In this document: positions 1 to 64,000 of the stretch, piece after piece
How the letters are laid out: each line of letters begins with the position of its first letter
Position numbering within the stretch: position 1 is the stretch's first letter
Source: Rhodobacterales bacterium HTCC2255
Lineage (GTDB): Bacteria > Pseudomonadota > Alphaproteobacteria > Rhodobacterales > Rhodobacteraceae
Direction of reading: 5' to 3'
Assembly (NCBI GenBank): GCA_000153745.1
Contig: DS022282.1
Span: 292,027 to 356,026, forward strand
Length of the DNA: 64,000 nt
Program-made: the position numbers and the translations under genes
The notes under the pieces: generated by a model
What the model saw: the letters and a program-made list of their open reading frames with translations, nothing else
Databases searched by the model: none
Told to the model about the DNA's origin: nothing

Positions 1-1280
1 TTTCCATTCAAATCCGCTAGTCCACCAGTTTCTTGAAATGGTTCTGCTGTTGTCGATATAATTTTAGAATTAAGGCTAGAAGAAACACCAGAATGCCAGC
101 CAAGTTCACCATTTATAATTTTTGGTTCTTTTGTATATGCTTCTAGGCCAGTGCCCATGATTGTCTGAGTGTCAGAATGTAATAAATCAGCCCCTAATAA
201 TTCTGTGATAACTAATCCTAAGCCACCCGCAGCATGGAAGTGATTAACATCAGCCAATCCATTAGGATATACCTTTGCCAAAAGTGGGATTACTTTAGAT
301 ATTTCGGCAAAATCAGACCAATCAATAATAATGCCAGATGCTCGAGCCATAGCAATTAAATGAATCAATAAATTAGTCGATCCACCAGTAGCCATTAATC
401 CCACTATTCCATTTACATAAGCTTTTTCATCTAAAATTTTAGATACAGGAATGTAATTTGAATTTAAATCTGATATAGAAAGAGCGTGTTTTGCACCAAA
501 ATCAGTTAATGCATCTCTTAGGGGTGTATTAGGATTTACAAAACTAGACCCTGGCAAGTGAAGGCCCATAAACTCCATAAGCATTTGATTTGTATTAGCT
601 GTACCATAAAATGTGCATGTACCCGGGCCATGATAACTTGACATTTCTGATGCCATTAAATCTGAACGGTTAGCCTTTCCCTCAGCAAAATCCTGTCTAA
701 TTTTTGCTTTTTCATCATTGCTTTGACCGGTGGTCATAGGACCTGCTGGTAAAAAAACTGCAGGCAAATGGCCAAATGTTGCTGCAGATATTATCATACC
801 AGGCACAATCTTATCACAAACACCCAAATAGACTGTTGTATCAAAAACATTATGTGACAATCCAATCGCGGCTGACATAGCAATTGCATCACGGCTAAAA
901 AGCGATAATTCCATACCAGTCTGACCTTGTGTAATGCCATCACACATAGCAGGCACACCAGCAGCAACTTGAGCAGTACCACCAACAAGTCTGGCAGCTT
1001 TTTTAATTATCTCTGGATATTTTTGAAAAGGCTGATGAGCTGAAAGCATATCATTGTAGGCATTTATAATTCCAATGTTCCCCCCTGCCTCATCAATTAA
1101 ACGTTTTTGATCTTCTGGCACGGGTGCATATGCATGTGCTTGATTTCCACAAGTTAAATGCGCCCTTTTTGGGCCTTCTTTTCGGGCACCATTCATTTTT
1201 TCAAGATAATCAGAACGAGTCGTCTCTGAACGCTTGGTAATTCTATCGGTTACACTTTTTATGGTTGGATTAATTATCAT
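1..1280 (-). CDS. edd: Phosphogluconate dehydratase (6-phosphogluconate dehydratase), partial
   Basis: First enzyme specific to the Entner-Doudoroff pathway; it dehydrates 6-phosphogluconate to KDPG in the cytoplasm. I translated the minus strand from the ATG at 1280: the product begins MIINPTIKSV and stays open to the left edge, so the C-terminal part is outside the window. About 426 residues are visible of a family that is usually about 600. The translation shows IlvD/Edd-family blocks such as GGNIGIINAYNDMLSAHQPF, GVCDKIVPGMIISAA, GPGTCTFYGTANTNQMLMEF and ATGGSTNLLIHLIA, which fit Edd rather than IlvD. It is the third gene of gap-zwf-edd, 56 nt after zwf. No 6-phosphogluconolactonase gene lies between zwf and edd, and eda, if linked, would be beyond the left edge. 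Confidence 0.95.
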   Translation of the reverse strand, partial: MIINPTIKSVTDRITKRSETTRSDYLEKMNGARKEGPKRAHLTCGNQAHAYAPVPEDQKRLIDEAGGNIGIINAYNDMLSAHQPFQKYPEIIKKAARLVGGTAQVAAGVPAMCDGITQGQTGMELSLFSRDAIAMSAAIGLSHNVFDTTVYLGVCDKIVPGMIISAATFGHLPAVFLPAGPMTTGQSNDEKAKIRQDFAEGKANRSDLMASEMSSYHGPGTCTFYGTANTNQMLMEFMGLHLPGSSFVNPNTPLRDALTDFGAKHALSISDLNSNYIPVSKILDEKAYVNGIVGLMATGGSTNLLIHLIAMARASGIIIDWSDFAEISKVIPLLAKVYPNGLADVNHFHAAGGLGLVITELLGADLLHSDTQTIMGTGLEAYTKEPKIINGELGWHSGVSSSLNSKIISTTAEPFQETGGLADLNG

Positions 1281-1336
1281 TTAATATCCTATTAAATTGA
1301 TCTTTTTTACTGTTTAATAATATTTAAAAATTATTA

Positions 1337-2773
1337 TTACTGCCAACTACGGCCATCTTGGGTCAATAATTCTTCTGCTTCCGCAGGCCCATTACACCCA
1401 ATATTATATTCAATTGGACCTATCTCAGATTTATTCCAATCAAGCATAATTTTATCAACCCAACTCCATGCTGCTTCAACTTCATCACCCCTCATGAACA
1501 AAGTTTGGTCACCTCGACAAGTGTCCATTATCAATCTTTCATAGGCTTCAATTGCGTCAACTTGTCCTGCAAGTTGCGCGAAAGTCATATCCAATGGGGC
1601 ATTAATTAATCGCATGCCACCTGGACCTGGTTCTTTTACGCCAATATGAAGCGTCATGCCCTCTTCTGGTTGAAGTCTAATTACAAGTTTATTTTGATAA
1701 TTTTCACCTAAATCAGGAAATATTGAATGAGCTAGAGGTTTGAATTCAATAACAATTTCTGATAATTTTTTTGACATTGCTTTACCAGTTCGTAAATAAA
1801 ATGGAACTCCAGCCCATCTCCAATTTGATATATGAGCTTTTAAGGCAACAAAGCTTTCTGTTTTTGAATTTGTATTATTCACGTGAAATTTAAATGAGTT
1901 GTCACCATTAACATATTGGCCTCTGACCGTATCTTTTAAATCAACAGGTTGTATAGCTCTTATAACTTTAAGTTTTTCATTCCGAATATCATCAGCGTCA
2001 AAATGTGCTGGAGGCTCCATTGCAATTAAGCAAAGTAATTGCATTAAATGGTTTTGAACCATATCACGCATAGCTCCAACATCATCATAATATTCACCAC
2101 GCCCATTAACATCACCTGTCTCAGCGACAGTTATTTGAACATGATCAATATAATTATTATTCCATAATGGTTCCAATAATACGTTTGCGAACCTTAAAGC
2201 CATCAAATTTTGAACTGTTTCTTTTCCTAGGTAATGATCAATTCTAAAAATTTGTTTTTCATCAAAAACTTTTCGTAATGTATCATTCAACATTTTTGCT
2301 GAAGGGAGATCTGTTCCCAAAGGCTTTTCAACAACGACACGTGTGTTTAGCGTAATTAAATTATATTCATTTAATTTTTTAGAGCAACTATCAATCAATG
2401 ACGGACTAATAGATAAATAAAATGTTCTAATATTATTTGATTTAGCATCAAAAAAACTACTGAGTTCTTTCCAACCTTTATCTGCTTTTAAATCTACACT
2501 TAGAAATGCAATCATCGAACAAAAACGAGTAACTTCATTTTTTTCGTAAACATCGGCAGGAACAAATTCATTTATAAAACCTTTCACCATGACGTTGTAT
2601 TCTTCATTGGAAAGATTTTGTCTAGAAACACCTAAAATTCTAGATGTATCAGGAATTTGACCAGCTATATACCTTCTAAATAGTGCAGGAATTATTTTGC
2701 GTTTAGCCAAATCTCCAGTAGCCCCGAATACAACCAGGTCAAAAGGTTGGACTGGGATAGTTTTAGATACCAT
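1337..2773 (-). CDS. zwf: Glucose-6-phosphate 1-dehydrogenase
   Basis: Oxidises glucose-6-phosphate to 6-phosphogluconolactone with NAD(P)+, feeding the Entner-Doudoroff and pentose phosphate routes. The 478-residue length is normal for the family. The N-terminal nucleotide-binding motif GATGDLAKRK lies at residues 17-26, and the G6PDH active-site signature RIDHYLGKE at 177-185 contains the substrate-binding His and Lys. The C-terminal part has the usual PFYLRTGKAM and EAYERLIMDTCRGDQTLF blocks. An AAGG Shine-Dalgarno sequence lies about 9 nt before the ATG. It is the middle gene of gap-zwf-edd, 12 nt after gap, so it probably shares the LacI-type operator ahead of gap. Confidence 0.97.
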   Translation of the reverse strand: MVSKTIPVQPFDLVVFGATGDLAKRKIIPALFRRYIAGQIPDTSRILGVSRQNLSNEEYNVMVKGFINEFVPADVYEKNEVTRFCSMIAFLSVDLKADKGWKELSSFFDAKSNNIRTFYLSISPSLIDSCSKKLNEYNLITLNTRVVVEKPLGTDLPSAKMLNDTLRKVFDEKQIFRIDHYLGKETVQNLMALRFANVLLEPLWNNNYIDHVQITVAETGDVNGRGEYYDDVGAMRDMVQNHLMQLLCLIAMEPPAHFDADDIRNEKLKVIRAIQPVDLKDTVRGQYVNGDNSFKFHVNNTNSKTESFVALKAHISNWRWAGVPFYLRTGKAMSKKLSEIVIEFKPLAHSIFPDLGENYQNKLVIRLQPEEGMTLHIGVKEPGPGGMRLINAPLDMTFAQLAGQVDAIEAYERLIMDTCRGDQTLFMRGDEVEAAWSWVDKIMLDWNKSEIGPIEYNIGCNGPAEAEELLTQDGRSWQ

Positions 2774-2785
2774 TTTAAGAACCTT

Positions 2786-3784
2786 TTATAAATTTGCCAT
2801 TACTTTTGCAGTATCAATCATTCTATTAGAAAAACCCCATTCATTATCATACCAAGACACTACTCTAACCAAACCACCATCAGTTACTGCAGTTTGTGGT
2901 TGGGCATAATTACTTGAGGTAGTCGTATGATTATAATCTATAGAGACTTTTGGTTCAGTTTCAAAGTTAAGAATACCATTCATTCTCCCCTCAGAAGCTG
3001 CTTTTAAAGATGCATCGATTTCCTCTAGGCTTACAGATCTATTTGGAATATATGACAAATCAACTAATGATACGTTTGGAGTAGGCACTCTGATAGCACT
3101 CCCCTCTAATTTTCCGGTTAATTCTGGTAATACTAATGAAATCGCACGTGCAGCACCAGTTGAAGTTGGTATCATCGATAATGAAGCAGCTCTCGCACGG
3201 TATAAATCCTTATGATCACCATCATGTAATGCTTGGTCACCCGTGTAGGCATGAATTGTTGTCATATATCCTGATTTTATACCAGCTAGATCATTTAACA
3301 CTTTCGCAATTGGCGCCAGACAATTAGTAGTACATGAGCCATTAGAAACAATTAAATCATTTGATTTTAATGTATTTTCATTAACCCCATAAACAATTGT
3401 TTTATCTACATCTGTACCAGGAGCTGAAATTAAAACTTTATCAGCACCAGCAAGTAACAATTTGCTCGCTTCAGACTTTTTGGTAAAAAAGCCAGTGCAT
3501 TCCATAGCAATTTGCACATCGCTCCATGGTAATTTTTCAGGCTCTCGCAAAGCAGTAATTCGAATAAAGTTATTGTTAATATTAATGCCACCATCAACTG
3601 CCTCAACTATTCCATTAAATCGTCCATGCACTGAGTCATATTTCAATAAATGCACAATAGTCTTAATTTCAGTTAGATCATTGATCGCAACAATTTCTAT
3701 ATCATGATGATTGTATTCAATTACTGATCTTAATATTGATCTTCCTATTCTTCCAAACCCATTTATAGCAATTTTTAAAGTCAT
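2786..3784 (-). CDS. gap: Type I glyceraldehyde-3-phosphate dehydrogenase (NAD-type residues), ED operon copy
   Basis: Oxidises and phosphorylates glyceraldehyde-3-phosphate to 1,3-bisphosphoglycerate. I start it at 3784 (MTLKIAINGFGRIGRS, 332 residues): an AAGGAAG Shine-Dalgarno lies just upstream, and the open frame to 3850 would add 22 unrelated residues and run through the operator. The catalytic Cys is C151 in SNGSCTTNC. The coenzyme loop reads INDLTE, with an Asp at 36 (the classical Asp32) that hydrogen-bonds the NAD ribose. The positions equivalent to Leu187-Pro188 are Gly189-Asp190. By family knowledge this set predicts NAD preference, unlike the paralog at 61516. It heads the gap-zwf-edd operon and faces a LacI gene across a 22-bp palindrome, so repression by that regulator is likely. 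Confidence 0.96.
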   Translation of the reverse strand: MTLKIAINGFGRIGRSILRSVIEYNHHDIEIVAINDLTEIKTIVHLLKYDSVHGRFNGIVEAVDGGININNNFIRITALREPEKLPWSDVQIAMECTGFFTKKSEASKLLLAGADKVLISAPGTDVDKTIVYGVNENTLKSNDLIVSNGSCTTNCLAPIAKVLNDLAGIKSGYMTTIHAYTGDQALHDGDHKDLYRARAASLSMIPTSTGAARAISLVLPELTGKLEGSAIRVPTPNVSLVDLSYIPNRSVSLEEIDASLKAASEGRMNGILNFETEPKVSIDYNHTTTSSNYAQPQTAVTDGGLVRVVSWYDNEWGFSNRMIDTAKVMANL

Positions 3785-3812
3785 ATTAACTTCCTTAATA
3801 ATAAAACACATA

Positions 3813-3834
3813 TTTCCGTTAGCGCTAACGGAAA
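3813..3834. promoter_or_regulatory. Perfect 22-bp palindrome, LacI-family operator between gap and lacI
   Basis: A perfectly symmetric 22-bp sequence with core CGTTAGCGCTAACG and a central CpG, typical of LacI/GalR-family sites. It lies 29 nt upstream of the gap start and 72 nt upstream of the LacI-family gene, so it can control both divergent units. The core is nearly the same as the two elements at 61361-61397. Confidence 0.85.
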
Positions 3835-3906
3835 TAGCACAAATAGTCAATATTTTTTTAAAAATTCCTACGTGACATCTTCAAACTAAAGTATAAAACT
3901 ATATAC

Positions 3907-4911
3907 ATGACTTCTAACTTAACATTAAAAGATGTGGCTTTATTAGCAGGTGTAAGTGAAATGACTGCATCGCGTGCATTACGTGATGCTAATGATGTAT
4001 CAATTAATACAAGAAAAAAAGTAATGGATGCAGCTGCATCCATTGGTTATGTGCCAAATCGTATTGCAGGTAGCTTAGCATCAAAAAAAGTGAACTTAGT
4101 TGGAGTAGTTATTCCATCTGTAAAAAGCTATGTCTTTTCAGAAGTACTTGATGGAATATCGGAATCTTTAAAACCATCAAAATTACGTCCAGTTTTTGGA
4201 TTAACAGATTATGATCTTGATACTGAAGCAGACGTCATAAGAGAAATGTTAGAATGGCGCCCTAGTGGCCTTATTGTTGCTGGACTGGAACATTCTGAAA
4301 TAGCAAAGAAAATATTAAAAAATACCACTACACCATTAATTGAAATAATGGATACAGACGGTGATCCAATAGACTCTTGCGTGGGTGTTTCACACTATTC
4401 TGCAGGATATAATATGGCATTGGCAATAATGGAAAAAGGTCACAGAAGAATTGGTTTCTTAGGTACTAAAATGTCATCTGACTTTAGGGCTTCAAAACGT
4501 TTTAATGGTTTTGTTGATGGCCTGCAATCTAATGGTATTAAACTTATTGACCAAGAAAATTATTCCTCTGGGTCTTCTGTTGAAAAAGGTAAAAACTTTA
4601 CTGCGGAGATGCTAAAAAGAAATCAAGACTTGGATTGTATTTACTGTTCAACTGATGTGATTGCTATGGGAGCAGTTATGCACTGCCTTGAAGCTGGAAT
4701 ATCGATTCCAAATGAATTAGCTATAGCTGGTTTTAATAAATTAAGTATGGCATCAGGCTTACCTATAAAGCTTGCAACTACAGATTCATTAAGATTTGAA
4801 ATAGGAAAATTGGCAGCAAACATGATATTAGAGCGTAATGAACAAAATATAACAAATCCTGCAAAAACTATTGAACTAGAAACATCCGTAGATATGGGGA
4901 CTAGTATTTAA
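3907..4911 (+). CDS. LacI/GalR-family transcriptional regulator of central carbon genes (predicted)
   Basis: DNA-binding repressor or activator of 334 residues. The N-terminal LacI helix-turn-helix LKDVALLAGVSEMTASRALR spans residues 7-26, followed by a hinge (NRIAGSLASKK) and a periplasmic-binding-protein-like effector domain from about residue 60 (VGVVIPSVKSYVFSEVLDGI). No good Shine-Dalgarno precedes the ATG; a TATAAAAC element lies 13 nt before it, so a very short leader is possible. It is divergent from gap-zwf-edd across a perfect palindrome. The family layout recalls LacI-type regulators of glycolytic/gluconeogenic genes in Alphaproteobacteria such as PckR of Sinorhizobium; GntR-like gluconate regulators use similar operators. 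Effector and sign of regulation are inferred, not shown. Its 3' end overlaps the convergent kinase gene by 4 nt. Confidence 0.9.
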   Translation: MTSNLTLKDVALLAGVSEMTASRALRDANDVSINTRKKVMDAAASIGYVPNRIAGSLASKKVNLVGVVIPSVKSYVFSEVLDGISESLKPSKLRPVFGLTDYDLDTEADVIREMLEWRPSGLIVAGLEHSEIAKKILKNTTTPLIEIMDTDGDPIDSCVGVSHYSAGYNMALAIMEKGHRRIGFLGTKMSSDFRASKRFNGFVDGLQSNGIKLIDQENYSSGSSVEKGKNFTAEMLKRNQDLDCIYCSTDVIAMGAVMHCLEAGISIPNELAIAGFNKLSMASGLPIKLATTDSLRFEIGKLAANMILERNEQNITNPAKTIELETSVDMGTSI

Positions 4912-5834
4912 AGTTCGCTTAAAAGAGGTGGATTAGCCCCCTTACGAGATACGGTTATAGAAGCTGCATTTATGCCATATTCCAAAGCTATTTTAATCTT
5001 CTCAATTGGTAAACTTTGAATTTGTTTTTTTGACAATAAATCTAATTGATTCAATTTAGCCAAAAAACCTGCATTAAAAGTATCACCAGCACCTACAGTA
5101 TCAATAACATTTACTTTTTTTGCAGGCAAACTGATTGGTTCTGTTTCGGGAATATATGCAGATACTCCATTTGCACCTTTTGTTAAAATTACAATCTTTG
5201 CACCTAATTGATGAAGACTTTTCACTTTTTCATCTAAACAACCATCAGAAATATCTAACCAATCCAAATCTTCATCTGAAACTTTTAATATATCACATAA
5301 AGAAATCATTTTTTTTAATCTCGTTCGATAGGTATTTTCATCATTTATAAAATTACTTCTAATATTTGGATCTAAAAATATAACTCTATTATTAGACTCT
5401 TGAATAAGTAATTTTTCATATGCGCTAGCAGCAGGTTCTGTGCATAAACTTATTCCACCAAAACATAATGTAGAGACAATTTTAGGTATATTTGGAAAAT
5501 CATTTAAACATATACTATTTCCAGCAGAACACTCATCGTAGAATGTATACTTTGCATGTCCATTTTGGATCGCAACAAATGCAAGAGTAGTTGGTCTAGG
5601 GTTTCTAATTAAATAATCTACGTTCACATTTGAATATATTAAATCACTTATCAACTTCTCACCAAAAAGGTCAGTGGACACACCAGAAAGCAAACCAACT
5701 GAAACGTTTAATCTTCCTAAAGCAATACTTGTATTGAAAATGGCACCACCTGTAAGAGGTGAATATAAAATTTCATTATCCTTAATTTCTATAGGAATCA
5801 TGTCTATTAAAGATTCACCACAACAAATTATCAT
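4908..5834 (-). CDS. PfkB-family carbohydrate kinase, probable fructokinase
   Basis: ATP-dependent sugar kinase of 308 residues. The N-terminal PfkB block is MIICCGESLIDMIP, the Gly-rich substrate block is LTGGAIFNTSIALGRL, and the C-terminal signature DTVGAGDTFNAGF carries the catalytic Asp and anion hole. It is the last gene of the polyol operon, 26 nt after the ABC ATPase. Downstream of mannitol and sorbitol dehydrogenases, which both make fructose, fructokinase (fructose to fructose-6-phosphate) is the natural role; other PfkB substrates cannot be excluded. It converges on and overlaps the LacI gene by 4 nt. Confidence 0.85.
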   Translation of the reverse strand: MIICCGESLIDMIPIEIKDNEILYSPLTGGAIFNTSIALGRLNVSVGLLSGVSTDLFGEKLISDLIYSNVNVDYLIRNPRPTTLAFVAIQNGHAKYTFYDECSAGNSICLNDFPNIPKIVSTLCFGGISLCTEPAASAYEKLLIQESNNRVIFLDPNIRSNFINDENTYRTRLKKMISLCDILKVSDEDLDWLDISDGCLDEKVKSLHQLGAKIVILTKGANGVSAYIPETEPISLPAKKVNVIDTVGAGDTFNAGFLAKLNQLDLLSKKQIQSLPIEKIKIALEYGINAASITVSRKGANPPLLSEL

Positions 5835-5860
5835 TTAAATACCCAACAAAACATTTAATA

Positions 5861-6895
5861 TTATATGCTATCACCATTACTACTATCAAAATAATGCACA
5901 AAGTCTTTATTTGCTTTGAAATATAGCTTTTCACCTTTTTTCTCAGTGGGTGAATTATTTAGTTTAGCAATAAACTCCATACCGTTGTCTGAAGTCATGT
6001 GTACTAATGCATATTCACCTAGATTTTCAACTAAGTCTAATTTTCCTGATATAATCGCATCTTTTTCCTTACATTCAATAAGATGTTCCGGGCGAATTCC
6101 AAGATCTATTTTTTTATCTTTTAATTTTGACAACACTGATTTTGATTTTTGTGGCAAATCCGTATTTGGAAAAATGTTCATTTTGGGACTTCCAATGAAT
6201 TGAGCAACAAATGAATTATTTGGCCTCTCATATAAATCCATAGGTGTTCCAACTTGTTCTATGTATCCATCTTTTAAAACAACAATTTTGTCAGCAAGTG
6301 TCATAGCTTCGACTTGATCGTGCGTAACATAAATCATTGTTGATCCCAATCTTTCATGCAGTCTAGCAATTTCAAGACGAGTTTGAACTCTGAGTGCTGC
6401 ATCGAGATTGGATAAAGGTTCATCAAATAAGAAAACCTCTGGATCCCTCACAATGGCCCTACCGATAGCTACTCGTTGCCTTTGACCTCCTGATAAGTTT
6501 TTTGGACTTCTGTCTAAATAATCTGTAATTTGAAGTATATCTGCTGCTTCTTTTACGCGAATATCAATTTCTTTTGGGTCAGTTTTAGCCTGCTTCAATC
6601 CGAATGACATATTTTGATATACGGTCATATGAGGATACAAAGCATAAGTCTGGAAAACCATTGCGACTCCACGTTTTGAAGCCGCAACATCATTTACAAT
6701 TTTTTCACCGATTTTTGCCGAACCACTGCTGATGTCTTCTAAACCAGCAATCATTCTTAAAAGTGTTGACTTACCACACCCAGATGGACCAACAAAGACT
6801 ACAAATTCTCCATCATCAATGTCTAAATCAACACCATGTATGACTTCAAGTTCTTCATATTTTTTACGCAAACCACGAAGTGTTAAACTGGCCAT
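5861..6895 (-). CDS. smoK: Polyol/sugar ABC transporter ATP-binding protein (SmoK/MalK/UgpC type)
   Basis: Cytoplasmic ATPase of a carbohydrate importer, 344 residues. Walker A GPSGCGKST lies near residue 37, the signature is LSGGQRQRVAIGRAIVRDP, Walker B is VFLFDEPLSNLD, and the H-loop is VTHDQVEAM. The C-terminal extension after about residue 240 is the regulatory OB-fold (TOBE) region seen in MalK-type ATPases (LGIRPEHL). A GGAG Shine-Dalgarno lies 6 nt before the ATG, inside the end of the dehydrogenase gene, which it overlaps by 13 nt. The gene order matches the Rhodobacter smoEFGK-smoS-mtlK polyol locus, except that smoK here follows mtlK and an AraC gene is inserted. Confidence 0.9.
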   Translation of the reverse strand: MASLTLRGLRKKYEELEVIHGVDLDIDDGEFVVFVGPSGCGKSTLLRMIAGLEDISSGSAKIGEKIVNDVAASKRGVAMVFQTYALYPHMTVYQNMSFGLKQAKTDPKEIDIRVKEAADILQITDYLDRSPKNLSGGQRQRVAIGRAIVRDPEVFLFDEPLSNLDAALRVQTRLEIARLHERLGSTMIYVTHDQVEAMTLADKIVVLKDGYIEQVGTPMDLYERPNNSFVAQFIGSPKMNIFPNTDLPQKSKSVLSKLKDKKIDLGIRPEHLIECKEKDAIISGKLDLVENLGEYALVHMTSDNGMEFIAKLNNSPTEKKGEKLYFKANKDFVHYFDSSNGDSI

Positions 6896-8304
6896 TTTTT
6901 CTCCATTTCAAAAATTTCATTACGCAGATTTATCGTAAAATCTGGATATTTATTCGGTATATCAGACCACAATTGTTGACAGGTTATAAACTCATCAGTT
7001 CCTATTATGGTCTCTAAAAATGCCCAAGAAGGTTCCACATATTTAAAATCGATTTTTCCTGCAGCCACGTGCAAGCAAAACTGATGCCAACTGGCTATAC
7101 TTTTAATAGAAAAATGCGGAACTATACCTTGTTGTAAGCAGCCTTCTAATGTTGGTCTTATAAATATTGGAAATTTAGCCATCCCATCAGCACAAATACG
7201 AGAAATCGTATCACCAATTGCTTTATTACAAAATCGCTCTTCTATTTTCGCTAAATAATCATTCTTTGAAAAAGGTACATCTAACAATAATGCTGGTAAA
7301 ACTTCATTAACCTGAAAGCATCTAAAGTGTTCTAATAATTGATGAGATCTCATTGCTTCATCAAATGTTATCATTTTTTCTAATGCAGCCATGTATGTTA
7401 ACGCTGTATGGCCACCATTTAAAACACGTATTTTTGTTTCTTCGTAAGGATCAATATCTTTTGTTATTGTTACACCAACTATATCTAATGCAGGTAAAGT
7501 TCCTAAAGATATATCTTGTAAAACCCATTGTGAAAAATCTTCGGCCATAATTGGAGAATAAATTTCATGTCCGATTAATGATGAGAGCTCTTCTTGCAAT
7601 AATATTGAAGTTTGTGGGGTAATTCTATCAACCATTGAACAAGGGAAATACGCATTTTTCTGAACCCAATCCAATACAAGTTGATCACCACAAGCTTTCA
7701 GGTAAGAAATCAAATTTTGTTTAAGCATTAATCCATTTTGGCGAATATTATCACAACATGCTATTGTAATAGGCTTTCCATGGGCCATAATACGTTTATT
7801 AATAGCATTTCTTAAATATCCATAAATAGTTTTAAGATTAGAATTATTTATTTCATCAATAATTGTTGGTTCATTTATATCTAATTGACCATATGCATTT
7901 GTATAGTATCCACTTTCAGTAACTGTTATTGTAACTAGGTGAACTGTTTCCACAGCAAGTAAATTTTGTGTGTTTTCAATATCAGTTGTCCAATCATAAA
8001 AACCAATATGTGATCTAACCATTCTAACAGAGTCATGGCCATCTGATGAATAAGATTTTATCAAATACCCACCATTCGCTTTGATTTCTTGAACTGTTTT
8101 TTCGAAATGAGCTGTCTCACTTTCTCGTAAATTAACAGCTGCTATGCCCCAACGTAAATCATTCGTTTTAGACATGTAATCATCCATATAAACAGCTTGG
8201 TGCGCTCTATGAAAAGCTCCAAAACCAACATGAACAATACCAATTTCACATTCATTTTTATTATAGTTTGTACTATGAATTTTTGGCAGAGAAATATTAT
8301 TCAT
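6883..8304 (-). CDS. mtlK: Mannitol dehydrogenase family protein (polyol:NAD oxidoreductase)
   Basis: Oxidises a hexitol such as D-mannitol (or D-arabinitol/sorbitol) to the ketose with NAD+. The 473-residue length fits long-chain polyol dehydrogenases. The N-terminal Rossmann region contains VHVGFGAFHRAHQAVYMDD, and the catalytic block KIRVLNGGHTALTYMA holds the family Lys/Asn/His residues. The start overlaps the AraC stop as ATGA (4 nt), and the 3' end overlaps smoK, so translation is probably coupled. Which polyol is used cannot be read from the sequence; mannitol is the family default. Confidence 0.93.
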   Translation of the reverse strand: MNNISLPKIHSTNYNKNECEIGIVHVGFGAFHRAHQAVYMDDYMSKTNDLRWGIAAVNLRESETAHFEKTVQEIKANGGYLIKSYSSDGHDSVRMVRSHIGFYDWTTDIENTQNLLAVETVHLVTITVTESGYYTNAYGQLDINEPTIIDEINNSNLKTIYGYLRNAINKRIMAHGKPITIACCDNIRQNGLMLKQNLISYLKACGDQLVLDWVQKNAYFPCSMVDRITPQTSILLQEELSSLIGHEIYSPIMAEDFSQWVLQDISLGTLPALDIVGVTITKDIDPYEETKIRVLNGGHTALTYMAALEKMITFDEAMRSHQLLEHFRCFQVNEVLPALLLDVPFSKNDYLAKIEERFCNKAIGDTISRICADGMAKFPIFIRPTLEGCLQQGIVPHFSIKSIASWHQFCLHVAAGKIDFKYVEPSWAFLETIIGTDEFITCQQLWSDIPNKYPDFTINLRNEIFEMEKKWPV

Positions 8305-9194
8305 AAAGCTGGATCCATCTTATCAGATAATTGTTTGCGAGCAGTTTCTCGATAAACAGATGGGGTCATTCCCTTAATCTTTAGAAAATGACGGTTAAAA
8401 TTAGCAACATTTTTAAAGCCTACATCAAAGCAAATAGATGTTACTTGATCATCTGAAGCATATAACATGCCACATGCTTGGCCTATCCTCACACGATTAA
8501 CAAACTCAACAAAACTATGCCCTGTAACACTTGAAAAATTTCTTCCAAAAGTGGTTAAAGACATTCCAGCCATTTCTGCCGCATCCACTGCATTTAAATC
8601 TACATCAAAATTTTCTAATATATGATCAATAATATTTCCAATGCGCGCATATTTACTATTACCATCTGCATTAACTAATTTTGTTTCTGATAACGTAACT
8701 TTTTCTGCATGTTCATTTAATCTCACCAAAAACCTAATAAATGCTAGGATCCGCTCTGGACCTGTATTATCTCTAATGGCTTCCATGTGACCACGAGCAA
8801 ATGTTGGATTAAATCCTTTGAACAAAATTCCTGATGCAGCTAAATCTAACATTTTTCTAATTCCACCAAATTCAGGAAAACCTTCAGCTAATTTTTCAAA
8901 ACTTTTTTGGCTAAATTGAACCAACATATCTCGAATTTCAATTTTTTCTGTTGATACACTATCAGTGACCCAATTATGTGGCAGGTTCGGTCCTGTTAGA
9001 AATAAACTACCAGGTTCAAAATTACCTATAAAATTACCAACAAATGCCTTGCCTCTTGTTTCAACAATTAGGTGCAATTCATATTCTTCATGTGCATGCC
9101 AGCGGCAAAGATCTGTTGGCCAACCATGTTCAAGATAACGGATAGATCTGTTTGAACGATCTACGACTTCAAACTGTGGGTGCATAATTGACAT
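8301..9194 (-). CDS. AraC-family transcriptional regulator embedded in the polyol operon
   Basis: A 297-residue regulator. The N-terminal cupin-like sensing domain (HAHEEYELHLIVETRGKAFV, FEPGSLFLTGPNLPHNW) binds a small molecule in relatives. The C-terminal double helix-turn-helix runs from about residue 185, with the second AraC motif SICFDVGFKNVANFNRHFLK. A GAGGTG Shine-Dalgarno lies 6 nt before the ATG and overlaps the SDR stop, which is 4 nt away. The position between smoS and mtlK implies it is made with the enzymes and activates the operon when polyol is present; this is inference. A likely target region is the stretch upstream of smoE (13185-13516). Confidence 0.92.
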   Translation of the reverse strand: MSIMHPQFEVVDRSNRSIRYLEHGWPTDLCRWHAHEEYELHLIVETRGKAFVGNFIGNFEPGSLFLTGPNLPHNWVTDSVSTEKIEIRDMLVQFSQKSFEKLAEGFPEFGGIRKMLDLAASGILFKGFNPTFARGHMEAIRDNTGPERILAFIRFLVRLNEHAEKVTLSETKLVNADGNSKYARIGNIIDHILENFDVDLNAVDAAEMAGMSLTTFGRNFSSVTGHSFVEFVNRVRIGQACGMLYASDDQVTSICFDVGFKNVANFNRHFLKIKGMTPSVYRETARKQLSDKMDPAL

Positions 9195-9198
9195 TAGT

Positions 9199-9957
9199 TC
9201 ACCTCAGTACATTTCCACCGTCGACACATATAGTCTGAGCGGTAATATATTCAGATTGATCACTTGCAAGGAAAACAGCCGCTCTTGCAACGTCCTTTGG
9301 TCTTCCCATAAAGCCTAGAGGTACGGCCTTCCCTACTTCACGTTTTTTTTGTCCAATTTCTTTTTTTTCAAATTTAGCAAATAGTTTATCAACATGATCC
9401 CACATTGGGGTATCTATTACTCCAGGACTGATCGCATTAACTCTTATTTTATTTGATGCCAAAGCAAGTGCAGCAGATTGAGTATAGCTTATAACTGCAG
9501 CTTTTGTAGCGCAATAATGCGCTACTAGAGCTTCTCCTCGGTGACCAGCCTGACTAGCAACATTAATTATAGATCCTGATTTTTCTTCTGCTATCATTGA
9601 TTTTGCACAGGCTTGCATAATTGCATAAAGAGCTCTGACATTTAACCCAAACAATTTATCAAAAGATTGCAAATTTGCATCAAGAATAGAACCCATATCA
9701 AATATGGCAGCATTATTAAATAAAACATCAGGACGAATTTCAGAAATCCATTCTAAACAAGATAATAGCTCTTTTTCTATCAACAAATCGAATTTCTTAT
9801 AATTGTTTGCTCCAGGTAATTTAATATCCTTATCTGTAGTGTAAACAATTGCACCTAGTTCTTTGAAGTGCTCGATTGTACTTTGACCAATTCCACCCGC
9901 AGCGCCAGTAACAAGACACACTTTACCAGTTAAATCGATGGATCCTGGAGAAAACAT
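9199..9957 (-). CDS. smoS: SDR-family sorbitol/L-iditol 2-dehydrogenase
   Basis: Short-chain dehydrogenase predicted to oxidise sorbitol to fructose with NAD+. I start it at the ATG at 9957 (MFSPGSIDLTGKVCLVTG, 252 residues), because the TAATG junction overlaps the stop of smoG by one nucleotide; the open frame to 10011 only adds residues inside smoG. The NAD motif is TGAAGGIG, the NNAA motif is present, and the catalytic Ser (NVASQAG) and Tyr-x3-Lys (YCATK) are intact. The C-terminus ITAQTICVDGGN closely resembles SmoS proteins of polyol operons. It lies between the permease and the AraC gene. Confidence 0.88.
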   Translation of the reverse strand: MFSPGSIDLTGKVCLVTGAAGGIGQSTIEHFKELGAIVYTTDKDIKLPGANNYKKFDLLIEKELLSCLEWISEIRPDVLFNNAAIFDMGSILDANLQSFDKLFGLNVRALYAIMQACAKSMIAEEKSGSIINVASQAGHRGEALVAHYCATKAAVISYTQSAALALASNKIRVNAISPGVIDTPMWDHVDKLFAKFEKKEIGQKKREVGKAVPLGFMGRPKDVARAAVFLASDQSEYITAQTICVDGGNVLR

Positions 9958-10793
9958 TATTTTACCGCTCCAAAAGTTAACCCTTGAACTAGCTGCTTTT
10001 GACAAAACCATCCAAGTATAATTATAGGACCAACCGCCGCGGTTGAAACAGCGGAAAGACGACCAAAAAATAAACCCTCAGGTGCCCTATTCCCTTCAAT
10101 CAGCTTAGACAATGTAGCTGCATCAATTGTAGTTAATCGAACGGTCCAATAAGCTTCATTCCAACAAAAAATAAAACATAACAATGCAGTAGATGCGACA
10201 CCGCCCCAAGCTAATGGAATTAATATATCTTTTATTTCCCCCCAAGTACTTACACCATCCATTTTTCCAGCTTCAATAATTTCTTTTGGTATTTCTTTGA
10301 AATAAGTAAATAACATCCAAATAACTATCGGAAGGTTAATCAAACAAAGTACAATTATTACTAAAAAGTGAGTATCAAAGATATTTAAAAAATTCTTGGT
10401 AAGAAATGTCATTGGATATAGAACAGCCGCTGCAGGCAACATTTTAGTTGAAAGCATCCAAACGAGTACATCTTTCGTCCTACGAGTAGGATTGAATGCC
10501 ATAGAATACGCTGCAGGTATTCCAACAAATAATGCCAATGTTGTAGCAAAAGTAGACGTGATGACGGAGTTTATAGCAAAGCGCCAATAATCATAATTAT
10601 CAGTCATATTTAAATAATTATCAAAAGTAGGTGTGAAGAAAAATAAAAATTCCGGTTTTACTGCATCAGCATCAGTTTTGAAGCTTGTAAAAATCATCCA
10701 AAATATTGGAAAGAAAAATAATAATGCTACTAACCATGCAAGAATTGGTCTGTAAAAATTTCCAAAATTTGATTTATCAGTTACAATAGACAT
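9957..10793 (-). CDS. smoG: Polyol ABC transporter permease (SmoG/MalG type)
   Basis: Inner-membrane subunit of the polyol importer. I take the ATG at 10793 (MSIVTDKSNFGNFYRP, 278 residues), preceded by GAGGA at 8-nt spacing; the longer frame to 10808 begins at a TTG. The first membrane segment is ILAWLVALLFFFPIFWMIF, and further hydrophobic segments follow in the MalG pattern of six. The coupling EAA loop is EIIEAGKMDGVSTWGEIKDI, which contacts the ATPase. It begins 11 nt after smoF ends and ends in a one-base overlap with smoS. Confidence 0.92.
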   Translation of the reverse strand: MSIVTDKSNFGNFYRPILAWLVALLFFFPIFWMIFTSFKTDADAVKPEFLFFFTPTFDNYLNMTDNYDYWRFAINSVITSTFATTLALFVGIPAAYSMAFNPTRRTKDVLVWMLSTKMLPAAAVLYPMTFLTKNFLNIFDTHFLVIIVLCLINLPIVIWMLFTYFKEIPKEIIEAGKMDGVSTWGEIKDILIPLAWGGVASTALLCFIFCWNEAYWTVRLTTIDAATLSKLIEGNRAPEGLFFGRLSAVSTAAVGPIIILGWFCQKQLVQGLTFGAVK

Positions 10794-10804
10794 ACATTTA
10801 TTCC

Positions 10805-11743
10805 TCAATCAACTAAGTTTTTACCAACCATGCGCAGTAAAAAAATTGCTATGATATTTGCTAATATTACTGCAAAAATTCCAGTCGCACTTGCAGCACC
10901 AATATTATTATTTGCAAATTCTCCAATTAGATATGGCAGATTTTTATTTCCATTCCCCCTGCTGACAATTTCTATTTCAGCATAAAGTGATAAATGGAAA
11001 ATTGATTGTATCATCACAACTATGGCAATAGGTCTGGCTAGATGAGGCAATGTCATATATCTGAATTGCGCCCAAGAAGTTGCACCATCCAGTACAGCAG
11101 CTTCTTTCTGCTGCTGATCTTCAGACTGTAAAGAAGTCATGAATATTAATACTGCAAAAGGTGTCCATTGCCATGTCACCATAATTATAACAGCATAAGC
11201 AGATGTTTGCGTTGCTCTAAATGATATAGGTGTTAATTCTGGCCATAAGGAGAAAAAACTTCCTAATACTGGAAGATCCTTGAGATCTTTTACTAAATTA
11301 TTGAGAGCTTCAACAGCAATTCCATTCAAACCAAGTACTGGATCAAGTATCATATTAATCCATAATACACCACTTACGGCCGGCATTACGAAAAAAGGTG
11401 ATATCAAAAGAACACGTACAATTCCTCTTCCAGGAAAAGTTTTATTTATTAATACAGCAATTGATAGACCTAATATAACTGTAAAAAATAATATGCCGCC
11501 TACAATGAAAACACTGTTTTGAACTGCAAACCAGAAATCTTTTGCATCTAATACATAGTTGTAATTTCCAAAACCACGCCAATTACTTAAACTTGGCGAT
11601 GTCCACTCAGGTCTATTTAAACTATTTAATACATAACGAATGAAAGAAAAATATAACGTCATTGATAGTGGGACAAGCATCCAAACTAAAAGTAACAATA
11701 CTGCTGGAGCTTGAAGTAAGCGCGGTAAAGTTCTGTTAGACAT
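10805..11743 (-). CDS. smoF: Polyol ABC transporter permease (SmoF/MalF type)
   Basis: Partner permease of smoG, 312 residues. The N-terminal membrane segment is APAVLLLLVWMLVPLSMTLY and the EAA coupling loop is KEAAVLDGATSWAQFRYMTL. An AAGGA Shine-Dalgarno lies about 11 nt before the ATG. It follows the binding-protein gene after a 160-nt gap that contains two strong inverted repeats (11771-11837 and 11858-11887). These probably reduce or stabilise transcripts so that the binding protein is made in excess over the membrane parts. Confidence 0.92.
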   Translation of the reverse strand: MSNRTLPRLLQAPAVLLLLVWMLVPLSMTLYFSFIRYVLNSLNRPEWTSPSLSNWRGFGNYNYVLDAKDFWFAVQNSVFIVGGILFFTVILGLSIAVLINKTFPGRGIVRVLLISPFFVMPAVSGVLWINMILDPVLGLNGIAVEALNNLVKDLKDLPVLGSFFSLWPELTPISFRATQTSAYAVIIMVTWQWTPFAVLIFMTSLQSEDQQQKEAAVLDGATSWAQFRYMTLPHLARPIAIVVMIQSIFHLSLYAEIEIVSRGNGNKNLPYLIGEFANNNIGAASATGIFAVILANIIAIFLLRMVGKNLVD

Positions 11744-11770
11744 TATTCGATAATCCTTTTTAGACTTAAT

Positions 11771-11837
11771 CGTTAAGTATTATATTTTTAATAAATTTAA
11801 AATCATTTATGATTTTTAAAAATATAATATTTTAACG
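11771..11837. repeat. Long AT-rich inverted repeat between smoE and smoF
   Basis: The left arm (11771-11790, beginning CGTTAAGTATTATA) is complementary to the right arm (11817-11837, ending TATTTTAACG) with one bulged base, across a 26-nt loop that contains its own symmetric AAATCAT/ATGATTT pair. It lies within 30 nt of the smoF start and could form a large hairpin in the mRNA or act as a binding site. Confidence 0.7.
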
Positions 11838-11857
11838 ATATTGAGGTATTCTTAATT

Positions 11858-11887
11858 AGAAGGGCCCAGATTAATCTGGGCCCTTCT
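11858..11887 (-). terminator. Perfect 30-bp palindrome just after smoE (attenuator or mRNA-stabilising hairpin)
   Basis: Fully symmetric, with arms AGAAGGGCCCAGATT and its complement, starting 16 nt after the smoE stop on the coding strand. The GC-rich stem would be very stable. No long U-run follows on the minus strand, so it is more likely a 3'-end stabiliser or a partial terminator that separates highly expressed smoE from the permease genes. Confidence 0.75.
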
Positions 11888-11903
11888 AAAATTGATTTAG
11901 CTA

Positions 11904-13184
11904 TTAGTATCCAGCTTCATTCATAATAGATACAGCAGCAGCTTGTGCAGCAGCTAATGCATCTTCTACTGATTTTGCGCCAGATAAAGCAGCAGCCATT
12001 TCTTGTGCTACAGCTGAACCAACTTCTGGAAACTCAGGGATCGCAGCGAACTGAACACCAACGTATGGCTTCAGATCTGTAGCTGCAGGTGCTGCAGATT
12101 CGATTGCGGCCATTTCAGCTGCGGCGAAGCCAGCAACTGCTTGGAATTCAGGATATGCATACGTAGAGGCACGTGTACCTGTTGGAACAGATCCCCAACC
12201 GAAATCTGGGTGATCTGCTACAGCTTGGATGTATGCTTTTGAAGTTGCCCATTCGATAAATGCGTGTGCAGCTTCTGAGTTTGGTGAACCTGTAGGAACC
12301 GCCATTGCCCATGCCCACAACCAGTTAGCACCTACTGGGTTACCAGCATTTGGTGATTGTGCGTAAGCTACACCATCAACTGTCAAGAAAGATGCCGCAA
12401 TAGTTGCGTCAATCCACATGCCACATTTGCCTTCGTTATACAAAGCCAGGATTTCGTTGAATGAGTTACCTTCTGAACCTGGAGGTCCGTAGTTACCTAA
12501 TAAATCAACATAGAAATTAATTGCTTCATTCCATGCAGCTGAATCCAAAGTTGGCTTCATATCAGCGTCAAACCAAGCACCACCAAAAGAGTTAACTACA
12601 GTTGTGATGAACGCCATGTTGTCACCCCAACCTGGCTTACCACGTAAACATGCACCATATACACCATTGTCTGGGTCGTGCATTGCCATAGCAGCACCTT
12701 TGATATTAGCCCATGAATCGTTATCACGAACTGAAATACCAGCAGCATCAGTTAGGTCTTTTCTGTACATAACCATTGATGATTCACCATAAAATGGCGC
12801 TGCATACAATGTGCCATCGTGTGACAAACCATTGCGCATTGCTGGCAACATATCGTCAACATCATAGTCTGCACCAAAGTTTAATGGTTCGATCCAGCCA
12901 GCTGCACCCCAGATTGGCGCTTCCTGCATACCAATATTGATAATGTCATATTGGCCACCACCAGTTGCAGTATCTGAAGTTACTTGCTCACGTAGAACAC
13001 CTTCTTCAAGAGAAACCCAATTTAAGTTTACACCTGTTTCAGCAGTATAAGCTTCAGCAACTTTCTGCATGTTAATCATGTGACCATTGTTCACAATCGC
13101 AATAGTCAGATCATCTGCCATTGCGAATGATGCACCAGTAACGCTTAGCGTTAATCCTAGTACAGTATTACGTAAAGATTTCAT
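11904..13184 (-). CDS. smoE: Polyol ABC transporter periplasmic substrate-binding protein (SmoE type)
   Basis: Captures polyols in the periplasm. The protein has 426 residues with a Sec signal peptide (MKSLRNTVLGLTLSVTGASF then AMADD; cleavage near residues 22-24). The mature part is a family-1 solute-binding protein (ADDLTIAIVNNGHMINMQKV, YDIINIGMQEAPIWGAAGWI). A GGAGGAAA Shine-Dalgarno lies just before the ATG, the strongest in the operon. It is the first gene of the nine-kilobase polyol operon. Its codon usage is visibly richer in G and C than its neighbours, as expected for a highly expressed binding protein. Mannitol or sorbitol specificity is inferred from the two dehydrogenases downstream. 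Confidence 0.93.
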   Translation of the reverse strand: MKSLRNTVLGLTLSVTGASFAMADDLTIAIVNNGHMINMQKVAEAYTAETGVNLNWVSLEEGVLREQVTSDTATGGGQYDIINIGMQEAPIWGAAGWIEPLNFGADYDVDDMLPAMRNGLSHDGTLYAAPFYGESSMVMYRKDLTDAAGISVRDNDSWANIKGAAMAMHDPDNGVYGACLRGKPGWGDNMAFITTVVNSFGGAWFDADMKPTLDSAAWNEAINFYVDLLGNYGPPGSEGNSFNEILALYNEGKCGMWIDATIAASFLTVDGVAYAQSPNAGNPVGANWLWAWAMAVPTGSPNSEAAHAFIEWATSKAYIQAVADHPDFGWGSVPTGTRASTYAYPEFQAVAGFAAAEMAAIESAAPAATDLKPYVGVQFAAIPEFPEVGSAVAQEMAAALSGAKSVEDALAAAQAAAVSIMNEAGY

Positions 13185-13516
13185 ATTTTCCTCCCAGGGA
13201 ATTTTGCATCAAAAAAATCAGTTCAGAGAGAACTAAGTGAACTTAACTTAATTTATAAATTTTAACCGCGCCTATACTGATACGCCGAATATATGTACAA
13301 ATAATTCACTTTAATTTAAATTATATGAAATATTTGTAGATATATGAAGTAAAAAAATATACTGAATTTGTAAAAAAACCCTTATTAAATATACGTTTAA
13401 CTAAATAATTTTCTTATCTAACATTAATAAAAGTGTTTTTTTTGTATATTTATAATTATTTATTTTTACAATTATCTATACGATTTTAAGAATATAATGA
13501 TTCTCATTTAAAAATA
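13185..13516. promoter_or_regulatory. Polyol operon control region (332 bp, no gene)
   Basis: A gene-free AT-rich stretch between smoE and the hydrolase gene. It must hold the promoter of the polyol operon. An inverted repeat AGTTC-n5-GAACT at 13220-13234 lies about 36-50 nt upstream of the smoE start, followed by a further GTGAACTTAACTT stretch; either could be a regulator site. The 13360-13500 part is very AT-rich, with no clear terminator for the upstream operon. Confidence 0.55.
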
Positions 13517-14242
13517 TTATGAATTTTTTAAAAAATCTTTAACTATTTTATTAAAAATTTCAGGCTTCTCAAGATGAGCTGCATGAGCGCAACCTGCGAT
13601 TACTGAAAGGTTAGAATTTCTAATTTTTTCCCATAATATCTCAATTTGGGGCCATAAATATGTTCTATCTCCATCGCCCCAAAGGATAAGTGTTTTATTT
13701 TCTATATGCTTTAAATACTTCTCACCTGACCATTCACTCATTGCATCTAATCCTGCTAAAATCGCTTCTATAGAGCTATATTTAGCTATACGCGCACATG
13801 CTTCATGAGCAGGAGATTTCTCATAGTCTAGAAACCAAGTGGATGAAATTCTAAAGGCTGTTGAGCTTGCACCATCTTCTTGGGCGCGAATTTTACTTTG
13901 AGCGATTGTCTCAAAGCGGCCAGGCAAAACGCCTACTGATCCAGTACCATATAATATTAACTTATCAATATTATTATAGTCTGAACGAACCATTTCCTGC
14001 ACTATCATTCCTCCCATTGAATGACCCAGTAAATGATATTTTTTGATATTACGCCTTCTTAACTCAGATATTATCCAATCTGAAAAACCAATTATTTCAT
14101 TTATAACTGGAAGATGATTATTTGCACCAAATCCAGGCAAATCAATTAAAATTATTTCAAAGTCCTTTGAAAGGTCTTTTATTTGATTTTCCCACTGTGC
14201 ACTTCCACCCATGAACCCATGGACTAAAACGAGTGGTATCAT
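13517..14242 (-). CDS. Alpha/beta hydrolase, last gene of the cuyA-proXVW-like operon
   Basis: A 241-residue cytoplasmic hydrolase of unknown substrate. The oxyanion block is LVHGFMGGSAQW, the nucleophile elbow is GHSMGG, the acid is probably Asp in WGDGDR, and the His is in CAHAAHLEKP, so the catalytic triad is intact. It resembles MhpC/BioH-like esterases and C-C hydrolases. Its ATG overlaps the permease stop by 4 nt, so it is translationally coupled to the transporter. This suggests it acts on an imported ester, amide or similar conjugate, but nothing in the sequence names the substrate. Confidence 0.9.
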   Translation of the reverse strand: MIPLVLVHGFMGGSAQWENQIKDLSKDFEIILIDLPGFGANNHLPVINEIIGFSDWIISELRRRNIKKYHLLGHSMGGMIVQEMVRSDYNNIDKLILYGTGSVGVLPGRFETIAQSKIRAQEDGASSTAFRISSTWFLDYEKSPAHEACARIAKYSSIEAILAGLDAMSEWSGEKYLKHIENKTLILWGDGDRTYLWPQIEILWEKIRNSNLSVIAGCAHAAHLEKPEIFNKIVKDFLKNS

Positions 14243-15777
14243 TTACGTTTTCCTTGAACAATTCGATCTAAAATCATTGCACAGAACAAAATGGAAAATC
14301 CTGCAAGTATCCCTTGACCCACATTAGCATATTGTAACGCTTCTAATACATCTTCGCCTAATCCTTTGGCACCTATTAAAGATGCAACAACAACCATAGC
14401 CAATGAAAGCATTATAGTTTGATTAATCCCAGCTCGAATTGAGGGGCTCGCTAGCGGCAAGTCAACTTTTGTTAATAGATACCATTTATTTGCACCAAAT
14501 GAAATTGCTGCCTCCCTTACACTGTCTGGAACTCCTCTTAGTCCAAGTACAGTCAACCTCACTACCGGTGTTCCACCAAAAATCATAGTAGTAACAACGG
14601 CAGCTGGCTTTCCTGTTCCAAAAAACGCAATAACAGGTATCATAAAAACAAATGCAGGCATTGTTTGCATAAAATCCATAATAGGTTGAATAAATGAATA
14701 AAACCGCCTTCTGCGGGCACAGAACATTCCAAGTGGAATGCCAATGACTATTGATAAGCATGCTGCAGTACCTAATAAAGCTAATGTAGTCATGGCTTTT
14801 TCCCAAAATCCCAAAAGACCCATATATGATAAAAATGCACCAGACCAAAGTGCTGTTCTTATGCCAGCAGTCAACCATGTTAAAACGACAATTAAACTTG
14901 CAATAACAATCCAAGGTGTTGTTACAAATGCCAGTTCTAATGCATCTAATATCAAACGAATTCCATATGTAATAAAATCAAAAACCACTTCACCATTTGC
15001 AACACAAAATGAGAAAAATGCTTCAACTTTTGCAATACTAAATAATCTGTATTCTGGGTTTGTTGGGAAATTGCTCAAAATAACAATTTTGCCAGGGAAA
15101 CTATAATGAAATACAGCAGCAGCAATTATCAAAATTACAAATAATGCACTAAAAATTATATTAGAAACTGGAAGACTTGAGCGAATTGTTCTGTCTGATA
15201 ACCAATCTGAAAAGCGTGCTTCCAATGCCCAATTAGCGACAATAGCCTGAATACATTTTGAAATAATCAAAATACTTAGTCCTATGAGAGCAATTGTTAC
15301 ACCCTGCTCTGACAAAGCCACTGCTTCTTCTCTTATGCCACCGATCGCAGCTTCAAGTGCTTCAACGGTACGTTTATAAACATCAACTTTACTGGAGCCA
15401 CTTTCAAGTGCAGCCGCAAGTTGCTGACGTCGCAAATCTAATGTATTTTCGATTGAAGCAATTCTTGCAAAAGCTTCTGCAGCCAAATCTCCAAATAATC
15501 CACGAAAAATTTGAACAAATGCAAGCATTTCAAGTATCAAAAATGGCAAAGCCCAAGACCATAGGCCGCGTGCACCATACCAAATTGGACCAAATATACC
15601 TGCCATTATATTTAATGTTGGAGTAAAGTTGGCGTTCTCTCCAATGTTATCAAATTGCGAAATGTAGTAATCAGGATTTGTCCTTACAAATTCTCTAATA
15701 TTGTCACGCCGCTCTGCTGCGTACGCTAATGCTGCTTCAGAATCTTTTGCATCAAGTGGATTTTCATTATTATTCAT
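14239..15777 (-). CDS. Quaternary-amine-type ABC transporter permease (ProW/OpuAB family) with long N-terminal extension
   Basis: Inner-membrane permease of 512 residues, compared with about 350 for E. coli ProW. The C-terminal half is the usual BPD_transp_1 domain (ALLGTAACLSIVIGIPLGMF, EAAISFGANKWYLLTKVDLP as the coupling loop, MVVVASLIGAKGLGEDVL). The N-terminal 240 residues contain hydrophobic segments (GPIWYGARGLWSWALPFLIL, ALIGLSILIISKCIQAIVAN) separated by a charged helical stretch at about 105-150 that could be a coiled coil. It overlaps the ATPase gene upstream and the hydrolase downstream by 4 nt each. Glycine-betaine-like substrates are the family norm, but the linked cuyA makes a sulfonated or thiol amino acid possible. 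Confidence 0.9.
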   Translation of the reverse strand: MNNNENPLDAKDSEAALAYAAERRDNIREFVRTNPDYYISQFDNIGENANFTPTLNIMAGIFGPIWYGARGLWSWALPFLILEMLAFVQIFRGLFGDLAAEAFARIASIENTLDLRRQQLAAALESGSSKVDVYKRTVEALEAAIGGIREEAVALSEQGVTIALIGLSILIISKCIQAIVANWALEARFSDWLSDRTIRSSLPVSNIIFSALFVILIIAAAVFHYSFPGKIVILSNFPTNPEYRLFSIAKVEAFFSFCVANGEVVFDFITYGIRLILDALELAFVTTPWIVIASLIVVLTWLTAGIRTALWSGAFLSYMGLLGFWEKAMTTLALLGTAACLSIVIGIPLGMFCARRRRFYSFIQPIMDFMQTMPAFVFMIPVIAFFGTGKPAAVVTTMIFGGTPVVRLTVLGLRGVPDSVREAAISFGANKWYLLTKVDLPLASPSIRAGINQTIMLSLAMVVVASLIGAKGLGEDVLEALQYANVGQGILAGFSILFCAMILDRIVQGKRK

Positions 15778-16847
15778 GACATTTCAGTTCCTTCTACAAC
15801 TGTTCGCAGAATATCAGAACGCGTTATTACTCCAGCTGCTTCGCCAGCTCTTTCAACAAGGATATGATCTTCATGATCTATTGCTAAAGAAATCAAAGTA
15901 CTTAGCGTCTCACTTTCTTCAACTCGGGGCATATCAGTAGATAGTGGTCCATTTTTTTGTATATATTGCTCTATTGGTTGCATTACTGCATGAGCATGAA
16001 CAACCTTTAGCCGAGATATTCCCGCAACAAAATCAGCAACGTAATCGTCTGCAGGATTCATAACAATATCTTCAGCAGTTCCAGTTTGAACAAGCCGACC
16101 ATCCCTCATAATTGCTATCCTATCTCCAATACGAACGGCTTCATCAAGGTCATGAGTTATAAATACTGTGGTTTTTTTCAGAATTTTAGAAAGTCTGATG
16201 AACTCATCCTGTAACTGCCGACGTATTAATGGGTCTAGAGCACTAAAAGGCTCATCCATCAACAAAACATCTGGATTGGCAGCAAGTGCCCTTGCCAAGC
16301 CAACTCGTTGTTGCATTCCCCCAGACAATTCGTGGGCAAACTTTGAACCCCAAGCGCCAAGTTCAACAATATCTAAAATTGCTGCTGCTTGCCGCATCCG
16401 TTCATTTTTACTAATTTTTCTAATTTCTAGTGGCATTGCGACATTATCTAAAACTGATCTATGTGGCATGAGTGCAAAATTTTGGAAAACCATTCCAATT
16501 TTTTGGTTTCTAAATTTTTGTAAATCTTGCGTACCTAAGCCCATAACATCGGTACCCTCAATTAATATTTGTCCGTCTGTTGGCTCTAATAATCGATTAA
16601 AATGCCTAACTAATGTTGACTTTCCACTACCTGAGAGGCCCATGATACAAAATATCTCACCCCTATTTACAGATAAACTTACATCAGCAACACCTACTAC
16701 TGCATTATATTTATTTAAAACTTCAGCTTTACTAAGTCCATCATCTCGTATTGCACGCAATGCCTCTTCTGGACGATAACCAAAAATTTTCCATACATTG
16801 GAAATTTCAATTACTTTATCGTTATTCATAATTTGATGGTGCTCCAT
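15774..16847 (-). CDS. Quaternary-amine-type ABC transporter ATP-binding protein (ProV/OpuAA family)
   Basis: ATPase of 357 residues driving the importer. The ProV-specific N-terminus ISNVWKIFGYRPEEALRAI is followed by Walker A GLSGSGKST, signature LSGGMQQRVGLARAL, Walker B VLLMDEPFSALDP and H-loop ITHDLDEAVRI. The C-terminal tail after about residue 285 is CBS-like (LISLAIDHEDHILVERAGEA and VITRSDILR), which in OpuA proteins senses ionic strength or nucleotides. The stop overlaps the permease start as ATGA. The operon is proX-proV-proW-like in order. Confidence 0.92.
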   Translation of the reverse strand: MEHHQIMNNDKVIEISNVWKIFGYRPEEALRAIRDDGLSKAEVLNKYNAVVGVADVSLSVNRGEIFCIMGLSGSGKSTLVRHFNRLLEPTDGQILIEGTDVMGLGTQDLQKFRNQKIGMVFQNFALMPHRSVLDNVAMPLEIRKISKNERMRQAAAILDIVELGAWGSKFAHELSGGMQQRVGLARALAANPDVLLMDEPFSALDPLIRRQLQDEFIRLSKILKKTTVFITHDLDEAVRIGDRIAIMRDGRLVQTGTAEDIVMNPADDYVADFVAGISRLKVVHAHAVMQPIEQYIQKNGPLSTDMPRVEESETLSTLISLAIDHEDHILVERAGEAAGVITRSDILRTVVEGTEMS

Positions 16848-16878
16848 AACATGGTCTTATACCGATGTTTATTTGTTT

Positions 16879-16904
16879 GATGGCTCCAGCTCACTGGAAC
16901 CATC
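16879..16904 (-). terminator. Hairpin between the proX-like and proV-like genes
   Basis: An 11-bp stem (GATGGCTCCAG against CTGGAACCATC, one mismatch) with a 4-nt loop, 27 nt after the binding-protein stop on the minus strand. T-residues follow only on the plus-strand side. In the direction of transcription it is therefore more likely a stabilising hairpin than a full terminator, and it parallels the hairpin after smoE. Confidence 0.6.
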
Positions 16905-16930
16905 TTTTTTTAAATCAATCTTTTTAAATT

Positions 16931-17890
16931 TTAAAGACCCAACCAAGCATCAACACGGTCAGGGTTTGCTTCTACCCACTCACGTGCAAATTCTGCAGGA
17001 TCTCGGCCATTACCACTAATTTCAAAAGCAAAATTACTCACATCATCAGCAGTAACTGAAAAACGCTCGAAGAATTCAGCAATTGCAGGTGAACGATCCG
17101 GCAAAGACTTTGAGTAAGCGATTTGAACCTGCTTCAATGCATCTTTTGTGCTCACGCTAGATTTTTCATACCAATCAGCATCATCTGAAGGTTGAACCAT
17201 TGTATATTTAGCAGCATCATAAGTTGGTTCACTTAACATTACTACGTCAAACATAAACCAAACCGCATGAGGCTTATAACAATAGAATGCATAACCTTCA
17301 CCTTTTGCAATTGAATCTTTAATTCTTGCAGTTTTTACACTTTCTTCTGCTCTAATAGGCTCAATAAAGTCTAATAATCCATAATCACGAACTTTTACTT
17401 CATTTACATTAGCTGATGCCCAACCTGGAGCACCGATCCACATTTCACCTTTTCCATTGCCATCACTATCCATTAGCGCTGCAACGTCAGGGCGACCTAA
17501 ATCAGCAATATCAGTGATGTTATTAGCTTCTGCAAAGTCTTTAGATACACAAAAGCCTTGGTTGCCTTCATATGGTTGTTGGTTCAATACAACAGAACCT
17601 GCACCATCTACATATTTCTTTGTGAAACTTTCTTGATTTGGCAACCAAACATCAGGATGTACATCAATATCGCCTTTTCCTTGGTCCATACCTTGGAAAA
17701 TTGTTGCATTATTTCCTGGTACATAATCAACTGTACCACCAATTCGCATTTCAACCACAGCACCCAATAAGTGAGCCATTGCTTGTGCACCAGTCCATGA
17801 TGGTACGCCAATTTTCACATCTTCAGCAATAGCAGGAACGCTCATTGCAGCAAGAAGTGATGCTGTTATTAGTGATTTTTTAAGTAACAT
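16931..17890 (-). CDS. Glycine-betaine-type substrate-binding protein (ProX/OpuAC family)
   Basis: Periplasmic binding protein of 319 residues with a clear Sec signal peptide (LLKKSLITASLLAAMSVPAI, cleavage after AIA). The mature protein is an OpuAC domain (VKIGVPSWTGAQAMAHLLGA, GKGDIDVHPDVWLPN). Trp and Tyr residues at PSWTG, DVWLPN, GAPGWAS and CYKPHAVWF could form the aromatic cage that holds a cationic head group. It lies 41 nt downstream of the cuyA-like gene and 83 nt upstream of the ATPase gene. The ligand may be a betaine, or a zwitterionic sulfonate such as cysteate or taurine given the neighbouring lyase; the sequence alone does not settle this. Confidence 0.9.
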   Translation of the reverse strand: MLLKKSLITASLLAAMSVPAIAEDVKIGVPSWTGAQAMAHLLGAVVEMRIGGTVDYVPGNNATIFQGMDQGKGDIDVHPDVWLPNQESFTKKYVDGAGSVVLNQQPYEGNQGFCVSKDFAEANNITDIADLGRPDVAALMDSDGNGKGEMWIGAPGWASANVNEVKVRDYGLLDFIEPIRAEESVKTARIKDSIAKGEGYAFYCYKPHAVWFMFDVVMLSEPTYDAAKYTMVQPSDDADWYEKSSVSTKDALKQVQIAYSKSLPDRSPAIAEFFERFSVTADDVSNFAFEISGNGRDPAEFAREWVEANPDRVDAWLGL

Positions 17891-17931
17891 ATTCTTTTTC
17901 TCCTAGTTAAGTTTATAATTTAGTTAGTGTA

Positions 17932-18993
17932 TTAATTTGCGTACCCAGGTAGCTCAAACGTTTCTGGATATCCAAATAGTGCGGCGCTCCCGCCAGTATG
18001 CAAGAACACAACATTATCCATTCCTGCAAAATAACCTTTTTTAATTTGATCTATTAGGCCATCTAAACCTTTGCCCGAATATACAGGGTCAAAAAGTAAA
18101 CCCTCCGATTGTGCTAATAATTTAACTGCTTTTATCATACCGTCAGTTGGCAACCCGTAGCCAGCACCAACATAATCACAAATAGCACGCACCTTGTCGC
18201 GTTCTATTTTTATACCAGTATCTAAATAATCAGCTGTTTTTTGCGCTAAATCAAAAACCATTTGTTCTTGTTTGTCTTTGGGTGCTCTTACACCAATACC
18301 TAATAAATGAATATCACTTTGAATAGCGGCCAAGCCTGCAACTAACCCCGCTTGAGTTCCAGCACTGCCAGTTGCATGTACAAGTGCATCTACTTTTAAT
18401 CCTATTTCTGATGCTTGCTCGGTTAACTCTCTGGCGCAATTTACATAGCCCAAAGCACCAATAGCATTAGATCCCCCACCAGGAATTATGTATGGATTCT
18501 TTCCTTTTTCAATTAAACTCTCAGCAAAATCTTGCATTTCTGCGTTCATATCTGTTCCACCACTTCGTTTTGAAACTGAAGCACCATGCAAACGATCGAG
18601 TAAAACGTTTCCATTTAAAATATAACTATGATCATTAGACCCAGTTCTATCTTCTAATAAAATATGACATTCCATACCAAGCTTAGCTGCGGCTGCCGTT
18701 GTTTGTCTTGCGTGATTAGATTGTGTCGCACCTTGAGTGATAATAGTATCAGCACCCTTTGATTGAGCATCAGCCATTAAAAATTCAAGTTTACGTGTTT
18801 TATTTCCTCCAGATGATAAACCAGTACAGTCATCACGTTTAACCCACAGTCGCGGTCCACCTAATATTTCACTTAATCTATCCATTGGCTCTAATGGAGT
18901 TGGCAAATGACCAAGTCTAACTTTGGGAAATTTTGCTAAGGTTAAGGATAAATCCTTACACAAACTTTGCTCCATTTCGGGTGAGAATGGCAT
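17932..18993 (-). CDS. cuyA: PLP-dependent L-cysteate sulfo-lyase / D-cysteine desulfhydrase family enzyme
   Basis: Fold-II PLP enzyme of the ACC deaminase/D-cysteine desulfhydrase family. It removes sulfite from L-cysteate, or sulfide from cysteine, leaving pyruvate and ammonium. I start it at the ATG at 18993 ([11 protein letters not shown], 353 residues); the open frame to 19110 would put an odd hydrophobic leader in front and fill the divergent promoter region. The PLP Lys is in [25 protein letters not shown] is the substrate loop, and [14 protein letters not shown] binds the phosphate. Blocks such as [14 protein letters not shown] and [13 protein letters not shown] resemble, from memory, CuyA of Ruegeria more than DcyD of enterobacteria. 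It heads the transporter operon and is divergent from a LysR gene. Confidence 0.75.
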
Positions 18994-19140
18994 TTCAACT
19001 TCATTTGTTTGAGTAGCATTGGTCACTAGATTAATTCCTTTAATATGATTCACTAATACAATTACAAATACTGAAAGAAAAAAATAATGCTTTATTCTTA
19101 GCCTACCCATACTTATTGTATTGGCAGGAGGAGTTTAAAA

Positions 19141-20052
19141 ATGGATATGAATTGGCTAGATGATGTATTAATTCTACTAGAAGAAGGAAATATGACCCGC
19201 GCAGCCGCACGGAGAAACATAACACAACCCGCCTTTTCTAGACGTATAAGAAGCTTTGAAGATTGGCTTGGAGTAAATGTACTAGATCGCGGTACTAATA
19301 AAATAAACATAAGCCCTTCCCTGCATTCGAATGAAACTGAAATCAGAGCCCTGGTTGCGAGAATTAATGATCTCAAGGGTAAATTAACACATTACGACCC
19401 TACAAGCACAATAGTATCAATCGCAGCTCAACATTCTCCAATATTTACAGCATTTCCAGACATGTCCTTGCATGCTAAAAAACACTACCCATCACTTAAA
19501 TTTCGATTAAGAGCGGCCAACCTAAGGGATTGTGTAACTATGTTTCTAAGAGGCGATACCAGTATGCTCTTATGCTACGAATCCAACCATGTTGGATCAC
19601 TTCCTTTTGGAGATACAATAAAACGTGAGCTTTGGGGAAATGATTACCTAGTTCCAGTAGTTGGAGGAAAATTAAGGTTTTCAGTAAAAGACAATGGATT
19701 AATACCCATAGATACGCCCTCTATAGCCTATCCTGAAGACAGTTATTTTGGGCAAGTCTTGAGTGCAAATAAACGAACCTTTGGCACTCCAAATTTTAGT
19801 AAATCTGCTGTTTGTGAGACAGCATTTTCTAATGGTATTAAAGAGATGGTTACAAAAGGGATTGGGGTTGGCTGGTTGCCAATAAGTATGATTCATAGAG
19901 AATTAGAAAACGGTCAACTTATTTCTCTATCAAATTCTTATGGAAAAGAATTATTAGAAGTAGCTGTTTATGCAGATACAAAAAATGAAATGTCGTTATC
20001 TTTACTTGATATTTGGGGTTTCAAACAGCGTACATCTAATAAATTAATTTAA
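19141..20052 (+). CDS. LysR-family regulator divergent from the cuyA operon
   Basis: A 303-residue LTTR. The winged helix-turn-helix is at residues 1-60 (TRAAARRNITQPAFSRRIRS), followed by a weakly conserved effector domain from about residue 90. A GGAGGAG Shine-Dalgarno lies 8 nt before the ATG. The 147-bp divergent region toward cuyA holds a CCATAC-n5-GTATTGG near-inverted repeat (about 19107-19123), a plausible binding site. By LysR habit it would activate the divergent operon in response to its substrate or product; this is inference. The DNA-binding helix is orthodox, but the rest of the protein is divergent. Confidence 0.9.
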   Translation: MDMNWLDDVLILLEEGNMTRAAARRNITQPAFSRRIRSFEDWLGVNVLDRGTNKINISPSLHSNETEIRALVARINDLKGKLTHYDPTSTIVSIAAQHSPIFTAFPDMSLHAKKHYPSLKFRLRAANLRDCVTMFLRGDTSMLLCYESNHVGSLPFGDTIKRELWGNDYLVPVVGGKLRFSVKDNGLIPIDTPSIAYPEDSYFGQVLSANKRTFGTPNFSKSAVCETAFSNGIKEMVTKGIGVGWLPISMIHRELENGQLISLSNSYGKELLEVAVYADTKNEMSLSLLDIWGFKQRTSNKLI

Positions 20053-20163
20053 TTTGCCCAAACATTATTAATAATATCCAAAAAGCCGCATTACTGTCGC
20101 TTTAAAGTTTTTTTATAATCTAAATTATATTTAGTTAGCAAAAAAAATTTGGTATAGCAGAAA

Positions 20164-20379
20164 ATGAAAAATGTGGACATTGTTAAATGGATTGCAACAG
20201 CAATACAACTTATTGGTTACGGATTAACAGGATTAAATATTGTGCCGTGGAATGTTTTTGCATTTTTCATTGGGATAGTTTTGTGGTTTCTAGTTGGCTA
20301 CATGTGGAAAGATAAAGCCATAATGGTTGTCCATATTGGTGCCTTTATAGCTATATTTGCTGGATATTTAAGTTCATAA
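20164..20379 (+). CDS. Small membrane protein (DUF6552-like)
   Basis: A 71-residue protein with three hydrophobic stretches (ATAIQLIGYGLTGLNIV, VFAFFIGIVLWFLVGYMW and MVVVHIGAFIAIFAGYL), so it is probably a three-pass inner-membrane protein. The sequence looks like a small family I know from marine Rhodobacterales, but the family name is from memory. No function is known. It stands alone between the LysR and Lrp genes. Confidence 0.75.
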   Translation: MKNVDIVKWIATAIQLIGYGLTGLNIVPWNVFAFFIGIVLWFLVGYMWKDKAIMVVHIGAFIAIFAGYLSS

Positions 20380-20402
20380 AATATGCTATCTCTTATCTAT
20401 GT

Positions 20403-20873
20403 TCACATTCGATTTGTAGGCAAGGCTGTAGTATCTTTAATATCATCCATTACAAAACTTGCTGAAATATCAGATATTGAAATTTTACCAATTAAACTTT
20501 GATAAAACCTATCATAATCTTTCACGTCCTTAACACGTACACGCAGAATATAATCTAAATCTCCAGCCATTCTATGTGCTCCTATTATTTCTGGAAAATT
20601 CAAAACCACAGTTTCAAATTTTTCAGCCCAATCAGTATCATGTGAATTTATTCTTATCATCACAAAAACAGATAAACCTAAATTAATAGAGCCAGGATCA
20701 ATCAAAGCAACACAGCCTTTTATAAATCCATCATTCTCCATCCTTCTTATTCTGCGCCAACAGGCGTTTCTTGAAAGATTAACTTTTTCAGAAATTTCAT
20801 CCATACTTAACGATGAGTCAATTTGTAAAATTTCTAATATTTTTTGATCTATATAGTCTGATTTATATGCCAT
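20403..20873 (-). CDS. Lrp/AsnC-family transcriptional regulator
   Basis: A 156-residue regulator. The N-terminal AsnC helix-turn-helix is IDQKILEILQIDSSLSMDEI with recognition helix LSRNACWRRIRRM. The C-terminal RAM (ACT-like) effector domain contains HRMAGDLDYILRVRVKDVKD, a typical amino-acid-binding and octamerising region. It is paralogous to the gene at 46343-46804. It is divergent from a DUF6356 gene, and inverted half-sites TATCCCA/TGGGATA lie in the shared promoter, which suggests autoregulation. The amino-acid effector is unknown. Confidence 0.92.
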   Translation of the reverse strand: MAYKSDYIDQKILEILQIDSSLSMDEISEKVNLSRNACWRRIRRMENDGFIKGCVALIDPGSINLGLSVFVMIRINSHDTDWAEKFETVVLNFPEIIGAHRMAGDLDYILRVRVKDVKDYDRFYQSLIGKISISDISASFVMDDIKDTTALPTNRM

Positions 20874-20884
20874 AGGAGAGATAA

Positions 20885-20923
20885 TATCCCAAAAAATTAA
20901 AATTTAAAAGGATAAATGGGATA
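20885..20923. promoter_or_regulatory. Inverted half-sites TATCCCA-n25-TGGGATA in the lrp/DUF6356 divergent promoter
   Basis: Two perfect 7-bp half-sites in inverted orientation, starting 12 nt upstream of the lrp start, with an AT-rich centre. The geometry fits binding by a regulator that wraps DNA such as Lrp. No experiment is implied by the sequence. Confidence 0.45.
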
Positions 20924-20975
20924 ATTTTTAACTACATTTACTGTAAAAAGGTTAAATATTATGGAGTAATAATTG

Positions 20976-21242
20976 ATGAAAAGCAGAGCACCAGGCGTTT
21001 TGAATAATGACAGCAAAACACAAAAAAGATCTCTATTTTATCTTATGAATTTCTTTACTGAGCATCCAGAAAGTGTTGGAGAAACATACTTTGAACATTT
21101 TTTTGTCGCTATAAGATTTTCTTGCAAGTTATTTCTTTCTTCCATTGCTGCATTAATACATGCATTTATACCAGCTTTGTTCAAAAAAACTGCAAGCACT
21201 CAAATAAAAAAAATGTATAGGCAAATGACCTCCCGAAAGTAA
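20976..21242 (+). CDS. DUF6356 family small membrane-associated protein
   Basis: An 88-residue protein. The ATG at 20976 is preceded by GGAG at 9-nt spacing; a TTG just upstream could also be read as a start. The conserved core is FFTEHPESVGETYFEHFFVA, followed by one hydrophobic stretch (LFLSSIAALIHAFIPALF) and a basic tail. This matches a short alphaproteobacterial family recalled as DUF6356, of unknown function. The N-terminal 20 residues are longer than in relatives I remember. Confidence 0.75.
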   Translation: MKSRAPGVLNNDSKTQKRSLFYLMNFFTEHPESVGETYFEHFFVAIRFSCKLFLSSIAALIHAFIPALFKKTASTQIKKMYRQMTSRK

Positions 21243-21266
21243 TTATCAATATAAAATTTTATAGAT

Positions 21267-21298
21267 TTGATAACTTAAATTATTTTTTAAGTTATCAA
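21267..21298. terminator. Bidirectional hairpin between convergent genes
   Basis: Arms TTGATAACTTAA (21267-21278) and TTAAGTTATCAA (21287-21298) are perfectly complementary, with an 8-nt loop. It lies between the convergent stops of the DUF6356 gene and the hypothetical gene at 21325. The stem is AT-rich and lacks a long U-run, so it is a weak terminator at best. Confidence 0.5.
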
Positions 21299-21324
21299 CT
21301 TACTGTAACATCACAATGATATAA

Positions 21325-21600
21325 TTATAGATCTTCTTTTTGGACAGCTACAAGTTTACTGAATTGTTTTGCATGACCACCCATACCCAAACCGTCAATC
21401 CACCGTTTATGTCTTTCTTCTATAAGGTCTTCAAAAGAAATATTGTTGTTTTTAACTTCTAATCTCTCATCTAATCTCAAGAAATTTTTGGGATGATCTT
21501 GTTTGTGAGCACCAAGATCCCAAGTATAAAACTCAATGTGACTTGTATTAGCATTTATTTCTCCAACACACAGTATGTTATCAATATACTGTTTTTTCAT
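21325..21600 (-). CDS. Hypothetical protein, 91 residues
   Basis: Not recognised. It is a charged soluble protein with no signal peptide or membrane segment; notable patches are FYTWDLGAHKQDHP and RWIDGLGMGGHAKQF. An AAGGA Shine-Dalgarno lies about 10 nt before the ATG, which supports real expression. It is the last of three small minus-strand genes (22057-21325) that may form a unit. Confidence 0.6.
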   Translation of the reverse strand: MKKQYIDNILCVGEINANTSHIEFYTWDLGAHKQDHPKNFLRLDERLEVKNNNISFEDLIEERHKRWIDGLGMGGHAKQFSKLVAVQKEDL

Positions 21601-21644
21601 AACTATTTATCCTTAAAAGTATCTAATTCACATGAAGATTGAAT

Positions 21645-21773
21645 TCATAGATAACAAGCTAATAGGTATCCAATTAAAATTCCTTTAAAAAATGCTATCC
21701 AAAGCAATGTATAATTACTTAGGCCTAAATTTGTTTTAAACAATTCAATCAGTCTTTTATGATATTCCAACAC
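21645..21773 (-). CDS. Small single-pass membrane protein, 42 residues
   Basis: Found by reading the minus strand from the GTG at 21773, which is preceded by AGAAGG at 6-nt spacing. The product has an amphipathic start (LEYHKRLIELFKTNLGLSNY) and one membrane helix (LLWIAFFKGILIGYLLACYL) and ends at TGA. The block NLGLSNYTLLWIAFFKG looks like a recurrent short protein of marine Alphaproteobacteria, from memory. It begins 14 nt after the stop of the upstream small gene. No function is known. Confidence 0.6.
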   Translation of the reverse strand: MLEYHKRLIELFKTNLGLSNYTLLWIAFFKGILIGYLLACYL

Positions 21774-21787
21774 AATAAACCTTCTCT

Positions 21788-22057
21788 TTAGCGATATTCG
21801 TTTAAGATGCAGTCTCCCATTGAAGTATATTGCAGAATAAATTGATTACCACTGTAGTTAATCTTTTTATAAATGCTTGAACTCTGCTGAATTAATTCTT
21901 CAGTTGGGAAATTTTCCATACATTTAGCTTTTAAATCAAACTTGCTAATCTTCACGTGATACAAGCGCAACCCACTCTTTTCATTTGCATTTGCAGGATT
22001 CAGAAAAGCTAGCAGTCCAATTATACTGATTACAGTAATAAGATTTTTTTTAATCAC
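21788..22057 (-). CDS. Small secreted protein of unknown function
   Basis: I start at the GTG at 22057 (or the TTG at 22060), because GAGG lies 6-9 nt upstream. The product is then 89-90 residues and begins with a proper Sec signal peptide (VIKKNLITVISIIGLLAFLN, cleavage near ANA/NEKSG). The frame stays open to an ATG at 22120, but that would bury the signal. Two Cys in the mature part (KAKCMEN and GDCILNE) could form a disulfide. Not recognised. Confidence 0.55.
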   Translation of the reverse strand: MIKKNLITVISIIGLLAFLNPANANEKSGLRLYHVKISKFDLKAKCMENFPTEELIQQSSSIYKKINYSGNQFILQYTSMGDCILNEYR

Positions 22058-22545
22058 CAAATTATACCTCAAAATATATAAACTTATTAAAAAGATAATA
22101 TATGATTTAATGATAAACAATAATAATTGATAACAAGCAAAGATCGGTTAAAGATTAATCTCAATATGAAATATCATCTTTAAAGCTCTAATAAATACAT
22201 AACTACAAAAGTAAAAGAAGAATAACCTATAATAATCAATGATTAAATTTTGATATATAAGGATAATAAGTACATGGCTCCGACGGTAGGGGTCGAACCT
22301 ACGACCAATTGAGTAACAGGAATTGTTTGTTTTCAATGACTTAGCGGACTACTGGATAAATACCTGTTAACACTAAGTGTTTTTTGACGCAATTAGATAA
22401 GTGTAGTTAGATGCAACTAGAAAATTATTCTTTGTACTAATCAGTAATAAACATAAACTCAAAAGACCTTTTTACCCAAAGGATATTAATATTTACTTAC
22501 TAAATTTATAATGTATCATTTTGGAACAAATAGGAGGAATTTCAT
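22058..22545. other. Intergenic region with the tRNA-Asn 3'-end duplicate, no supported gene
   Basis: This 488-bp stretch holds no convincing gene. Its only clear content is the partial tRNA-Asn copy at 22268-22312 (see repeat). A short open frame at 22148-22336 on the minus strand runs through that copy and is judged spurious. An AGGAGG Shine-Dalgarno for the next gene lies near its right end, and a weak AACAC/GTGTT hairpin followed by Ts is at about 22369-22385. Confidence 0.6.
22268..22312 (-). repeat. Partial tRNA-Asn copy (distal attachment-site half)
   Basis: 45 bp identical to 23644-23688. It comprises the CCA end, 3' acceptor strand, T-arm, variable loop and 3' anticodon stem of tRNA-Asn. 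After one mismatch, a further 6 bp match, reaching into the anticodon loop. The 5' half of the tRNA is absent, so it is not a functional gene. This is the usual footprint of tyrosine-recombinase integration into a tRNA. Confidence 0.85.
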
Positions 22546-23235
22546 ATGAAAAAAATATTAAACTATACCTTTATTTTTGGAATGATTATTTTCCTTTCCC
22601 CTTCAATAGCATTTTCTCACTCAGGTGGATTAAATTCATCAGGATGCCACAGCGGTAGTAAACCTTATCACTGTCATCGTTCACAATCTGAAATGACAAA
22701 AAGTTCTTCGGGTGGGAACCGACTTAAATGTAGCTCTGGAAGTACATCAAAAGATTGCAAAAAATCAACCAATTCGGTTACTTCAGTTTACCAAAATAAT
22801 ACGAAAAATGAATTAAAAAACAAACAGTATGTATCTTCTGCCGACGGTGAAGCTATTACAATTTTTGGAATTAATTTTGACATGAATAAAAATGACGTAA
22901 TAGGCGTAATCATTGAGCGCTATGGATGTAATATATTTTGGATACCACAAAAAAGATGTGATATTGATGGTGGTGGATCACCAGTGACGTGGTCTTTAAA
23001 TGATTTAGGTCAAATTAATTCAATACAGTTTAAATGCGTCATTTACAATGGATGTACCTATTCACGTGATCAAGTATATGAAAATATAAGTTCAAAATTT
23101 AAACTTTTCGACAACAAAATTGACCATAAAAAAACTTGTGGCTTTGGTATTTTAGGCGAGAAAATATGTATTTATGATCAATCTTTAACTTTTTCTAGAA
23201 ACAAATTTAGGCAACTACCCATCAGTTTTGATTAA
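22546..23235 (+). CDS. Secreted YHYH-like protein of unknown function
   Basis: A 229-residue protein with a Sec signal peptide (LNYTFIFGMIIFLSPSIAFS). Immediately after it comes a His/Cys-rich motif, HSGGLNSSGCHSGSKPYHCH, of the kind found in small extracellular YHYH-type proteins. A low-complexity Ser/Lys/Asn linker (about 48-95) follows, then a C-terminal domain with six Cys (GCNIFW, RCDIDGGGSP, FKCVIYNGCTY, TCGFG, ICIYD). Metal binding by the His/Cys motif is likely but unproven. A strong AGGAGG Shine-Dalgarno precedes the ATG. It is the only intact gene in the mini-island and is probably its cargo. Confidence 0.75.
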   Translation: MKKILNYTFIFGMIIFLSPSIAFSHSGGLNSSGCHSGSKPYHCHRSQSEMTKSSSGGNRLKCSSGSTSKDCKKSTNSVTSVYQNNTKNELKNKQYVSSADGEAITIFGINFDMNKNDVIGVIIERYGCNIFWIPQKRCDIDGGGSPVTWSLNDLGQINSIQFKCVIYNGCTYSRDQVYENISSKFKLFDNKIDHKKTCGFGILGEKICIYDQSLTFSRNKFRQLPISFD

Positions 23236-23374
23236 TATAAATATATTAAGAAAAAATGGTCGAAGCGATGTTTCTGTTCCTGTAAATTTTATGGCATATA
23301 ATCCTAGTACAGTTAATCAATTTGCCAACTGCGTAATGAAGGCATTAAATGCACTAGGCGAAAAATTAAAATAA
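23231..23374 (+). pseudogene. Orphan coding fragment (C-terminal remnant)
   Basis: A 47-codon open stretch in the +1 frame relative to the preceding gene, ending at TAA. Its translation contains NGRSDVSVPVNFMAYNPSTV and NQFANCVMKALNALGEKLK. The composition is protein-like and ends in a regular amphipathic helix, but there is no start of adequate length. It looks like the 3' end of a gene cut off by the insertion or by a deletion. I do not recognise the parent family. Confidence 0.35.
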
Positions 23375-23571
23375 CCATGATTTAACTAAATGGTAATCAC
23401 ATTACACTAGATCGTTTCCAATATTATGGCATGTTCTAGTTTTATTAATCCATTACTACCTAACCATTTAAATGCACATAGTTATGTGGCTAACAGTAAA
23501 ATCTATAATAATTTAGAAGTGCATTCTGACATCAAAATGGAATCACAAAATTTTAAGATAATTAATCGCAC

Positions 23572-23610
23572 AAATCGCACAGTGCGACTGGTAAATGTGC
23601 GGTGCGATTT
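23572..23610. repeat. Inverted repeat AAATCGCAC/GTGCGATTT near the proximal attachment site
   Basis: A perfect 9-bp inverted repeat with a 21-nt spacer that itself carries GTGCGAC and a further GTGCG, plus a direct repeat AATCGCACA just upstream. It lies 34 bp from the proximal tRNA repeat. The position suits recombinase arm-type sites, or a terminator for the island; the function is not shown. About 415 bp (23236-23650) around it hold no convincing intact gene. Confidence 0.5.
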
Positions 23611-23643
23611 TAGCAAAAATTTACGATAAAATGTAATTAAATC

Positions 23644-23688
23644 AAGTACATGGCTCCGACGGTAGGGGTCGAACCTACGACCAATTGA
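23644..23688 (-). repeat. Proximal copy of the 45-bp tRNA-Asn direct repeat
   Basis: The copy that forms the 3' half of the functional tRNA-Asn gene. It is identical over 45 bp to 22268-22312 and extends with one mismatch to 52 bp, ending in the anticodon loop. Confidence 0.85.
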
Positions 23689-23725
23689 TTAACAGTCAAC
23701 TGCTCTACCACTGAGCTACGTCGGA
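23651..23725 (-). tRNA. tRNA-Asn (anticodon GTT)
   Basis: A 75-nt cloverleaf on the minus strand. The acceptor stem TCCGACG pairs with CGTCGGA, discriminator G, encoded CCA. The D-arm is AGCTCAGTGGTAGAGC, the anticodon loop CTGTTAA gives anticodon GTT, and the T-arm GTAGG-TTCGACC-CCTAC is intact. It is the integration target of the adjacent mini-island. Confidence 0.95.
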
Positions 23726-23865
23726 ATACCATGTACAACGTCTCTATAGCTAAGGCTTTTTTATGCGTCCATAGATTTTTTGCGTAAATTTAAGTTTTTT
23801 TTAATTTATTTTAATAAATTGCAGCTTTTCTTGCGTTTTAACTATTCAGTGCGTAGTTTATTTTA

Positions 23866-25197
23866 ATGTCACAAAAATATTGGCCTAAAAACTATCTCCC
23901 TAAAAGCTTACTTGGCAGATCAATTTTGATTTTAGCTATACCAATATTATTGATACAAGCCATAATAACTGTAATTTTTATCGATCGACTATACGGTGAT
24001 GTCACAATTAGCAAAACTTCAGATATAGCGCGAGAACTAAACTTCATTTTAAATTCTGAAATAATCGAGAATGATTCTTACCCATTAAAATACATACATG
24101 AGAAAGCGCAGCCATTATCTATTACAGTAAATATTGATGCTGACCCAAAAGAGACAAAATTTGAACATACATTTTTTGATATTTCTGGTCGTTATTTAAT
24201 AAAAGCATTAAAATCACAAGTTGTTGGATTGAAATCTATAGATTTAAAATCTGACGAAACAAAAGTTAAGTTAATTGTTTATCGAGATAATATCAACTTC
24301 ATCATTAGCTTATCAAGACGGCGAGCAACAGCAGAAAACCCTCATCAGTTACTCGTAGCGGGATTTCTAGCATCTTGCTTTTTTATAGGCATTGCAGTTT
24401 TGTTTTTAAAAAACCAAGTTCGCCCAATAAGAATATTAGCAAAATCAGCAGAGTCTTTTGGTAAAGGCGAAAAAATTTCATTTTCACCAAGTGGAGCTAC
24501 GGAAGTTCGACAAGCTGGGCATGCTTTTATATCGATGCGAGCACGTATTGAACGACACTTAGAACAAAGAACCGCCATGCTTTCAGGAGTAAGTCATGAT
24601 TTAAGAACACCCTTAACCCGTATGAAACTTTCAATAAGCCTTATGGAGAAAGATGATCAACTAGATGATTTACAGGGTGATGTTAAAGAAATGGAAGATA
24701 TATTAAATGAATTTTTAGCATTTTCACGTGGAGATAGTGGTGAAGAATTCTCAATAGTTGACCCAAAGAAATTAATTAAGACACTTATTAAAGAAAGAAA
24801 GCGTCTTAATCATAATGTATCATTAAATTTAGATAATATTGGTTCAGATAAAATTAAGTTTAAATGTAAAGCCCTAGCTATAAGCAGAGCAATAAATAAC
24901 TTACTCTCAAATGCTGCAAAACATTCCGAAAAAACAATTGTTAGCGTAAAATCAACATCAGATACGTTATCATTTATTGTTGAAGATTCGGGTAAAGGAA
25001 TCCCAAAAGATTTACGACAAAAAGCAATAAGACCCTTTGAGAGGCTTGATACATCAAGGAATCAAAATAAAGGTATTGGAGCTGGACTAGGCTTAGCTAT
25101 AGTTTCCGACATAGCTAGAAGTCATGGTGGTAAACTAATATTGAACCATAGCAATGACTTAGGTGGATTAAGAGCAGAAATACAAATACCCCTTTAA
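23866..25197 (+). CDS. EnvZ-like sensor histidine kinase, without adjacent response regulator
   Basis: Inner-membrane two-component kinase of 443 residues. Membrane segment 1 is at about 17-40 (RSILILAIPILLIQAIITVI), followed by a periplasmic sensor domain of about 120 residues and membrane segment 2 near 158-180 (LLVAGFLASCFFIGIAVLFL). A HAMP domain follows, then the H-box SGVSHDLRTPLTRMKL with phospho-acceptor His, the N-box INNLLSNAAKHSE, and G-boxes VEDSGKGIP and GAGLGLAIV. H-box and arrangement match EnvZ/OmpR-family kinases. No response regulator gene lies on either side, which is unusual for the family. No Shine-Dalgarno is visible before the ATG, so other starts or a short leader are possible. 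Confidence 0.93.
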   Translation: MSQKYWPKNYLPKSLLGRSILILAIPILLIQAIITVIFIDRLYGDVTISKTSDIARELNFILNSEIIENDSYPLKYIHEKAQPLSITVNIDADPKETKFEHTFFDISGRYLIKALKSQVVGLKSIDLKSDETKVKLIVYRDNINFIISLSRRRATAENPHQLLVAGFLASCFFIGIAVLFLKNQVRPIRILAKSAESFGKGEKISFSPSGATEVRQAGHAFISMRARIERHLEQRTAMLSGVSHDLRTPLTRMKLSISLMEKDDQLDDLQGDVKEMEDILNEFLAFSRGDSGEEFSIVDPKKLIKTLIKERKRLNHNVSLNLDNIGSDKIKFKCKALAISRAINNLLSNAAKHSEKTIVSVKSTSDTLSFIVEDSGKGIPKDLRQKAIRPFERLDTSRNQNKGIGAGLGLAIVSDIARSHGGKLILNHSNDLGGLRAEIQIPL

Positions 25198-25229
25198 ACA
25201 TTATCTAAATATTTAGGCGGTGGGGTATT

Positions 25230-25306
25230 TGGTAGGCCCGGCAGGACTCGAACCTGCGACCAAAGCGTTATGAGCGCTCTGCTCTAACCAACTGAGCTAC
25301 AGGCCC
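25230..25306 (-). tRNA. tRNA with CAU anticodon (Ile2 or elongator Met)
   Basis: A 77-nt cloverleaf on the minus strand. The 5' acceptor strand GGGCCTG pairs with CGGGCCT, with G-U pairs at 1-72 and 6-67; discriminator A and CCA are encoded. The D-arm is AGCTCAGTTGGTTAGAGC, the anticodon loop CTCATAA gives CAT, and the T-arm is GCAGG-TTCGAGT-CCTGC. The acceptor and discriminator resemble tRNA-Ile more than initiator tRNA (no C1-A72). I favour Ile2, whose wobble C is modified to lysidine, but elongator Met cannot be excluded by eye. Confidence 0.9.
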
Positions 25307-25413
25307 GCCTGCCCTCCAATTACTTAACCAAATCGACCTGGTCAAGCGACAACACCATTTTAATTTGATCTTTAATACTTTAAGGAAAAACTAGAGATTC
25401 CATGGGGACAACA

Positions 25414-26454
25414 ATGACCAAAAATAAAAGCTTAACATACGCAGATGCGGGTGTAGATATCGATGCCGGCAATACATTAGTTGAACAAATAAAACCTGCG
25501 GCTAAGTCCACTAAGCGGCCTGGCGTAATGGATAGTTTAGGTGGCTTTGGGGCAATGTTTGATTTAAAAGCCGCCGGCTTTAATGATCCAATACTTGTTT
25601 CAGCCACAGATGGAGTTGGTACGAAGCTAAGAATTGCAATTGATACTCAAAATCTAGATACTGTTGGTATTGATCTTGTAGCAATGTGTGTAAATGATCT
25701 TATATGCCAAGGAGCTATGCCTCTGTTTTTCTTGGATTATTTTGCTACTGGTAAACTAGAAGTTAAAGAAGCATCAAAGGTTATAAATGGAATTGCAGAA
25801 GGTTGCAGGCAAGCAAATACCGCATTAATTGGCGGTGAAACTGCTGAAATGCCAGGCATGTATGATGGTAAAGACTTTGATTTAGCTGGTTTCTCAGTTG
25901 GAGCAATGGAGCGCGGTGAAACATTACCCAGAAATGTCAAAAGTGGAGATGTGTTAATTGGGCTTCCTTCTTCTGGAATTCACTCTAATGGATATTCGTT
26001 AGTTAGGAAAATTATTGAAAATTCAGGTCATTCTTGGAATGATGATTGTCCATTTGGTGAAGGAACATTAGCTAATCACTTACTAGAACCAACAAGAATA
26101 TATGTGAAATCTGCTGTTACAGCCATTAAAACTGGTAAATTAAAAGCTCTTGCTCACATTACAGGTGGCGGATTAACAGAAAACTTACCAAGAGCATTAC
26201 CCGAAGGATTAGGTGCTAATATAAATCTAGATTCATGGAGCAGATTGCCTATATTCAATTGGCTTATAAAAGAGGCTGGTTTAGAAAGTTCTGAAGCTTT
26301 AAAAACATTTAATTGTGGAATTGGAATGATAGCTATTTGTTCAGAGAATGATTTAATTGAGGTAATATCAGCATTAAAAACCGAAGACTGTTCTCCAATT
26401 GTAATTGGCGAAATCATTAATGGTAACGGCGTAAACTATTCTGGCACCCTTTAA
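25414..26454 (+). CDS. purM: Phosphoribosylformylglycinamidine cyclo-ligase (AIR synthetase)
   Basis: Fifth step of purine synthesis: ATP-dependent closure of FGAM to AIR. The start at 25414 ([20 protein letters not shown], 346 residues) has GGGGA at 6-nt spacing and matches the usual family start; an ATG at 25402 would add four residues. Typical blocks are [41 protein letters not shown] and [13 protein letters not shown]. The stop overlaps the purN start as TAATG, so the two are coupled. PurL, which makes the substrate, is elsewhere in this window (55360). Confidence 0.97.
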
Positions 26455-27038
26455 TGAAACCTCGGATAGCTATTCTAATATCTGGTGGTGGATCAAACAT
26501 GGTTTCACTTGTAAACTCTATGAAATCAAATAGAATCAATGCATTACCAGCAATTGTTATATCTAATAATCCAAATGCAGCTGGATTAAAAAAAGCTTCA
26601 GAGCTTGATGTACCAACAATATCAATTGATCATAAAATATTTAATGGAAATAGGGAAGCATTTGAAGAGACCCTAAATAATACTCTTCAACGTGAAACAA
26701 TTGATATAATTTGCTTAGCGGGTTTCATGAGAATATTAAGTCATTCTTTTATAAATCAGTGGGATAACAAAATTCTAAATATTCATCCATCCCTTCTCCC
26801 AAAGTATAAAGGACTTAATACTCACCAAAGAGCTATCGATGCATCAGATAAAATAACTGGGTGCTCAGTTCATATCGTCACAAGTGAGTTAGACGGAGGT
26901 TTAGTATTAGGACAAAAATCTGTTAACATATCTTCAGATGAAACAGCGCAAACTTTAGCAGAGAAAGTTCTTGTAGAAGAACATGTATTATATTCAAAAA
27001 TTTTAGATGATTTTATAAATAATATTTATGTACAATAA
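26454..27038 (+). CDS. purN: Phosphoribosylglycinamide formyltransferase
   Basis: Transfers a formyl group from 10-formyl-THF to GAR in purine synthesis. It has 194 residues, normal for PurN. ILISGGGSNMVSLV is the phosphate-binding loop, ICLAGFMRILS and NIHPSLLPKYKGLNTHQRAI contain the catalytic Asn/His, and SDETAQTLAEKV closes the domain. It overlaps purM by one nucleotide and is followed by a bidirectional terminator. Confidence 0.96.
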   Translation: MKPRIAILISGGGSNMVSLVNSMKSNRINALPAIVISNNPNAAGLKKASELDVPTISIDHKIFNGNREAFEETLNNTLQRETIDIICLAGFMRILSHSFINQWDNKILNIHPSLLPKYKGLNTHQRAIDASDKITGCSVHIVTSELDGGLVLGQKSVNISSDETAQTLAEKVLVEEHVLYSKILDDFINNIYVQ

Positions 27039-27039
27039 A

Positions 27040-27067
27040 AAAAAAGGGAGACGGCGCTCCCTTTTTT
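27040..27067. terminator. Bidirectional rho-independent terminator between purN and ndk
   Basis: Stem AAAAAAGGGAG / CTCCCTTTTTT with loop ACGGCG. A-run and T-run flank both sides, so it ends transcription of purN on the plus strand and ndk on the minus strand. Confidence 0.9.
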
Positions 27068-27085
27068 AAAAATTTAGAAAAATTA

Positions 27086-27508
27086 TTAACCTACTAATTC
27101 AAGACCAGAAAAGAAGAAGCTAATCTCTTCAGCCGCTGTTTCTGGTGCATCTGAACCATGTACAGAATTTTCACCTATTGAAAGTGCAAATTCTTTACGA
27201 ATTGTGCCTGCATCTGCTTCAGATGGGTTTGTAGCACCCATTATTTCACGATTGCGTAAAATTGCATTTTCACCTTCGAGTACCTGAACAACAATCGGTT
27301 CTGAAATCATGAACTCACAAAGCTCTCCAAAAAATGGACGTTCTGAATGAACTCCGTAAAATTCCTGTGCTTGTGCAAGTGTCAACTGAATGCGTTTTTG
27401 AGCAATAACCCGTAGACCACCTTCTTCGAATTTAGCCACAATTTGGCCAACAAGGTTACGTTTTGTTGCGTCTGGTTTTACAATTGAAAATGTGCGTTCT
27501 AATGCCAT
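27086..27508 (-). CDS. ndk: Nucleoside diphosphate kinase
   Basis: Equalises NTP pools by phosphotransfer through an active-site His. Its 140 residues are typical. [20 protein letters not shown] is the N-terminal block, and [20 protein letters not shown] contains the catalytic His in the NDPK signature. It is monocistronic, convergent with purN and divergent from the ABC-F gene, as in many Alphaproteobacteria. Confidence 0.98.
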
Positions 27509-27633
27509 TTTTATAATCCTTTATGGTAATTTTGAAACTGAATTGGCGATCGAGTAACATATGAAGAATACTTTGGAAAGGCCTCAATGAATCTAGCGTT
27601 GACAGTGTCTACTTCATACGTCATTCCGCATTT

Positions 27634-29505
27634 ATGTTAAAAATAAATGATATTAGTTATTCAATAGCAGGTCGCCAATTATTAGCGAATGCATCAGCAA
27701 CTATACCCTCCGGTCATAAAGTGGGTATAGTTGGAAGAAATGGCACTGGCAAAACGACCCTATTCAAACTCATAACAAATGAATTAGGTTTGGATGATGG
27801 GAATATTGAAATCCCAAAAAAAATGCGGATTGGTGGAATTGCACAAGAGGCACCTGCATCAGATGATAGTTTATTAGAAACTGTTCTATCTGCTGATACT
27901 GAACGAACTGCACTATTAGAAGAAGCTGAAGTTGCAACAGATCCAAATCGCATTGCCGATATACATGGTAGATTGGCAGACATAGATGCATATTCTGCTG
28001 AAGCTAGGGCAGCTTCTATTTTATCTGGCCTTGGATTTTCTTCTTTAGCACAATCGCGACCTTGCCACGAATTCTCTGGTGGGTGGAGAATGAGAGTTGC
28101 ATTGGCTGGCGTTTTGTTTGCACAACCAGACATTCTTATGCTTGATGAACCAACAAATTATTTAGATCTAGAAGGAACAATTTGGCTTGAAACTTACCTA
28201 AAAAAATACCCACATTCAGTATTAATAATTTCTCATGATCGTCAATTATTAAATACGTCTGTAAATGCTATATTACACCTAACAGATAAACAATTAACGC
28301 TTTATCAAGGTAACTATGATACATTTGATAGCGTAAGAAGAGCTAAACTTGCTGAACAAGAATCTATGGCTCGCAAACAAGAAGCAACTAGAGAACATTT
28401 GCAAAGTTTTGTTGATAGATTCAGAGCAAAAGCTTCGAAAGCAAAGCAAGCACAATCTCGAATTAAGATGCTTGAAAAGATGGAACCTATTGCGGCAGGC
28501 GTAGAGAATTCCGTAGCAGCCTTTGATTTTCCAACACCTGAAGAATTATCACCACCAATCTTACGATTAGAAGATACATCAGTTGGATATGATGAAAAGC
28601 CAATTCTAAGAGATCTGAATCTTCGCATTGATCAAAGTGATAGAATTGCACTTTTAGGCGCAAATGGTCAGGGTAAGTCTACCCTATCAAAACTTTTAGC
28701 TGATCGCTTAATCCCAATGAATGGCAATTTGGTAAGGTCATCTAAACTGAAAATAGGATATTTTGCACAACATCAAGTAGATGAATTACATCTTGATGAA
28801 ACTCCTCTTCAACATATAACAAGAGAATTTCCCGGAGAAACTCCATCAAAACTACGCTCACGGTTAGCAAGAGGTGGAATCGGGCCTGAACAAGCGCTTA
28901 CTGAAGTAGGCCGATTGTCAGGAGGACAAAAAGCACGATTATCGCTGTTATTAGCTACAATAGAAGCACCACACCTGTTAATTCTCGATGAACCTACCAA
29001 TCACTTGGATATTGAAAGCCGTGAATCTTTAGTTTTTGCATTAGCAGCATATGAAGGAGCTGTTATATTAGTCAGCCACGACCCTCACCTAGTAAACGCT
29101 GTCGCTGATACATTATGGTTGGTAAAAGATGGTAAAGTAAATGTATTTTATGAAGATTTAAATGCTTATAAAAAACTCCTCCTTTCAGAAAGAGGCTTAG
29201 CTGATAAATCTGAAAAGCCAAAAAAAATTAAAAAGAAACGATTATCACATGGTGAAAGACGAAAAATTCTTGCACCATTTCAATTAGAAGTTACTAAGTG
29301 TGAAGAACGATTAAATAAAATATTAATTATAAAAGATAAAATCGATAAGGCATTGGCAGATCCAAATATATATACACATTCAAATCCTGAAAAATTTGAA
29401 AGTTTAAGTAAAAAACGAGCTGAGGCAGATGAAGCTATTACAAAAGCAGAAGCACTTTGGGTATCCGCTGAAGAAAAATTAGAAAAGGCACGCTTACAAA
29501 TTTAA
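27634..29505 (+). CDS. ABC-F family ATPase (YheS/Uup-like ribosome-associated)
   Basis: A 623-residue soluble tandem ABC ATPase without membrane segments. ABC-F proteins act on the ribosome, helping stalled or difficult translation. Domain 1 has Walker A GRNGTGKTT (34-42), signature EFSGGWRMRVAL and Walker B ILMLDEPTNYLDLEG. The inter-domain linker at about 230-290 is rich in basic residues (FVDRFRAKASKAKQAQSRIK), the P-site tRNA-interacting motif. Domain 2 has GANGQGKST, LSGGQKARLSL and LLILDEPTNHLDIES. A charged coiled-coil tail (about 520-623) follows. The FSGGWRMR signature points to the YheS-like subgroup. TTGACA lies 30 nt upstream and there is no obvious Shine-Dalgarno. Confidence 0.93.
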   Translation: MLKINDISYSIAGRQLLANASATIPSGHKVGIVGRNGTGKTTLFKLITNELGLDDGNIEIPKKMRIGGIAQEAPASDDSLLETVLSADTERTALLEEAEVATDPNRIADIHGRLADIDAYSAEARAASILSGLGFSSLAQSRPCHEFSGGWRMRVALAGVLFAQPDILMLDEPTNYLDLEGTIWLETYLKKYPHSVLIISHDRQLLNTSVNAILHLTDKQLTLYQGNYDTFDSVRRAKLAEQESMARKQEATREHLQSFVDRFRAKASKAKQAQSRIKMLEKMEPIAAGVENSVAAFDFPTPEELSPPILRLEDTSVGYDEKPILRDLNLRIDQSDRIALLGANGQGKSTLSKLLADRLIPMNGNLVRSSKLKIGYFAQHQVDELHLDETPLQHITREFPGETPSKLRSRLARGGIGPEQALTEVGRLSGGQKARLSLLLATIEAPHLLILDEPTNHLDIESRESLVFALAAYEGAVILVSHDPHLVNAVADTLWLVKDGKVNVFYEDLNAYKKLLLSERGLADKSEKPKKIKKKRLSHGERRKILAPFQLEVTKCEERLNKILIIKDKIDKALADPNIYTHSNPEKFESLSKKRAEADEAITKAEALWVSAEEKLEKARLQI

Positions 29506-29514
29506 ACGTGCCTT
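29485..29514. terminator. Hairpin over the ABC-F stop codon
   Basis: AAGGCACG (29485-29492) is complementary to CGTGCCTT (29507-29514) with a 14-nt loop containing the TAA stop. It lies between convergent genes and could end the ABC-F transcript, but the following U-run is poor. Confidence 0.4.
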
Positions 29515-29543
29515 ATAGAATTTTGAAATAGAAAATACTTTAA

Positions 29544-31010
29544 TTATAGTTCATATATATCTGAAATTAAACGATTTAAAGACCTTACACCCCAACCAGT
29601 TGCTCCTTTTGGCGCAAAATCAGTTTCAGATTTCACTGATGCTACGCCAGCTATATCCAAATGAACCCAAGGCATATCATCCTCAATAAAGCGTTGCAAA
29701 AATTGCGCTGCTGTTATGGAACCTGCGGTGCGTCCTCCAACATTTTTTATGTCAGCAATTCTAGATTGAATTAATTTGTCATAGTTTTTATTTAAAGGCA
29801 TTCTCCATGCCCCTTCAGCCTCTAGGTTTGCAGATTTCAAGAAATCATTTACTAATTTATCATTATTTGAAAAAGCACCTGCATTTTCATGACCTAAAGC
29901 AACAATTACTGCACCAGTTAAAGTTGCTAAATTTATTATACCAGATGGTTTGTATGTCTTCTGTGCGTACCATAAAACGTCAGCAAGGACTAACCTTCCT
30001 TCAGCATCTGTATTTATAACCTCTATTGTTTCACCTTTCATAGACTTAACTACGTCACCTGGGCGTTGAGCTTTTGCATCTGGCATGTTTTCCACAAGAC
30101 CAACCAAGCCGATTATATTTGCTTTTGCTTTTCTAAGGGCGAGTGTTTTCATTACACCGGCCACAACGCCAGCTCCCCCCATGTCCATTGTCATATCTTC
30201 CATACCACCCGCAGGCTTCAATGAAATACCACCTGTATCAAAAACAACACCCTTTCCCACAAGCGCAAATGGCCGTTCATTACCACCACCAGACCATTCC
30301 ATAGTAACAATTTTAGATGGACTTTCAGAACCCATACCAACACCTAAGAGTGAAAACATCCCAAGCGCTTCCATGTCAGACTCTTCTAAAACATTAATTT
30401 TTAAACCTAATTCTTCTAATCCTTGAAGTCTGTTTGCAAATTCTGTTGTTGTCAGAACATTAGCAGGCTCATTTACTAGGTCTCTTGTAAAAAAGACACC
30501 ATCTACAACAGCACTCAAATCACTATACTCGTCCAGAGTTTTTGACACATTAGTAATATAGACGTTTAACTCACCAAACTCAGTTTGATTATTTGTCTTG
30601 TATTCATTAAAATTATAACGCCTCATTGTTATGCCAAAAGATAAATGAGCAGCTCGTGCATTTGCTGTAACAAATAAATTAATATCTGATTTACCAGATT
30701 CTTTTGCAATATTCGCACCACATTTTTGAGCGACTTCTATTGAAGGACGCTTTTTCATTTTTAGTAATAAAACTGCATTAGCTGACAACCCCAAAGGTGA
30801 TGGGAATCGTTGTACGTCACCTTCTTCCATTTTTTCAAAAAATTCAGAATCTGCAAATTTTCTAAGAGCACCCTTCATTAATCTATTTACTCTTTTTGCC
30901 GAGGGACCAAAGCTACCAGCAGCATCTGCACAAATCACCACTAAGCCCTTGGCATCAGCAATTGACTGTAAAGAGTGTTCCTTAAAAGATGGGTGAATGG
31001 GTCTTGTCAT
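29544..31010 (-). CDS. pepA: Leucyl aminopeptidase (M17)
   Basis: Two-metal cytoplasmic aminopeptidase of 488 residues, removing N-terminal residues from peptides. The M17 signature NTDAEGRLVLADVLWYAQ is intact, as are the metal-ligand blocks VGKGVVFDTGGISLKP and MDMGGAGVVAGVM. The N-terminal 160 residues are the variable macro-like domain. It is divergent from lptF, with 132 bp between starts, a conserved arrangement in Alphaproteobacteria. Confidence 0.97.
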   Translation of the reverse strand: MTRPIHPSFKEHSLQSIADAKGLVVICADAAGSFGPSAKRVNRLMKGALRKFADSEFFEKMEEGDVQRFPSPLGLSANAVLLLKMKKRPSIEVAQKCGANIAKESGKSDINLFVTANARAAHLSFGITMRRYNFNEYKTNNQTEFGELNVYITNVSKTLDEYSDLSAVVDGVFFTRDLVNEPANVLTTTEFANRLQGLEELGLKINVLEESDMEALGMFSLLGVGMGSESPSKIVTMEWSGGGNERPFALVGKGVVFDTGGISLKPAGGMEDMTMDMGGAGVVAGVMKTLALRKAKANIIGLVGLVENMPDAKAQRPGDVVKSMKGETIEVINTDAEGRLVLADVLWYAQKTYKPSGIINLATLTGAVIVALGHENAGAFSNNDKLVNDFLKSANLEAEGAWRMPLNKNYDKLIQSRIADIKNVGGRTAGSITAAQFLQRFIEDDMPWVHLDIAGVASVKSETDFAPKGATGWGVRSLNRLISDIYEL

Positions 31011-31142
31011 AACAATTTCCTTATATTTGTTTTGTCATTTAAACCGATGAATAAATTAGATACAAGGGTACAAATTGCTGTTATTATGTTAGTTAATACG
31101 TTAATTAATAAATATATAAATAATCAACATATATTGGTAATT

Positions 31143-32270
31143 GTGACAAAACTTGACAGATATTTATTTAAGCAATTGATTGGACCATTTGCTTTTTTTT
31201 GCTTTATTATTTCTGGCATACTCCTATTAAACCAAGCGCTTGGCATTATTGATATAGTCACTGAAAATGGCCAACCAGCTTATATTGTATTTGAACTAAG
31301 CTTTTTAATTTTACCTAAAGTCCTTATAACTGCAATTTCAATTTCTGGATTTATTGCTAGTGTTTTAATTATTAATCGTCTGTACAATGAAGAAGAACTT
31401 TTAGTAATGATGAGTATAGGTCGCTCATTCATTGAATTAAGCAAACCATTCTTATTATTTGGCATTCTAATAGCTTCTTTACTTTTTTTGGTGGTACATA
31501 ATTTGAATCCATACGCTCATTCAAAATTTATTGAAGCTCAAGAAAGAATTAAAAAAGAATATGTAACGCAAATAATTAAACCCGACCAATTTATTTCGTA
31601 TCAAAATAAATATACATTCTTTTTTGGGGATAAAGGCAACAATGGAGAATTAAGTGAAATATTAATTGAAGAACAAATAACTCCTGATACAACACTGACT
31701 CACATCGCAAAAAATGGGCAAGTGATTGCAAATAAAGATTCAAACGCTCTTCTTTTGCGAAATGGATCAACACAGAGCTACAATAAAGTTTCAGGAACTT
31801 TTAGTCTCTTACAATTTGACACATTAGTTTTTGACCTGAACCAATTAAGGAAAGATACAATCTCGAGTGAAAGTAGTTTATCAAGTTTAAATTCGACAAT
31901 GCTTAAGAAAAAAATTAGTGCCCTGGAAAGCTTTGATCCAAGACTTGGAAGGGCAGTGTCATTATATCATGATAGAAATGCAAAAGTACTTTTAGCAATG
32001 CTTTTTCCATTATTGGGTATGTTGGGATTACTTCTAGGGGGGTTTAACCGTTTTGGCTATTTAATTAGGATTATATCATGTATTTTAATTATGGCTAGCT
32101 TGGATCTTTTACGTGGCGCTAGTAAATCTTGGGTAGTTGAAAATCCACTAATATGGCCTGCACAATACTTATCACCATTATTATGTACATTTATTATTGC
32201 ATTAATAATATGGATTGTTTCGACCAAGACAACTGGATTATTCAAAATAAAAAGCAAGGTGTTAGTATGA
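31143..32270 (+). CDS. lptF: LPS export ABC transporter permease LptF
   Basis: Inner-membrane half of the LptB2FG complex, which extracts lipopolysaccharide and pushes it to the Lpt bridge. I start at the GTG at 31143 (VTKLDRYLFKQLIGPFAFF, 375 residues), which matches the family's short N-terminus. The open frame to 30975 adds 56 residues inside pepA and its promoter. Membrane segments 1-3 lie in the first 125 residues, a periplasmic beta-jellyroll domain in the middle (about 130-265), and three more segments at the end (LLAMLFPLLGMLGLLLGGF onward). It overlaps lptG by 4 nt (ATGA). Confidence 0.92.
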   Translation: MTKLDRYLFKQLIGPFAFFCFIISGILLLNQALGIIDIVTENGQPAYIVFELSFLILPKVLITAISISGFIASVLIINRLYNEEELLVMMSIGRSFIELSKPFLLFGILIASLLFLVVHNLNPYAHSKFIEAQERIKKEYVTQIIKPDQFISYQNKYTFFFGDKGNNGELSEILIEEQITPDTTLTHIAKNGQVIANKDSNALLLRNGSTQSYNKVSGTFSLLQFDTLVFDLNQLRKDTISSESSLSSLNSTMLKKKISALESFDPRLGRAVSLYHDRNAKVLLAMLFPLLGMLGLLLGGFNRFGYLIRIISCILIMASLDLLRGASKSWVVENPLIWPAQYLSPLLCTFIIALIIWIVSTKTTGLFKIKSKVLV

Positions 32271-33367
32271 CATTAGCAATATATTTTGGAAAAAGATATT
32301 TAATCTCTTTTATACGTGTCTTTTTAAGTATTGTTTTACTTGTATTATTATTTGATTTTTTGACGAACCTTAACAGACTAAATGGAATAGAAGCACAAAT
32401 ATGGAATGCATTGATTTTAAGTCTTTTACGAACCACGACTTATTTGTCATTAGCCATGCCATTAATTATTATGCTATCGGCTTTGGCTTTTAGTGTCAGC
32501 CTAAGTAGATCAAACGAGTTTATCGTACTACGTGCATCTGGAGTATCAGCCTTAAAAGGTTTATTTCCAGTAATATCTAGTGCGTTTTTTTTAGGATTAA
32601 TATCAATATTTATGCTAGATCCACTCGCTGGGAAAATGATTGGATATTATAATATAAAATTAGATAAACTTCGCAGCAAAGAACAATCTCAAGTATTAAT
32701 CAATGATAATGGATATTGGATGCGACAGGCCACATTAAATGGTCATCAAATCATCAAGGCAGTGAATGTATCTAATAATGGGCAAAGATTACACCAAGTA
32801 ACAATATTTAATTATGATGAAAATGGGCTAGTTACAGAACGTTTTTTTTCTGAAAGTGCGGCATTGGGAAATAATGAATTATTACTAACAAACGCAATAA
32901 AATGGTCAGATACTAAAATAAAAAAAAATCCTATTATTGCAAACGAAAAAATTAAAAAATTAAAGATTAAAACTGAAATAACTCCCACTCAATTATTGGA
33001 TGGATATGCTTCACCTGAAACCATTTCACCATGGAATATGAATAAACAAATTCAGAAAGTTAAATCTTCTGGGTTTTCAGTATTAAAATATCAATCAAAA
33101 AAAATGGAACAATATGCTAGGCCTTTTCTATTTATCGTTATGGTAGTACTAGGAACTGTTTTTACTTTGCAAAACTCACGAGCACGAAATGTTGGAATTT
33201 CAGTTGTTTTGGCTGTTGCTTCAGGATTTTTTCTACATTTTTTTCAAAACTTTTGTACAACTCTTGGTCGGTCAGGCGAAATACCTTTAATTATTGCAAC
33301 CTGGAGCCCCATTTTATCAATTGGACTTATAGCAATGACATTATTTTTGCATTATGAAGATGGGTAA
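32267..33367 (+). CDS. lptG: LPS export ABC transporter permease LptG
   Basis: Partner of LptF, 366 residues from the ATG at 32267, which overlaps the lptF stop and has AAGG upstream. The N-terminus TLAIYFGKRYLISFIRVFLS is followed by the conserved SLAMPLIIMLSALAFSVSLS and LRASGVSALKG blocks. The periplasmic jellyroll covers about 125-265, and three C-terminal membrane segments end the protein. The longer open frame to 32153 lies inside lptF and is not used. It is followed without a gap by lptD, so inner- and outer-membrane Lpt parts are co-expressed. Confidence 0.93.
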   Translation: MTLAIYFGKRYLISFIRVFLSIVLLVLLFDFLTNLNRLNGIEAQIWNALILSLLRTTTYLSLAMPLIIMLSALAFSVSLSRSNEFIVLRASGVSALKGLFPVISSAFFLGLISIFMLDPLAGKMIGYYNIKLDKLRSKEQSQVLINDNGYWMRQATLNGHQIIKAVNVSNNGQRLHQVTIFNYDENGLVTERFFSESAALGNNELLLTNAIKWSDTKIKKNPIIANEKIKKLKIKTEITPTQLLDGYASPETISPWNMNKQIQKVKSSGFSVLKYQSKKMEQYARPFLFIVMVVLGTVFTLQNSRARNVGISVVLAVASGFFLHFFQNFCTTLGRSGEIPLIIATWSPILSIGLIAMTLFLHYEDG

Positions 33368-35543
33368 GATGATAAAAGAGATTCTTCCTCACTTAAAATA
33401 TATTTTGATTTCAATTTTTCTGTTGATATCAAACCCAATTTTTGGGCAAGAATTTAATATAAGCTTAATTTCAGATAAAATATATTATAACAAATTATCA
33501 AGCGAATTAATAGCAACCGGAAATGTAAAAGCAATTTATGATAATACTATCTTATCTGCCGACAAAATTATATATAATAGTAATCTTGATAAAATATCAA
33601 TTATTGGGAAATTTGTCATTCATGATGGTGAAAATACGATAACATCAAACAATGATGCAATCATAAATACAAAGTTAAAAAGCGGCTTAATTAAAGGTGC
33701 CCGAGCAATAATTAATAATAAACTACAAGTATCAGCGAAATCTTTGAATCAAAAAAATAATAATTATAATATTTTCAATACAGTAATAGCATCCTCTTGT
33801 GAAATATGTGCAAAAAATCCAACACCTTTTTGGCAAATCAGGGCTAGAAAAATTATCCATGATAAAGAAAAACAAAAAATATTTTTTGAAAATGCTAGAC
33901 TAGATTTTCTCGGTTTACCTGTTCTTTATATACCTAACTTAAACATACCAGAACCTGGGATTTTACGCGCTAGTGGGGTGTTGGTTCCGCAGTTTTCAAC
34001 ATCTGATAAGGTAGGTTTTTCTTCAAAAATACCATACTTTATTGTTTTAAATGATAATAAAGATATAACCTTAACACCGTACATTATGTCAAAAAATAGC
34101 ATCATACTAGAAACAGATTATCGTCAATACTCAAGCAATGGATATTTTGAACTAAAAAATGCTTTTTCAATTAAAGATAATTTTAATCATGGAAGACTAA
34201 ATGGTTTCATCGAAGGTAAAGGATCATTCGCTTTAAGAAAAAACTACATAACAGATTTTAATCTCGACCTCGCAAATACTATTGATTTTGCGAATGGTGA
34301 AAAACCATTCAAATATAATTATGATTATGCAGAGCCAGAGGATGATAGACTAAAGAATTCATTTGATATCAACAAAACCACCTCTGAAAGTTTTTTTCAG
34401 TTTGGAACATCATTTACTCAAAGTTTTAGGTATAAGGATTTTGATGGAGATGGTATTAAAGAGGAAGATCCAAATGTTCCCTTAATATTACCTGAATATT
34501 ATTTTAAGAAAAATTATTATGATAACACTTATGCGGGCAAATATTCACTGACAGCTCAGTCTGTTAACTTGGCTAATTTATCTACAGGTCAATATTCAAG
34601 AATTGGTGGAAAAGTTGATTGGAAAACAGATTGGAAAACGGATAATGGGTTTAACTTTGCTACGTTAACACAATTAAATGCAAATACTTATTTTATTGAT
34701 GATAATTTTTATAAAAATGCTGTGCCCTTAGGAATGATAGAAGCACGTTATCCATTAAAGAAATCCAATGAAAAATCGTCTCATCTGGTTGAACCAATTA
34801 CTCAAATTATTTGGTCTCCAAACCAATTAACCGGCTATTTAAACAACAATCAAAATACATCTGATAGTACAACTGCAGAATTTGAAGAAACTAATTTATT
34901 CTCAACAAACCGCTTTCCTGGGTTTGATGATGTTGAAGCTGGCTTAAGAGCTAACATAGGCGGTAAATATATTTTGCATGAACCAAATGGCTGGGAATTC
35001 ACTACAACTGCTGGCCGTGTATTCAGACAAAAAGATTTAAATCAATTTGATGCTTCAAAATCTACAGGATTAGATAAATTAAATTCAGATTATGTAAGTG
35101 CATTCAGCCTCAAATCACCTCAAAGACTTAAAGTCTTAACTAGGTTATTACTGGATGACTCTATGGATGCTTCGAAACATGAAACAAAACTTAATTATAC
35201 TACTGAAAAATACTCAACTGATATTGGATATGTTTGGCTTGATAAACAAAGCGTTCTAAATCTTGATAGTCATCAGCATGAATTAAATATTAGTGCTGAT
35301 TATATGATAAATCAAAATTGGAAATTTGGTGCTGATTGGAGACAGAATATTAATACTCATTCTCCAATTAGAGGAAACTTTGATGTTGTGTTTGAAAATG
35401 ATTGCGCAAAACTGAATTTTTCACTTGATTTAAAGTATGATGAACAAGATAGAATAGACAGAACATTTGGTATGCAAATATTCTTATCAGGACTTGGGTC
35501 AGATACAAACAAAAAGAAATTTAATAATAGGTGTAGGAGTTAA
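33354..35543 (+). CDS. lptD: LPS-assembly outer-membrane protein LptD
   Basis: Beta-barrel that inserts LPS into the outer leaflet. It has 729 residues, with a signal sequence (ILPHLKYILISIFLLISNPI, cleavage near FGQEF), an N-terminal OstA jellyroll (LIATGNVKAIYDNTILSADK) and a long barrel domain (LptD signature TPFWQIRARKIIHDKE). Cys149 and Cys152 (CEIC), Cys684 and Cys727 are positioned to make the inter-domain disulfides that the family needs. The ATGs at 33354, 33360 and 33369 are all possible starts; 33369 directly follows the lptG stop. Gene order lptD-surA-pdxA-rsmA is conserved with E. coli. Confidence 0.93.
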   Translation: MKMGKMIKEILPHLKYILISIFLLISNPIFGQEFNISLISDKIYYNKLSSELIATGNVKAIYDNTILSADKIIYNSNLDKISIIGKFVIHDGENTITSNNDAIINTKLKSGLIKGARAIINNKLQVSAKSLNQKNNNYNIFNTVIASSCEICAKNPTPFWQIRARKIIHDKEKQKIFFENARLDFLGLPVLYIPNLNIPEPGILRASGVLVPQFSTSDKVGFSSKIPYFIVLNDNKDITLTPYIMSKNSIILETDYRQYSSNGYFELKNAFSIKDNFNHGRLNGFIEGKGSFALRKNYITDFNLDLANTIDFANGEKPFKYNYDYAEPEDDRLKNSFDINKTTSESFFQFGTSFTQSFRYKDFDGDGIKEEDPNVPLILPEYYFKKNYYDNTYAGKYSLTAQSVNLANLSTGQYSRIGGKVDWKTDWKTDNGFNFATLTQLNANTYFIDDNFYKNAVPLGMIEARYPLKKSNEKSSHLVEPITQIIWSPNQLTGYLNNNQNTSDSTTAEFEETNLFSTNRFPGFDDVEAGLRANIGGKYILHEPNGWEFTTTAGRVFRQKDLNQFDASKSTGLDKLNSDYVSAFSLKSPQRLKVLTRLLLDDSMDASKHETKLNYTTEKYSTDIGYVWLDKQSVLNLDSHQHELNISADYMINQNWKFGADWRQNINTHSPIRGNFDVVFENDCAKLNFSLDLKYDEQDRIDRTFGMQIFLSGLGSDTNKKKFNNRCRS

Positions 35544-35551
35544 TTTAAGTA

Positions 35552-36445
35552 ATGCATTTTATTAAGATTATGACAGCAATTTTATTATTATCTCCTTTTA
35601 CAGCTATGGCTCAGTCAACAAATACATTTAAAGTTGCGGTGGAAGTAAATGATCAAATTATTACAAATTATGAAATTTCTCAAAGAATAAAAATGCTTGA
35701 AATATTTGGAGCAAAGTCTGTTTCTAAAAAAGAAGTCATAAACTCACTTATTAATGAAAGACTTTATACTTATTCGGCGAATGAACTTGGCGCATTACCA
35801 AACAATTCTGAAATAGATAAAGGTTTAGATGATTTTGCAAAAAGGGGTAATCTAAACAAAAAAGATCTATTAGCATATTTAGACACAAGAAACGTTTCAC
35901 AGGAAACACTTCTCGCATACATTACATCCGGCTTAACACAGCGAAAAGTAATTCAGAAAAAATTTGTAAATAACATAATTATTTCTCAAAGTGATGTTGC
36001 TTCTGCGATAGATTTAGAAGGCTTATTATCTAAAGATAATTTCAATATTGTTGAATATATTGAAATTAAATTTCTAAATTTGTTGAGCGACAAAAAAAGC
36101 CTTAAGTATCTAAATACAATTAATAAAATGGTAGATAATTGCTTAGATTTGCAATCAGAAGTAAAAAAATACGAAAATATTTCTTTAATAGTCCATAAAA
36201 AGAGAAGCAATGATTTACAAAAAAATATTCTTAATGAATTAAATAATTTAGACATTAATGAAACAAAGGTAGTAAAAAATTTAAAAAATGAACATTATTT
36301 ATTAATGCTATGTTCACGTAATTCAGAAATGGATAAAAACACAATAGAAACTTTACGTAATAAAATTTTTAACAATAGAATAAATAAAATTGGAAAAGCA
36401 TACATTCAAAAGTTAAAAGGCGAAGCCTTTGTAGATATTAAATGA
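35552..36445 (+). CDS. surA: SurA-like periplasmic chaperone, reduced
   Basis: Periplasmic chaperone for outer-membrane proteins such as LptD. It has 297 residues with a signal peptide (KIMTAILLLSPFTAMAQ). The SurA_N domain is clear (KVAVEVNDQIITNYEISQRI, LINERLYTYSANELG). The remaining 150 residues occupy the place of the parvulin PPIase domain, but I see no canonical parvulin active-site motif, and the protein is shorter than the usual 400-430. It is therefore probably a chaperone without isomerase activity. It sits 8 nt after lptD and overlaps pdxA by 4 nt. Confidence 0.85.
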   Translation: MHFIKIMTAILLLSPFTAMAQSTNTFKVAVEVNDQIITNYEISQRIKMLEIFGAKSVSKKEVINSLINERLYTYSANELGALPNNSEIDKGLDDFAKRGNLNKKDLLAYLDTRNVSQETLLAYITSGLTQRKVIQKKFVNNIIISQSDVASAIDLEGLLSKDNFNIVEYIEIKFLNLLSDKKSLKYLNTINKMVDNCLDLQSEVKKYENISLIVHKKRSNDLQKNILNELNNLDINETKVVKNLKNEHYLLMLCSRNSEMDKNTIETLRNKIFNNRINKIGKAYIQKLKGEAFVDIK

Positions 36446-37419
36446 ATTTACCAGTAGCACTAACATGCGGTGATCCAAATGGTATTGGAATTGATATTTC
36501 ATTTGAAGCTAAAAAAGAATTAAAAAATAGAATACCATTTTTTTTGATTGCAGACATTAATCATTTAAAAAAACGAGCTCATGCTCAAAGCTTTGTAAAG
36601 ATTCAACATCCAAAAGAATGTTTTAATATATCTAAAGATATTTTGCCAGTATTGCACCATGAGTTCCCTGAAACACCAACATTAAATGGATCTCAACCCG
36701 GTAATGCATTGGCCACAACTGAAGTTATTGAACGCGCTGTTGATCTATTCCAAAATCATGAAATTCATGCAATTTGTACTAATCCAATTAATAAAGAGGT
36801 TCTAAAAGAAGGTTGTGGATTTGAATACCCAGGCCACACTGAGTATTTAGCAAACTTAGCAGGACATAAAAATTCTGTTATGATGTTGCTTTGTGAAGAA
36901 CTTCGCGTTGTCCCCACAACAATTCATATTGCCTTAAAAGATGTATCCAAACTGTTAACAAAAGAATTATTAATAAATACAATAAATACCACCAGGGATG
37001 CACTTATAAATCATTTTGGAATTAAGAAACCACGGGTTGCTATATCGGGATTAAATCCTCACGCTGGCGAAAATGGTATTTTTGGTCAAGAAGAAATAAA
37101 AATTATCAATCCAACAATTGAAAAATTACGTTCCCAAGGTTTTGATATTATTGGTCCTTTATCAGCGGATACAATGTTCCATAAAGAAGCACGAAACAAT
37201 TATGATGTAGCTATTTGCATGTATCACGATCAAGCTCTTATACCTATTAAAACTATTGATTTTTATGGTGGGGTGAATGTAACTTTGGGCTTACCTTTTA
37301 TTCGAACTTCTCCGGATCATGGAACAGCTTTTGAACTTGCAGGTACAAGAAAAGCAAACCCAAGAAGTTTAATAAGTGCTTTAGAAGTAGCATATAAAAT
37401 TTCTAATGGAAAAATATAA
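36442..37419 (+). CDS. pdxA: 4-hydroxythreonine-4-phosphate dehydrogenase
   Basis: NAD-dependent step of pyridoxal-5'-phosphate synthesis (DXP-dependent pathway). It has 325 residues. [10 protein letters not shown] opens the protein, [15 protein letters not shown] and [16 protein letters not shown] carry metal- and substrate-binding His residues, and [11 protein letters not shown] is the C-terminal metal site. Its start overlaps the surA stop as ATGA. Confidence 0.96.
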
Positions 37420-37420
37420 G

Positions 37421-38263
37421 ATGAGTTTGAATACATTAGATGGCTTGCCCCCTCTTAGGGAAATTATTAATGAATACCAACTTTCTGCAAAAAAATCTTT
37501 AGGTCAAAATTTTTTATTAGACTTAAATTTAACAAATAAAATAGCTCGCATGGCCGGAGATTTAACGAATCATACGGTCCTTGAGATAGGTCCTGGGCCA
37601 GGTGGATTGACACGAGCACTCCTAAATTCTGGAGCAAAAAAAGTTTTAGCCATTGAACGAGATGAAAGATTGATCCCTGCTTTAAATCAAATCAAAGAAC
37701 ACTTTGATAACCGATTGGAAGTAAAGTACACCGATGCTCTTAATGAAAACATCGAAGCTTATTTAAATGGTCCAGTAAAAGTTGTTGCTAATTTACCTTA
37801 CAATATAGGAACTGAATTATTGGTACGTTGGCTCACTCCAAGTGAATGGCCCCCATATTGGGAAAGTTTAACACTTATGTTCCAAAAAGAAGTAGCCAAG
37901 AGGATTGTTGCCACGCCAGGATCAAAAGCTTACGGACGCTTAGCGCTATTAGTTCAATGGCGCTGCAATGCAAAAATAGTAATGGAAATCTCACCCCAAG
38001 CGTTCACACCTCCACCTAAAGTAACATCAGCTGTTGTACATATAGAACGTTTAACAAACCCAAGATTTGAAGCAGATGGTAAAGTTTTAGAAAAAATTGT
38101 TGCTGCAGCATTTAATCAACGGAGAAAAATGTTGCGCGTAAGTCTTAAGGCCTTCTCACCTATTATTGAAGACATATTAATTGATGTTGGGATTAAACCA
38201 ACTCAAAGAGCCGAAGAAATATCACTTGAACAATTTTGTGCTCTTGCCCGAGTGTTAAATTAA
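37421..38263 (+). CDS. rsmA: 16S rRNA (A1518/A1519) dimethyltransferase
   Basis: Late ribosome-assembly methyltransferase (KsgA) that dimethylates two adjacent adenines near the 3' end of 16S rRNA. I use the ATG at 37421 (280 residues, GGA about 10 nt upstream); the frame is open to 37406, overlapping pdx[15 protein letters not shown] is the family entry motif, [16 protein letters not shown] binds SAM, and [14 protein letters not shown] is the NLPY catalytic motif. Last gene of the lpt-surA-pdxA-rsmA series; it converges on a DUF4167 gene with a 4-nt overlap. Confidence 0.96.
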
Positions 38264-38769
38264 GTTTCTACGTTGCCTTCATCTAAAGTTTTGGGCCTTT
38301 CTTCATGAACAATTTCTATTTTTTTCTTAACAGGACGTCTTTTATTTTTTGGCTCTAATTCATTGCTTTTGATCTCAGCTTGATCATTTTCTAAAACCTC
38401 AGAAATAACAACTTCATCTCCAATGCTTGAATTTAATTGCGTTTCATCATTAGCAGTACTGTTATTCTGGGATCTATTCTCATGCTGTTTTTGTTGTTGT
38501 TCTCGTTTGGCATCTAGTTCTTTTTGAGCAACAACCAAAAGACGAGAATAGTGCTCTGAGTGTTGGAGAAAATTCTCATGAGCGATCCGATCACCAGCAA
38601 GCATGGCATCACTAGCTAATGACTGGTACTTATCAATAATTTGCTGTGGGGTTCCTCGTACGCGTCCTTCAGGGCCAGAACTATCAAATACACGGTTTAT
38701 AACATTTCCCGGATTTTGGCGTCGATTATTATTTTTATTACGTGATCGTGATTTGTTAGATGTTCTCAT
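38260..38769 (-). CDS. DUF4167 domain protein
   Basis: A 169-residue protein typical of Alphaproteobacteria. The ATG at 38769 ([20 protein letters not shown]) is preferred over an upstream TTG. The N-terminal basic, Asn-rich stretch is followed by the conserved DUF4167 block [20 protein letters not shown] and HSEHYSRLL (about 35-85). A Gln/Glu-rich variable tail ends in a basic patch. Function unknown; the basic N-terminus suggests nucleic-acid or ribosome contact. It lies downstream of prmC. Confidence 0.85.
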
Positions 38770-38945
38770 TAAATGCAATTGCCTTGTTTGTAATTGAAGA
38801 GCACAAAAATGTGTAAATGTCCTAATTTTGGACTAGGAAAGAGGTAAAATCCTCTATTTCATATTTTTGTTATAAATGAATGACATATTAAAACAAGTGC
38901 AAATTTACAAATTTCAAATTGTTATTTGTTTCCTTTTTATTTTAT

Positions 38946-39779
38946 TTACTCAATCCAGGACGCTGAAAGTACTCTATCTTTATTATTAATATCCTTTACC
39001 AATTTAATATCTTTATATCCATGATTTTTTAATAAATGCGTTACCTTTTTGCCTTGATCATATCCTATTTCTAATATTAATTTTCCATTTGGAATTAATA
39101 GGTTTTTTGCTCCATCTAAAATATGTCTATACGCGCCCAGCCCATCACCTTCTGGAGTTAATGCTATGCGCGGCTCCCAGTTCAAAACACTTTTTGACAG
39201 AATTTTCATATCATTTTCAGATATATAGGGTGGGTTTGATATAATTAAATCAAATTTTTCTTTTATACCCTCGCACCAGTTGCCTAAGTTAAATGATACT
39301 CTTTGACTAAGGCTTAATAAGTTAGCATTTTGTTTTGCAACATTTAAAGCATCCTCAGATTTATCAATTCCCACACCAATTGCGTCTTTATATTCATCAA
39401 GTAAGCTTAATATTATACACCCAGAACCAGTCCCTAAATCTAAAATGTTGTAAAACTTTCCTTGTGATAATGTATGCTCAATTAATGTTTCTGTGTCTGG
39501 TCGTGGATCTAAAACATTAGGTGAAACAATAAATTTATTTTTCCAGAAGTATCTTTCACCAATTATTTGTGAAATTGGCTGAAATTCTAAACGTTTATTA
39601 ATAAGTGTTTTAAAATAATTATATATATCATCAGATATTTCATGATCTAGTTGGAGAATTTTTCCTTTCAAATTTAAAGTAAATTCTAATAATATTTTAG
39701 CCTCTCGTTTAGCATTTTGACCAGAAACTTTCTCTAACAATTGAGATGACTCTTTAAGAATTAGAGCGACTGAAGCCAT
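38946..39779 (-). CDS. prmC: Release factor glutamine methyltransferase
   Basis: Methylates the Gln of the GGQ motif in release factors, using SAM. It has 277 residues. An N-terminal helical domain is followed by DPRPDTETLIEHTL, the SAM loop ILDLGTGSGCIILSLL and the catalytic NPPYISENDM, which places the Gln side chain. Its ATG overlaps the prfA stop by one nucleotide, coupling enzyme and substrate synthesis. Confidence 0.96.
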   Translation of the reverse strand: MASVALILKESSQLLEKVSGQNAKREAKILLEFTLNLKGKILQLDHEISDDIYNYFKTLINKRLEFQPISQIIGERYFWKNKFIVSPNVLDPRPDTETLIEHTLSQGKFYNILDLGTGSGCIILSLLDEYKDAIGVGIDKSEDALNVAKQNANLLSLSQRVSFNLGNWCEGIKEKFDLIISNPPYISENDMKILSKSVLNWEPRIALTPEGDGLGAYRHILDGAKNLLIPNGKLILEIGYDQGKKVTHLLKNHGYKDIKLVKDINNKDRVLSASWIE

Positions 39780-40834
39780 TACGGGTTCAACTCAGAAAGT
39801 TTTGTGGCTTGATCATCAGCGGTTAACGCATCAATAAATTCATTCAAATCTCCCTGCATTACTTGATCAAGTTTATAAAGAGTTAAATTTATACGATGAT
39901 CACTAACTCGACCTTGGGGGAAATTATATGTCCTAATTCGTTCTGATCTATCCCCACTTCCAACTTGATCTTTTCTTGTAGCTGCACGTTCATCAGCTGC
40001 TTGTTGACGTTGAAGATCATATAAACGTGTCCTTAAAACATTCATAGCAATCTCGCGATTTCTATGTTGTGATTTTTCTGAACTTGTAACGATCAGTCCA
40101 GTAGGCAAATGGGTAATTCGAACGGCAGAGTCAGTGGTATTAACATGCTGTCCACCTGCACCTGATGACCTATAAGTATCAAGTCGAATATCTGTAGTAG
40201 GAATTTCTAGATCAATATTCTCAGCTTCAGGCATAATAGCTACAGTAGCTGCAGATGTATGAACGCGTCCTCCACTTTCGGTTGTTGGAACCCTTTGAAC
40301 TCTATGAACTCCACTTTCATATTTAAGTCGAGCAAATACCCCAACACCTTTTACATTTATGATTGCCTCTTTATATCCACCAAGTTCAGTTTCATTTCCT
40401 TCAACAATTTCAAATTTCCACCCTTGATCTTCACAAAACCTATTATACATCCGTAATAAATCCCCAGCAAATAAGGCTGCTTCATCACCACCAGTACCTG
40501 CCCTAATTTCAATGATAGCTGGCTTGTCGTCCGCCTCATCTTTTGGCAATAATGACAACAAAAGTTTGTGTTCAAGAATAGGTAATTTTTCTTTTAAATT
40601 CGGCAACTCTTCCTCTGCCAAAACTTTCAATTCAGGGTCTAATAACATTTCTTCAGCCTCAGAAATATCTAAAAGCGTAGCCTTATAATTTTCAATCTGG
40701 TCAACTACAGGCTTTAAATCTGAATACTCTTTAGACAATTTAGCGATTTCATCTACAGCTGATCCATCTGCCATTTTAGCTTCAAGATAGTCAAAACGTG
40801 CACAAATCTGCTCAAGTTTTTCTTGTGATACCAT
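39779..40834 (-). CDS. prfA: Peptide chain release factor 1
   Basis: Recognises UAA and UAG stop codons and triggers peptide release. It has 351 residues. The decoding loop contains a PxT motif ([16 protein letters not shown], tripeptide PTT-like), and the catalytic loop is [19 protein letters not shown] with the GGQ. It is coupled to prmC by a one-nucleotide overlap. Confidence 0.97.
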
Positions 40835-40916
40835 TAAATATTTTTCCTATGTCTTGAGCCATTAAACTAATAACTGTGGATATATGTTATAAATAAATAA
40901 ATCTTAAAAAAATTAA

Positions 40917-42026
40917 TTATTTCTCTTGATCAATTTCTTTTGACCGTTTTTCAACAAGTTTGACAATATGATCTACCATTTTTTCATTTTCAATTTTATG
41001 ATCTTGCTTGCCTGCCCAATATACCATACCAGAACCTGCTCCACCACCTGTGAAACCAACATCAGTCATAAGTGCTTCGCCTGGTCCATTAACAACACAT
41101 CCAATAATCGATAATGACATAGGAGTTTTTATATGTTCCAATTTCTTTTCTAATTCAGATACTGTTTTTATGACATCAAAACCTTGTCTGGCACATGATG
41201 GACATGAAATAATATTAACGCCACGATGGCGTAATCCAAGTGATTTTAAAATTTCAAATCCAACTTTAACTTCTTCAACTGGGTCTGCAGATAAAGAAAC
41301 ACGCAATGTATCACCTATTCCCATCCATAAAAGATTACCTAAACCGATTGCAGATTTTATTGTTCCACTTGTAAGGCCTCCAGCTTCAGTAATACCTAGG
41401 TGTATAGGCGCATCTGTTGCTTCCGCTAAACCTTGATATGCTGCAGCTGACATAAATACATCAGATGCTTTTACTGATATCTTATAATTCTGAAAATCAT
41501 TTTCCTCTAATATTCTGATGTGATTTAATCCACTTTCAATCATTGCATCTGGACAGGGCTCGCCATATTTATCTAATAACTGCTTTTCAAGGGATCCTCC
41601 ATTAACACCAATGCGAATAGAACAGCCATGATCTTTTGCAGCTTTAATAACCTCTTTGATACGTTCACTCGATCCAATATTACCTGGATTTATTCGTAGG
41701 CATGCTGCACCAGCTTCAGCAGCTTCAATTGCGCGTTTATAATGAAAGTGTATGTCAGCAATCAATGGAACTTGACTTTCCTTTACAATTTCATGCATCG
41801 CTTTTGTTGAGGCAATATCAGGGCAGCTCACCCTAACCATATCTGCACCAGCATCCGCACAAGAGTTTATTTGATTTACAGTGGCGCTAACATCATGAGT
41901 GAGTGTGTTTGTCATTGTTTGTACTGATATCGGAGAGTCCCCACCCACAGGAACATTTCCGACATAAATTTTTCTAGATTTTCTGCGGTAAATATTCCGC
42001 CACGGCCTTATAGAATTCAAACTCAT
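40917..42026 (-). CDS. ispG: 4-hydroxy-3-methylbut-2-en-1-yl diphosphate synthase
   Basis: Penultimate enzyme of the MEP isoprenoid pathway; reduces MEcPP to HMBPP using a [4Fe-4S] cluster. It has 369 residues. [20 protein letters not shown] begins the TIM barrel, and the cluster ligands are the two Cys of [11 protein letters not shown] and the Cys of [11 protein letters not shown], with Glu in the same block. It may be transcribed with the RodZ-like gene, which ends 60 nt upstream. Confidence 0.97.
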
Positions 42027-42086
42027 TCAAATCTTCCAGATTGTGATAAAACATACAATACAATTTATAGTAACAGGATCAACAGA

Positions 42087-43280
42087 CTATTGTTCAATAG
42101 ATTGTACTATGATCTTTGTATTTATGGGTGGCTCAAGTGGCAAAGTTAGACTATTTTCAACAATTGTATAATTTTCTAATATCTTTTTGGCCTGCAAATT
42201 TACCTTTTTTGCAACACCTGTGGCAGTTCCTAATGGGCCATAGAAATCATTGCCTATCATTAAATAAACAAAACCAGAATTACCCGCTCGTAAAAAAACA
42301 GATTGTGCTGATTTAGGAACTTCGTATCTTTGGCCAGTATCTAAAATATTCTCAAATAATATATTTCCATTTGGTTCATAAATACGTATCCAAGCAGGTT
42401 TCTGAGCAACAACATAAATTGTAGGAGGTTCTGGCCTAGTAACTTGTGGAGTTTCTTTAAATTCAGCAGTATCTAAATCTTTATTTTTTTCGGTTAAAGA
42501 TTTAGTATTCTCAACATAAACACCTGATATAGATGGGTCTATCGCAGATATTGGTCCGTCTCTTGGCGTCATAACAGGCAATATTAATTCTGTAGGACGA
42601 TAAAATTCTTCAAGGTCAGAATTACTTACAATATTAAAATTATTATTATCGATATCTTCAAAGAAATTTTTATCATTTATAGAAGTAGAATAATTAGCCT
42701 GAACTGAGGGTGATTGATTGATGGGAGATAGATTTACTTTTTGAACTTCATTTAAAACTGTAATACCCCCATATCCCAATCCTAATATCAAAAACAATAA
42801 TGCTGCTAGTGAAAATAGTCCTGAAAAAGAAAAGTGATTAAATATACCGTTATTTATTCTCTTCTTTCTTATTCGAGGATTTAGTATTGGTTCATCTAAA
42901 AGTTTAGTTGGCTTTACTACTTTATTTCTTTTTGTTCCATCAATCTCCGACTGTAGGCCAATAAAGCCACTTTCTTTACAAAATTGATCAAAGCATTCTT
43001 CAGGATTTAAATTCAGATGAGTTGCATAAGATCTTACATACCCTGCGATAAAACTTGGTGCAGGAAATGCATTAATATCTGCATTCTCTATACCAAGTAA
43101 AAATTCAATTCGAAGCCTTGTTTCTTTTTGTACATCTTCGAGAGTTTTACCCAAAGTAGCACGTTCACCACGCAATTTATCACCCAGTGTAACAATATAT
43201 GAATCATAACCTTTTAACTCAAGCTTTTCAGGGTGAAAGCCAGGTATTATTTTACCAATTTTTTTTCGTGTTAAAGACAA
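42087..43280 (-). CDS. RodZ-like helix-turn-helix membrane protein
   Basis: A 397-residue bitopic protein. The N-terminal cytoplasmic HTH (LGDKLRGERATLGKTLEDVQ, FLLGIENADINAFPAPSFIA) spans about 30-110, a single membrane helix lies near 150-172 (FSLAALLFLILGLGYGGITV), and the periplasmic C-terminal part has a DUF4115 domain (KPAWIRIYEPNGNILFENIL). RodZ links MreB to the wall machinery in rod-shaped cells. No ATG is available: the frame starts at a TTG (43280), and in-frame alternatives near the HTH are not better. The 24 residues before the HTH are therefore somewhat uncertain. An ispG neighbour is usual for this family. Confidence 0.85.
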   Translation of the reverse strand: MSLTRKKIGKIIPGFHPEKLELKGYDSYIVTLGDKLRGERATLGKTLEDVQKETRLRIEFLLGIENADINAFPAPSFIAGYVRSYATHLNLNPEECFDQFCKESGFIGLQSEIDGTKRNKVVKPTKLLDEPILNPRIRKKRINNGIFNHFSFSGLFSLAALLFLILGLGYGGITVLNEVQKVNLSPINQSPSVQANYSTSINDKNFFEDIDNNNFNIVSNSDLEEFYRPTELILPVMTPRDGPISAIDPSISGVYVENTKSLTEKNKDLDTAEFKETPQVTRPEPPTIYVVAQKPAWIRIYEPNGNILFENILDTGQRYEVPKSAQSVFLRAGNSGFVYLMIGNDFYGPLGTATGVAKKVNLQAKKILENYTIVENSLTLPLEPPINTKIIVQSIEQ

Positions 43281-43364
43281 ATTGATTCGCTATTCATGTA
43301 TATGAAATGTTGACCAAACATACATATAAATTTTACAATTTGCACTGCTCAATTAAAAATCTAT

Positions 43365-44588
43365 TTAAGCGGTGATTTTTAGCCTACTCAATTCACAGTG
43401 TGACCACAATTCATCCATTGCATTTACTAGTATATCTACCATTTCTTGAGTATGAACCGGTGAAGGTGTAAACCTAAGTCTTTCTGTACCACGTGGAACA
43501 GTTGGAAAATTTATTGGTTGCACATAAATTCCATAATCATTTAACAACCGGTCAGAAATCATTTTACATTTAACTGGATCACCAACGTGTATTGGCACGA
43601 TATGACTGCCATGATCATCAAAAGGTAACCCTAAGCCACGAAATCGTAGTTTTAATTGTTTTGCAATATCTTGATGTTTTTTTCTAATTTCTGTGTTTTC
43701 TTTTAAGAGACGCACAGATTTAGTAGCAGCCGCAGCAAGCGCTGGTGGTAATGAAGAAGTAAAAATAAAACCAGGGGCATAAGATCTTATAGCATCTACA
43801 AAGCGAGGACTTGCAGCAATATAGCCACCTATTACGCCGTAAGCTTTCGCAAGTGTACCATTAAATATATCTATTCGACTTGATAGATTTAACATTTCAC
43901 AAACACCACCACCTTTAGCTCCGTACATACCAACCGCATGAACTTCATCGATATAAGTCAAAGCATTAAACTCATCTGCCAAGTCGCATATTTCTTCAAT
44001 TGGAGCAAAATCACCGTCCATTGAGTATAATGACTCAAAAGCAATAATTTTTGGCCTACTTGGATCAATGGTTTCAAGCAACTGACGTAAATGTTTCACA
44101 TCGTTGTGGCGAAAAATTTGTTTTTCACAATTTCCATGCCTTATGCCTTCAATCATAGATGCATGATTTAGCTCATCTGATAATATTACTAAATTTGGAA
44201 AAAGTTTTGGCAATGCTGATAAAGTAGCTTCATTTGCATTGTAAGCTGACGTGAATAACAATGCTGCGTCTTTTTGATGAAGCTCAGCTAATTCTTTTTC
44301 AAGTTCTTTGTGGAATACTGTATTACCAGAAATATTTCTAGTACCACCAGATCCAACCCCTGCACTATCAATGCTCTTTTTTAAAGCTGATATGACTTCT
44401 GGGCTTTGCCCCATTCCAAGATAATCATTACCACACCAAACTGTTATTTCAGTTTGCGTTCCGTCAGTTTGGACCCAGTTTGCTTTTGGATATTCACCAT
44501 TTATGCGGCTAATATCCTGAAATACTCGATATCTTCCTTCAGCGTGCAAAGCATTTAACGCTTTATCTATTTGATGATCATAGTTCAT
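43365..44588 (-). CDS. hemA: 5-aminolevulinate synthase
   Basis: PLP enzyme that condenses glycine and succinyl-CoA to 5-aminolevulinate, the C4 route to heme characteristic of Alphaproteobacteria. I start at the ATG at 44588 ([20 protein letters not shown], 407 residues, GGA 7 nt upstream) rather than the TTG four codons earlier. The Gly-rich [10 protein letters not shown], the Asp-containing [12 protein letters not shown] and the PLP Lys in [13 protein letters not shown] are all present. Confidence 0.97.
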
Positions 44589-44756
44589 TCTGTAGTCCAA
44601 TTTAATTATAATTTTTTCTTAAACCAATTACCTTGAAAAATTAAGTCCCAAAACGCCGCAGTTATATAATTTTTTAAATCTGTACATATCTTTCATACCA
44701 AATGTTTCTTAATTATACAATAAGAATTCAATAAATGGAATACGTTTTGATGAAAT

Positions 44757-45017
44757 TTATTTATTTTTAAGGAAATAATTAGTTATTCTATTAATTGCAG
44801 ATAAAAGTTCAGGAGGAATTTCTGACTTTCCACTCACCCAGTTATATAAATCATGATCATTCTCAGACATCATTAATTCGTGTTCATTTAATTCTTCAAT
44901 GGAGAGTTTAGACATTTCGTTATCAGCGAACCCACCAAGAATTAAATCCATTTCTTTTATCCCACGGTGCCAAGATCGCATTCTTAATCTTTTTAACCTC
45001 GTTGAGTGATCTTCCAT
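44757..45017 (-). CDS. sdhE: Succinate dehydrogenase assembly factor 2 (FAD assembly)
   Basis: Small chaperone that promotes covalent FAD attachment to SdhA. It has 86 residues with the diagnostic RGxxE motif in SWHRGIKEMDLILGGFAD and a helical C-terminus (LYNWVSGKSEIPPEL). AAGGAG precedes the ATG. It is not next to sdhCDAB here. Confidence 0.9.
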   Translation of the reverse strand: MEDHSTRLKRLRMRSWHRGIKEMDLILGGFADNEMSKLSIEELNEHELMMSENDHDLYNWVSGKSEIPPELLSAINRITNYFLKNK

Positions 45018-45126
45018 AGAATTCTCCTTTATAATCTAAATGCTACAGATAATTTTAAGGTCAAGTAAAAAGGAGAACTTGAACATAAAATATTTATAGT
45101 TAATTAATTAAATAAACAAAGAGTAA

Positions 45127-46332
<1,206 letters not shown>

Positions 46333-46342
46333 ATATAAAATA

Positions 46343-46804
46343 TTAGACTGATAATCTTTGTGTGGATTTTATTTCCTCCATTGATAACAGAGCTGTCACA
46401 TTAAATATTTTTACCTCTGAAATTAAAGCTTGATAGAATTCGTCATAAGCCTTTGCATTTCTTACTCGAACTTTCAGGATATAGTCTATATCACCAGCTA
46501 ATCGATGCGCTTCCAAAACTTCTTCTCTAGATAATAGGGCATTTAAAAAGCTATCCTGCCAATCTTTTTCATGTTCAGACGTTCTCACAAGAACAAAAAA
46601 ACATGCTTCTAAACCAAGTTTATCTGGATCAAGAATAACAGTATGATTTTTTATTATTCCAATTTTTCTTAATTTTTTTATTCTGTTCCAAACAGGAGTT
46701 TTGGAAGCCCCAACTTTTTTTGCGATATCTTCCAATGATTGGGACGCATCTATTTGTAATTCGGTAAGTATTTTTTTGTCTATATTATCCAAGTGGAAAG
46801 CCAT
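46343..46804 (-). CDS. Lrp/AsnC-family transcriptional regulator
   Basis: A 153-residue regulator paralogous to the one at 20403. The HTH is IDKKILTELQIDASQSLEDI with recognition helix ASKTPVWNRIKKL, and the RAM domain contains AHRLAGDIDYILKVRVRNAK. It is divergent from fpr, with a 15-bp palindrome in the shared upstream region. It may control itself, fpr or the convergent aminotransferase; the effector is unknown. Confidence 0.92.
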   Translation of the reverse strand: MAFHLDNIDKKILTELQIDASQSLEDIAKKVGASKTPVWNRIKKLRKIGIIKNHTVILDPDKLGLEACFFVLVRTSEHEKDWQDSFLNALLSREEVLEAHRLAGDIDYILKVRVRNAKAYDEFYQALISEVKIFNVTALLSMEEIKSTQRLSV

Positions 46805-46896
46805 TCCAAATCATCCTCTTGTTTGGTATTTTTTCAATCTAATTAGATTATTTATAGTAATATATTCTTAATATAAAGACATAATATGATTATATA

Positions 46897-46911
46897 TGGA
46901 ATATTATTCCA
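46897..46911. promoter_or_regulatory. 15-bp palindrome TGGAAT-ATT-ATTCCA in the lrp/fpr divergent region
   Basis: A perfect inverted repeat, 93 nt upstream of the Lrp-family start and 104 nt upstream of fpr, in an AT-rich intergenic region (46805-47014). The AT-rich centre and symmetric arms suit an Lrp-type site. Confidence 0.5.
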
Positions 46912-47014
46912 AAATACTTATAAACAAACTTGAATTTAATAACCATAAACTCATATCGATAAATATTTATATCTTAACTTATATAGTATATGGAAAAATT
47001 AATGCTTTTAACAT

Positions 47015-47824
47015 ATGCCAACCTTAAATCAAAGAGTCCATAAATTGACAAAAATTGCTTCAAATACACAAACCGTTACATCAGTTACACACTTCACTGA
47101 TCGCCTATTTTCATTTCGTGTTACTCGACCACAAAGCTTAAGGTTTAGAAGTGGCGAATTTGTAATGATTGGATTGTTAGATGAAAACGAAAAGCCTATC
47201 TTGCGAGCTTATTCAATCGCATCCCCAAGTTGGGACGATGAATTAGAATTCTATTCAATAAAAGTACAAAATGGCCCATTAACTTCAAAGCTTCAAAATA
47301 TTAAAATTGGCGACGCTATAATTATAAAGTCAAAACCAGTTGGTACGTTAGTTTTAGATGCATTATTGCCTGCTAAACGCATTTATTTTATTGCTACGGG
47401 TACAGGTTTTGCACCCTTTGCATCACTTATTCGAGATCCTGATTTGTACGAAAGATATGATCAGATAATAGTATGTCATACTTGTAGGGAAATAGCAGAA
47501 CTAAATTACAGCTCAAAATTAGTTGAATCGCTTAATGATGATCCATTAATAGGAGAAATGGTTGGTGACAAACTCAAGTTCTACCCAACTACAACCCGTG
47601 AATCTTCTGAAAATATGGGCCGTATTACTGATTTGATAATTGATGGAACAATAGAAAATGATCTCAATCTTCCTCCATTAAATCCAAAAACAGATAGGTT
47701 AATGGTCTGTGGGTCGATGGGATTGAATAATGACATAAAGAAAATTTGTGATGCTGCTGGAATGAATGAAGGGTCAAATTCTTCGCCCTCTCATTATGTT
47801 GTAGAAAAAGCCTTTGTGGGATAA
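47015..47824 (+). CDS. fpr: Ferredoxin--NADP+ reductase
   Basis: FAD enzyme of 269 residues that shuttles electrons between NADPH and ferredoxin or flavodoxin, often in oxidative-stress or Fe-S metabolism. The FAD site RAYSIASPSWDDELEFYSIK and the NADP site IYFIATGTGFAPFASLIRDP are clear, followed by RLMVCGSMGLNNDIK and the C-terminal VEKAFVG typical of the bacterial Fpr subclass. No Shine-Dalgarno is visible. Confidence 0.95.
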   Translation: MPTLNQRVHKLTKIASNTQTVTSVTHFTDRLFSFRVTRPQSLRFRSGEFVMIGLLDENEKPILRAYSIASPSWDDELEFYSIKVQNGPLTSKLQNIKIGDAIIIKSKPVGTLVLDALLPAKRIYFIATGTGFAPFASLIRDPDLYERYDQIIVCHTCREIAELNYSSKLVESLNDDPLIGEMVGDKLKFYPTTTRESSENMGRITDLIIDGTIENDLNLPPLNPKTDRLMVCGSMGLNNDIKKICDAAGMNEGSNSSPSHYVVEKAFVG

Positions 47825-47846
47825 TTACCCATTGATTATCCAGGAA

Positions 47847-48173
47847 TTAATTTAAAATACGATTTTCAACTTCATTATTCCATCCTAATTCAAATTTGTC
47901 ATTATAGCTAATTATTGGACGCTTCATTAAAGCTGGGTATTCAATCAATAACTCAATAGGGTCTAGCTTTTGTTCAGATAAGGACAGACTGCGCCAAGTT
48001 GTGGATCGTTTATTTACAAGTTCAACCCCAAATATACTATAAAAATTTTCTAACACTTTTAAAGAGATACCATCAGATCTAACATCAATAAAAGATACAT
48101 CTTGCACTGAGTTTGACAAAGCCTTGAGTGCCTGCCGGCATTTATCACAATTTTTTAATCCATATATCTTCAT
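47847..48173 (-). CDS. ArsC/Spx-like thioredoxin-fold protein (YffB type)
   Basis: A 108-residue ArsC-family protein. The N-terminal strand and redox motif are MKIYGLKNCDKCRQALKAL, with two Cys in a CxxC arrangement. VNKRSTTWRSL and ALMKRPIISYNDKFELGWN are the conserved later blocks. True arsenate reductases are a sister group; the short length and KNCDKC motif fit YffB-like proteins, whose function is unclear (glutathione-dependent reduction is suggested). Confidence 0.85.
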   Translation of the reverse strand: MKIYGLKNCDKCRQALKALSNSVQDVSFIDVRSDGISLKVLENFYSIFGVELVNKRSTTWRSLSLSEQKLDPIELLIEYPALMKRPIISYNDKFELGWNNEVENRILN

Positions 48174-48491
48174 ATCTTACAACTTTTTATTTAGTAAACA
48201 TACATCAATACTTTTAAAAGTTTTGATTGAAAATACCTTTTTAGACTTAACATCGCTTCAAAAACAATAAGAATATATTATTGAGATATACAATTTGAAT
48301 AAATTAAATAATAATTCTTATTCTCACATATAAAAACCTAACCCTTGATTATTATACTAAAAACTTGTATGTGAGCTTTGTGATGCCAATTTAATCACCA
48401 ATCTGCTGTCTTCCTTAGTGTTGTCTGCTGATTTCTGACACAAGCACACCAAGCCACAGCATGTCGCGTGTGGTAATAAAGGAAGATTAAT
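48174..48491 (+). promoter_or_regulatory. Upstream region and long structured leader of the cold-shock gene
   Basis: A 318-bp gene-free region. TATACT at 48353-48358 is a plausible -10, which would give a leader of about 125 nt, comparable to cspA leaders that act as thermosensors. A hairpin CCACA-n10-TGTGG (48454-48473) lies just ahead of the Shine-Dalgarno AAAGGAAG. The 48174-48350 part is AT-rich with nothing else recognised. Confidence 0.5.
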
Positions 48492-48698
48492 ATGCCTAAC
48501 GGTACAGTAAAATGGTTTAACGGAACAAAAGGCTACGGCTTTATCGCACCTGCAGATGGAGGAGCTGACGTATTTGTACATATCACAGCTGTTCAAGCTG
48601 CTGGTCTTCAAGGTCTTGAAGATGATCAAAAAGTTTCTTACGAACTAGAAGAAGGTAACAACGGAAAGCAAAACGCAACAAATATTGCGCTAGCTTAA
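48492..48698 (+). CDS. Cold-shock domain protein (CspA family)
   Basis: A 68-residue single OB-fold RNA chaperone. RNP1 KGYGFI and RNP2 DVFVHI are present in [18 protein letters not shown] and [13 protein letters not shown] strong AAAGGAAG lies at 6-nt spacing, a long leader precedes it and a strong terminator follows, so it is a monocistronic, highly expressed gene. The codon choice is less AT-biased than in its neighbours. Confidence 0.96.
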
Positions 48699-48727
48699 TA
48701 ACGTAGTTATTTATAAAGAAATCAATT

Positions 48728-48756
48728 AAAAATGGCGCTTTTTTGGCGCCATTTTT
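48728..48756 (+). terminator. Rho-independent terminator of the cold-shock gene
   Basis: An 11-bp stem AAAAATGGCGC / GCGCCATTTTT with a 7-nt T-rich loop, 29 nt after the stop. It may also serve thyA on the other strand. Confidence 0.9.
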
Positions 48757-48794
48757 AATTTTAATAATATTTTTATTTTATAATTAAATTATCA

Positions 48795-49673
48795 TTAAAT
48801 AGCCATTGGTGCCTTAATACTATCCATAGGATCATAATTCTTAAGAACATAGCCAATAGGTCTTGTTTGTAATAACTCATCTAAATTACTAAAACTTGGC
48901 ATTTCTAAATTTGGTAGACTTTTTGGTGTTCGCTTTAACTGTTCAAGCACTTGTTTCTTATGGTTTTTATAAATGTGACAATCACCACCAACCCACACAA
49001 AACTGCCAACCTTTAAATCACATAATTGAGCAAGCATGTGAGTAAGCAAACTATAACTTGCAATATTAAATGGCACACCCAAAAACATATCTGCACTTCT
49101 TTGATAGAGCTGACAGCTTAACTTACCATTCATTACTCTAAATTGTGCCATTGTATGACATGGCGGTAATGCCATTTCATTTATTTGATTTGGATTCCAA
49201 GCCGATAGGATCATTCTACGACTATCTGGATTGTTTTTAATTTCATTAATTAACCATATGATCTGATCAGTGCTGAGACTTATATCTTTGTCAGTTCCAT
49301 CAAAGTGCCTCCATTGATGCCCATATACTGGGCCCAATTCTTTGATTAAGTCATTATTCTCATATCCTAATTCGGCACCTTGTGCATCAGCATTAGCAGT
49401 CCAAATAGTTTTTTTATGTACTAGGTCAGTTCGGTCCTTATTAAATGTAAGCTCCGCTAAGCGCCTTTCATCCGTACTACCCTCTAGAAACCATAAGAGT
49501 TCTCCAACAATGCTACGCCAAGCAAGTTTTTTTGTTGTAACAGCTGGAAAGCCTTCTTGAAGATTAAAGCGTATCTGATAGCCAAATACACTTAATGTGC
49601 CAACTCCAGTGCGGTCACTAACCTCTTCTCCATTATCCATAATATAATTTAATGCATCTAAATATTGTTTCAT
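48795..49673 (-). CDS. thyA: Thymidylate synthase (ThyA)
   Basis: Methylates dUMP to dTMP with methylene-THF, producing DHF. The start at 49673 (MKQYLDALNYIMDNGEEVSD, 292 residues) overlaps the folA stop as ATGA; the frame is open four codons further. The Arg of SDRTGVGT binds the phosphate, ALPPCHTMAQF holds the catalytic Cys, and YQRSADMFLGVPFNIASYSL is the signature region. It pairs with folA, which recycles the DHF product. Many Alphaproteobacteria use ThyX instead, so ThyA is worth noting. Confidence 0.97.
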   Translation of the reverse strand: MKQYLDALNYIMDNGEEVSDRTGVGTLSVFGYQIRFNLQEGFPAVTTKKLAWRSIVGELLWFLEGSTDERRLAELTFNKDRTDLVHKKTIWTANADAQGAELGYENNDLIKELGPVYGHQWRHFDGTDKDISLSTDQIIWLINEIKNNPDSRRMILSAWNPNQINEMALPPCHTMAQFRVMNGKLSCQLYQRSADMFLGVPFNIASYSLLTHMLAQLCDLKVGSFVWVGGDCHIYKNHKKQVLEQLKRTPKSLPNLEMPSFSNLDELLQTRPIGYVLKNYDPMDSIKAPMAI

Positions 49674-50149
49674 TTTTTGCACCATATATCAAAATTTACG
49701 CCATCAGATACATCAGTCTTTGATAGAATAAATTTCTCTTTAATTAAATCACTTGGCAAAAAAGTGTCACAATTGAAGTTTCCATTAATACGACTAAGGT
49801 GAAATTCTTCAATAAAGTTAATTAGTCCTGAAATTAGTTTAGCACCACCAATAATCCAGATATTATTTATATCTTTTGTTGATGACAGTTTCACTTCTAG
49901 GTCAGAAAAGTTTATGAATTCATAGTCATCATATCCAAACTCTTGTTTAGATGTCGTTACTATTAAATTTTCCCTATTTGGCAATGGCTTACGTGGCAAA
50001 CTATCCCAAGTCGATTTCCCCATTACGATAACACTGTTAAGAGTATTGTTTTTAAACCATCTAAGATCAGCCGGGTTGTGTGGCCAAGGCAAATCACCAT
50101 TTTTACCAATTCCCCATTCATCGTCGCATGCCAGGATTGCTTTTATCAT
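49670..50149 (-). CDS. folA: Dihydrofolate reductase
   Basis: Reduces DHF to THF with NADPH. It has 159 residues. IKAILACDDEWGIGKNGDLP contains the substrate loop, VIMGKSTWDSLPRKPLPNRE the NADPH-binding block, and IWIIGGAKLISGLI the second Gly-rich motif. Coupled to thyA by a 4-nt overlap. Confidence 0.95.
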   Translation of the reverse strand: MIKAILACDDEWGIGKNGDLPWPHNPADLRWFKNNTLNSVIVMGKSTWDSLPRKPLPNRENLIVTTSKQEFGYDDYEFINFSDLEVKLSSTKDINNIWIIGGAKLISGLINFIEEFHLSRINGNFNCDTFLPSDLIKEKFILSKTDVSDGVNFDIWCKK

Positions 50150-50387
50150 GTTTGTTTTACCTTATAAGTCTCAAAGCATTTAAAATTCCAATTGTTTATT
50201 TAAATAACAATTGATTCATTTCAGATCATATAGTGCATACTCTAAAATATGAACCACTATGTATCGCATTAAAGTCAATTTTATATTAATAAAAATGACT
50301 TTGGAGAAAATTAAGATAATTCGACTTTAAAAAAAAAAAATTACACGTTATAAGATAAATGTCTCTTTAGGGACTATGGTAATAAAC

Positions 50388-50669
50388 GCGCATGTAATAA
50401 GCGGATCGGACCCGGGGGCGGTACCCGGCGACTCCACCATAATCCATCATTTGTGGAGTTTGGGGTCGAAATAGGATCGACGGACGTCTAAAGATGTTAG
50501 CTTTTGCCCGGTGCGGTGTCGCTGTTATCGACCCATTTAAGCTAGTTGCAAATGACAACAAAGCACCGATGGCTTTGGCTGCGTAAGCGGTCCGAAATAT
50601 TGGAACCTTAAGTCTTAGGCCTGCGGTCTAAGCGGGGTCCGGAGGTACCTGGCAACAGAAACCTCCACT
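50388..50669 (+). ncRNA. ssrA: Circularly permuted two-piece tmRNA (ssrA)
   Basis: Ribosome-rescue RNA. The alphaproteobacterial permuted order is visible: the acceptor piece comes first and ends ACTCCACCA at 50439; after a short intervening sequence the coding piece starts at 50462 with GGGGTCG, which pairs with CGACTCC of the acceptor (one G-U). GGATCGACGG follows, as in all tmRNAs. The tag frame reads ANDNKAPMALAA then TAA at about 50541-50582. The 3' end holds a GGAGGT/ACCTCC hairpin. CGGACCC (acceptor piece) pairs with GGGGTCCG (coding piece) as helix 2. Exact ends are approximate. Pieces are separated by processing of the loop at about 50440-50461. Confidence 0.95.
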
Positions 50670-50821
50670 TAATATTAATCATATAAAGCAGTAGTTTATA
50701 TATTATAACTAATCTCTGCGCTCATCTTAAGCAGCCAATAAATTCAATGAAATATATTTACCTTTTATATACTTAAGAACTCATTATTATAAAAATATAA
50801 TATTTAGGGAACATAATTAAT

Positions 50822-51292
50822 ATGACTGATACAATTAACTACGCTCAGATGATGCAAAAAGCTATGCAAAGTCTAATGATTGATGTTCTTAAAAAAATAT
50901 CAAAAAATGGTCTTCCTGGAAATCATCATTATTTCATTTCCTTTGATACTAAATTTGAGGGCGTAGTTGTAGCTGACTGGATTAAAGAACGATACCCTGA
51001 AGAAATGACAATAGTTATTCAGCATTGGTTTGATAACCTGGAGGTAAATGCTGATAATTTTTCAATAACTTTAAATTTTGGTGATAATCCAGAAAACCTA
51101 ACAATTCCTTGGAATTCAATTTCAACCTTTGTAGACCCTTCTGTGGAATTTGGATTGCGTTTTGAAGATGAAGCAAATGAAGATATCGATGCTGTCGAAG
51201 AAATTCCAGAAAGCAAAATGGTTATTATCGAAGATGATGATGAAAATAATGTTGCCGAAATTGTAAGCCTTGATAGCTTTAGGAAAAAATAA
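50822..51292 (+). CDS. sspB: SspB-like ClpXP adaptor
   Basis: A 156-residue adaptor that binds the ssrA tag and delivers tagged proteins to ClpXP. The folded domain (about 1-115) contains GLPGNHHYFISFDTKFEGVV and YPEEMTIVIQHWFDNLEVNA, and the acidic tail ends in a conserved ClpX-binding block (AEIVSLDSFRKK), as in the Caulobacter-type SspB. It lies directly downstream of ssrA and upstream of fumC. Confidence 0.92.
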   Translation: MTDTINYAQMMQKAMQSLMIDVLKKISKNGLPGNHHYFISFDTKFEGVVVADWIKERYPEEMTIVIQHWFDNLEVNADNFSITLNFGDNPENLTIPWNSISTFVDPSVEFGLRFEDEANEDIDAVEEIPESKMVIIEDDDENNVAEIVSLDSFRKK

Positions 51293-51360
51293 TTATCCAT
51301 TTATTGTAATACTCTTACTATCTGCGTATAGAAAACTATGAACCAAACTGGAGAGAAGTC

Positions 51361-52752
51361 ATGGTTGAAAAGCGTATAGAAACAGATAGCTTTGGTCCCC
51401 TAGAAGTACCCAATGATAAGTATTGGGGTGCTCAAACACAAAGATCAATAATGAACTTTCCGATTGGATGGGAGAAACAACCAGTATCAATTGTTAGAGC
51501 GCTTGGCGTAATCAAAAAAGCTTGCGCACAAGCCAACCATGATGCTGGAAAAATACCTACAGAGTTAGCGAATGCAATAATAGCTGCAGCCGATGAAGTA
51601 ATTCTAGGCAAACTTGATGAGCATTTCCCGCTTGTTGTTTGGCAAACTGGATCTGGAACACAATCAAATATGAATTCTAATGAAGTTATTTCAAACAGAG
51701 CTATAGAAATTCTAGGGGGAGTAATTGGATCAAAGTCCCCTATTCATCCTAACGATCATTGTAATATGGGACAGTCATCTAATGATACATTTCCTACCGC
51801 GATGCACATTGCAACAGCAGTTTCAGCAAACAATATTTTAATCCCTGGTATCGAAAAGCTTCAAAAATCTCTAGCTAAGAAAGCAAAAGATTTCGAACAT
51901 ATAATCAAAATTGGCAGAACCCATACTCAGGATGCAACACCTTTAACATTAGGCCAAGAATTTGGTGGATATGCATTTCAATTAGAACAAGGCATTTCTC
52001 GCATAAAACATGCATTAATAAACATTTATCCATTAGCACAAGGTGGAACAGCTGTTGGCACAGGTTTAAATACATCAAAAGGATGGGATAAAACTGTCGC
52101 ACAAAATATGGCTGAAATAACTGGCCTCCCATTCGTGACAGCTCCAAATAAATTTGAAGCATTAGCTGCTCACGACGCAATGGTTGAGATGTCAGGCGCA
52201 CTCAAAACAATAGCAGTGAGTTTATTCAAAATTGCTAATGATATCCGATTACTGGGCTCTGGGCCAAGATGTGGATTAGGAGAATTAATATTACCAGAAA
52301 ATGAACCTGGCTCGTCCATTATGCCTGGAAAAGTAAATCCAACACAATGTGAAGCTTTGACACAAGTATGTGCTCATGTTTTTGGAAACGATGCAGCCGT
52401 AGGTTTTGCTGGATCACAAGGACATTTTGAATTAAATGTTTATAAACCTATGATGGCTTATAACGTCTTACAATCAATTCAATTACTTGGTGACGCTTCT
52501 GTTGCATTTAATGACAATTGCATTGAGGGTATTTTGGCTGATGAAGAGCGTATTTCATCATTAATGTGGGATAGCTTAATGTTAGTCACCGCATTAGCAC
52601 CTGAAATTGGGTATGATAATGCTACAAAAGTAGCAAAAACAGCTCATAAAAACAAAACCACATTAAAAGAAGAAGCCATAAACTTAGGTTTTGTTGACGA
52701 GGCTACTTTCGATCGTGTTGTAAAACCAAACAACATGCTTGGACCAAAGTAA
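51361..52752 (+). CDS. fumC: Fumarate hydratase class II
   Basis: TCA-cycle enzyme hydrating fumarate to L-malate. It has 463 residues and is iron-independent. [39 protein letters not shown] and the fumarase signature [15 protein letters not shown] are present. GGAGAG precedes the ATG. The sspB-fumC-ribbon-helix-helix order is a recurrent alphaproteobacterial block. Confidence 0.97.
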
Positions 52753-52804
52753 TTTTTATAACAATAAAGTTGATATTTTAAATATATATTTACATCGATA
52801 ATTA

Positions 52805-53032
52805 ATGATTAAAATCAATAGGCCCAAAAAACATTCATTAACCCTCAAAGGGCATCGCACAAGTGTAAGCTTAGAAGACCCATTCTGGTATCAGTTTAAA
52901 AAAATTTCAGCCGAGAAAGGCATCGCACTAAATGTACTGGCTGCTGAAATTGATGACGCAAGGGGTATAGATATAGGATTAGCATCGGCAATCAGGCTAT
53001 ATATTCTCGATCATATAATCTCAAAGAAGTAA
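52805..53032 (+). CDS. Ribbon-helix-helix domain protein
   Basis: A 75-residue protein. The core KGHRTSVSLEDPFWYQFKKI and SAEKGIALNVLAAEIDDARG matches the RHH_4 family, which usually sits next to fumC in Alphaproteobacteria. Probably a small DNA-binding regulator, with no known target. Confidence 0.85.
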   Translation: MIKINRPKKHSLTLKGHRTSVSLEDPFWYQFKKISAEKGIALNVLAAEIDDARGIDIGLASAIRLYILDHIISKK

Positions 53033-53039
53033 TTAAAAC

Positions 53040-53792
53040 TTAACCAATAACTGCAAGAAATGGTAGATTTTCTAATAACCAAAAAGATATAACAGAAAAA
53101 CTTCCAGTTATTAAAGTGATACCAATAACGACCAATAGAACACCCATAGAAATTTCTACTTTTCTCATATGACGCTTAAACCGCGTCATAATTCTTATTG
53201 CCTTGTTTATAAAAACTGCAGCTAGAATAAATGGAACTCCAAGACCAACTGCATACAATGCCATTAATATCGAACTCCGCGCAAATGATGCCTCTTGTGC
53301 AGCCAAGGATAATATTGTGCCAAGTATGGGGCCAATACACGGCGTCCATCCAAAAGCAAATGCAAGCCCAAGTATGTATGCACCAAAAGCATTACCTCCA
53401 CGGTCTCCAGCATCAACTCTCAAATCACTATACAAAAATGGAATTTTCAATACCCCTATAAAATGCAAACCAAAAAAAATAATGACCGCACCTGCCACAC
53501 GACTAAACCAATCTTGATTTTGAAGCATAAATTGGCCAAGTGCTGATACAGCAATACCCAGCAAAATAAATACTGTTGAAAGCCCAAGTGTGAAAAATAG
53601 TGCACAAATCACAGTATGACGGCGCATATCCTTATTGTTTTCCATTTCTTGCATAGAAATTCCACCCATATATGCTAAATATGGTGGAACTATCGGTAGT
53701 ACACACGGACTTAAAAAACTGAAAATACCAGCTATTAAAGCGATAACCATTGAAGGTAATAAACCAGCATCTATAATATCTATACCAAACAT
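53040..53792 (-). CDS. ccdA: CcdA-like cytochrome c biogenesis / thiol transport protein
   Basis: A 250-residue inner-membrane protein with six hydrophobic segments, which carries electrons from thioredoxin to periplasmic thiol proteins. The redox Cys are in FLSPCVLPIVPPYLAYMGG and GWTPCIGPILGTIL, one in each half, as the family requires. It serves cytochrome c maturation or other periplasmic disulfide reduction. It is divergent from tusA (87 bp). Confidence 0.92.
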   Translation of the reverse strand: MFGIDIIDAGLLPSMVIALIAGIFSFLSPCVLPIVPPYLAYMGGISMQEMENNKDMRRHTVICALFFTLGLSTVFILLGIAVSALGQFMLQNQDWFSRVAGAVIIFFGLHFIGVLKIPFLYSDLRVDAGDRGGNAFGAYILGLAFAFGWTPCIGPILGTILSLAAQEASFARSSILMALYAVGLGVPFILAAVFINKAIRIMTRFKRHMRKVEISMGVLLVVIGITLITGSFSVISFWLLENLPFLAVIG

Positions 53793-53879
53793 ACTTAATA
53801 ATACTCTTTTAAATGAAATTAACCACCCAATATATGAAAACTATTTTAGAATTTTTAAAAATTTTAAGGAAACTTAAAT

Positions 53880-54107
53880 ATGAATTTTGATGATCATCTT
53901 AATGCAACTGGAGCGCTCTGCCCTATTCCAGTTTTGAAAGCGCAAAAAAGATTAAAAAAATTAAAAAGTGGGGATATTCTAAATATATTAGCAGATGATC
54001 CAGCTGCTGTAATTGATTTTCCTCACTTCTGTTCTGAACAAGGCCATACATTAATAAAAATCGAGGATCACAAGGATTGTAAAAGCTTCTTTATAAGAAA
54101 AACTTGA
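53880..54107 (+). CDS. TusA-family sulfurtransferase
   Basis: A 75-residue sulfur carrier. The N-terminal motif is ATGALCPIPVLKAQKRLKKL, in which the CPxP Cys carries persulfide. DDPAAVIDFPHFCSEQGHTL completes the fold. TusA proteins feed sulfur to tRNA thiolation or to molybdenum and Fe-S enzymes. AAGGA precedes the ATG. Confidence 0.92.
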   Translation: MNFDDHLNATGALCPIPVLKAQKRLKKLKSGDILNILADDPAAVIDFPHFCSEQGHTLIKIEDHKDCKSFFIRKT

Positions 54108-54140
54108 AATAATCACTTGTTTACCAATATTTTCACTATA

Positions 54141-54163
54141 AGGTATGCATTGTGCGCATACCT
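54141..54163. promoter_or_regulatory. LysR-type operator AGGTATGC-n7-GCATACCT upstream of the 54191 gene
   Basis: A perfect 8-bp inverted repeat with a T-n11-A core (TGC-n7-GCA), the LTTR box. It lies 27 nt before the LysR start, where autoregulation is usual. The same GGTATGC/GCATACC half-sites recur downstream of the gene. Confidence 0.65.
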
Positions 54164-54190
54164 ACGAAATACAAAATTTGAGAAAAGAAA

Positions 54191-55090
54191 ATGGACTGGG
54201 ATAAACTTAGAATTTTTCATTCTGTGGCAGATGTTGGAAGTTTAACTCATGCTGGAGATGTATTACATTTGTCTCAATCTGCAGTTAGTAGGCAAATAAG
54301 AGCTTTAGAAGAAAAACTAAACGTTACTTTGTTTCATAGGCATGCACGTGGATTGATCCTTACAGAACAAGGTGAGTTATTATATGAAGCAACCTCACAA
54401 ATGTCTAAAAGACTTGAAACAGCTGAAGCTAGAATTCGTGATAGTGAAGATGAAGTTTTTGGTGAATTAAGAGTAACAACTACAACTGGTTTTGGTACGC
54501 TATGGTTGGCACCCAGAATTAACCGTTTATATGAACAGTATCCTGATCTAAATATTGATTTAATATTAGAAGAGCGCGTCTTAGACCTACCTATGCGTGA
54601 GGCAGATGTTGCTATCAGAATGAAAGAACCAAGTCAGGCTGATTTAGTACGCCGTCGCCTTATGAATGTAAAAATGCGCCTCTATGCCACACAAAAATAC
54701 CTCGATAAACATGGCACCCCTACTAGCATAGACGAATTAGATGTACACCGACTGGTAACGCAAGGCCTCGAAGCAAGACAGGTCAATGAGTCAATTGCGT
54801 GGTTTAAACCAATACTTGAGCAAAACCACGGTTCAAACTTAACTTTAAACAATTATTTTGGCGTTTTACAGGCTGTCTTGCATGACACAGGTATCGGCGT
54901 TTTACCTGATTATGTCTCTGATGAAGTACCAGAGCTTGTTCGTGTTTTACCAGAAGATCAAAGTAAAGAAATTCCAGTTTTTCTTGCTTTTCCAGAAGAG
55001 CTGAGGCACTCAAAAAGAGTTCAAGCTTTTAGAGATTTTGTTTTAGAAGAAATAAAAACGCATAGATTACATAAATCTGAAAACGTATAA
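54191..55090 (+). CDS. LysR-family transcriptional regulator
   Basis: A 299-residue LTTR. The HTH is at 1-60 (GSLTHAGDVLHLSQSAVSRQ), and the effector domain runs from about 90 to 290 (GELRVTTTTGFGTLWLAPRI, GIGVLPDYVSDEVPELVRVL). It is a well-conserved stand-alone regulator flanked by palindromes that share the same half-site on both sides. It lies upstream of purL but is separated from it by a terminator. Targets and ligand unknown. Confidence 0.93.
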   Translation: MDWDKLRIFHSVADVGSLTHAGDVLHLSQSAVSRQIRALEEKLNVTLFHRHARGLILTEQGELLYEATSQMSKRLETAEARIRDSEDEVFGELRVTTTTGFGTLWLAPRINRLYEQYPDLNIDLILEERVLDLPMREADVAIRMKEPSQADLVRRRLMNVKMRLYATQKYLDKHGTPTSIDELDVHRLVTQGLEARQVNESIAWFKPILEQNHGSNLTLNNYFGVLQAVLHDTGIGVLPDYVSDEVPELVRVLPEDQSKEIPVFLAFPEELRHSKRVQAFRDFVLEEIKTHRLHKSENV

Positions 55091-55123
55091 ATTTTTGATA
55101 CTATTACAAGCTATGTCTTAATG

Positions 55124-55138
55124 GCATACCGGGTATGC
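55124..55138. promoter_or_regulatory. 15-bp palindrome GCATACC-G-GGTATGC downstream of the LysR gene
   Basis: The same half-sites as at 54141-54163, but facing the other way and 1 bp apart. It lies in the 269-bp gap between the LysR gene and purL. It could be a second operator or part of a hairpin in the 3' UTR. Confidence 0.5.
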
Positions 55139-55237
55139 AAAAAATACTACTAGTGCTGTGGTATCTATAAAACTACATAAGCCACAAGATATTAGTAGAG
55201 CATTTGTTCCTATAATCTTAACCTCCCTGTTATACTT

Positions 55238-55268
55238 TGGCCGAGCTCCTAGCTCGGCCATTTTTTTT
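55238..55268 (+). terminator. Strong rho-independent terminator before purL
   Basis: A 10-bp GC-rich stem TGGCCGAGCT / AGCTCGGCCA with a 3-nt loop, then eight Ts. It ends the LysR transcript or a short RNA made from 55091-55237; no gene is visible in that stretch. Confidence 0.92.
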
Positions 55269-55359
55269 ACAAACTTTTGTATAACAATTCATATATGGGT
55301 CTTTCACTCGGAGCAGTGAATGATTAAAAGAAATCAAAGAATCCTAACTAAGGCTTACT

Positions 55360-57522
55360 ATGTCTATTGAACCTGAAATAACTCAAGAATTGATTGAAAA
55401 TCACGGCTTAAACTCTGAAGAATATAAAAGGTTAACAGAAACCATTGGCCGTATTCCAACATATACAGAATTAGGTATATTTTCAGCGATGTGGAATGAA
55501 CACTGTTCATATAAGTCGTCAAAAAAATGGCTGCGAACATTGCCAACTGAAGGGCCACAAGTAATTTGTGGACCAGGAGAAAATGCAGGAATTGTCGATA
55601 TAGGAGATGGAGATGCAATTGTTTTCAAAATGGAAAGTCACAATCATCCATCTTACATAGAACCATATCAGGGCGCAGCAACTGGTGTAGGTGGAATATT
55701 AAGGGATGTATTTACAATGGGAGCTCGTCCAATAGCAGCCATGAATTCCTTATCATTCGGGGAGTTTGATCACCCAAAGACAAAAAGTTTAATCAATGGT
55801 GTGGTTGAAGGCGTTGGTGGTTATGGAAATTGCTTTGGTGTCCCAACTGTAGGAGGAGAAGTTAGATTTCATTCAGCATATAATGGTAATTGCTTAGTAA
55901 ATGCATTTGCTGCAGGAATAGCTAAAACTGATAGTATCTTTTACTCTGCTGCATCAGGTGTTGGCATGCCAGTGGTCTATTTAGGTGCTAAAACAGGTCG
56001 TGATGGTGTTGGTGGTGCAACAATGGCATCAGCTGAATTTGACGACACTATCGAAGATAAAAGGCCAACGGTTCAAGTTGGCGACCCATTTACTGAAAAA
56101 CGACTGATGGAAGCGACTTTGGAGCTGATGCAGACAGGTGCAGTAATTTCGATACAAGATATGGGTGCAGCAGGCTTAACTTGTTCCGCTGTTGAAATGG
56201 GCGATAAAGGGAATTTAGGCGTAAAACTTAACTTGGAAGATGTCCCCCAACGGGAAGAAAACATGACAGCATATGAAATGATGCTTTCTGAAAGCCAAGA
56301 ACGAATGTTAATGGTTCTAAAACCAGAACTTGAAAATATTGCTCGTGCAGTATTTGAAAAATGGGATTTGGATTTTGCAATAGTTGGTGAAACTATAGCA
56401 GAAGATCGCTTTCTTGTAATTCATAATGGAAAAGTTAAAGCGGATTTGCCTCTTAAAGCTCTTTCTGGGACTGCCCCTGAATATGATCGACCTTGGGTTG
56501 AAACTCCCAAAGCTAAAGAATTGAAAAATATTCCTGATATAGATCCAATAAAGGGTCTCCTATCAATTCTTGGAAGTGCGAATTATGGCTCTAAATCATG
56601 GGTTTATGAACAATACGATACTATGGTAATGGCAGATACATTAATCCATCCTGGTTCTGACTCAGGCGTTGTTCGTATACATGGATCAAATAAAGCCGTA
56701 GCTTTTACTTCTGATGTTTCACCAAGGTACTGTAAGGCAAATCCATTTGAAGGTGGCAAGCAAGCGGTAGCAGAAGCTTATAGGAATTTATCAGCAACCG
56801 GTGCAAAGCCACTAGCCACAACTGATAATATGAATTTTGGGAATCCAGAAAAACCAGAAATAATGGGGCAATTTGTTGGTTGCATCAAAGGCATAGCAGA
56901 AGCTGTTTCTATCTTAGATATGCCAATCGTATCTGGAAATGTTTCACTTTATAATGAAACAGATGGAAGTGCTATCTTACCTACGCCAACAATTGGTGCT
57001 GTTGGTTTGTTAAATAATATTAATGAAATAATTCAATATAAACCAAATGATGGTAATGAATTAGTTTTAATTGGAATTACTAATGGCCATCTAGGCCAAT
57101 CAGCATTGATGAAAGAACTATTTAATAGAGAAGAAGGCGATGCTCCAACAGTTGATCTTCATGCAGAAAAAATTGCAGGAAACTTTGTTCGATCTTGTCA
57201 CAAGCAAAAGCTTATAACTGCAGCACATGATATATCTGACGGTGGGATTGCTACCGCAGCTGTAGAAATGGCTATGGCAGCTAATATTGGTGTGTCTTTG
57301 ATAGATGGTAATACTGGGTGGTATTTTGGTGAGGATCAAGGAAGGTACCTTCTCGCTTGTGAAGATAGTAATGCGCTTATAAAAGCCGCAGAACTTGCAG
57401 GTGTTCCAGCTCAAACTATAGGACGCTTTGGTAATGAAGAAATAAAGTTAGGTTCCGCAGTAATTAAACTTAACGATGTTACTGAAGTTCATGAAACAAT
57501 ATTAAAATCATTAGTAAACTGA
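55360..57522 (+). CDS. purL: Phosphoribosylformylglycinamidine synthase II
   Basis: ATP-dependent amidation of FGAR to FGAM in purine synthesis, working with PurQ and PurS. It has 720 residues, the size of the small PurL of the PurLQS complex. [57 protein letters not shown] and [16 protein letters not shown] are family blocks. AAGG lies 7 nt before the ATG. It leads purL-bolA-grxD; PurQ and PurS are not in this window. Confidence 0.97.
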
Positions 57523-57543
57523 GAATTAATTTGGAGAAACTTA

Positions 57544-57783
57544 ATGGCAATTGAAGCTAGCGTAATAGAAAATTTAATTAGAGAAGCTTTTCCAGATGCA
57601 GATGTATCTGTGGACGGCGCTGATGGAGTTCATATGTCTGCAATTGTATCTTCATCTCAATTTGCTGGCAAATCTATGATAAATCAGCATAGAATGGTAT
57701 TTTCTGCTCTTAAAGGAAAAATGGATGGCCCAAATGGCGAGCTACATGCTCTAGCACTTACAACAAAAATAAAAGAAGAGTAA
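57544..57783 (+). CDS. bolA: BolA-family protein
   Basis: A 79-residue BolA-fold protein that partners monothiol glutaredoxin in iron-sulfur and iron homeostasis. The conserved His lies in MINQHRMVFSALKGKM, and VHMSAIVSSSQFAGKS is the preceding block. GGAG lies 9 nt before the ATG. It is followed by grxD, its usual partner. Confidence 0.93.
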   Translation: MAIEASVIENLIREAFPDADVSVDGADGVHMSAIVSSSQFAGKSMINQHRMVFSALKGKMDGPNGELHALALTTKIKEE

Positions 57784-57855
57784 AATTTTAAATCTTATAT
57801 GCTTGCAACAAAAATTATCTATACTAAATATATAATAAATTACTAGGAAATTAAA

Positions 57856-58221
57856 ATGTCTGATACAGCTCAATCAACGATAAAAGAAACAATAGAAAAA
57901 AATGATGTTGTACTATTCATGAAGGGTACATCTTCAATGCCTCAATGTGGATTTTCAAGCCGTATAGCAGGCGTATTAAATTTCTTAAACATTTCGTGGC
58001 TAGATATTAATGTTCTTGCTGATGAAAATTTACGTCAAGGAATAAAAGATTTTTCGGATTGGCCAACAATTCCACAAATGTATGTAAAAGGCGAATTTGT
58101 TGGCGGCTGCGATATTATTACTGATATGATGCTTACTGGCGAACTTGATAAACTATTAGAAACAAACAATATAAAATTTGATAAAGATGCTGCTGACAAA
58201 GTAAGAGAAGCAAATTCATAG
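57856..58221 (+). CDS. grxD: Monothiol glutaredoxin (Grx4 type)
   Basis: A 121-residue CGFS glutaredoxin that carries [2Fe-2S] clusters as a homodimer or with BolA. VVLFMKGTSSMPQCGFSSRI holds the active site, DWPTIPQMYVKGEFVGGCDI the TVP and glutathione-binding blocks. A slightly long C-terminal tail follows. AGGAAA precedes the ATG. Confidence 0.95.
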   Translation: MSDTAQSTIKETIEKNDVVLFMKGTSSMPQCGFSSRIAGVLNFLNISWLDINVLADENLRQGIKDFSDWPTIPQMYVKGEFVGGCDIITDMMLTGELDKLLETNNIKFDKDAADKVREANS

Positions 58222-58358
58222 GAAGATTTATATAAAATAGAACTACATCTACCATTTAATTTCGTAGTTAATAATAATATACTTAACAATTAAGATAATC
58301 TCTTATTTCTAGAGAAGGCTTTTTAATATCTACTATTACATAAAGAACAAATCTAGAT

Positions 58359-58823
58359 TTACACTAGTGATTTAACCTTATTAAGCATAAAGCTTATTGT
58401 TGCTTTAGCTTCATCTATTTCAAGCTGAACAGTTTCTAGGTTTATTTGATTATTATCAGTGTCTTTATCAGATGATATATGTTGATTTGATATTTGAGAT
58501 TTTAGATTTGAAATTTCCAATTCAGCGGCTTTTAGTTTTGTATCTAATATTGAATTATGCTTCGAAATTTCAGAATCTGGTGCTTCAGAATATGAGGCAT
58601 CATTTCTCTTACTAAGCTTTTCTTCACTTGCAGCAGTACGATCTGCTAAAAGTAGCCCTGCCATTAGCAGCATTCTACTTTCTGTAATACGAGCTCCTGC
58701 ACTTTCAAGCTTTTGGGCTTCTTCATCAAGCATCGAAGCTGCAGTTTTGAGATAATTTTCCTCACCTTCCTGACAGACAACATCAAATGATCTACCACCA
58801 ATTTTTATTGTAACCTGTGACAT
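58359..58823 (-). CDS. zapA: Cell division protein ZapA
   Basis: Stabilises FtsZ filaments at the division site. It has 154 residues. The N-terminal ZapA domain VTIKIGGRSFDVVCQEGEEN is followed by LLMAGLLLADRT and a long coiled-coil tail (about 85-150). GAGGAG precedes the ATG, overlapping the stop of the upstream gene. The neighbourhood (zapA divergent from tkt) is conserved in Alphaproteobacteria. No 6S RNA is seen downstream. Confidence 0.9.
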   Translation of the reverse strand: MSQVTIKIGGRSFDVVCQEGEENYLKTAASMLDEEAQKLESAGARITESRMLLMAGLLLADRTAASEEKLSKRNDASYSEAPDSEISKHNSILDTKLKAAELEISNLKSQISNQHISSDKDTDNNQINLETVQLEIDEAKATISFMLNKVKSLV

Positions 58824-58825
58824 AT

Positions 58826-59158
58826 CTACTCCTCAACCAGATCTTTAAGTTGATCTAAAATATTTTGAACTTCATTAATATCTCTCTGGTGTTGATTTTT
58901 TAGCTCTTCATAGTCATTATCTGAAAGAGGCGCACTTTCAATATTTGATGTATCTGTGAATCCAAATTCAGGTTCTTTATCTTTAATTAATGACTGCTGC
59001 AATTCTTCAATTTGTGATTTTAAAATATTATTTTCATCTTTTAATTCTGATATCAGATTTTCATTTTCATATTTATTTTTACTCAAATCTTCAATCCGAT
59101 TTTGTATTGAACTAATAGCAATTTCAAAATCTTTTTTTAACACAGGTATTTGAGTCAT
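58826..59158 (-). CDS. Small coiled-coil protein upstream of zapA
   Basis: A 110-residue acidic protein, almost entirely predicted coiled coil (FEIAISSIQNRIEDLSKNKY, NENLISELKDENNILKSQIE). Its stop lies 2 nt before the zapA start, so it is coupled to it. It resembles the small DUF4164-type proteins found beside zapA and could play a ZapB-like role; this is inference from context. Confidence 0.7.
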   Translation of the reverse strand: MTQIPVLKKDFEIAISSIQNRIEDLSKNKYENENLISELKDENNILKSQIEELQQSLIKDKEPEFGFTDTSNIESAPLSDNDYEELKNQHQRDINEVQNILDQLKDLVEE

Positions 59159-59326
59159 TTCCGCCTCTTCCGTACACGAATCATTAATAGTAAGTACTTT
59201 TAATCATTTTATACGTTTTAATTAGAATATTGCACAAAAATAATAGTTTATAAGTGTTTGCAATCTTGACCGACCATACACACATATCATACGAGTGTTA
59301 CATACCTTAGCTGCTTGGAGACCATT

Positions 59327-61345
59327 GTGAACATTTCGGAAATTAAATTAAAACACCCAAAACATTGGAGAAATTCCTCAGCAATAAGAATATTAGCTGC
59401 AGATGCAGTTCATGCTGCTGCATCAGGGCATCAAGGAATGCCAATTGGAATGGCCGATGTTGCAACTGTTTTATTTCAAAATCATTTAAAATTTGATGCA
59501 AAAAACCCTGACTGGGCAGACAGAGATAGATTCATTTTATCAGCTGGGCATGGCTCAATGCTCATATATTCACTTTTGCATCTGACCGGTTACGAAGACA
59601 TGACAATGGAAGAAATTAAAAACTTTCGTCAATGGGGCGCAAAAACAGCGGGCCATCCTGAATATGGTCACGCAAAAGGAATAGAAACAACAACTGGTCC
59701 CCTTGGACAAGGAATTTCAAATGCTGTTGGTTTTGCAATGGCAGAACAATCCCTTCAATCTCGATATGGCAAAAAAATCGTAGACCATTACACATATGTG
59801 ATTGCAGGTGATGGTTGTCTAATGGAAGGCGTTAGCCAAGAAGCCATTACATTAGCTGGCAAACAGAAACTTAATAAATTGATAGTAATGTGGGATGATA
59901 ACAATATCTCAATTGATGGAGAAATAAATATTTCAGATATAACTGATCAACAAAAGCGTTTTGAGTCCGCTGGATGGTCTGTATTTGCAATTAATGGTCA
60001 TGATCCCCATGAAATAGACATAGCACTTACAAATGCAAAAAAAAGCACAAAACCCTCAATGATAGCATGTAAAACTACAATTGCGGTTGGCGTAGAAGGT
60101 GTTGAGAACACGGCTGGTGGGCATGGCTATAACATAAAAGATCCACAACTTGCACAAATGCGTAAACTATATGAATGGCCTTATCCAAAATATGAAATAC
60201 CGAACGATGTAAAAGATGCATGGCTCGAAATTGGATCTAAAGGTTCAATAGCTCGTAATGAATGGAATGAGCGTTTTTTAAATTTATCAAAGTCTAAACA
60301 AGCTGATTTTAACCGTGTTATGAATTTAGAAACCCCTAAAAAACTATCAGCTGCCATAAAACGCTTAAAGAAAGAAATTTCTGAAAATATGCCAAAAATG
60401 GCTACCAGGAAATCAAGCCAAACTGCTCTAGAAGTAATCAATCCAATCATGCAAGAAACAATTGGTGGTTCAGCTGATTTAACTGGATCAAACAATACAA
60501 TTACTAAAGGAATGAAATGCTTTGATGCTGATAACCGCGATGGTCGGCATGTAGCATATGGTATACGAGAACATGGTATGGCCGCTGCAATGAATGGAAT
60601 GGTATTACATGGTGGTGTTAGACCATATGGTGGAACATTTATGTGTTTTACAGATTATGCACGTCCATCTATGAGGCTTGCTGCATTAATGAAAATACCA
60701 GTTGTTTATGTATATACTCATGACAGCATTGGTTTAGGTGAAGATGGACCAACGCATCAACCTGTCGAACATTTAGCCATATCGCGCGCGACTCCAAATA
60801 CTTGGGTATTTCGTCCGGCTGATACAGTTGAAACCGCAGAAGCATGGGAACTTGCGGTTACTACTAAAACAACTCCATCAGTACTTTCTTTAACAAGACA
60901 AGGCTTACGAACAGTGAGAACAAATCATACAAATAAAAACATGGTAAGTATGGGTGCGTATGTTTTAGCTGATGCAGTAGCTAAGAGAAAAGTTATTCTA
61001 ATAGCTTCTGGTTCTGAGGTGGAAATAGCTTTAGATGCCAAAACCCAATTGGAGTCTGAAGGTATAGGTACAAGAGTAGTCTCTATGCCTTGTATGGAGC
61101 TATTTGCAGAGCAAGATGAAACTTATCGTAGGCGTGTTCTTCCAGCCGGCCCAGTTCGCGTTGGAATTGAAGCAGCTGTTCAGCAAGGGTGGGATAAATG
61201 GCTCACAGGTGAAAGAGGCAAACATAACAAATCTGCTTTTATTGGAATGGATAGCTTTGGTGCATCTGCACCAGCTGAAGAGTTATATCTAAAATTTGGA
61301 ATCACTGCTGAAGGCGTTATTAAAGCCGCCAAAGATCTCCTATAA
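59327..61345 (+). CDS. tkt: Transketolase
   Basis: Thiamine-diphosphate enzyme of the pentose phosphate pathway, transferring two-carbon units between sugar phosphates. I start at the GTG at 59327, which has GGAG at 6-nt spacing (672 residues); a TTG at 59315 is the other choice. [37 protein letters not shown] and the ThDP motif [16 protein letters not shown] are clear. The C-terminal pyrimidine domain includes [18 protein letters not shown]-like and [16 protein letters not shown] blocks. A TTGACC element at 59266 with a 17-bp spacer is a candidate promoter. First gene of tkt-gap-pgk-fba. Confidence 0.97.
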
Positions 61346-61360
61346 TAAAACAAAACAAAA

Positions 61361-61397
61361 ATGTTACCGCTAACACATCATTTGTTAGCGGTAACAT
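61361..61397. promoter_or_regulatory. Two LacI-type operators as a 15-bp inverted repeat between tkt and gap
   Basis: ATGTTACCGCTAACA (61361-61375), a 7-nt spacer CATCATT, and its exact complement TGTTAGCGGTAACAT (61383-61397). Each arm is itself a near-palindrome (12 of 14 positions symmetric) with a central CG like the 3813 operator. Centres are 21 bp apart, two helical turns. No T-run follows. It lies 119-155 nt before gap. Confidence 0.8.
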
Positions 61398-61515
61398 GTT
61401 GAAAATGTGTAATATTTGTCGATAATAACCTTTTAAATATAACTATTATCCTTTAAAAAACTAAACATACATACAAGATAATATCTTGTAATTCTTACGA
61501 TGATCGGATGTTTGG

Positions 61516-62517
61516 ATGACTATAAAAGTTGCAATTAACGGCATGGGTCGTATTGGCCGATCAACATTAGCAGCTATAATTGAAAGCGGCAGATCTGATA
61601 TTGAAGTAATCTCGATTAATGCTCCTGCTCCAATCGAAACGCTTGTTCATTTAATGAAATATGACTCTGTTCATGGCCGTTTCCCTGGCGATATAAAAAT
61701 AATTGGTAATAATATTGACGTTGGACGCGGCCCCATAGACATGCAAGCAACATATAACCCTGCAGAATTAAACTGGGAAGGTATAGATGTTCTCTTAGAA
61801 TGTACTGGCGTACATAATTCAAAAGAAGCATCCATGATCCATTTAGAAAATGGTGCGAAAAGAGTATTATTATCTGCTCCTGGAAAAAATGTAGATAAAA
61901 CTATTGTTTATGGCGTTAACCATAACCAGCTTTCAAAAAATGATCTTATAGTATCGAACGCCTCTTGCACAACGAACTGTCTAGCACCAATTGTAAAAGT
62001 ATTGAACGATGCCATTGGTATAGAAAATGGAATAATGACAACTATTCATTCTTACACAGGTGATCAACCAACATTAGACAAAAAGCACACTGATTTATAT
62101 AGATCAAGAGCTGCAGCGATGAGCATGATACCCACTTCAACTGGAGCAGCTAAAGCAGTTAGTCTTGTTTTACCTGAACTAGCAGGAAAATTAGACGGAT
62201 CAGCGATAAGAGTTCCCACACCTAACGTATCATGCGTAGATTTAACATTTCAAGCAAGTAGAGATACAAACATTGAAGAAATAAACGCAGCAGTAAAGAA
62301 GGTAGCAGAAACATCTATGAAGGGTGTATTAGATTATGATCCAGAGCCAAAAGTATCCATAGATTTTAATCATGACACTCACTCTTCAAATTTCGCACCA
62401 GCTCAAACAAAAGTTTTAAATAACCGTTTAGTAAGAGTGTTAAGTTGGTATGATAACGAATGGGGTTTTTCTTGCAGAATGGCTGATACTGCAATTGCAA
62501 TGGGCAAACTATTATAA
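61516..62517 (+). CDS. gap2: Type I glyceraldehyde-3-phosphate dehydrogenase, second copy (NADP-type residues)
   Basis: Second GAPDH, 333 residues. The catalytic Cys is C151 in SNASCTTNC. It differs from the 2786 copy at the coenzyme site: the loop reads SINAPAP, with Ala36 where the other has Asp, and positions 189-190 are Lys-Lys where the other has Gly-Asp. In known enzymes, losing this Asp and gaining positive charge at the equivalent of Leu187-Pro188 favours NADP, as in gluconeogenic or photosynthetic GAPDHs. It lies between tkt and pgk and is preceded by two LacI-type operators. Predicted role: gluconeogenesis or NADPH supply; this is inference. Confidence 0.93.
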   Translation: MTIKVAINGMGRIGRSTLAAIIESGRSDIEVISINAPAPIETLVHLMKYDSVHGRFPGDIKIIGNNIDVGRGPIDMQATYNPAELNWEGIDVLLECTGVHNSKEASMIHLENGAKRVLLSAPGKNVDKTIVYGVNHNQLSKNDLIVSNASCTTNCLAPIVKVLNDAIGIENGIMTTIHSYTGDQPTLDKKHTDLYRSRAAAMSMIPTSTGAAKAVSLVLPELAGKLDGSAIRVPTPNVSCVDLTFQASRDTNIEEINAAVKKVAETSMKGVLDYDPEPKVSIDFNHDTHSSNFAPAQTKVLNNRLVRVLSWYDNEWGFSCRMADTAIAMGKLL

Positions 62518-62597
62518 ATAGTTACTTTAGACACAAAAAAATATTATTCTTGGATTAAAATATTCAAAAATAAAATAGTAATAACTGGAGATAGCGA

Positions 62598-63788
62598 ATG
62601 GCATTACGCACATTAGATGATTTTAATCTAAAAAATAAAAATATTCTGATACGTGTCGATATGAATGTTCCCATTCATAATGGGCAAGTAACAGATTCCA
62701 CTAGGCTTTCTCGGGCAGTACCAACAATACTAGAGGTGCTAGAAAAAGGTGGTAAACCAATACTTTTATCACATTTTGGACGCCCTACTCGTGGATTTGA
62801 CTTAACAATGTCAACTCAACAAGCCGTTACCGCATTATCAAATAGATTAAAAAAGCGCGTTCATTTTGCTTCATCATGTATTGGCGAAACTGCACAATTA
62901 GCCGTAAATACATTACCAGAAGGAGATGTGCTATTACTAGAAAATACCCGTTTCCATCAGGGTGAGAAAAAAAATGATCCTGAATTTGCTGCTGAATTAG
63001 CAAAGCTAGGCGATATATTTGTATCAGATACTTTTTCCACTGCACACAGGGCACACGCGTCTGTTGAAGCATTAGCACGTATAATGCCTAGTTGTGCAGG
63101 AAGACTTATGGAAGAAGAAATATCAAGATTAGAGAATGTATTAAGTTCACCAAAAAAACCTGTAATGGCAGTAGTTGGTGGCGCAAAGGTATCTTCCAAA
63201 TTGCTTTTATTGGAAAACCTAATAAGCCCAATGGATAAAATTGTAATTGGTGGTGGAATGGCTAATACATTTTTAGCTGCTAAAGGATATAATATAGGCC
63301 AATCTTTGTGCGAACATGAAATGCAAGATACTGCGCGCTCAATAATGGAAAATGCAAAAAAAATGAATTGCGAAATAATATTGCCCATTGATATTGTTGT
63401 AGCAAAAGAATTTGCCGCAAATACAAATTGTGAAACCTTACCAGCGGACGCTTGCCCTGCTGATTCAATGATTTTAGACGCAGGATCTCAAACAATTAAA
63501 CTTATTCATGAACACTTGAAACATACAAAAACAGTTATATGGAATGGGCCTTTAGGAGCATTTGAAGTTCCTCCATTTAATAAAGCTACAGACGCTGCTG
63601 CAAAGTATGTTGCAGAATTAACTCAATCTGGAAAGATATTATCAGTTGCAGGTGGTGGTGACACAGTTTCAGCACTCAATGGTAGTGGGTCTGCAGATAA
63701 GTTTACATATATTTCAACTGCAGGCGGAGCATTCCTCGAATGGCTTGAAGGTAAAACTTTACCTGGGGTTGCAGTTTTAACATCTTAA
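62598..63788 (+). CDS. pgk: Phosphoglycerate kinase
   Basis: Converts 1,3-bisphosphoglycerate and ADP to 3-phosphoglycerate and ATP. It has 396 residues. NILIRVDMNVPI and SHFGRPTRG bind the sugar phosphate, VVGGAKVSSKLLLLENLI is the hinge region, and WNGPLGAFEVPPF with SVAGGGDTVSAL form the nucleotide site. It follows gap2 in the tkt-gap-pgk-fba operon. Confidence 0.97.
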   Translation: MALRTLDDFNLKNKNILIRVDMNVPIHNGQVTDSTRLSRAVPTILEVLEKGGKPILLSHFGRPTRGFDLTMSTQQAVTALSNRLKKRVHFASSCIGETAQLAVNTLPEGDVLLLENTRFHQGEKKNDPEFAAELAKLGDIFVSDTFSTAHRAHASVEALARIMPSCAGRLMEEEISRLENVLSSPKKPVMAVVGGAKVSSKLLLLENLISPMDKIVIGGGMANTFLAAKGYNIGQSLCEHEMQDTARSIMENAKKMNCEIILPIDIVVAKEFAANTNCETLPADACPADSMILDAGSQTIKLIHEHLKHTKTVIWNGPLGAFEVPPFNKATDAAAKYVAELTQSGKILSVAGGGDTVSALNGSGSADKFTYISTAGGAFLEWLEGKTLPGVAVLTS

Positions 63789-63812
63789 AATAAATAAAGG
63801 GCAGAATAAAAT

Positions 63813-64000
63813 ATGGCGCATTATGAAAAATTACAAAAAATCATAAGTGGAAATGGTTTCATTGCTGCCTTAGATCAAAGCGGTGGATCCACACCAAAAG
63901 CACTGTTGCAATATGATGTAGACCAAAATTATTATACAAATGACACAGAAATGTATGATCAAATACATTCTATGAGAGCACGTATAGTTTCTTCACCATC
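63813..64000 (+). CDS. fba: Class I fructose-bisphosphate aldolase, partial
   Basis: The N-terminal 62 residues are inside the window and the rest runs off the right edge. The visible part reads MAHYEKLQKIISGNGFIAAL then DQSGGSTPKALLQYD, the block that opens bacterial class I (Schiff-base) aldolases such as FbaB-type enzymes. The Lys nucleophile is beyond the edge. It starts 24 nt after pgk, with AAAGG upstream, as the fourth gene of the operon. Glycolytic and gluconeogenic aldol step. Confidence 0.88.
   Translation, partial: MAHYEKLQKIISGNGFIAALDQSGGSTPKALLQYDVDQNYYTNDTEMYDQIHSMRARIVSSP

What the first reader, a model, noticed from the sequence alone, without database searches (positions are those of the whole stretch)
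13517..18993. cuyA-type lyase, betaine-type ABC importer and alpha/beta hydrolase in one operon with a divergent LysR
Gene order cuyA-proX-proV-proW-hydrolase with 4-nt overlaps implies one pathway. A CuyA-like enzyme makes pyruvate, ammonium and sulfite (or sulfide). A ProXVW-type importer next to it suggests uptake of a zwitterionic organosulfur compound rather than an osmolyte. The hydrolase suggests that the imported molecule is a conjugate needing cleavage first. No sulfite exporter or sulfite dehydrogenase is in the window. I know of no described pathway with this set.
Basis: inference. Interest (0 to 1): 0.65.

Follow-up and report, generated by a model that had tools for sequence, protein, structure and literature searches.

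The report
Import-hydrolyse-desulfonate operon feeding CuyA
A marine bacterium carries a compact operon that probably imports an unidentified sulfur-containing molecule, cuts it with a hydrolase and splits the sulfonate off with CuyA; the same hydrolase recurs with CuyA and different importers in many related bacteria, which points to an unrecognised nutrient of marine bacteria.

Summary
Two of four junctions overlap by 4 nt; the others have gaps of 41 and 83 nt. The association is not chance. Of 244 sampled genomes (all one family) 33 have this importer clade (64% identity or more); all 33 have the hydrolase beside it and encode CuyA (76 of 244 overall). The hydrolase also directly follows DctM in 13 TRAP-importer loci, 6 of them next to CuyA, and lies in tauABC-type cuyA operons on Paracoccus and Shinella plasmids. 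Of 47 genomes with the hydrolase 45 have CuyA. Of 76 CuyA genomes 48 have the cysteate racemase CuyB; 26 of the other 28 have this hydrolase. CuyB was found in 0 of 22 genomes with CuyA inside the importer-hydrolase operon and in 10 of 11 with it outside. Best reading: the hydrolase frees CuyA's substrate (cysteate, perhaps the D form) from an imported compound. That compound is unknown, ligand and activity are untested, and my searches of an open-access library found no description of this module.

The parts
17932..18993 (-). cuyA: PLP-dependent cysteate sulfo-lyase (the open frame extends to 19110; start uncertain)
   Evidence: NF052482 534 bits > 450; own-type relatives 75-83% identical in the same operon
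16931..17890 (-). OpuAC-family substrate-binding protein (SBP) of the ABC importer
   Evidence: PF04069 164.7 bits; clade of 33 in 244 genomes; W32, W82, W157 invariant in 15 of 15 aligned
15774..16847 (-). ABC importer ATPase (ProV-type)
   Evidence: TIGR01186 344.9 bits > 326.6
14239..15777 (-). ABC importer permease (ProW-type), 4-nt overlap with both neighbours
   Evidence: PF00528 88.2 bits; gaps
13517..14242 (-). alpha/beta hydrolase (HYD); likely triad Ser75-Asp190-His220
   Evidence: PF00561 87 bits; S75 and H220 invariant, D190 in at least 90% of 23 aligned; AlphaFold2 mean pLDDT 93.3
19141..20052 (+). divergent LysR-type regulator, likely regulator of the operon (inference)
   Evidence: HTH_1 and LysR_substrate; a 50-65% identical LysR match in 13 of 14 own-type operon loci of the unnamed set
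16848..16930 (-). 83-nt gap between SBP and ATPase genes with a stable hairpin
   Evidence: -23.6 kcal/mol, shuffles -9.47 +/- 2.63, z -5.37, 0 of 200 shuffles as low

Best explanation
The operon is a dedicated catabolic module. The ABC importer takes up a small zwitterionic compound. The alpha/beta hydrolase hydrolyses it in the cytoplasm and so releases cysteate or a close derivative. CuyA then eliminates sulfite to give pyruvate, ammonium and sulfite; the divergent LysR is the likely regulator. Because CuyA operons of this kind occur in genomes in which no cysteate racemase CuyB was found, the hydrolase product is probably already the enantiomer that CuyA uses (D-cysteate, if this CuyA shares the published preference). 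Shown: gene content, conservation, linkage and co-occurrence. Inferred: uptake, hydrolysis as the step before CuyA, stereochemistry. Unknown: the imported compound and the bond that is cut.
For: (1) Importer clade (64% or more) in 33 of 244 genomes; hydrolase beside it in 33 of 33 (directly after the permease in 29, ahead of the SBP in 4); CuyA (E<1e-100) in the genome in 33 of 33 against 43 of the other 211. (2) Hydrolase homologues (E<=1e-40) in 47 genomes, 45 with CuyA, against 31 of the other 197. (3) The hydrolase directly follows DctM (gap 43-59 nt) in 13 TRAP loci, 6 of them with CuyA in the fetched stretch. Two Phaeobacter plasmids repeat the TRAP-hydrolase arrangement beside CuyA; on Paracoccus and Shinella plasmids the hydrolase lies in a cuyA-degT-cuyB-tauABC-hisD-hydrolase-yeiH operon (CuyA and CuyB models passed). 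(4) On a tree of 74 CuyA sequences the 22 inside ABC operons fall in two groups (15 and 7 rows); well-supported branches force at least 2 changes. (5) Of 76 CuyA genomes 48 have CuyB (E<=1e-40) and 26 of the 28 without it have the hydrolase (Fisher p 2.7e-6). CuyB is in 0 of 22 genomes with CuyA inside the ABC operon and in 10 of 11 with it outside; the contrast repeats within 4 of 4 genera that hold both states. (6) The best-scoring solved relative of one linked TRAP binding protein is an isethionate (sulfonate) binder, weakly (66.4 bits).
Against: No activity or ligand data. The aromatic cage of the SBP fits a quaternary or tertiary amine better than free cysteate (inference). In the Paracoccus and Shinella operons the hydrolase coexists with CuyB and a HisD-like dehydrogenase, and 19 of 76 CuyA genomes have both CuyB and hydrolase, so it is not simply a substitute for CuyB. 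Own-type CuyA also occurs with an amino-acid-type ABC importer and no hydrolase beside it (L128, L129, L166; of these genomes only G134 lacks the hydrolase altogether). G134 and G021 have CuyA with neither CuyB nor hydrolase. Seven of 13 TRAP-hydrolase loci and 7 of 32 fetched ABC-hydrolase loci have no CuyA in the stretch; one of those TRAP genomes (G141) and G034 have hydrolase homologues and no CuyA. Asp190 is not kept in the Shinella protein. The fold comparison does not narrow the chemistry: esterases, lactonases and others tie. Genomes are related, so Fisher values overstate independence.
Confidence: 0.5

Rival explanations
1. The imported substrate is cysteate itself (either enantiomer), and the hydrolase is an accessory, for example hydrolysing the 2-aminoacrylate intermediate as RutD was proposed to do for 3-aminoacrylate (recalled), or repairing a by-product.
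For: RutD is among the family hits (69.8 bits, cut-off 238.5) and among the fold matches (3v48, Z 29.7). CuyA-type beta-eliminases make aminoacrylate (recalled).
Against: The hydrolase is not a general companion of CuyA: 29 of 76 CuyA genomes have CuyB and no hydrolase. It stays with the importer even when CuyA is not in the stretch: 6 of 28 loci of the 79%-or-more clade. RidA-family genes, which handle such enamines (recalled), are annotated beside two of the loci.
Confidence: 0.22
2. The CuyA of these operons acts on another beta-substituted amino acid, for example a thiol- or sulfonium-bearing D-amino acid released by the hydrolase, not on cysteate.
For: CuyA lies in the D-cysteine desulfhydrase family (the D-cysteine desulfhydrase chain 7ysk is its best solved match, 420 bits). 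Both operonic CuyA groups differ from the CuyB-linked ones at 332 (F to L) and 349 (A to L or M) (that these lie near the active-site loop is recalled). The SBP cage suits a cationic head group.
Against: The window CuyA passes the CuyA equivalog cut-off and none of the D-cysteine desulfhydrase equivalogs. CuyZ/YeiH-like exporter genes sit beside CuyA in 5 of 6 CuyA-containing TRAP-hydrolase loci and on two Phaeobacter plasmids.
Confidence: 0.15
3. An osmolyte importer lies next to unrelated catabolic genes by chance.
For: The importer subunits belong to the ProXVW superfamily.
Against: The order is conserved in the named set (hydrolase in 71 of 72 loci with room downstream, cuyA in 60 of 71 with room upstream) and in the unnamed set, and CuyA joined such operons more than once.
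Confidence: 0.03

Closest known systems
CuyA/CuyB cysteate degradation (cuyA-cuyZ of Ruegeria pomeroyi; CuyB racemase)
   Same: CuyA passes the same family model as the R. pomeroyi enzyme (534 and 553 bits); LysR gene divergent in both; expected products pyruvate, ammonium and sulfite.
   Different: No CuyB over the cut-off and no PF03601 exporter in this genome; an importer and a hydrolase are built into the operon.
R. pomeroyi cysteate transporter cuyTUVW (SPO3040-3043; PMC10130141, passages seen)
   Same: Dedicated uptake for the CuyA pathway.
   Different: An experimentally identified cysteate importer; here a ProXVW-type importer whose operon also carries a hydrolase. I did not compare the two by sequence.
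ProXVW / ChoXWV / TmoXVW importers
   Same: OpuAC-family SBP, ProV-type ATPase, ProW-type permease, aromatic-cage positions kept.
   Different: Below the ProX, ProV, ProW and choline-importer cut-offs; the solved TmoX (4xz6; the name TmoX is recalled) is not among the matches of P0002 at E<=0.001; linked to a hydrolase and CuyA.
MenH/BphD/PcaD/RutD group of alpha/beta hydrolases
   Same: Fold and Ser-Asp-His positions.
   Different: Below every curated NCBIfam cut-off listed (best MenH 100 vs 208.55); arginines 109, 119, 131 and 193 invariant in 23 aligned (109, 119 and 131 also across importer types) suit an anionic substrate (inference).

Membership tests
CuyA (cysteate sulfo-lyase) | Scores over the curated CuyA model | tested here: met
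   534 bits vs 450
CuyA (cysteate sulfo-lyase) | Releases sulfite from cysteate | not testable with these tools
   needs an enzyme assay
CuyA/CuyB pathway | Cysteate racemase CuyB in the genome | tested here: not met
   best match 34.6 bits, cut-off 190
ProXVW glycine betaine importer | ProX, ProV and ProW equivalog cut-offs | tested here: not met
   97.1 vs 215; 329.1 vs 444; 198.3 vs 439
Choline importer ChoXWV | TIGR03414/03415/03416 cut-offs | tested here: not met
   43.7 vs 379.05; 370.8 vs 483.75; 244.6 vs 363
OpuAC superfamily SBP | Pfam OpuAC gathering score and aromatic-cage residues | tested here: met
   164.7 vs 21.2; W157 aligns with W140 and Y205 with W188 of 1r9l; that these two form part of the ProX cage is recalled
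MenH / RutD / PcaD | Curated family cut-off | tested here: not met
   100 vs 208.55; 69.8 vs 238.5; 71.2 vs 255.85
Alpha/beta hydrolase | Fold and nucleophile-acid-histidine positions | tested here: met
   pLDDT 93.3; Z about 30 to many members; S75, D190, H220

The most novel reading that the evidence does not exclude
The module degrades a so far unrecognised, widespread marine D-cysteate conjugate (zwitterionic, sulfonated). The hydrolase delivers D-cysteate straight to CuyA, which replaces racemisation by CuyB; three unrelated importer types (ProXVW-type ABC, TRAP, TauABC-type ABC) have been coupled to it.
Probability: 0.28. Interest if true: 0.75.

Novelty: new variant of a known kind. Interest (0 to 1): 0.62.

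Why it matters
Sulfonates made by phytoplankton are a currency between algae and bacteria (PMC8703288, PMC11382572, passages), and many substrates and importers lack a name. A hydrolase found in about a fifth of the sampled genomes (47 of 244), almost always with CuyA, with exchangeable importers and often where the racemase is missing, implies a specific substrate that is not identified. R. pomeroyi carries the TRAP version, so its arrayed mutant library (PMC10130141) might test it; whether it holds these mutants I did not check.

Tried and rejected
Structure of the SBP: AlphaFold2 gave mean pLDDT 45.1, so it was not used. Fold search of the hydrolase: the top rows are near-ties among esterases, an enol-lactonase, strigolactone receptors, BioH, haloperoxidases and RutD; no chemistry follows. 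PDB search of one linked TRAP binding protein: nothing at 1e-20; best at 2.3e-17 an isethionate binder.

Considered and dropped: the hydrolase as a universal CuyA helper (29 of 76 CuyA genomes have CuyB and no hydrolase). The HisD-like gene beside CuyA as a cysteinolate dehydrogenase: a tree of 21 rows does not separate it from the genome's own HisD-like gene in an HpsNOP-like cluster, so this stays open. Neighbourhood maps from a home-made ORF picker miss some genes; counts rest on tblastn, except the amino-acid-importer, DegT, ~780-aa and agmatinase-like neighbours quoted. In its component list L128 and L143 carry the 'CUYB?' label; tblastn shows no CuyB in L143.

Sampling: of 13 listed importers at 46-53% I fetched 7, of 23 at 33-41% I fetched 20; not every CuyA of the sample is in the tree.

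Literature: searches and 97 of the open-access library gave no description that I recognised of a CuyA-linked hydrolase or of a ProXVW-type importer beside CuyA. Papers: PMC10130141 abstract, outline and passages; PMC11382572, PMC8703288, PMC8027193, PMC9870897, PMC10675870, PMC4334477 and PMC11131964 passages only; others in listings only. SPOA0283-0288 for the R. pomeroyi TRAP-hydrolase locus were my guess from gene spacing; the search found no paper.
Full report
What is there. On the minus strand of the window lie, in order of transcription, cuyA (17932-18993, open to 19110), an OpuAC-type binding protein (16931-17890), a ProV-type ATPase (15774-16847), a ProW-type permease (14239-15777) and an alpha/beta hydrolase (13517-14242); a LysR gene (19141-20052) is divergent. 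Gaps are 41, 83, -4 and -4 nt; the 83-nt gap holds a stable hairpin (z -5.37). CuyA passes the curated CuyA model (534 bits, cut-off 450). The importer subunits belong to the ProXVW superfamily but pass no curated glycine betaine or choline importer equivalog; the hydrolase passes no NCBIfam cut-off. The genome (2.3 Mb, 2 contigs, 99.75% complete) has no CuyB over the cut-off (34.6 vs 190 bits), 8 TauE-family matches, no PF03601 match and a HisD-like dehydrogenase 66% identical to one that lies beside CuyA elsewhere.

Importer and hydrolase. In 244 genomes of the order, all listed as the same family, the binding protein has 33 members at 64% identity or more, own included. I fetched stretches around 59 binding-protein homologues and one CuyA contig end (60 regions) and mapped the operon proteins by tblastn (recounted). 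In the 28 loci at 79% or more, binding protein, ATPase, permease and hydrolase are contiguous in 28 of 28, and a cuyA lies in the stretch in 22 of 28. In the 4 loci at 64-67% the hydrolase is in 4 of 4, ahead of the binding protein, and cuyA is in 3 of 4. Of the 27 more distant importers fetched none has the hydrolase, and 5 have cuyA. Six of the 7 fetched at about 46-52% stand beside a ~780-aa protein; the one tested scores 1071.8 on the TMAO demethylase model (cut-off 1100). In 80 named loci (the best 80 of 370; Rhodobacterales, with Roseibium/Labrenzia and an uncultured Hoeflea; some are the same genomes as in the unnamed set) the hydrolase is present in 71 of 72 with at least 3.9 kb downstream (L172 is the miss) and cuyA in 60 of 71 with at least 4.3 kb upstream. 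A MAG named Rhodobacteraceae bacterium Water_Bin34 has the whole operon at 91-100% (L168). None of the 5 other sampled members of the window's genus has the importer clade, CuyA at E<1e-100 or the hydrolase.

The hydrolase travels. A reverse search with the hydrolase (E<=1e-40) gave 48 places in 47 genomes. Thirty-three are the ABC loci. G161 shows hydrolase and permease at one contig end while its CuyA sits at another. Thirteen follow DctM of a DctP-DctQ-DctM TRAP set by 43-59 nt. One (G034) has no such neighbour. Six of the 13 TRAP sets lie next to LysR and CuyA. Of 14 plasmid records with the hydrolase I opened six: R. pomeroyi (TRAP-hydrolase, CuyA about 131 kb away on the megaplasmid), two Phaeobacter (TRAP-hydrolase beside LysR genes, CuyA and a sulfate-exporter-family gene), Paracoccus and Shinella (cuyA-degT-cuyB-tauABC-hisD-hydrolase-yeiH) and Mesorhizobium (same order up to hisD, hydrolase match partial and unannotated). 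The CuyA and CuyB names there were checked with the curated models (Mesorhizobium CuyA not tested). So the hydrolase is coupled to three importer types.

CuyA and CuyB. CuyA (E<1e-100) is in 76 of 244 genomes and CuyB in 50 of 244. All 33 importer genomes and 45 of 47 hydrolase genomes have CuyA; the two without are G034 (unlinked hydrolase) and G141 (hydrolase only 36% identical). Of the 76 CuyA genomes, 19 have CuyB and hydrolase, 29 CuyB only, 26 hydrolase only, 2 neither. CuyB is in 0 of 22 genomes in which CuyA is inside the ABC operon and in 10 of 11 in which it is not (G198 is the exception). For TRAP loci: CuyB in 2 of 6 genomes with CuyA adjacent, and in 6 of 7 of the rest (G141, without CuyA, is the seventh). 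On a tree of 74 CuyA sequences from the fetched loci the operonic ones fall in two groups (15 and 7 rows), and the TRAP-linked six in a third, mixed one. The published view is that CuyB interconverts L- and D-cysteate and that D-cysteate is the preferred CuyA substrate (PMC11382572, passage). Taken together, CuyA in this sample nearly always comes with either a racemase or this hydrolase.

How it probably works. The binding protein keeps aromatic residues at cage positions of ProX, so the ligand probably has a positively charged nitrogen (inference). The window hydrolase has an intact catalytic triad and arginines at 109, 119 and 131 that are invariant in the alignments, which suits an anionic substrate (inference). 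The reading is: import of a small zwitterionic sulfonate derivative, hydrolysis to cysteate, and sulfite elimination by CuyA. Cysteinolic acid, a widely distributed algal solute (PMC8703288, passages), is an attractive relative (its D form is recalled), but turning it into cysteate is an oxidation, so the hydrolase alone cannot do it.

Limits. All evidence is comparative. Relatedness inflates the Fisher values, though each of the four genera that hold both states shows the same CuyB contrast. Substrate, bond cut and stereochemistry are untested. The library holds open-access papers only, and two primary CuyA papers were not held.

Noticed in passing
L113, L115, L116, L120, L151, L159; Paracoccus, Shinella and Mesorhizobium plasmids (L273, L274, L278): A DegT/DnrJ-family aminotransferase-like gene follows cuyA and precedes the racemase (Pfam DegT 194 bits for L120). 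PMC11382572 (passage) says the sulfopyruvate aminotransferase gene of the CuyA pathway is unknown in R. pomeroyi; this is a candidate for that role elsewhere.
   Followed up: partly
L120, about 6030-15086: A distant ProXVW-type importer (36% identical SBP) lies between cuyB and a HisD/HpsN-like plus CuyZ-like pair in a cuyA-degT-cuyB operon, so this importer family may also carry other C3 sulfonates.
   Followed up: partly
L106-L112, L114, L118: Other members of the same importer family (about 37-42% identical) stand next to agmatinase-like genes (the one tested scores 172.5 on the agmatinase subfamily, cut-off 302), which suggests guanidino compounds as ligands.
   Followed up: no
L100-L105: Importers about 50% identical stand beside a ~780-aa gene; the one tested is close to TMAO demethylase (1071.8, cut-off 1100), yet the solved 4xz6 (TmoX, name recalled) matches its binding protein only weakly (E 0.00027).
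   Followed up: no
window 16848-16930: A stable hairpin lies between the binding-protein and ATPase genes (-23.6 kcal/mol, z -5.37), as is common where the binding protein is made in excess of the other subunits (recalled).
   Followed up: partly
window 4908-13184: Directly downstream of the hydrolase on the same strand is what looks by eye like a polyol uptake and oxidation operon (sugar-type ABC importer, short-chain and mannitol-type dehydrogenases, sugar kinase); no family search was run.
   Followed up: no
G000:C1:665822-667105 (L270): The genome has a HisD-like gene followed by an SDR and, by eye, a zinc alcohol dehydrogenase-like gene, like hpsNOP for dihydroxypropanesulfonate.
   Followed up: partly
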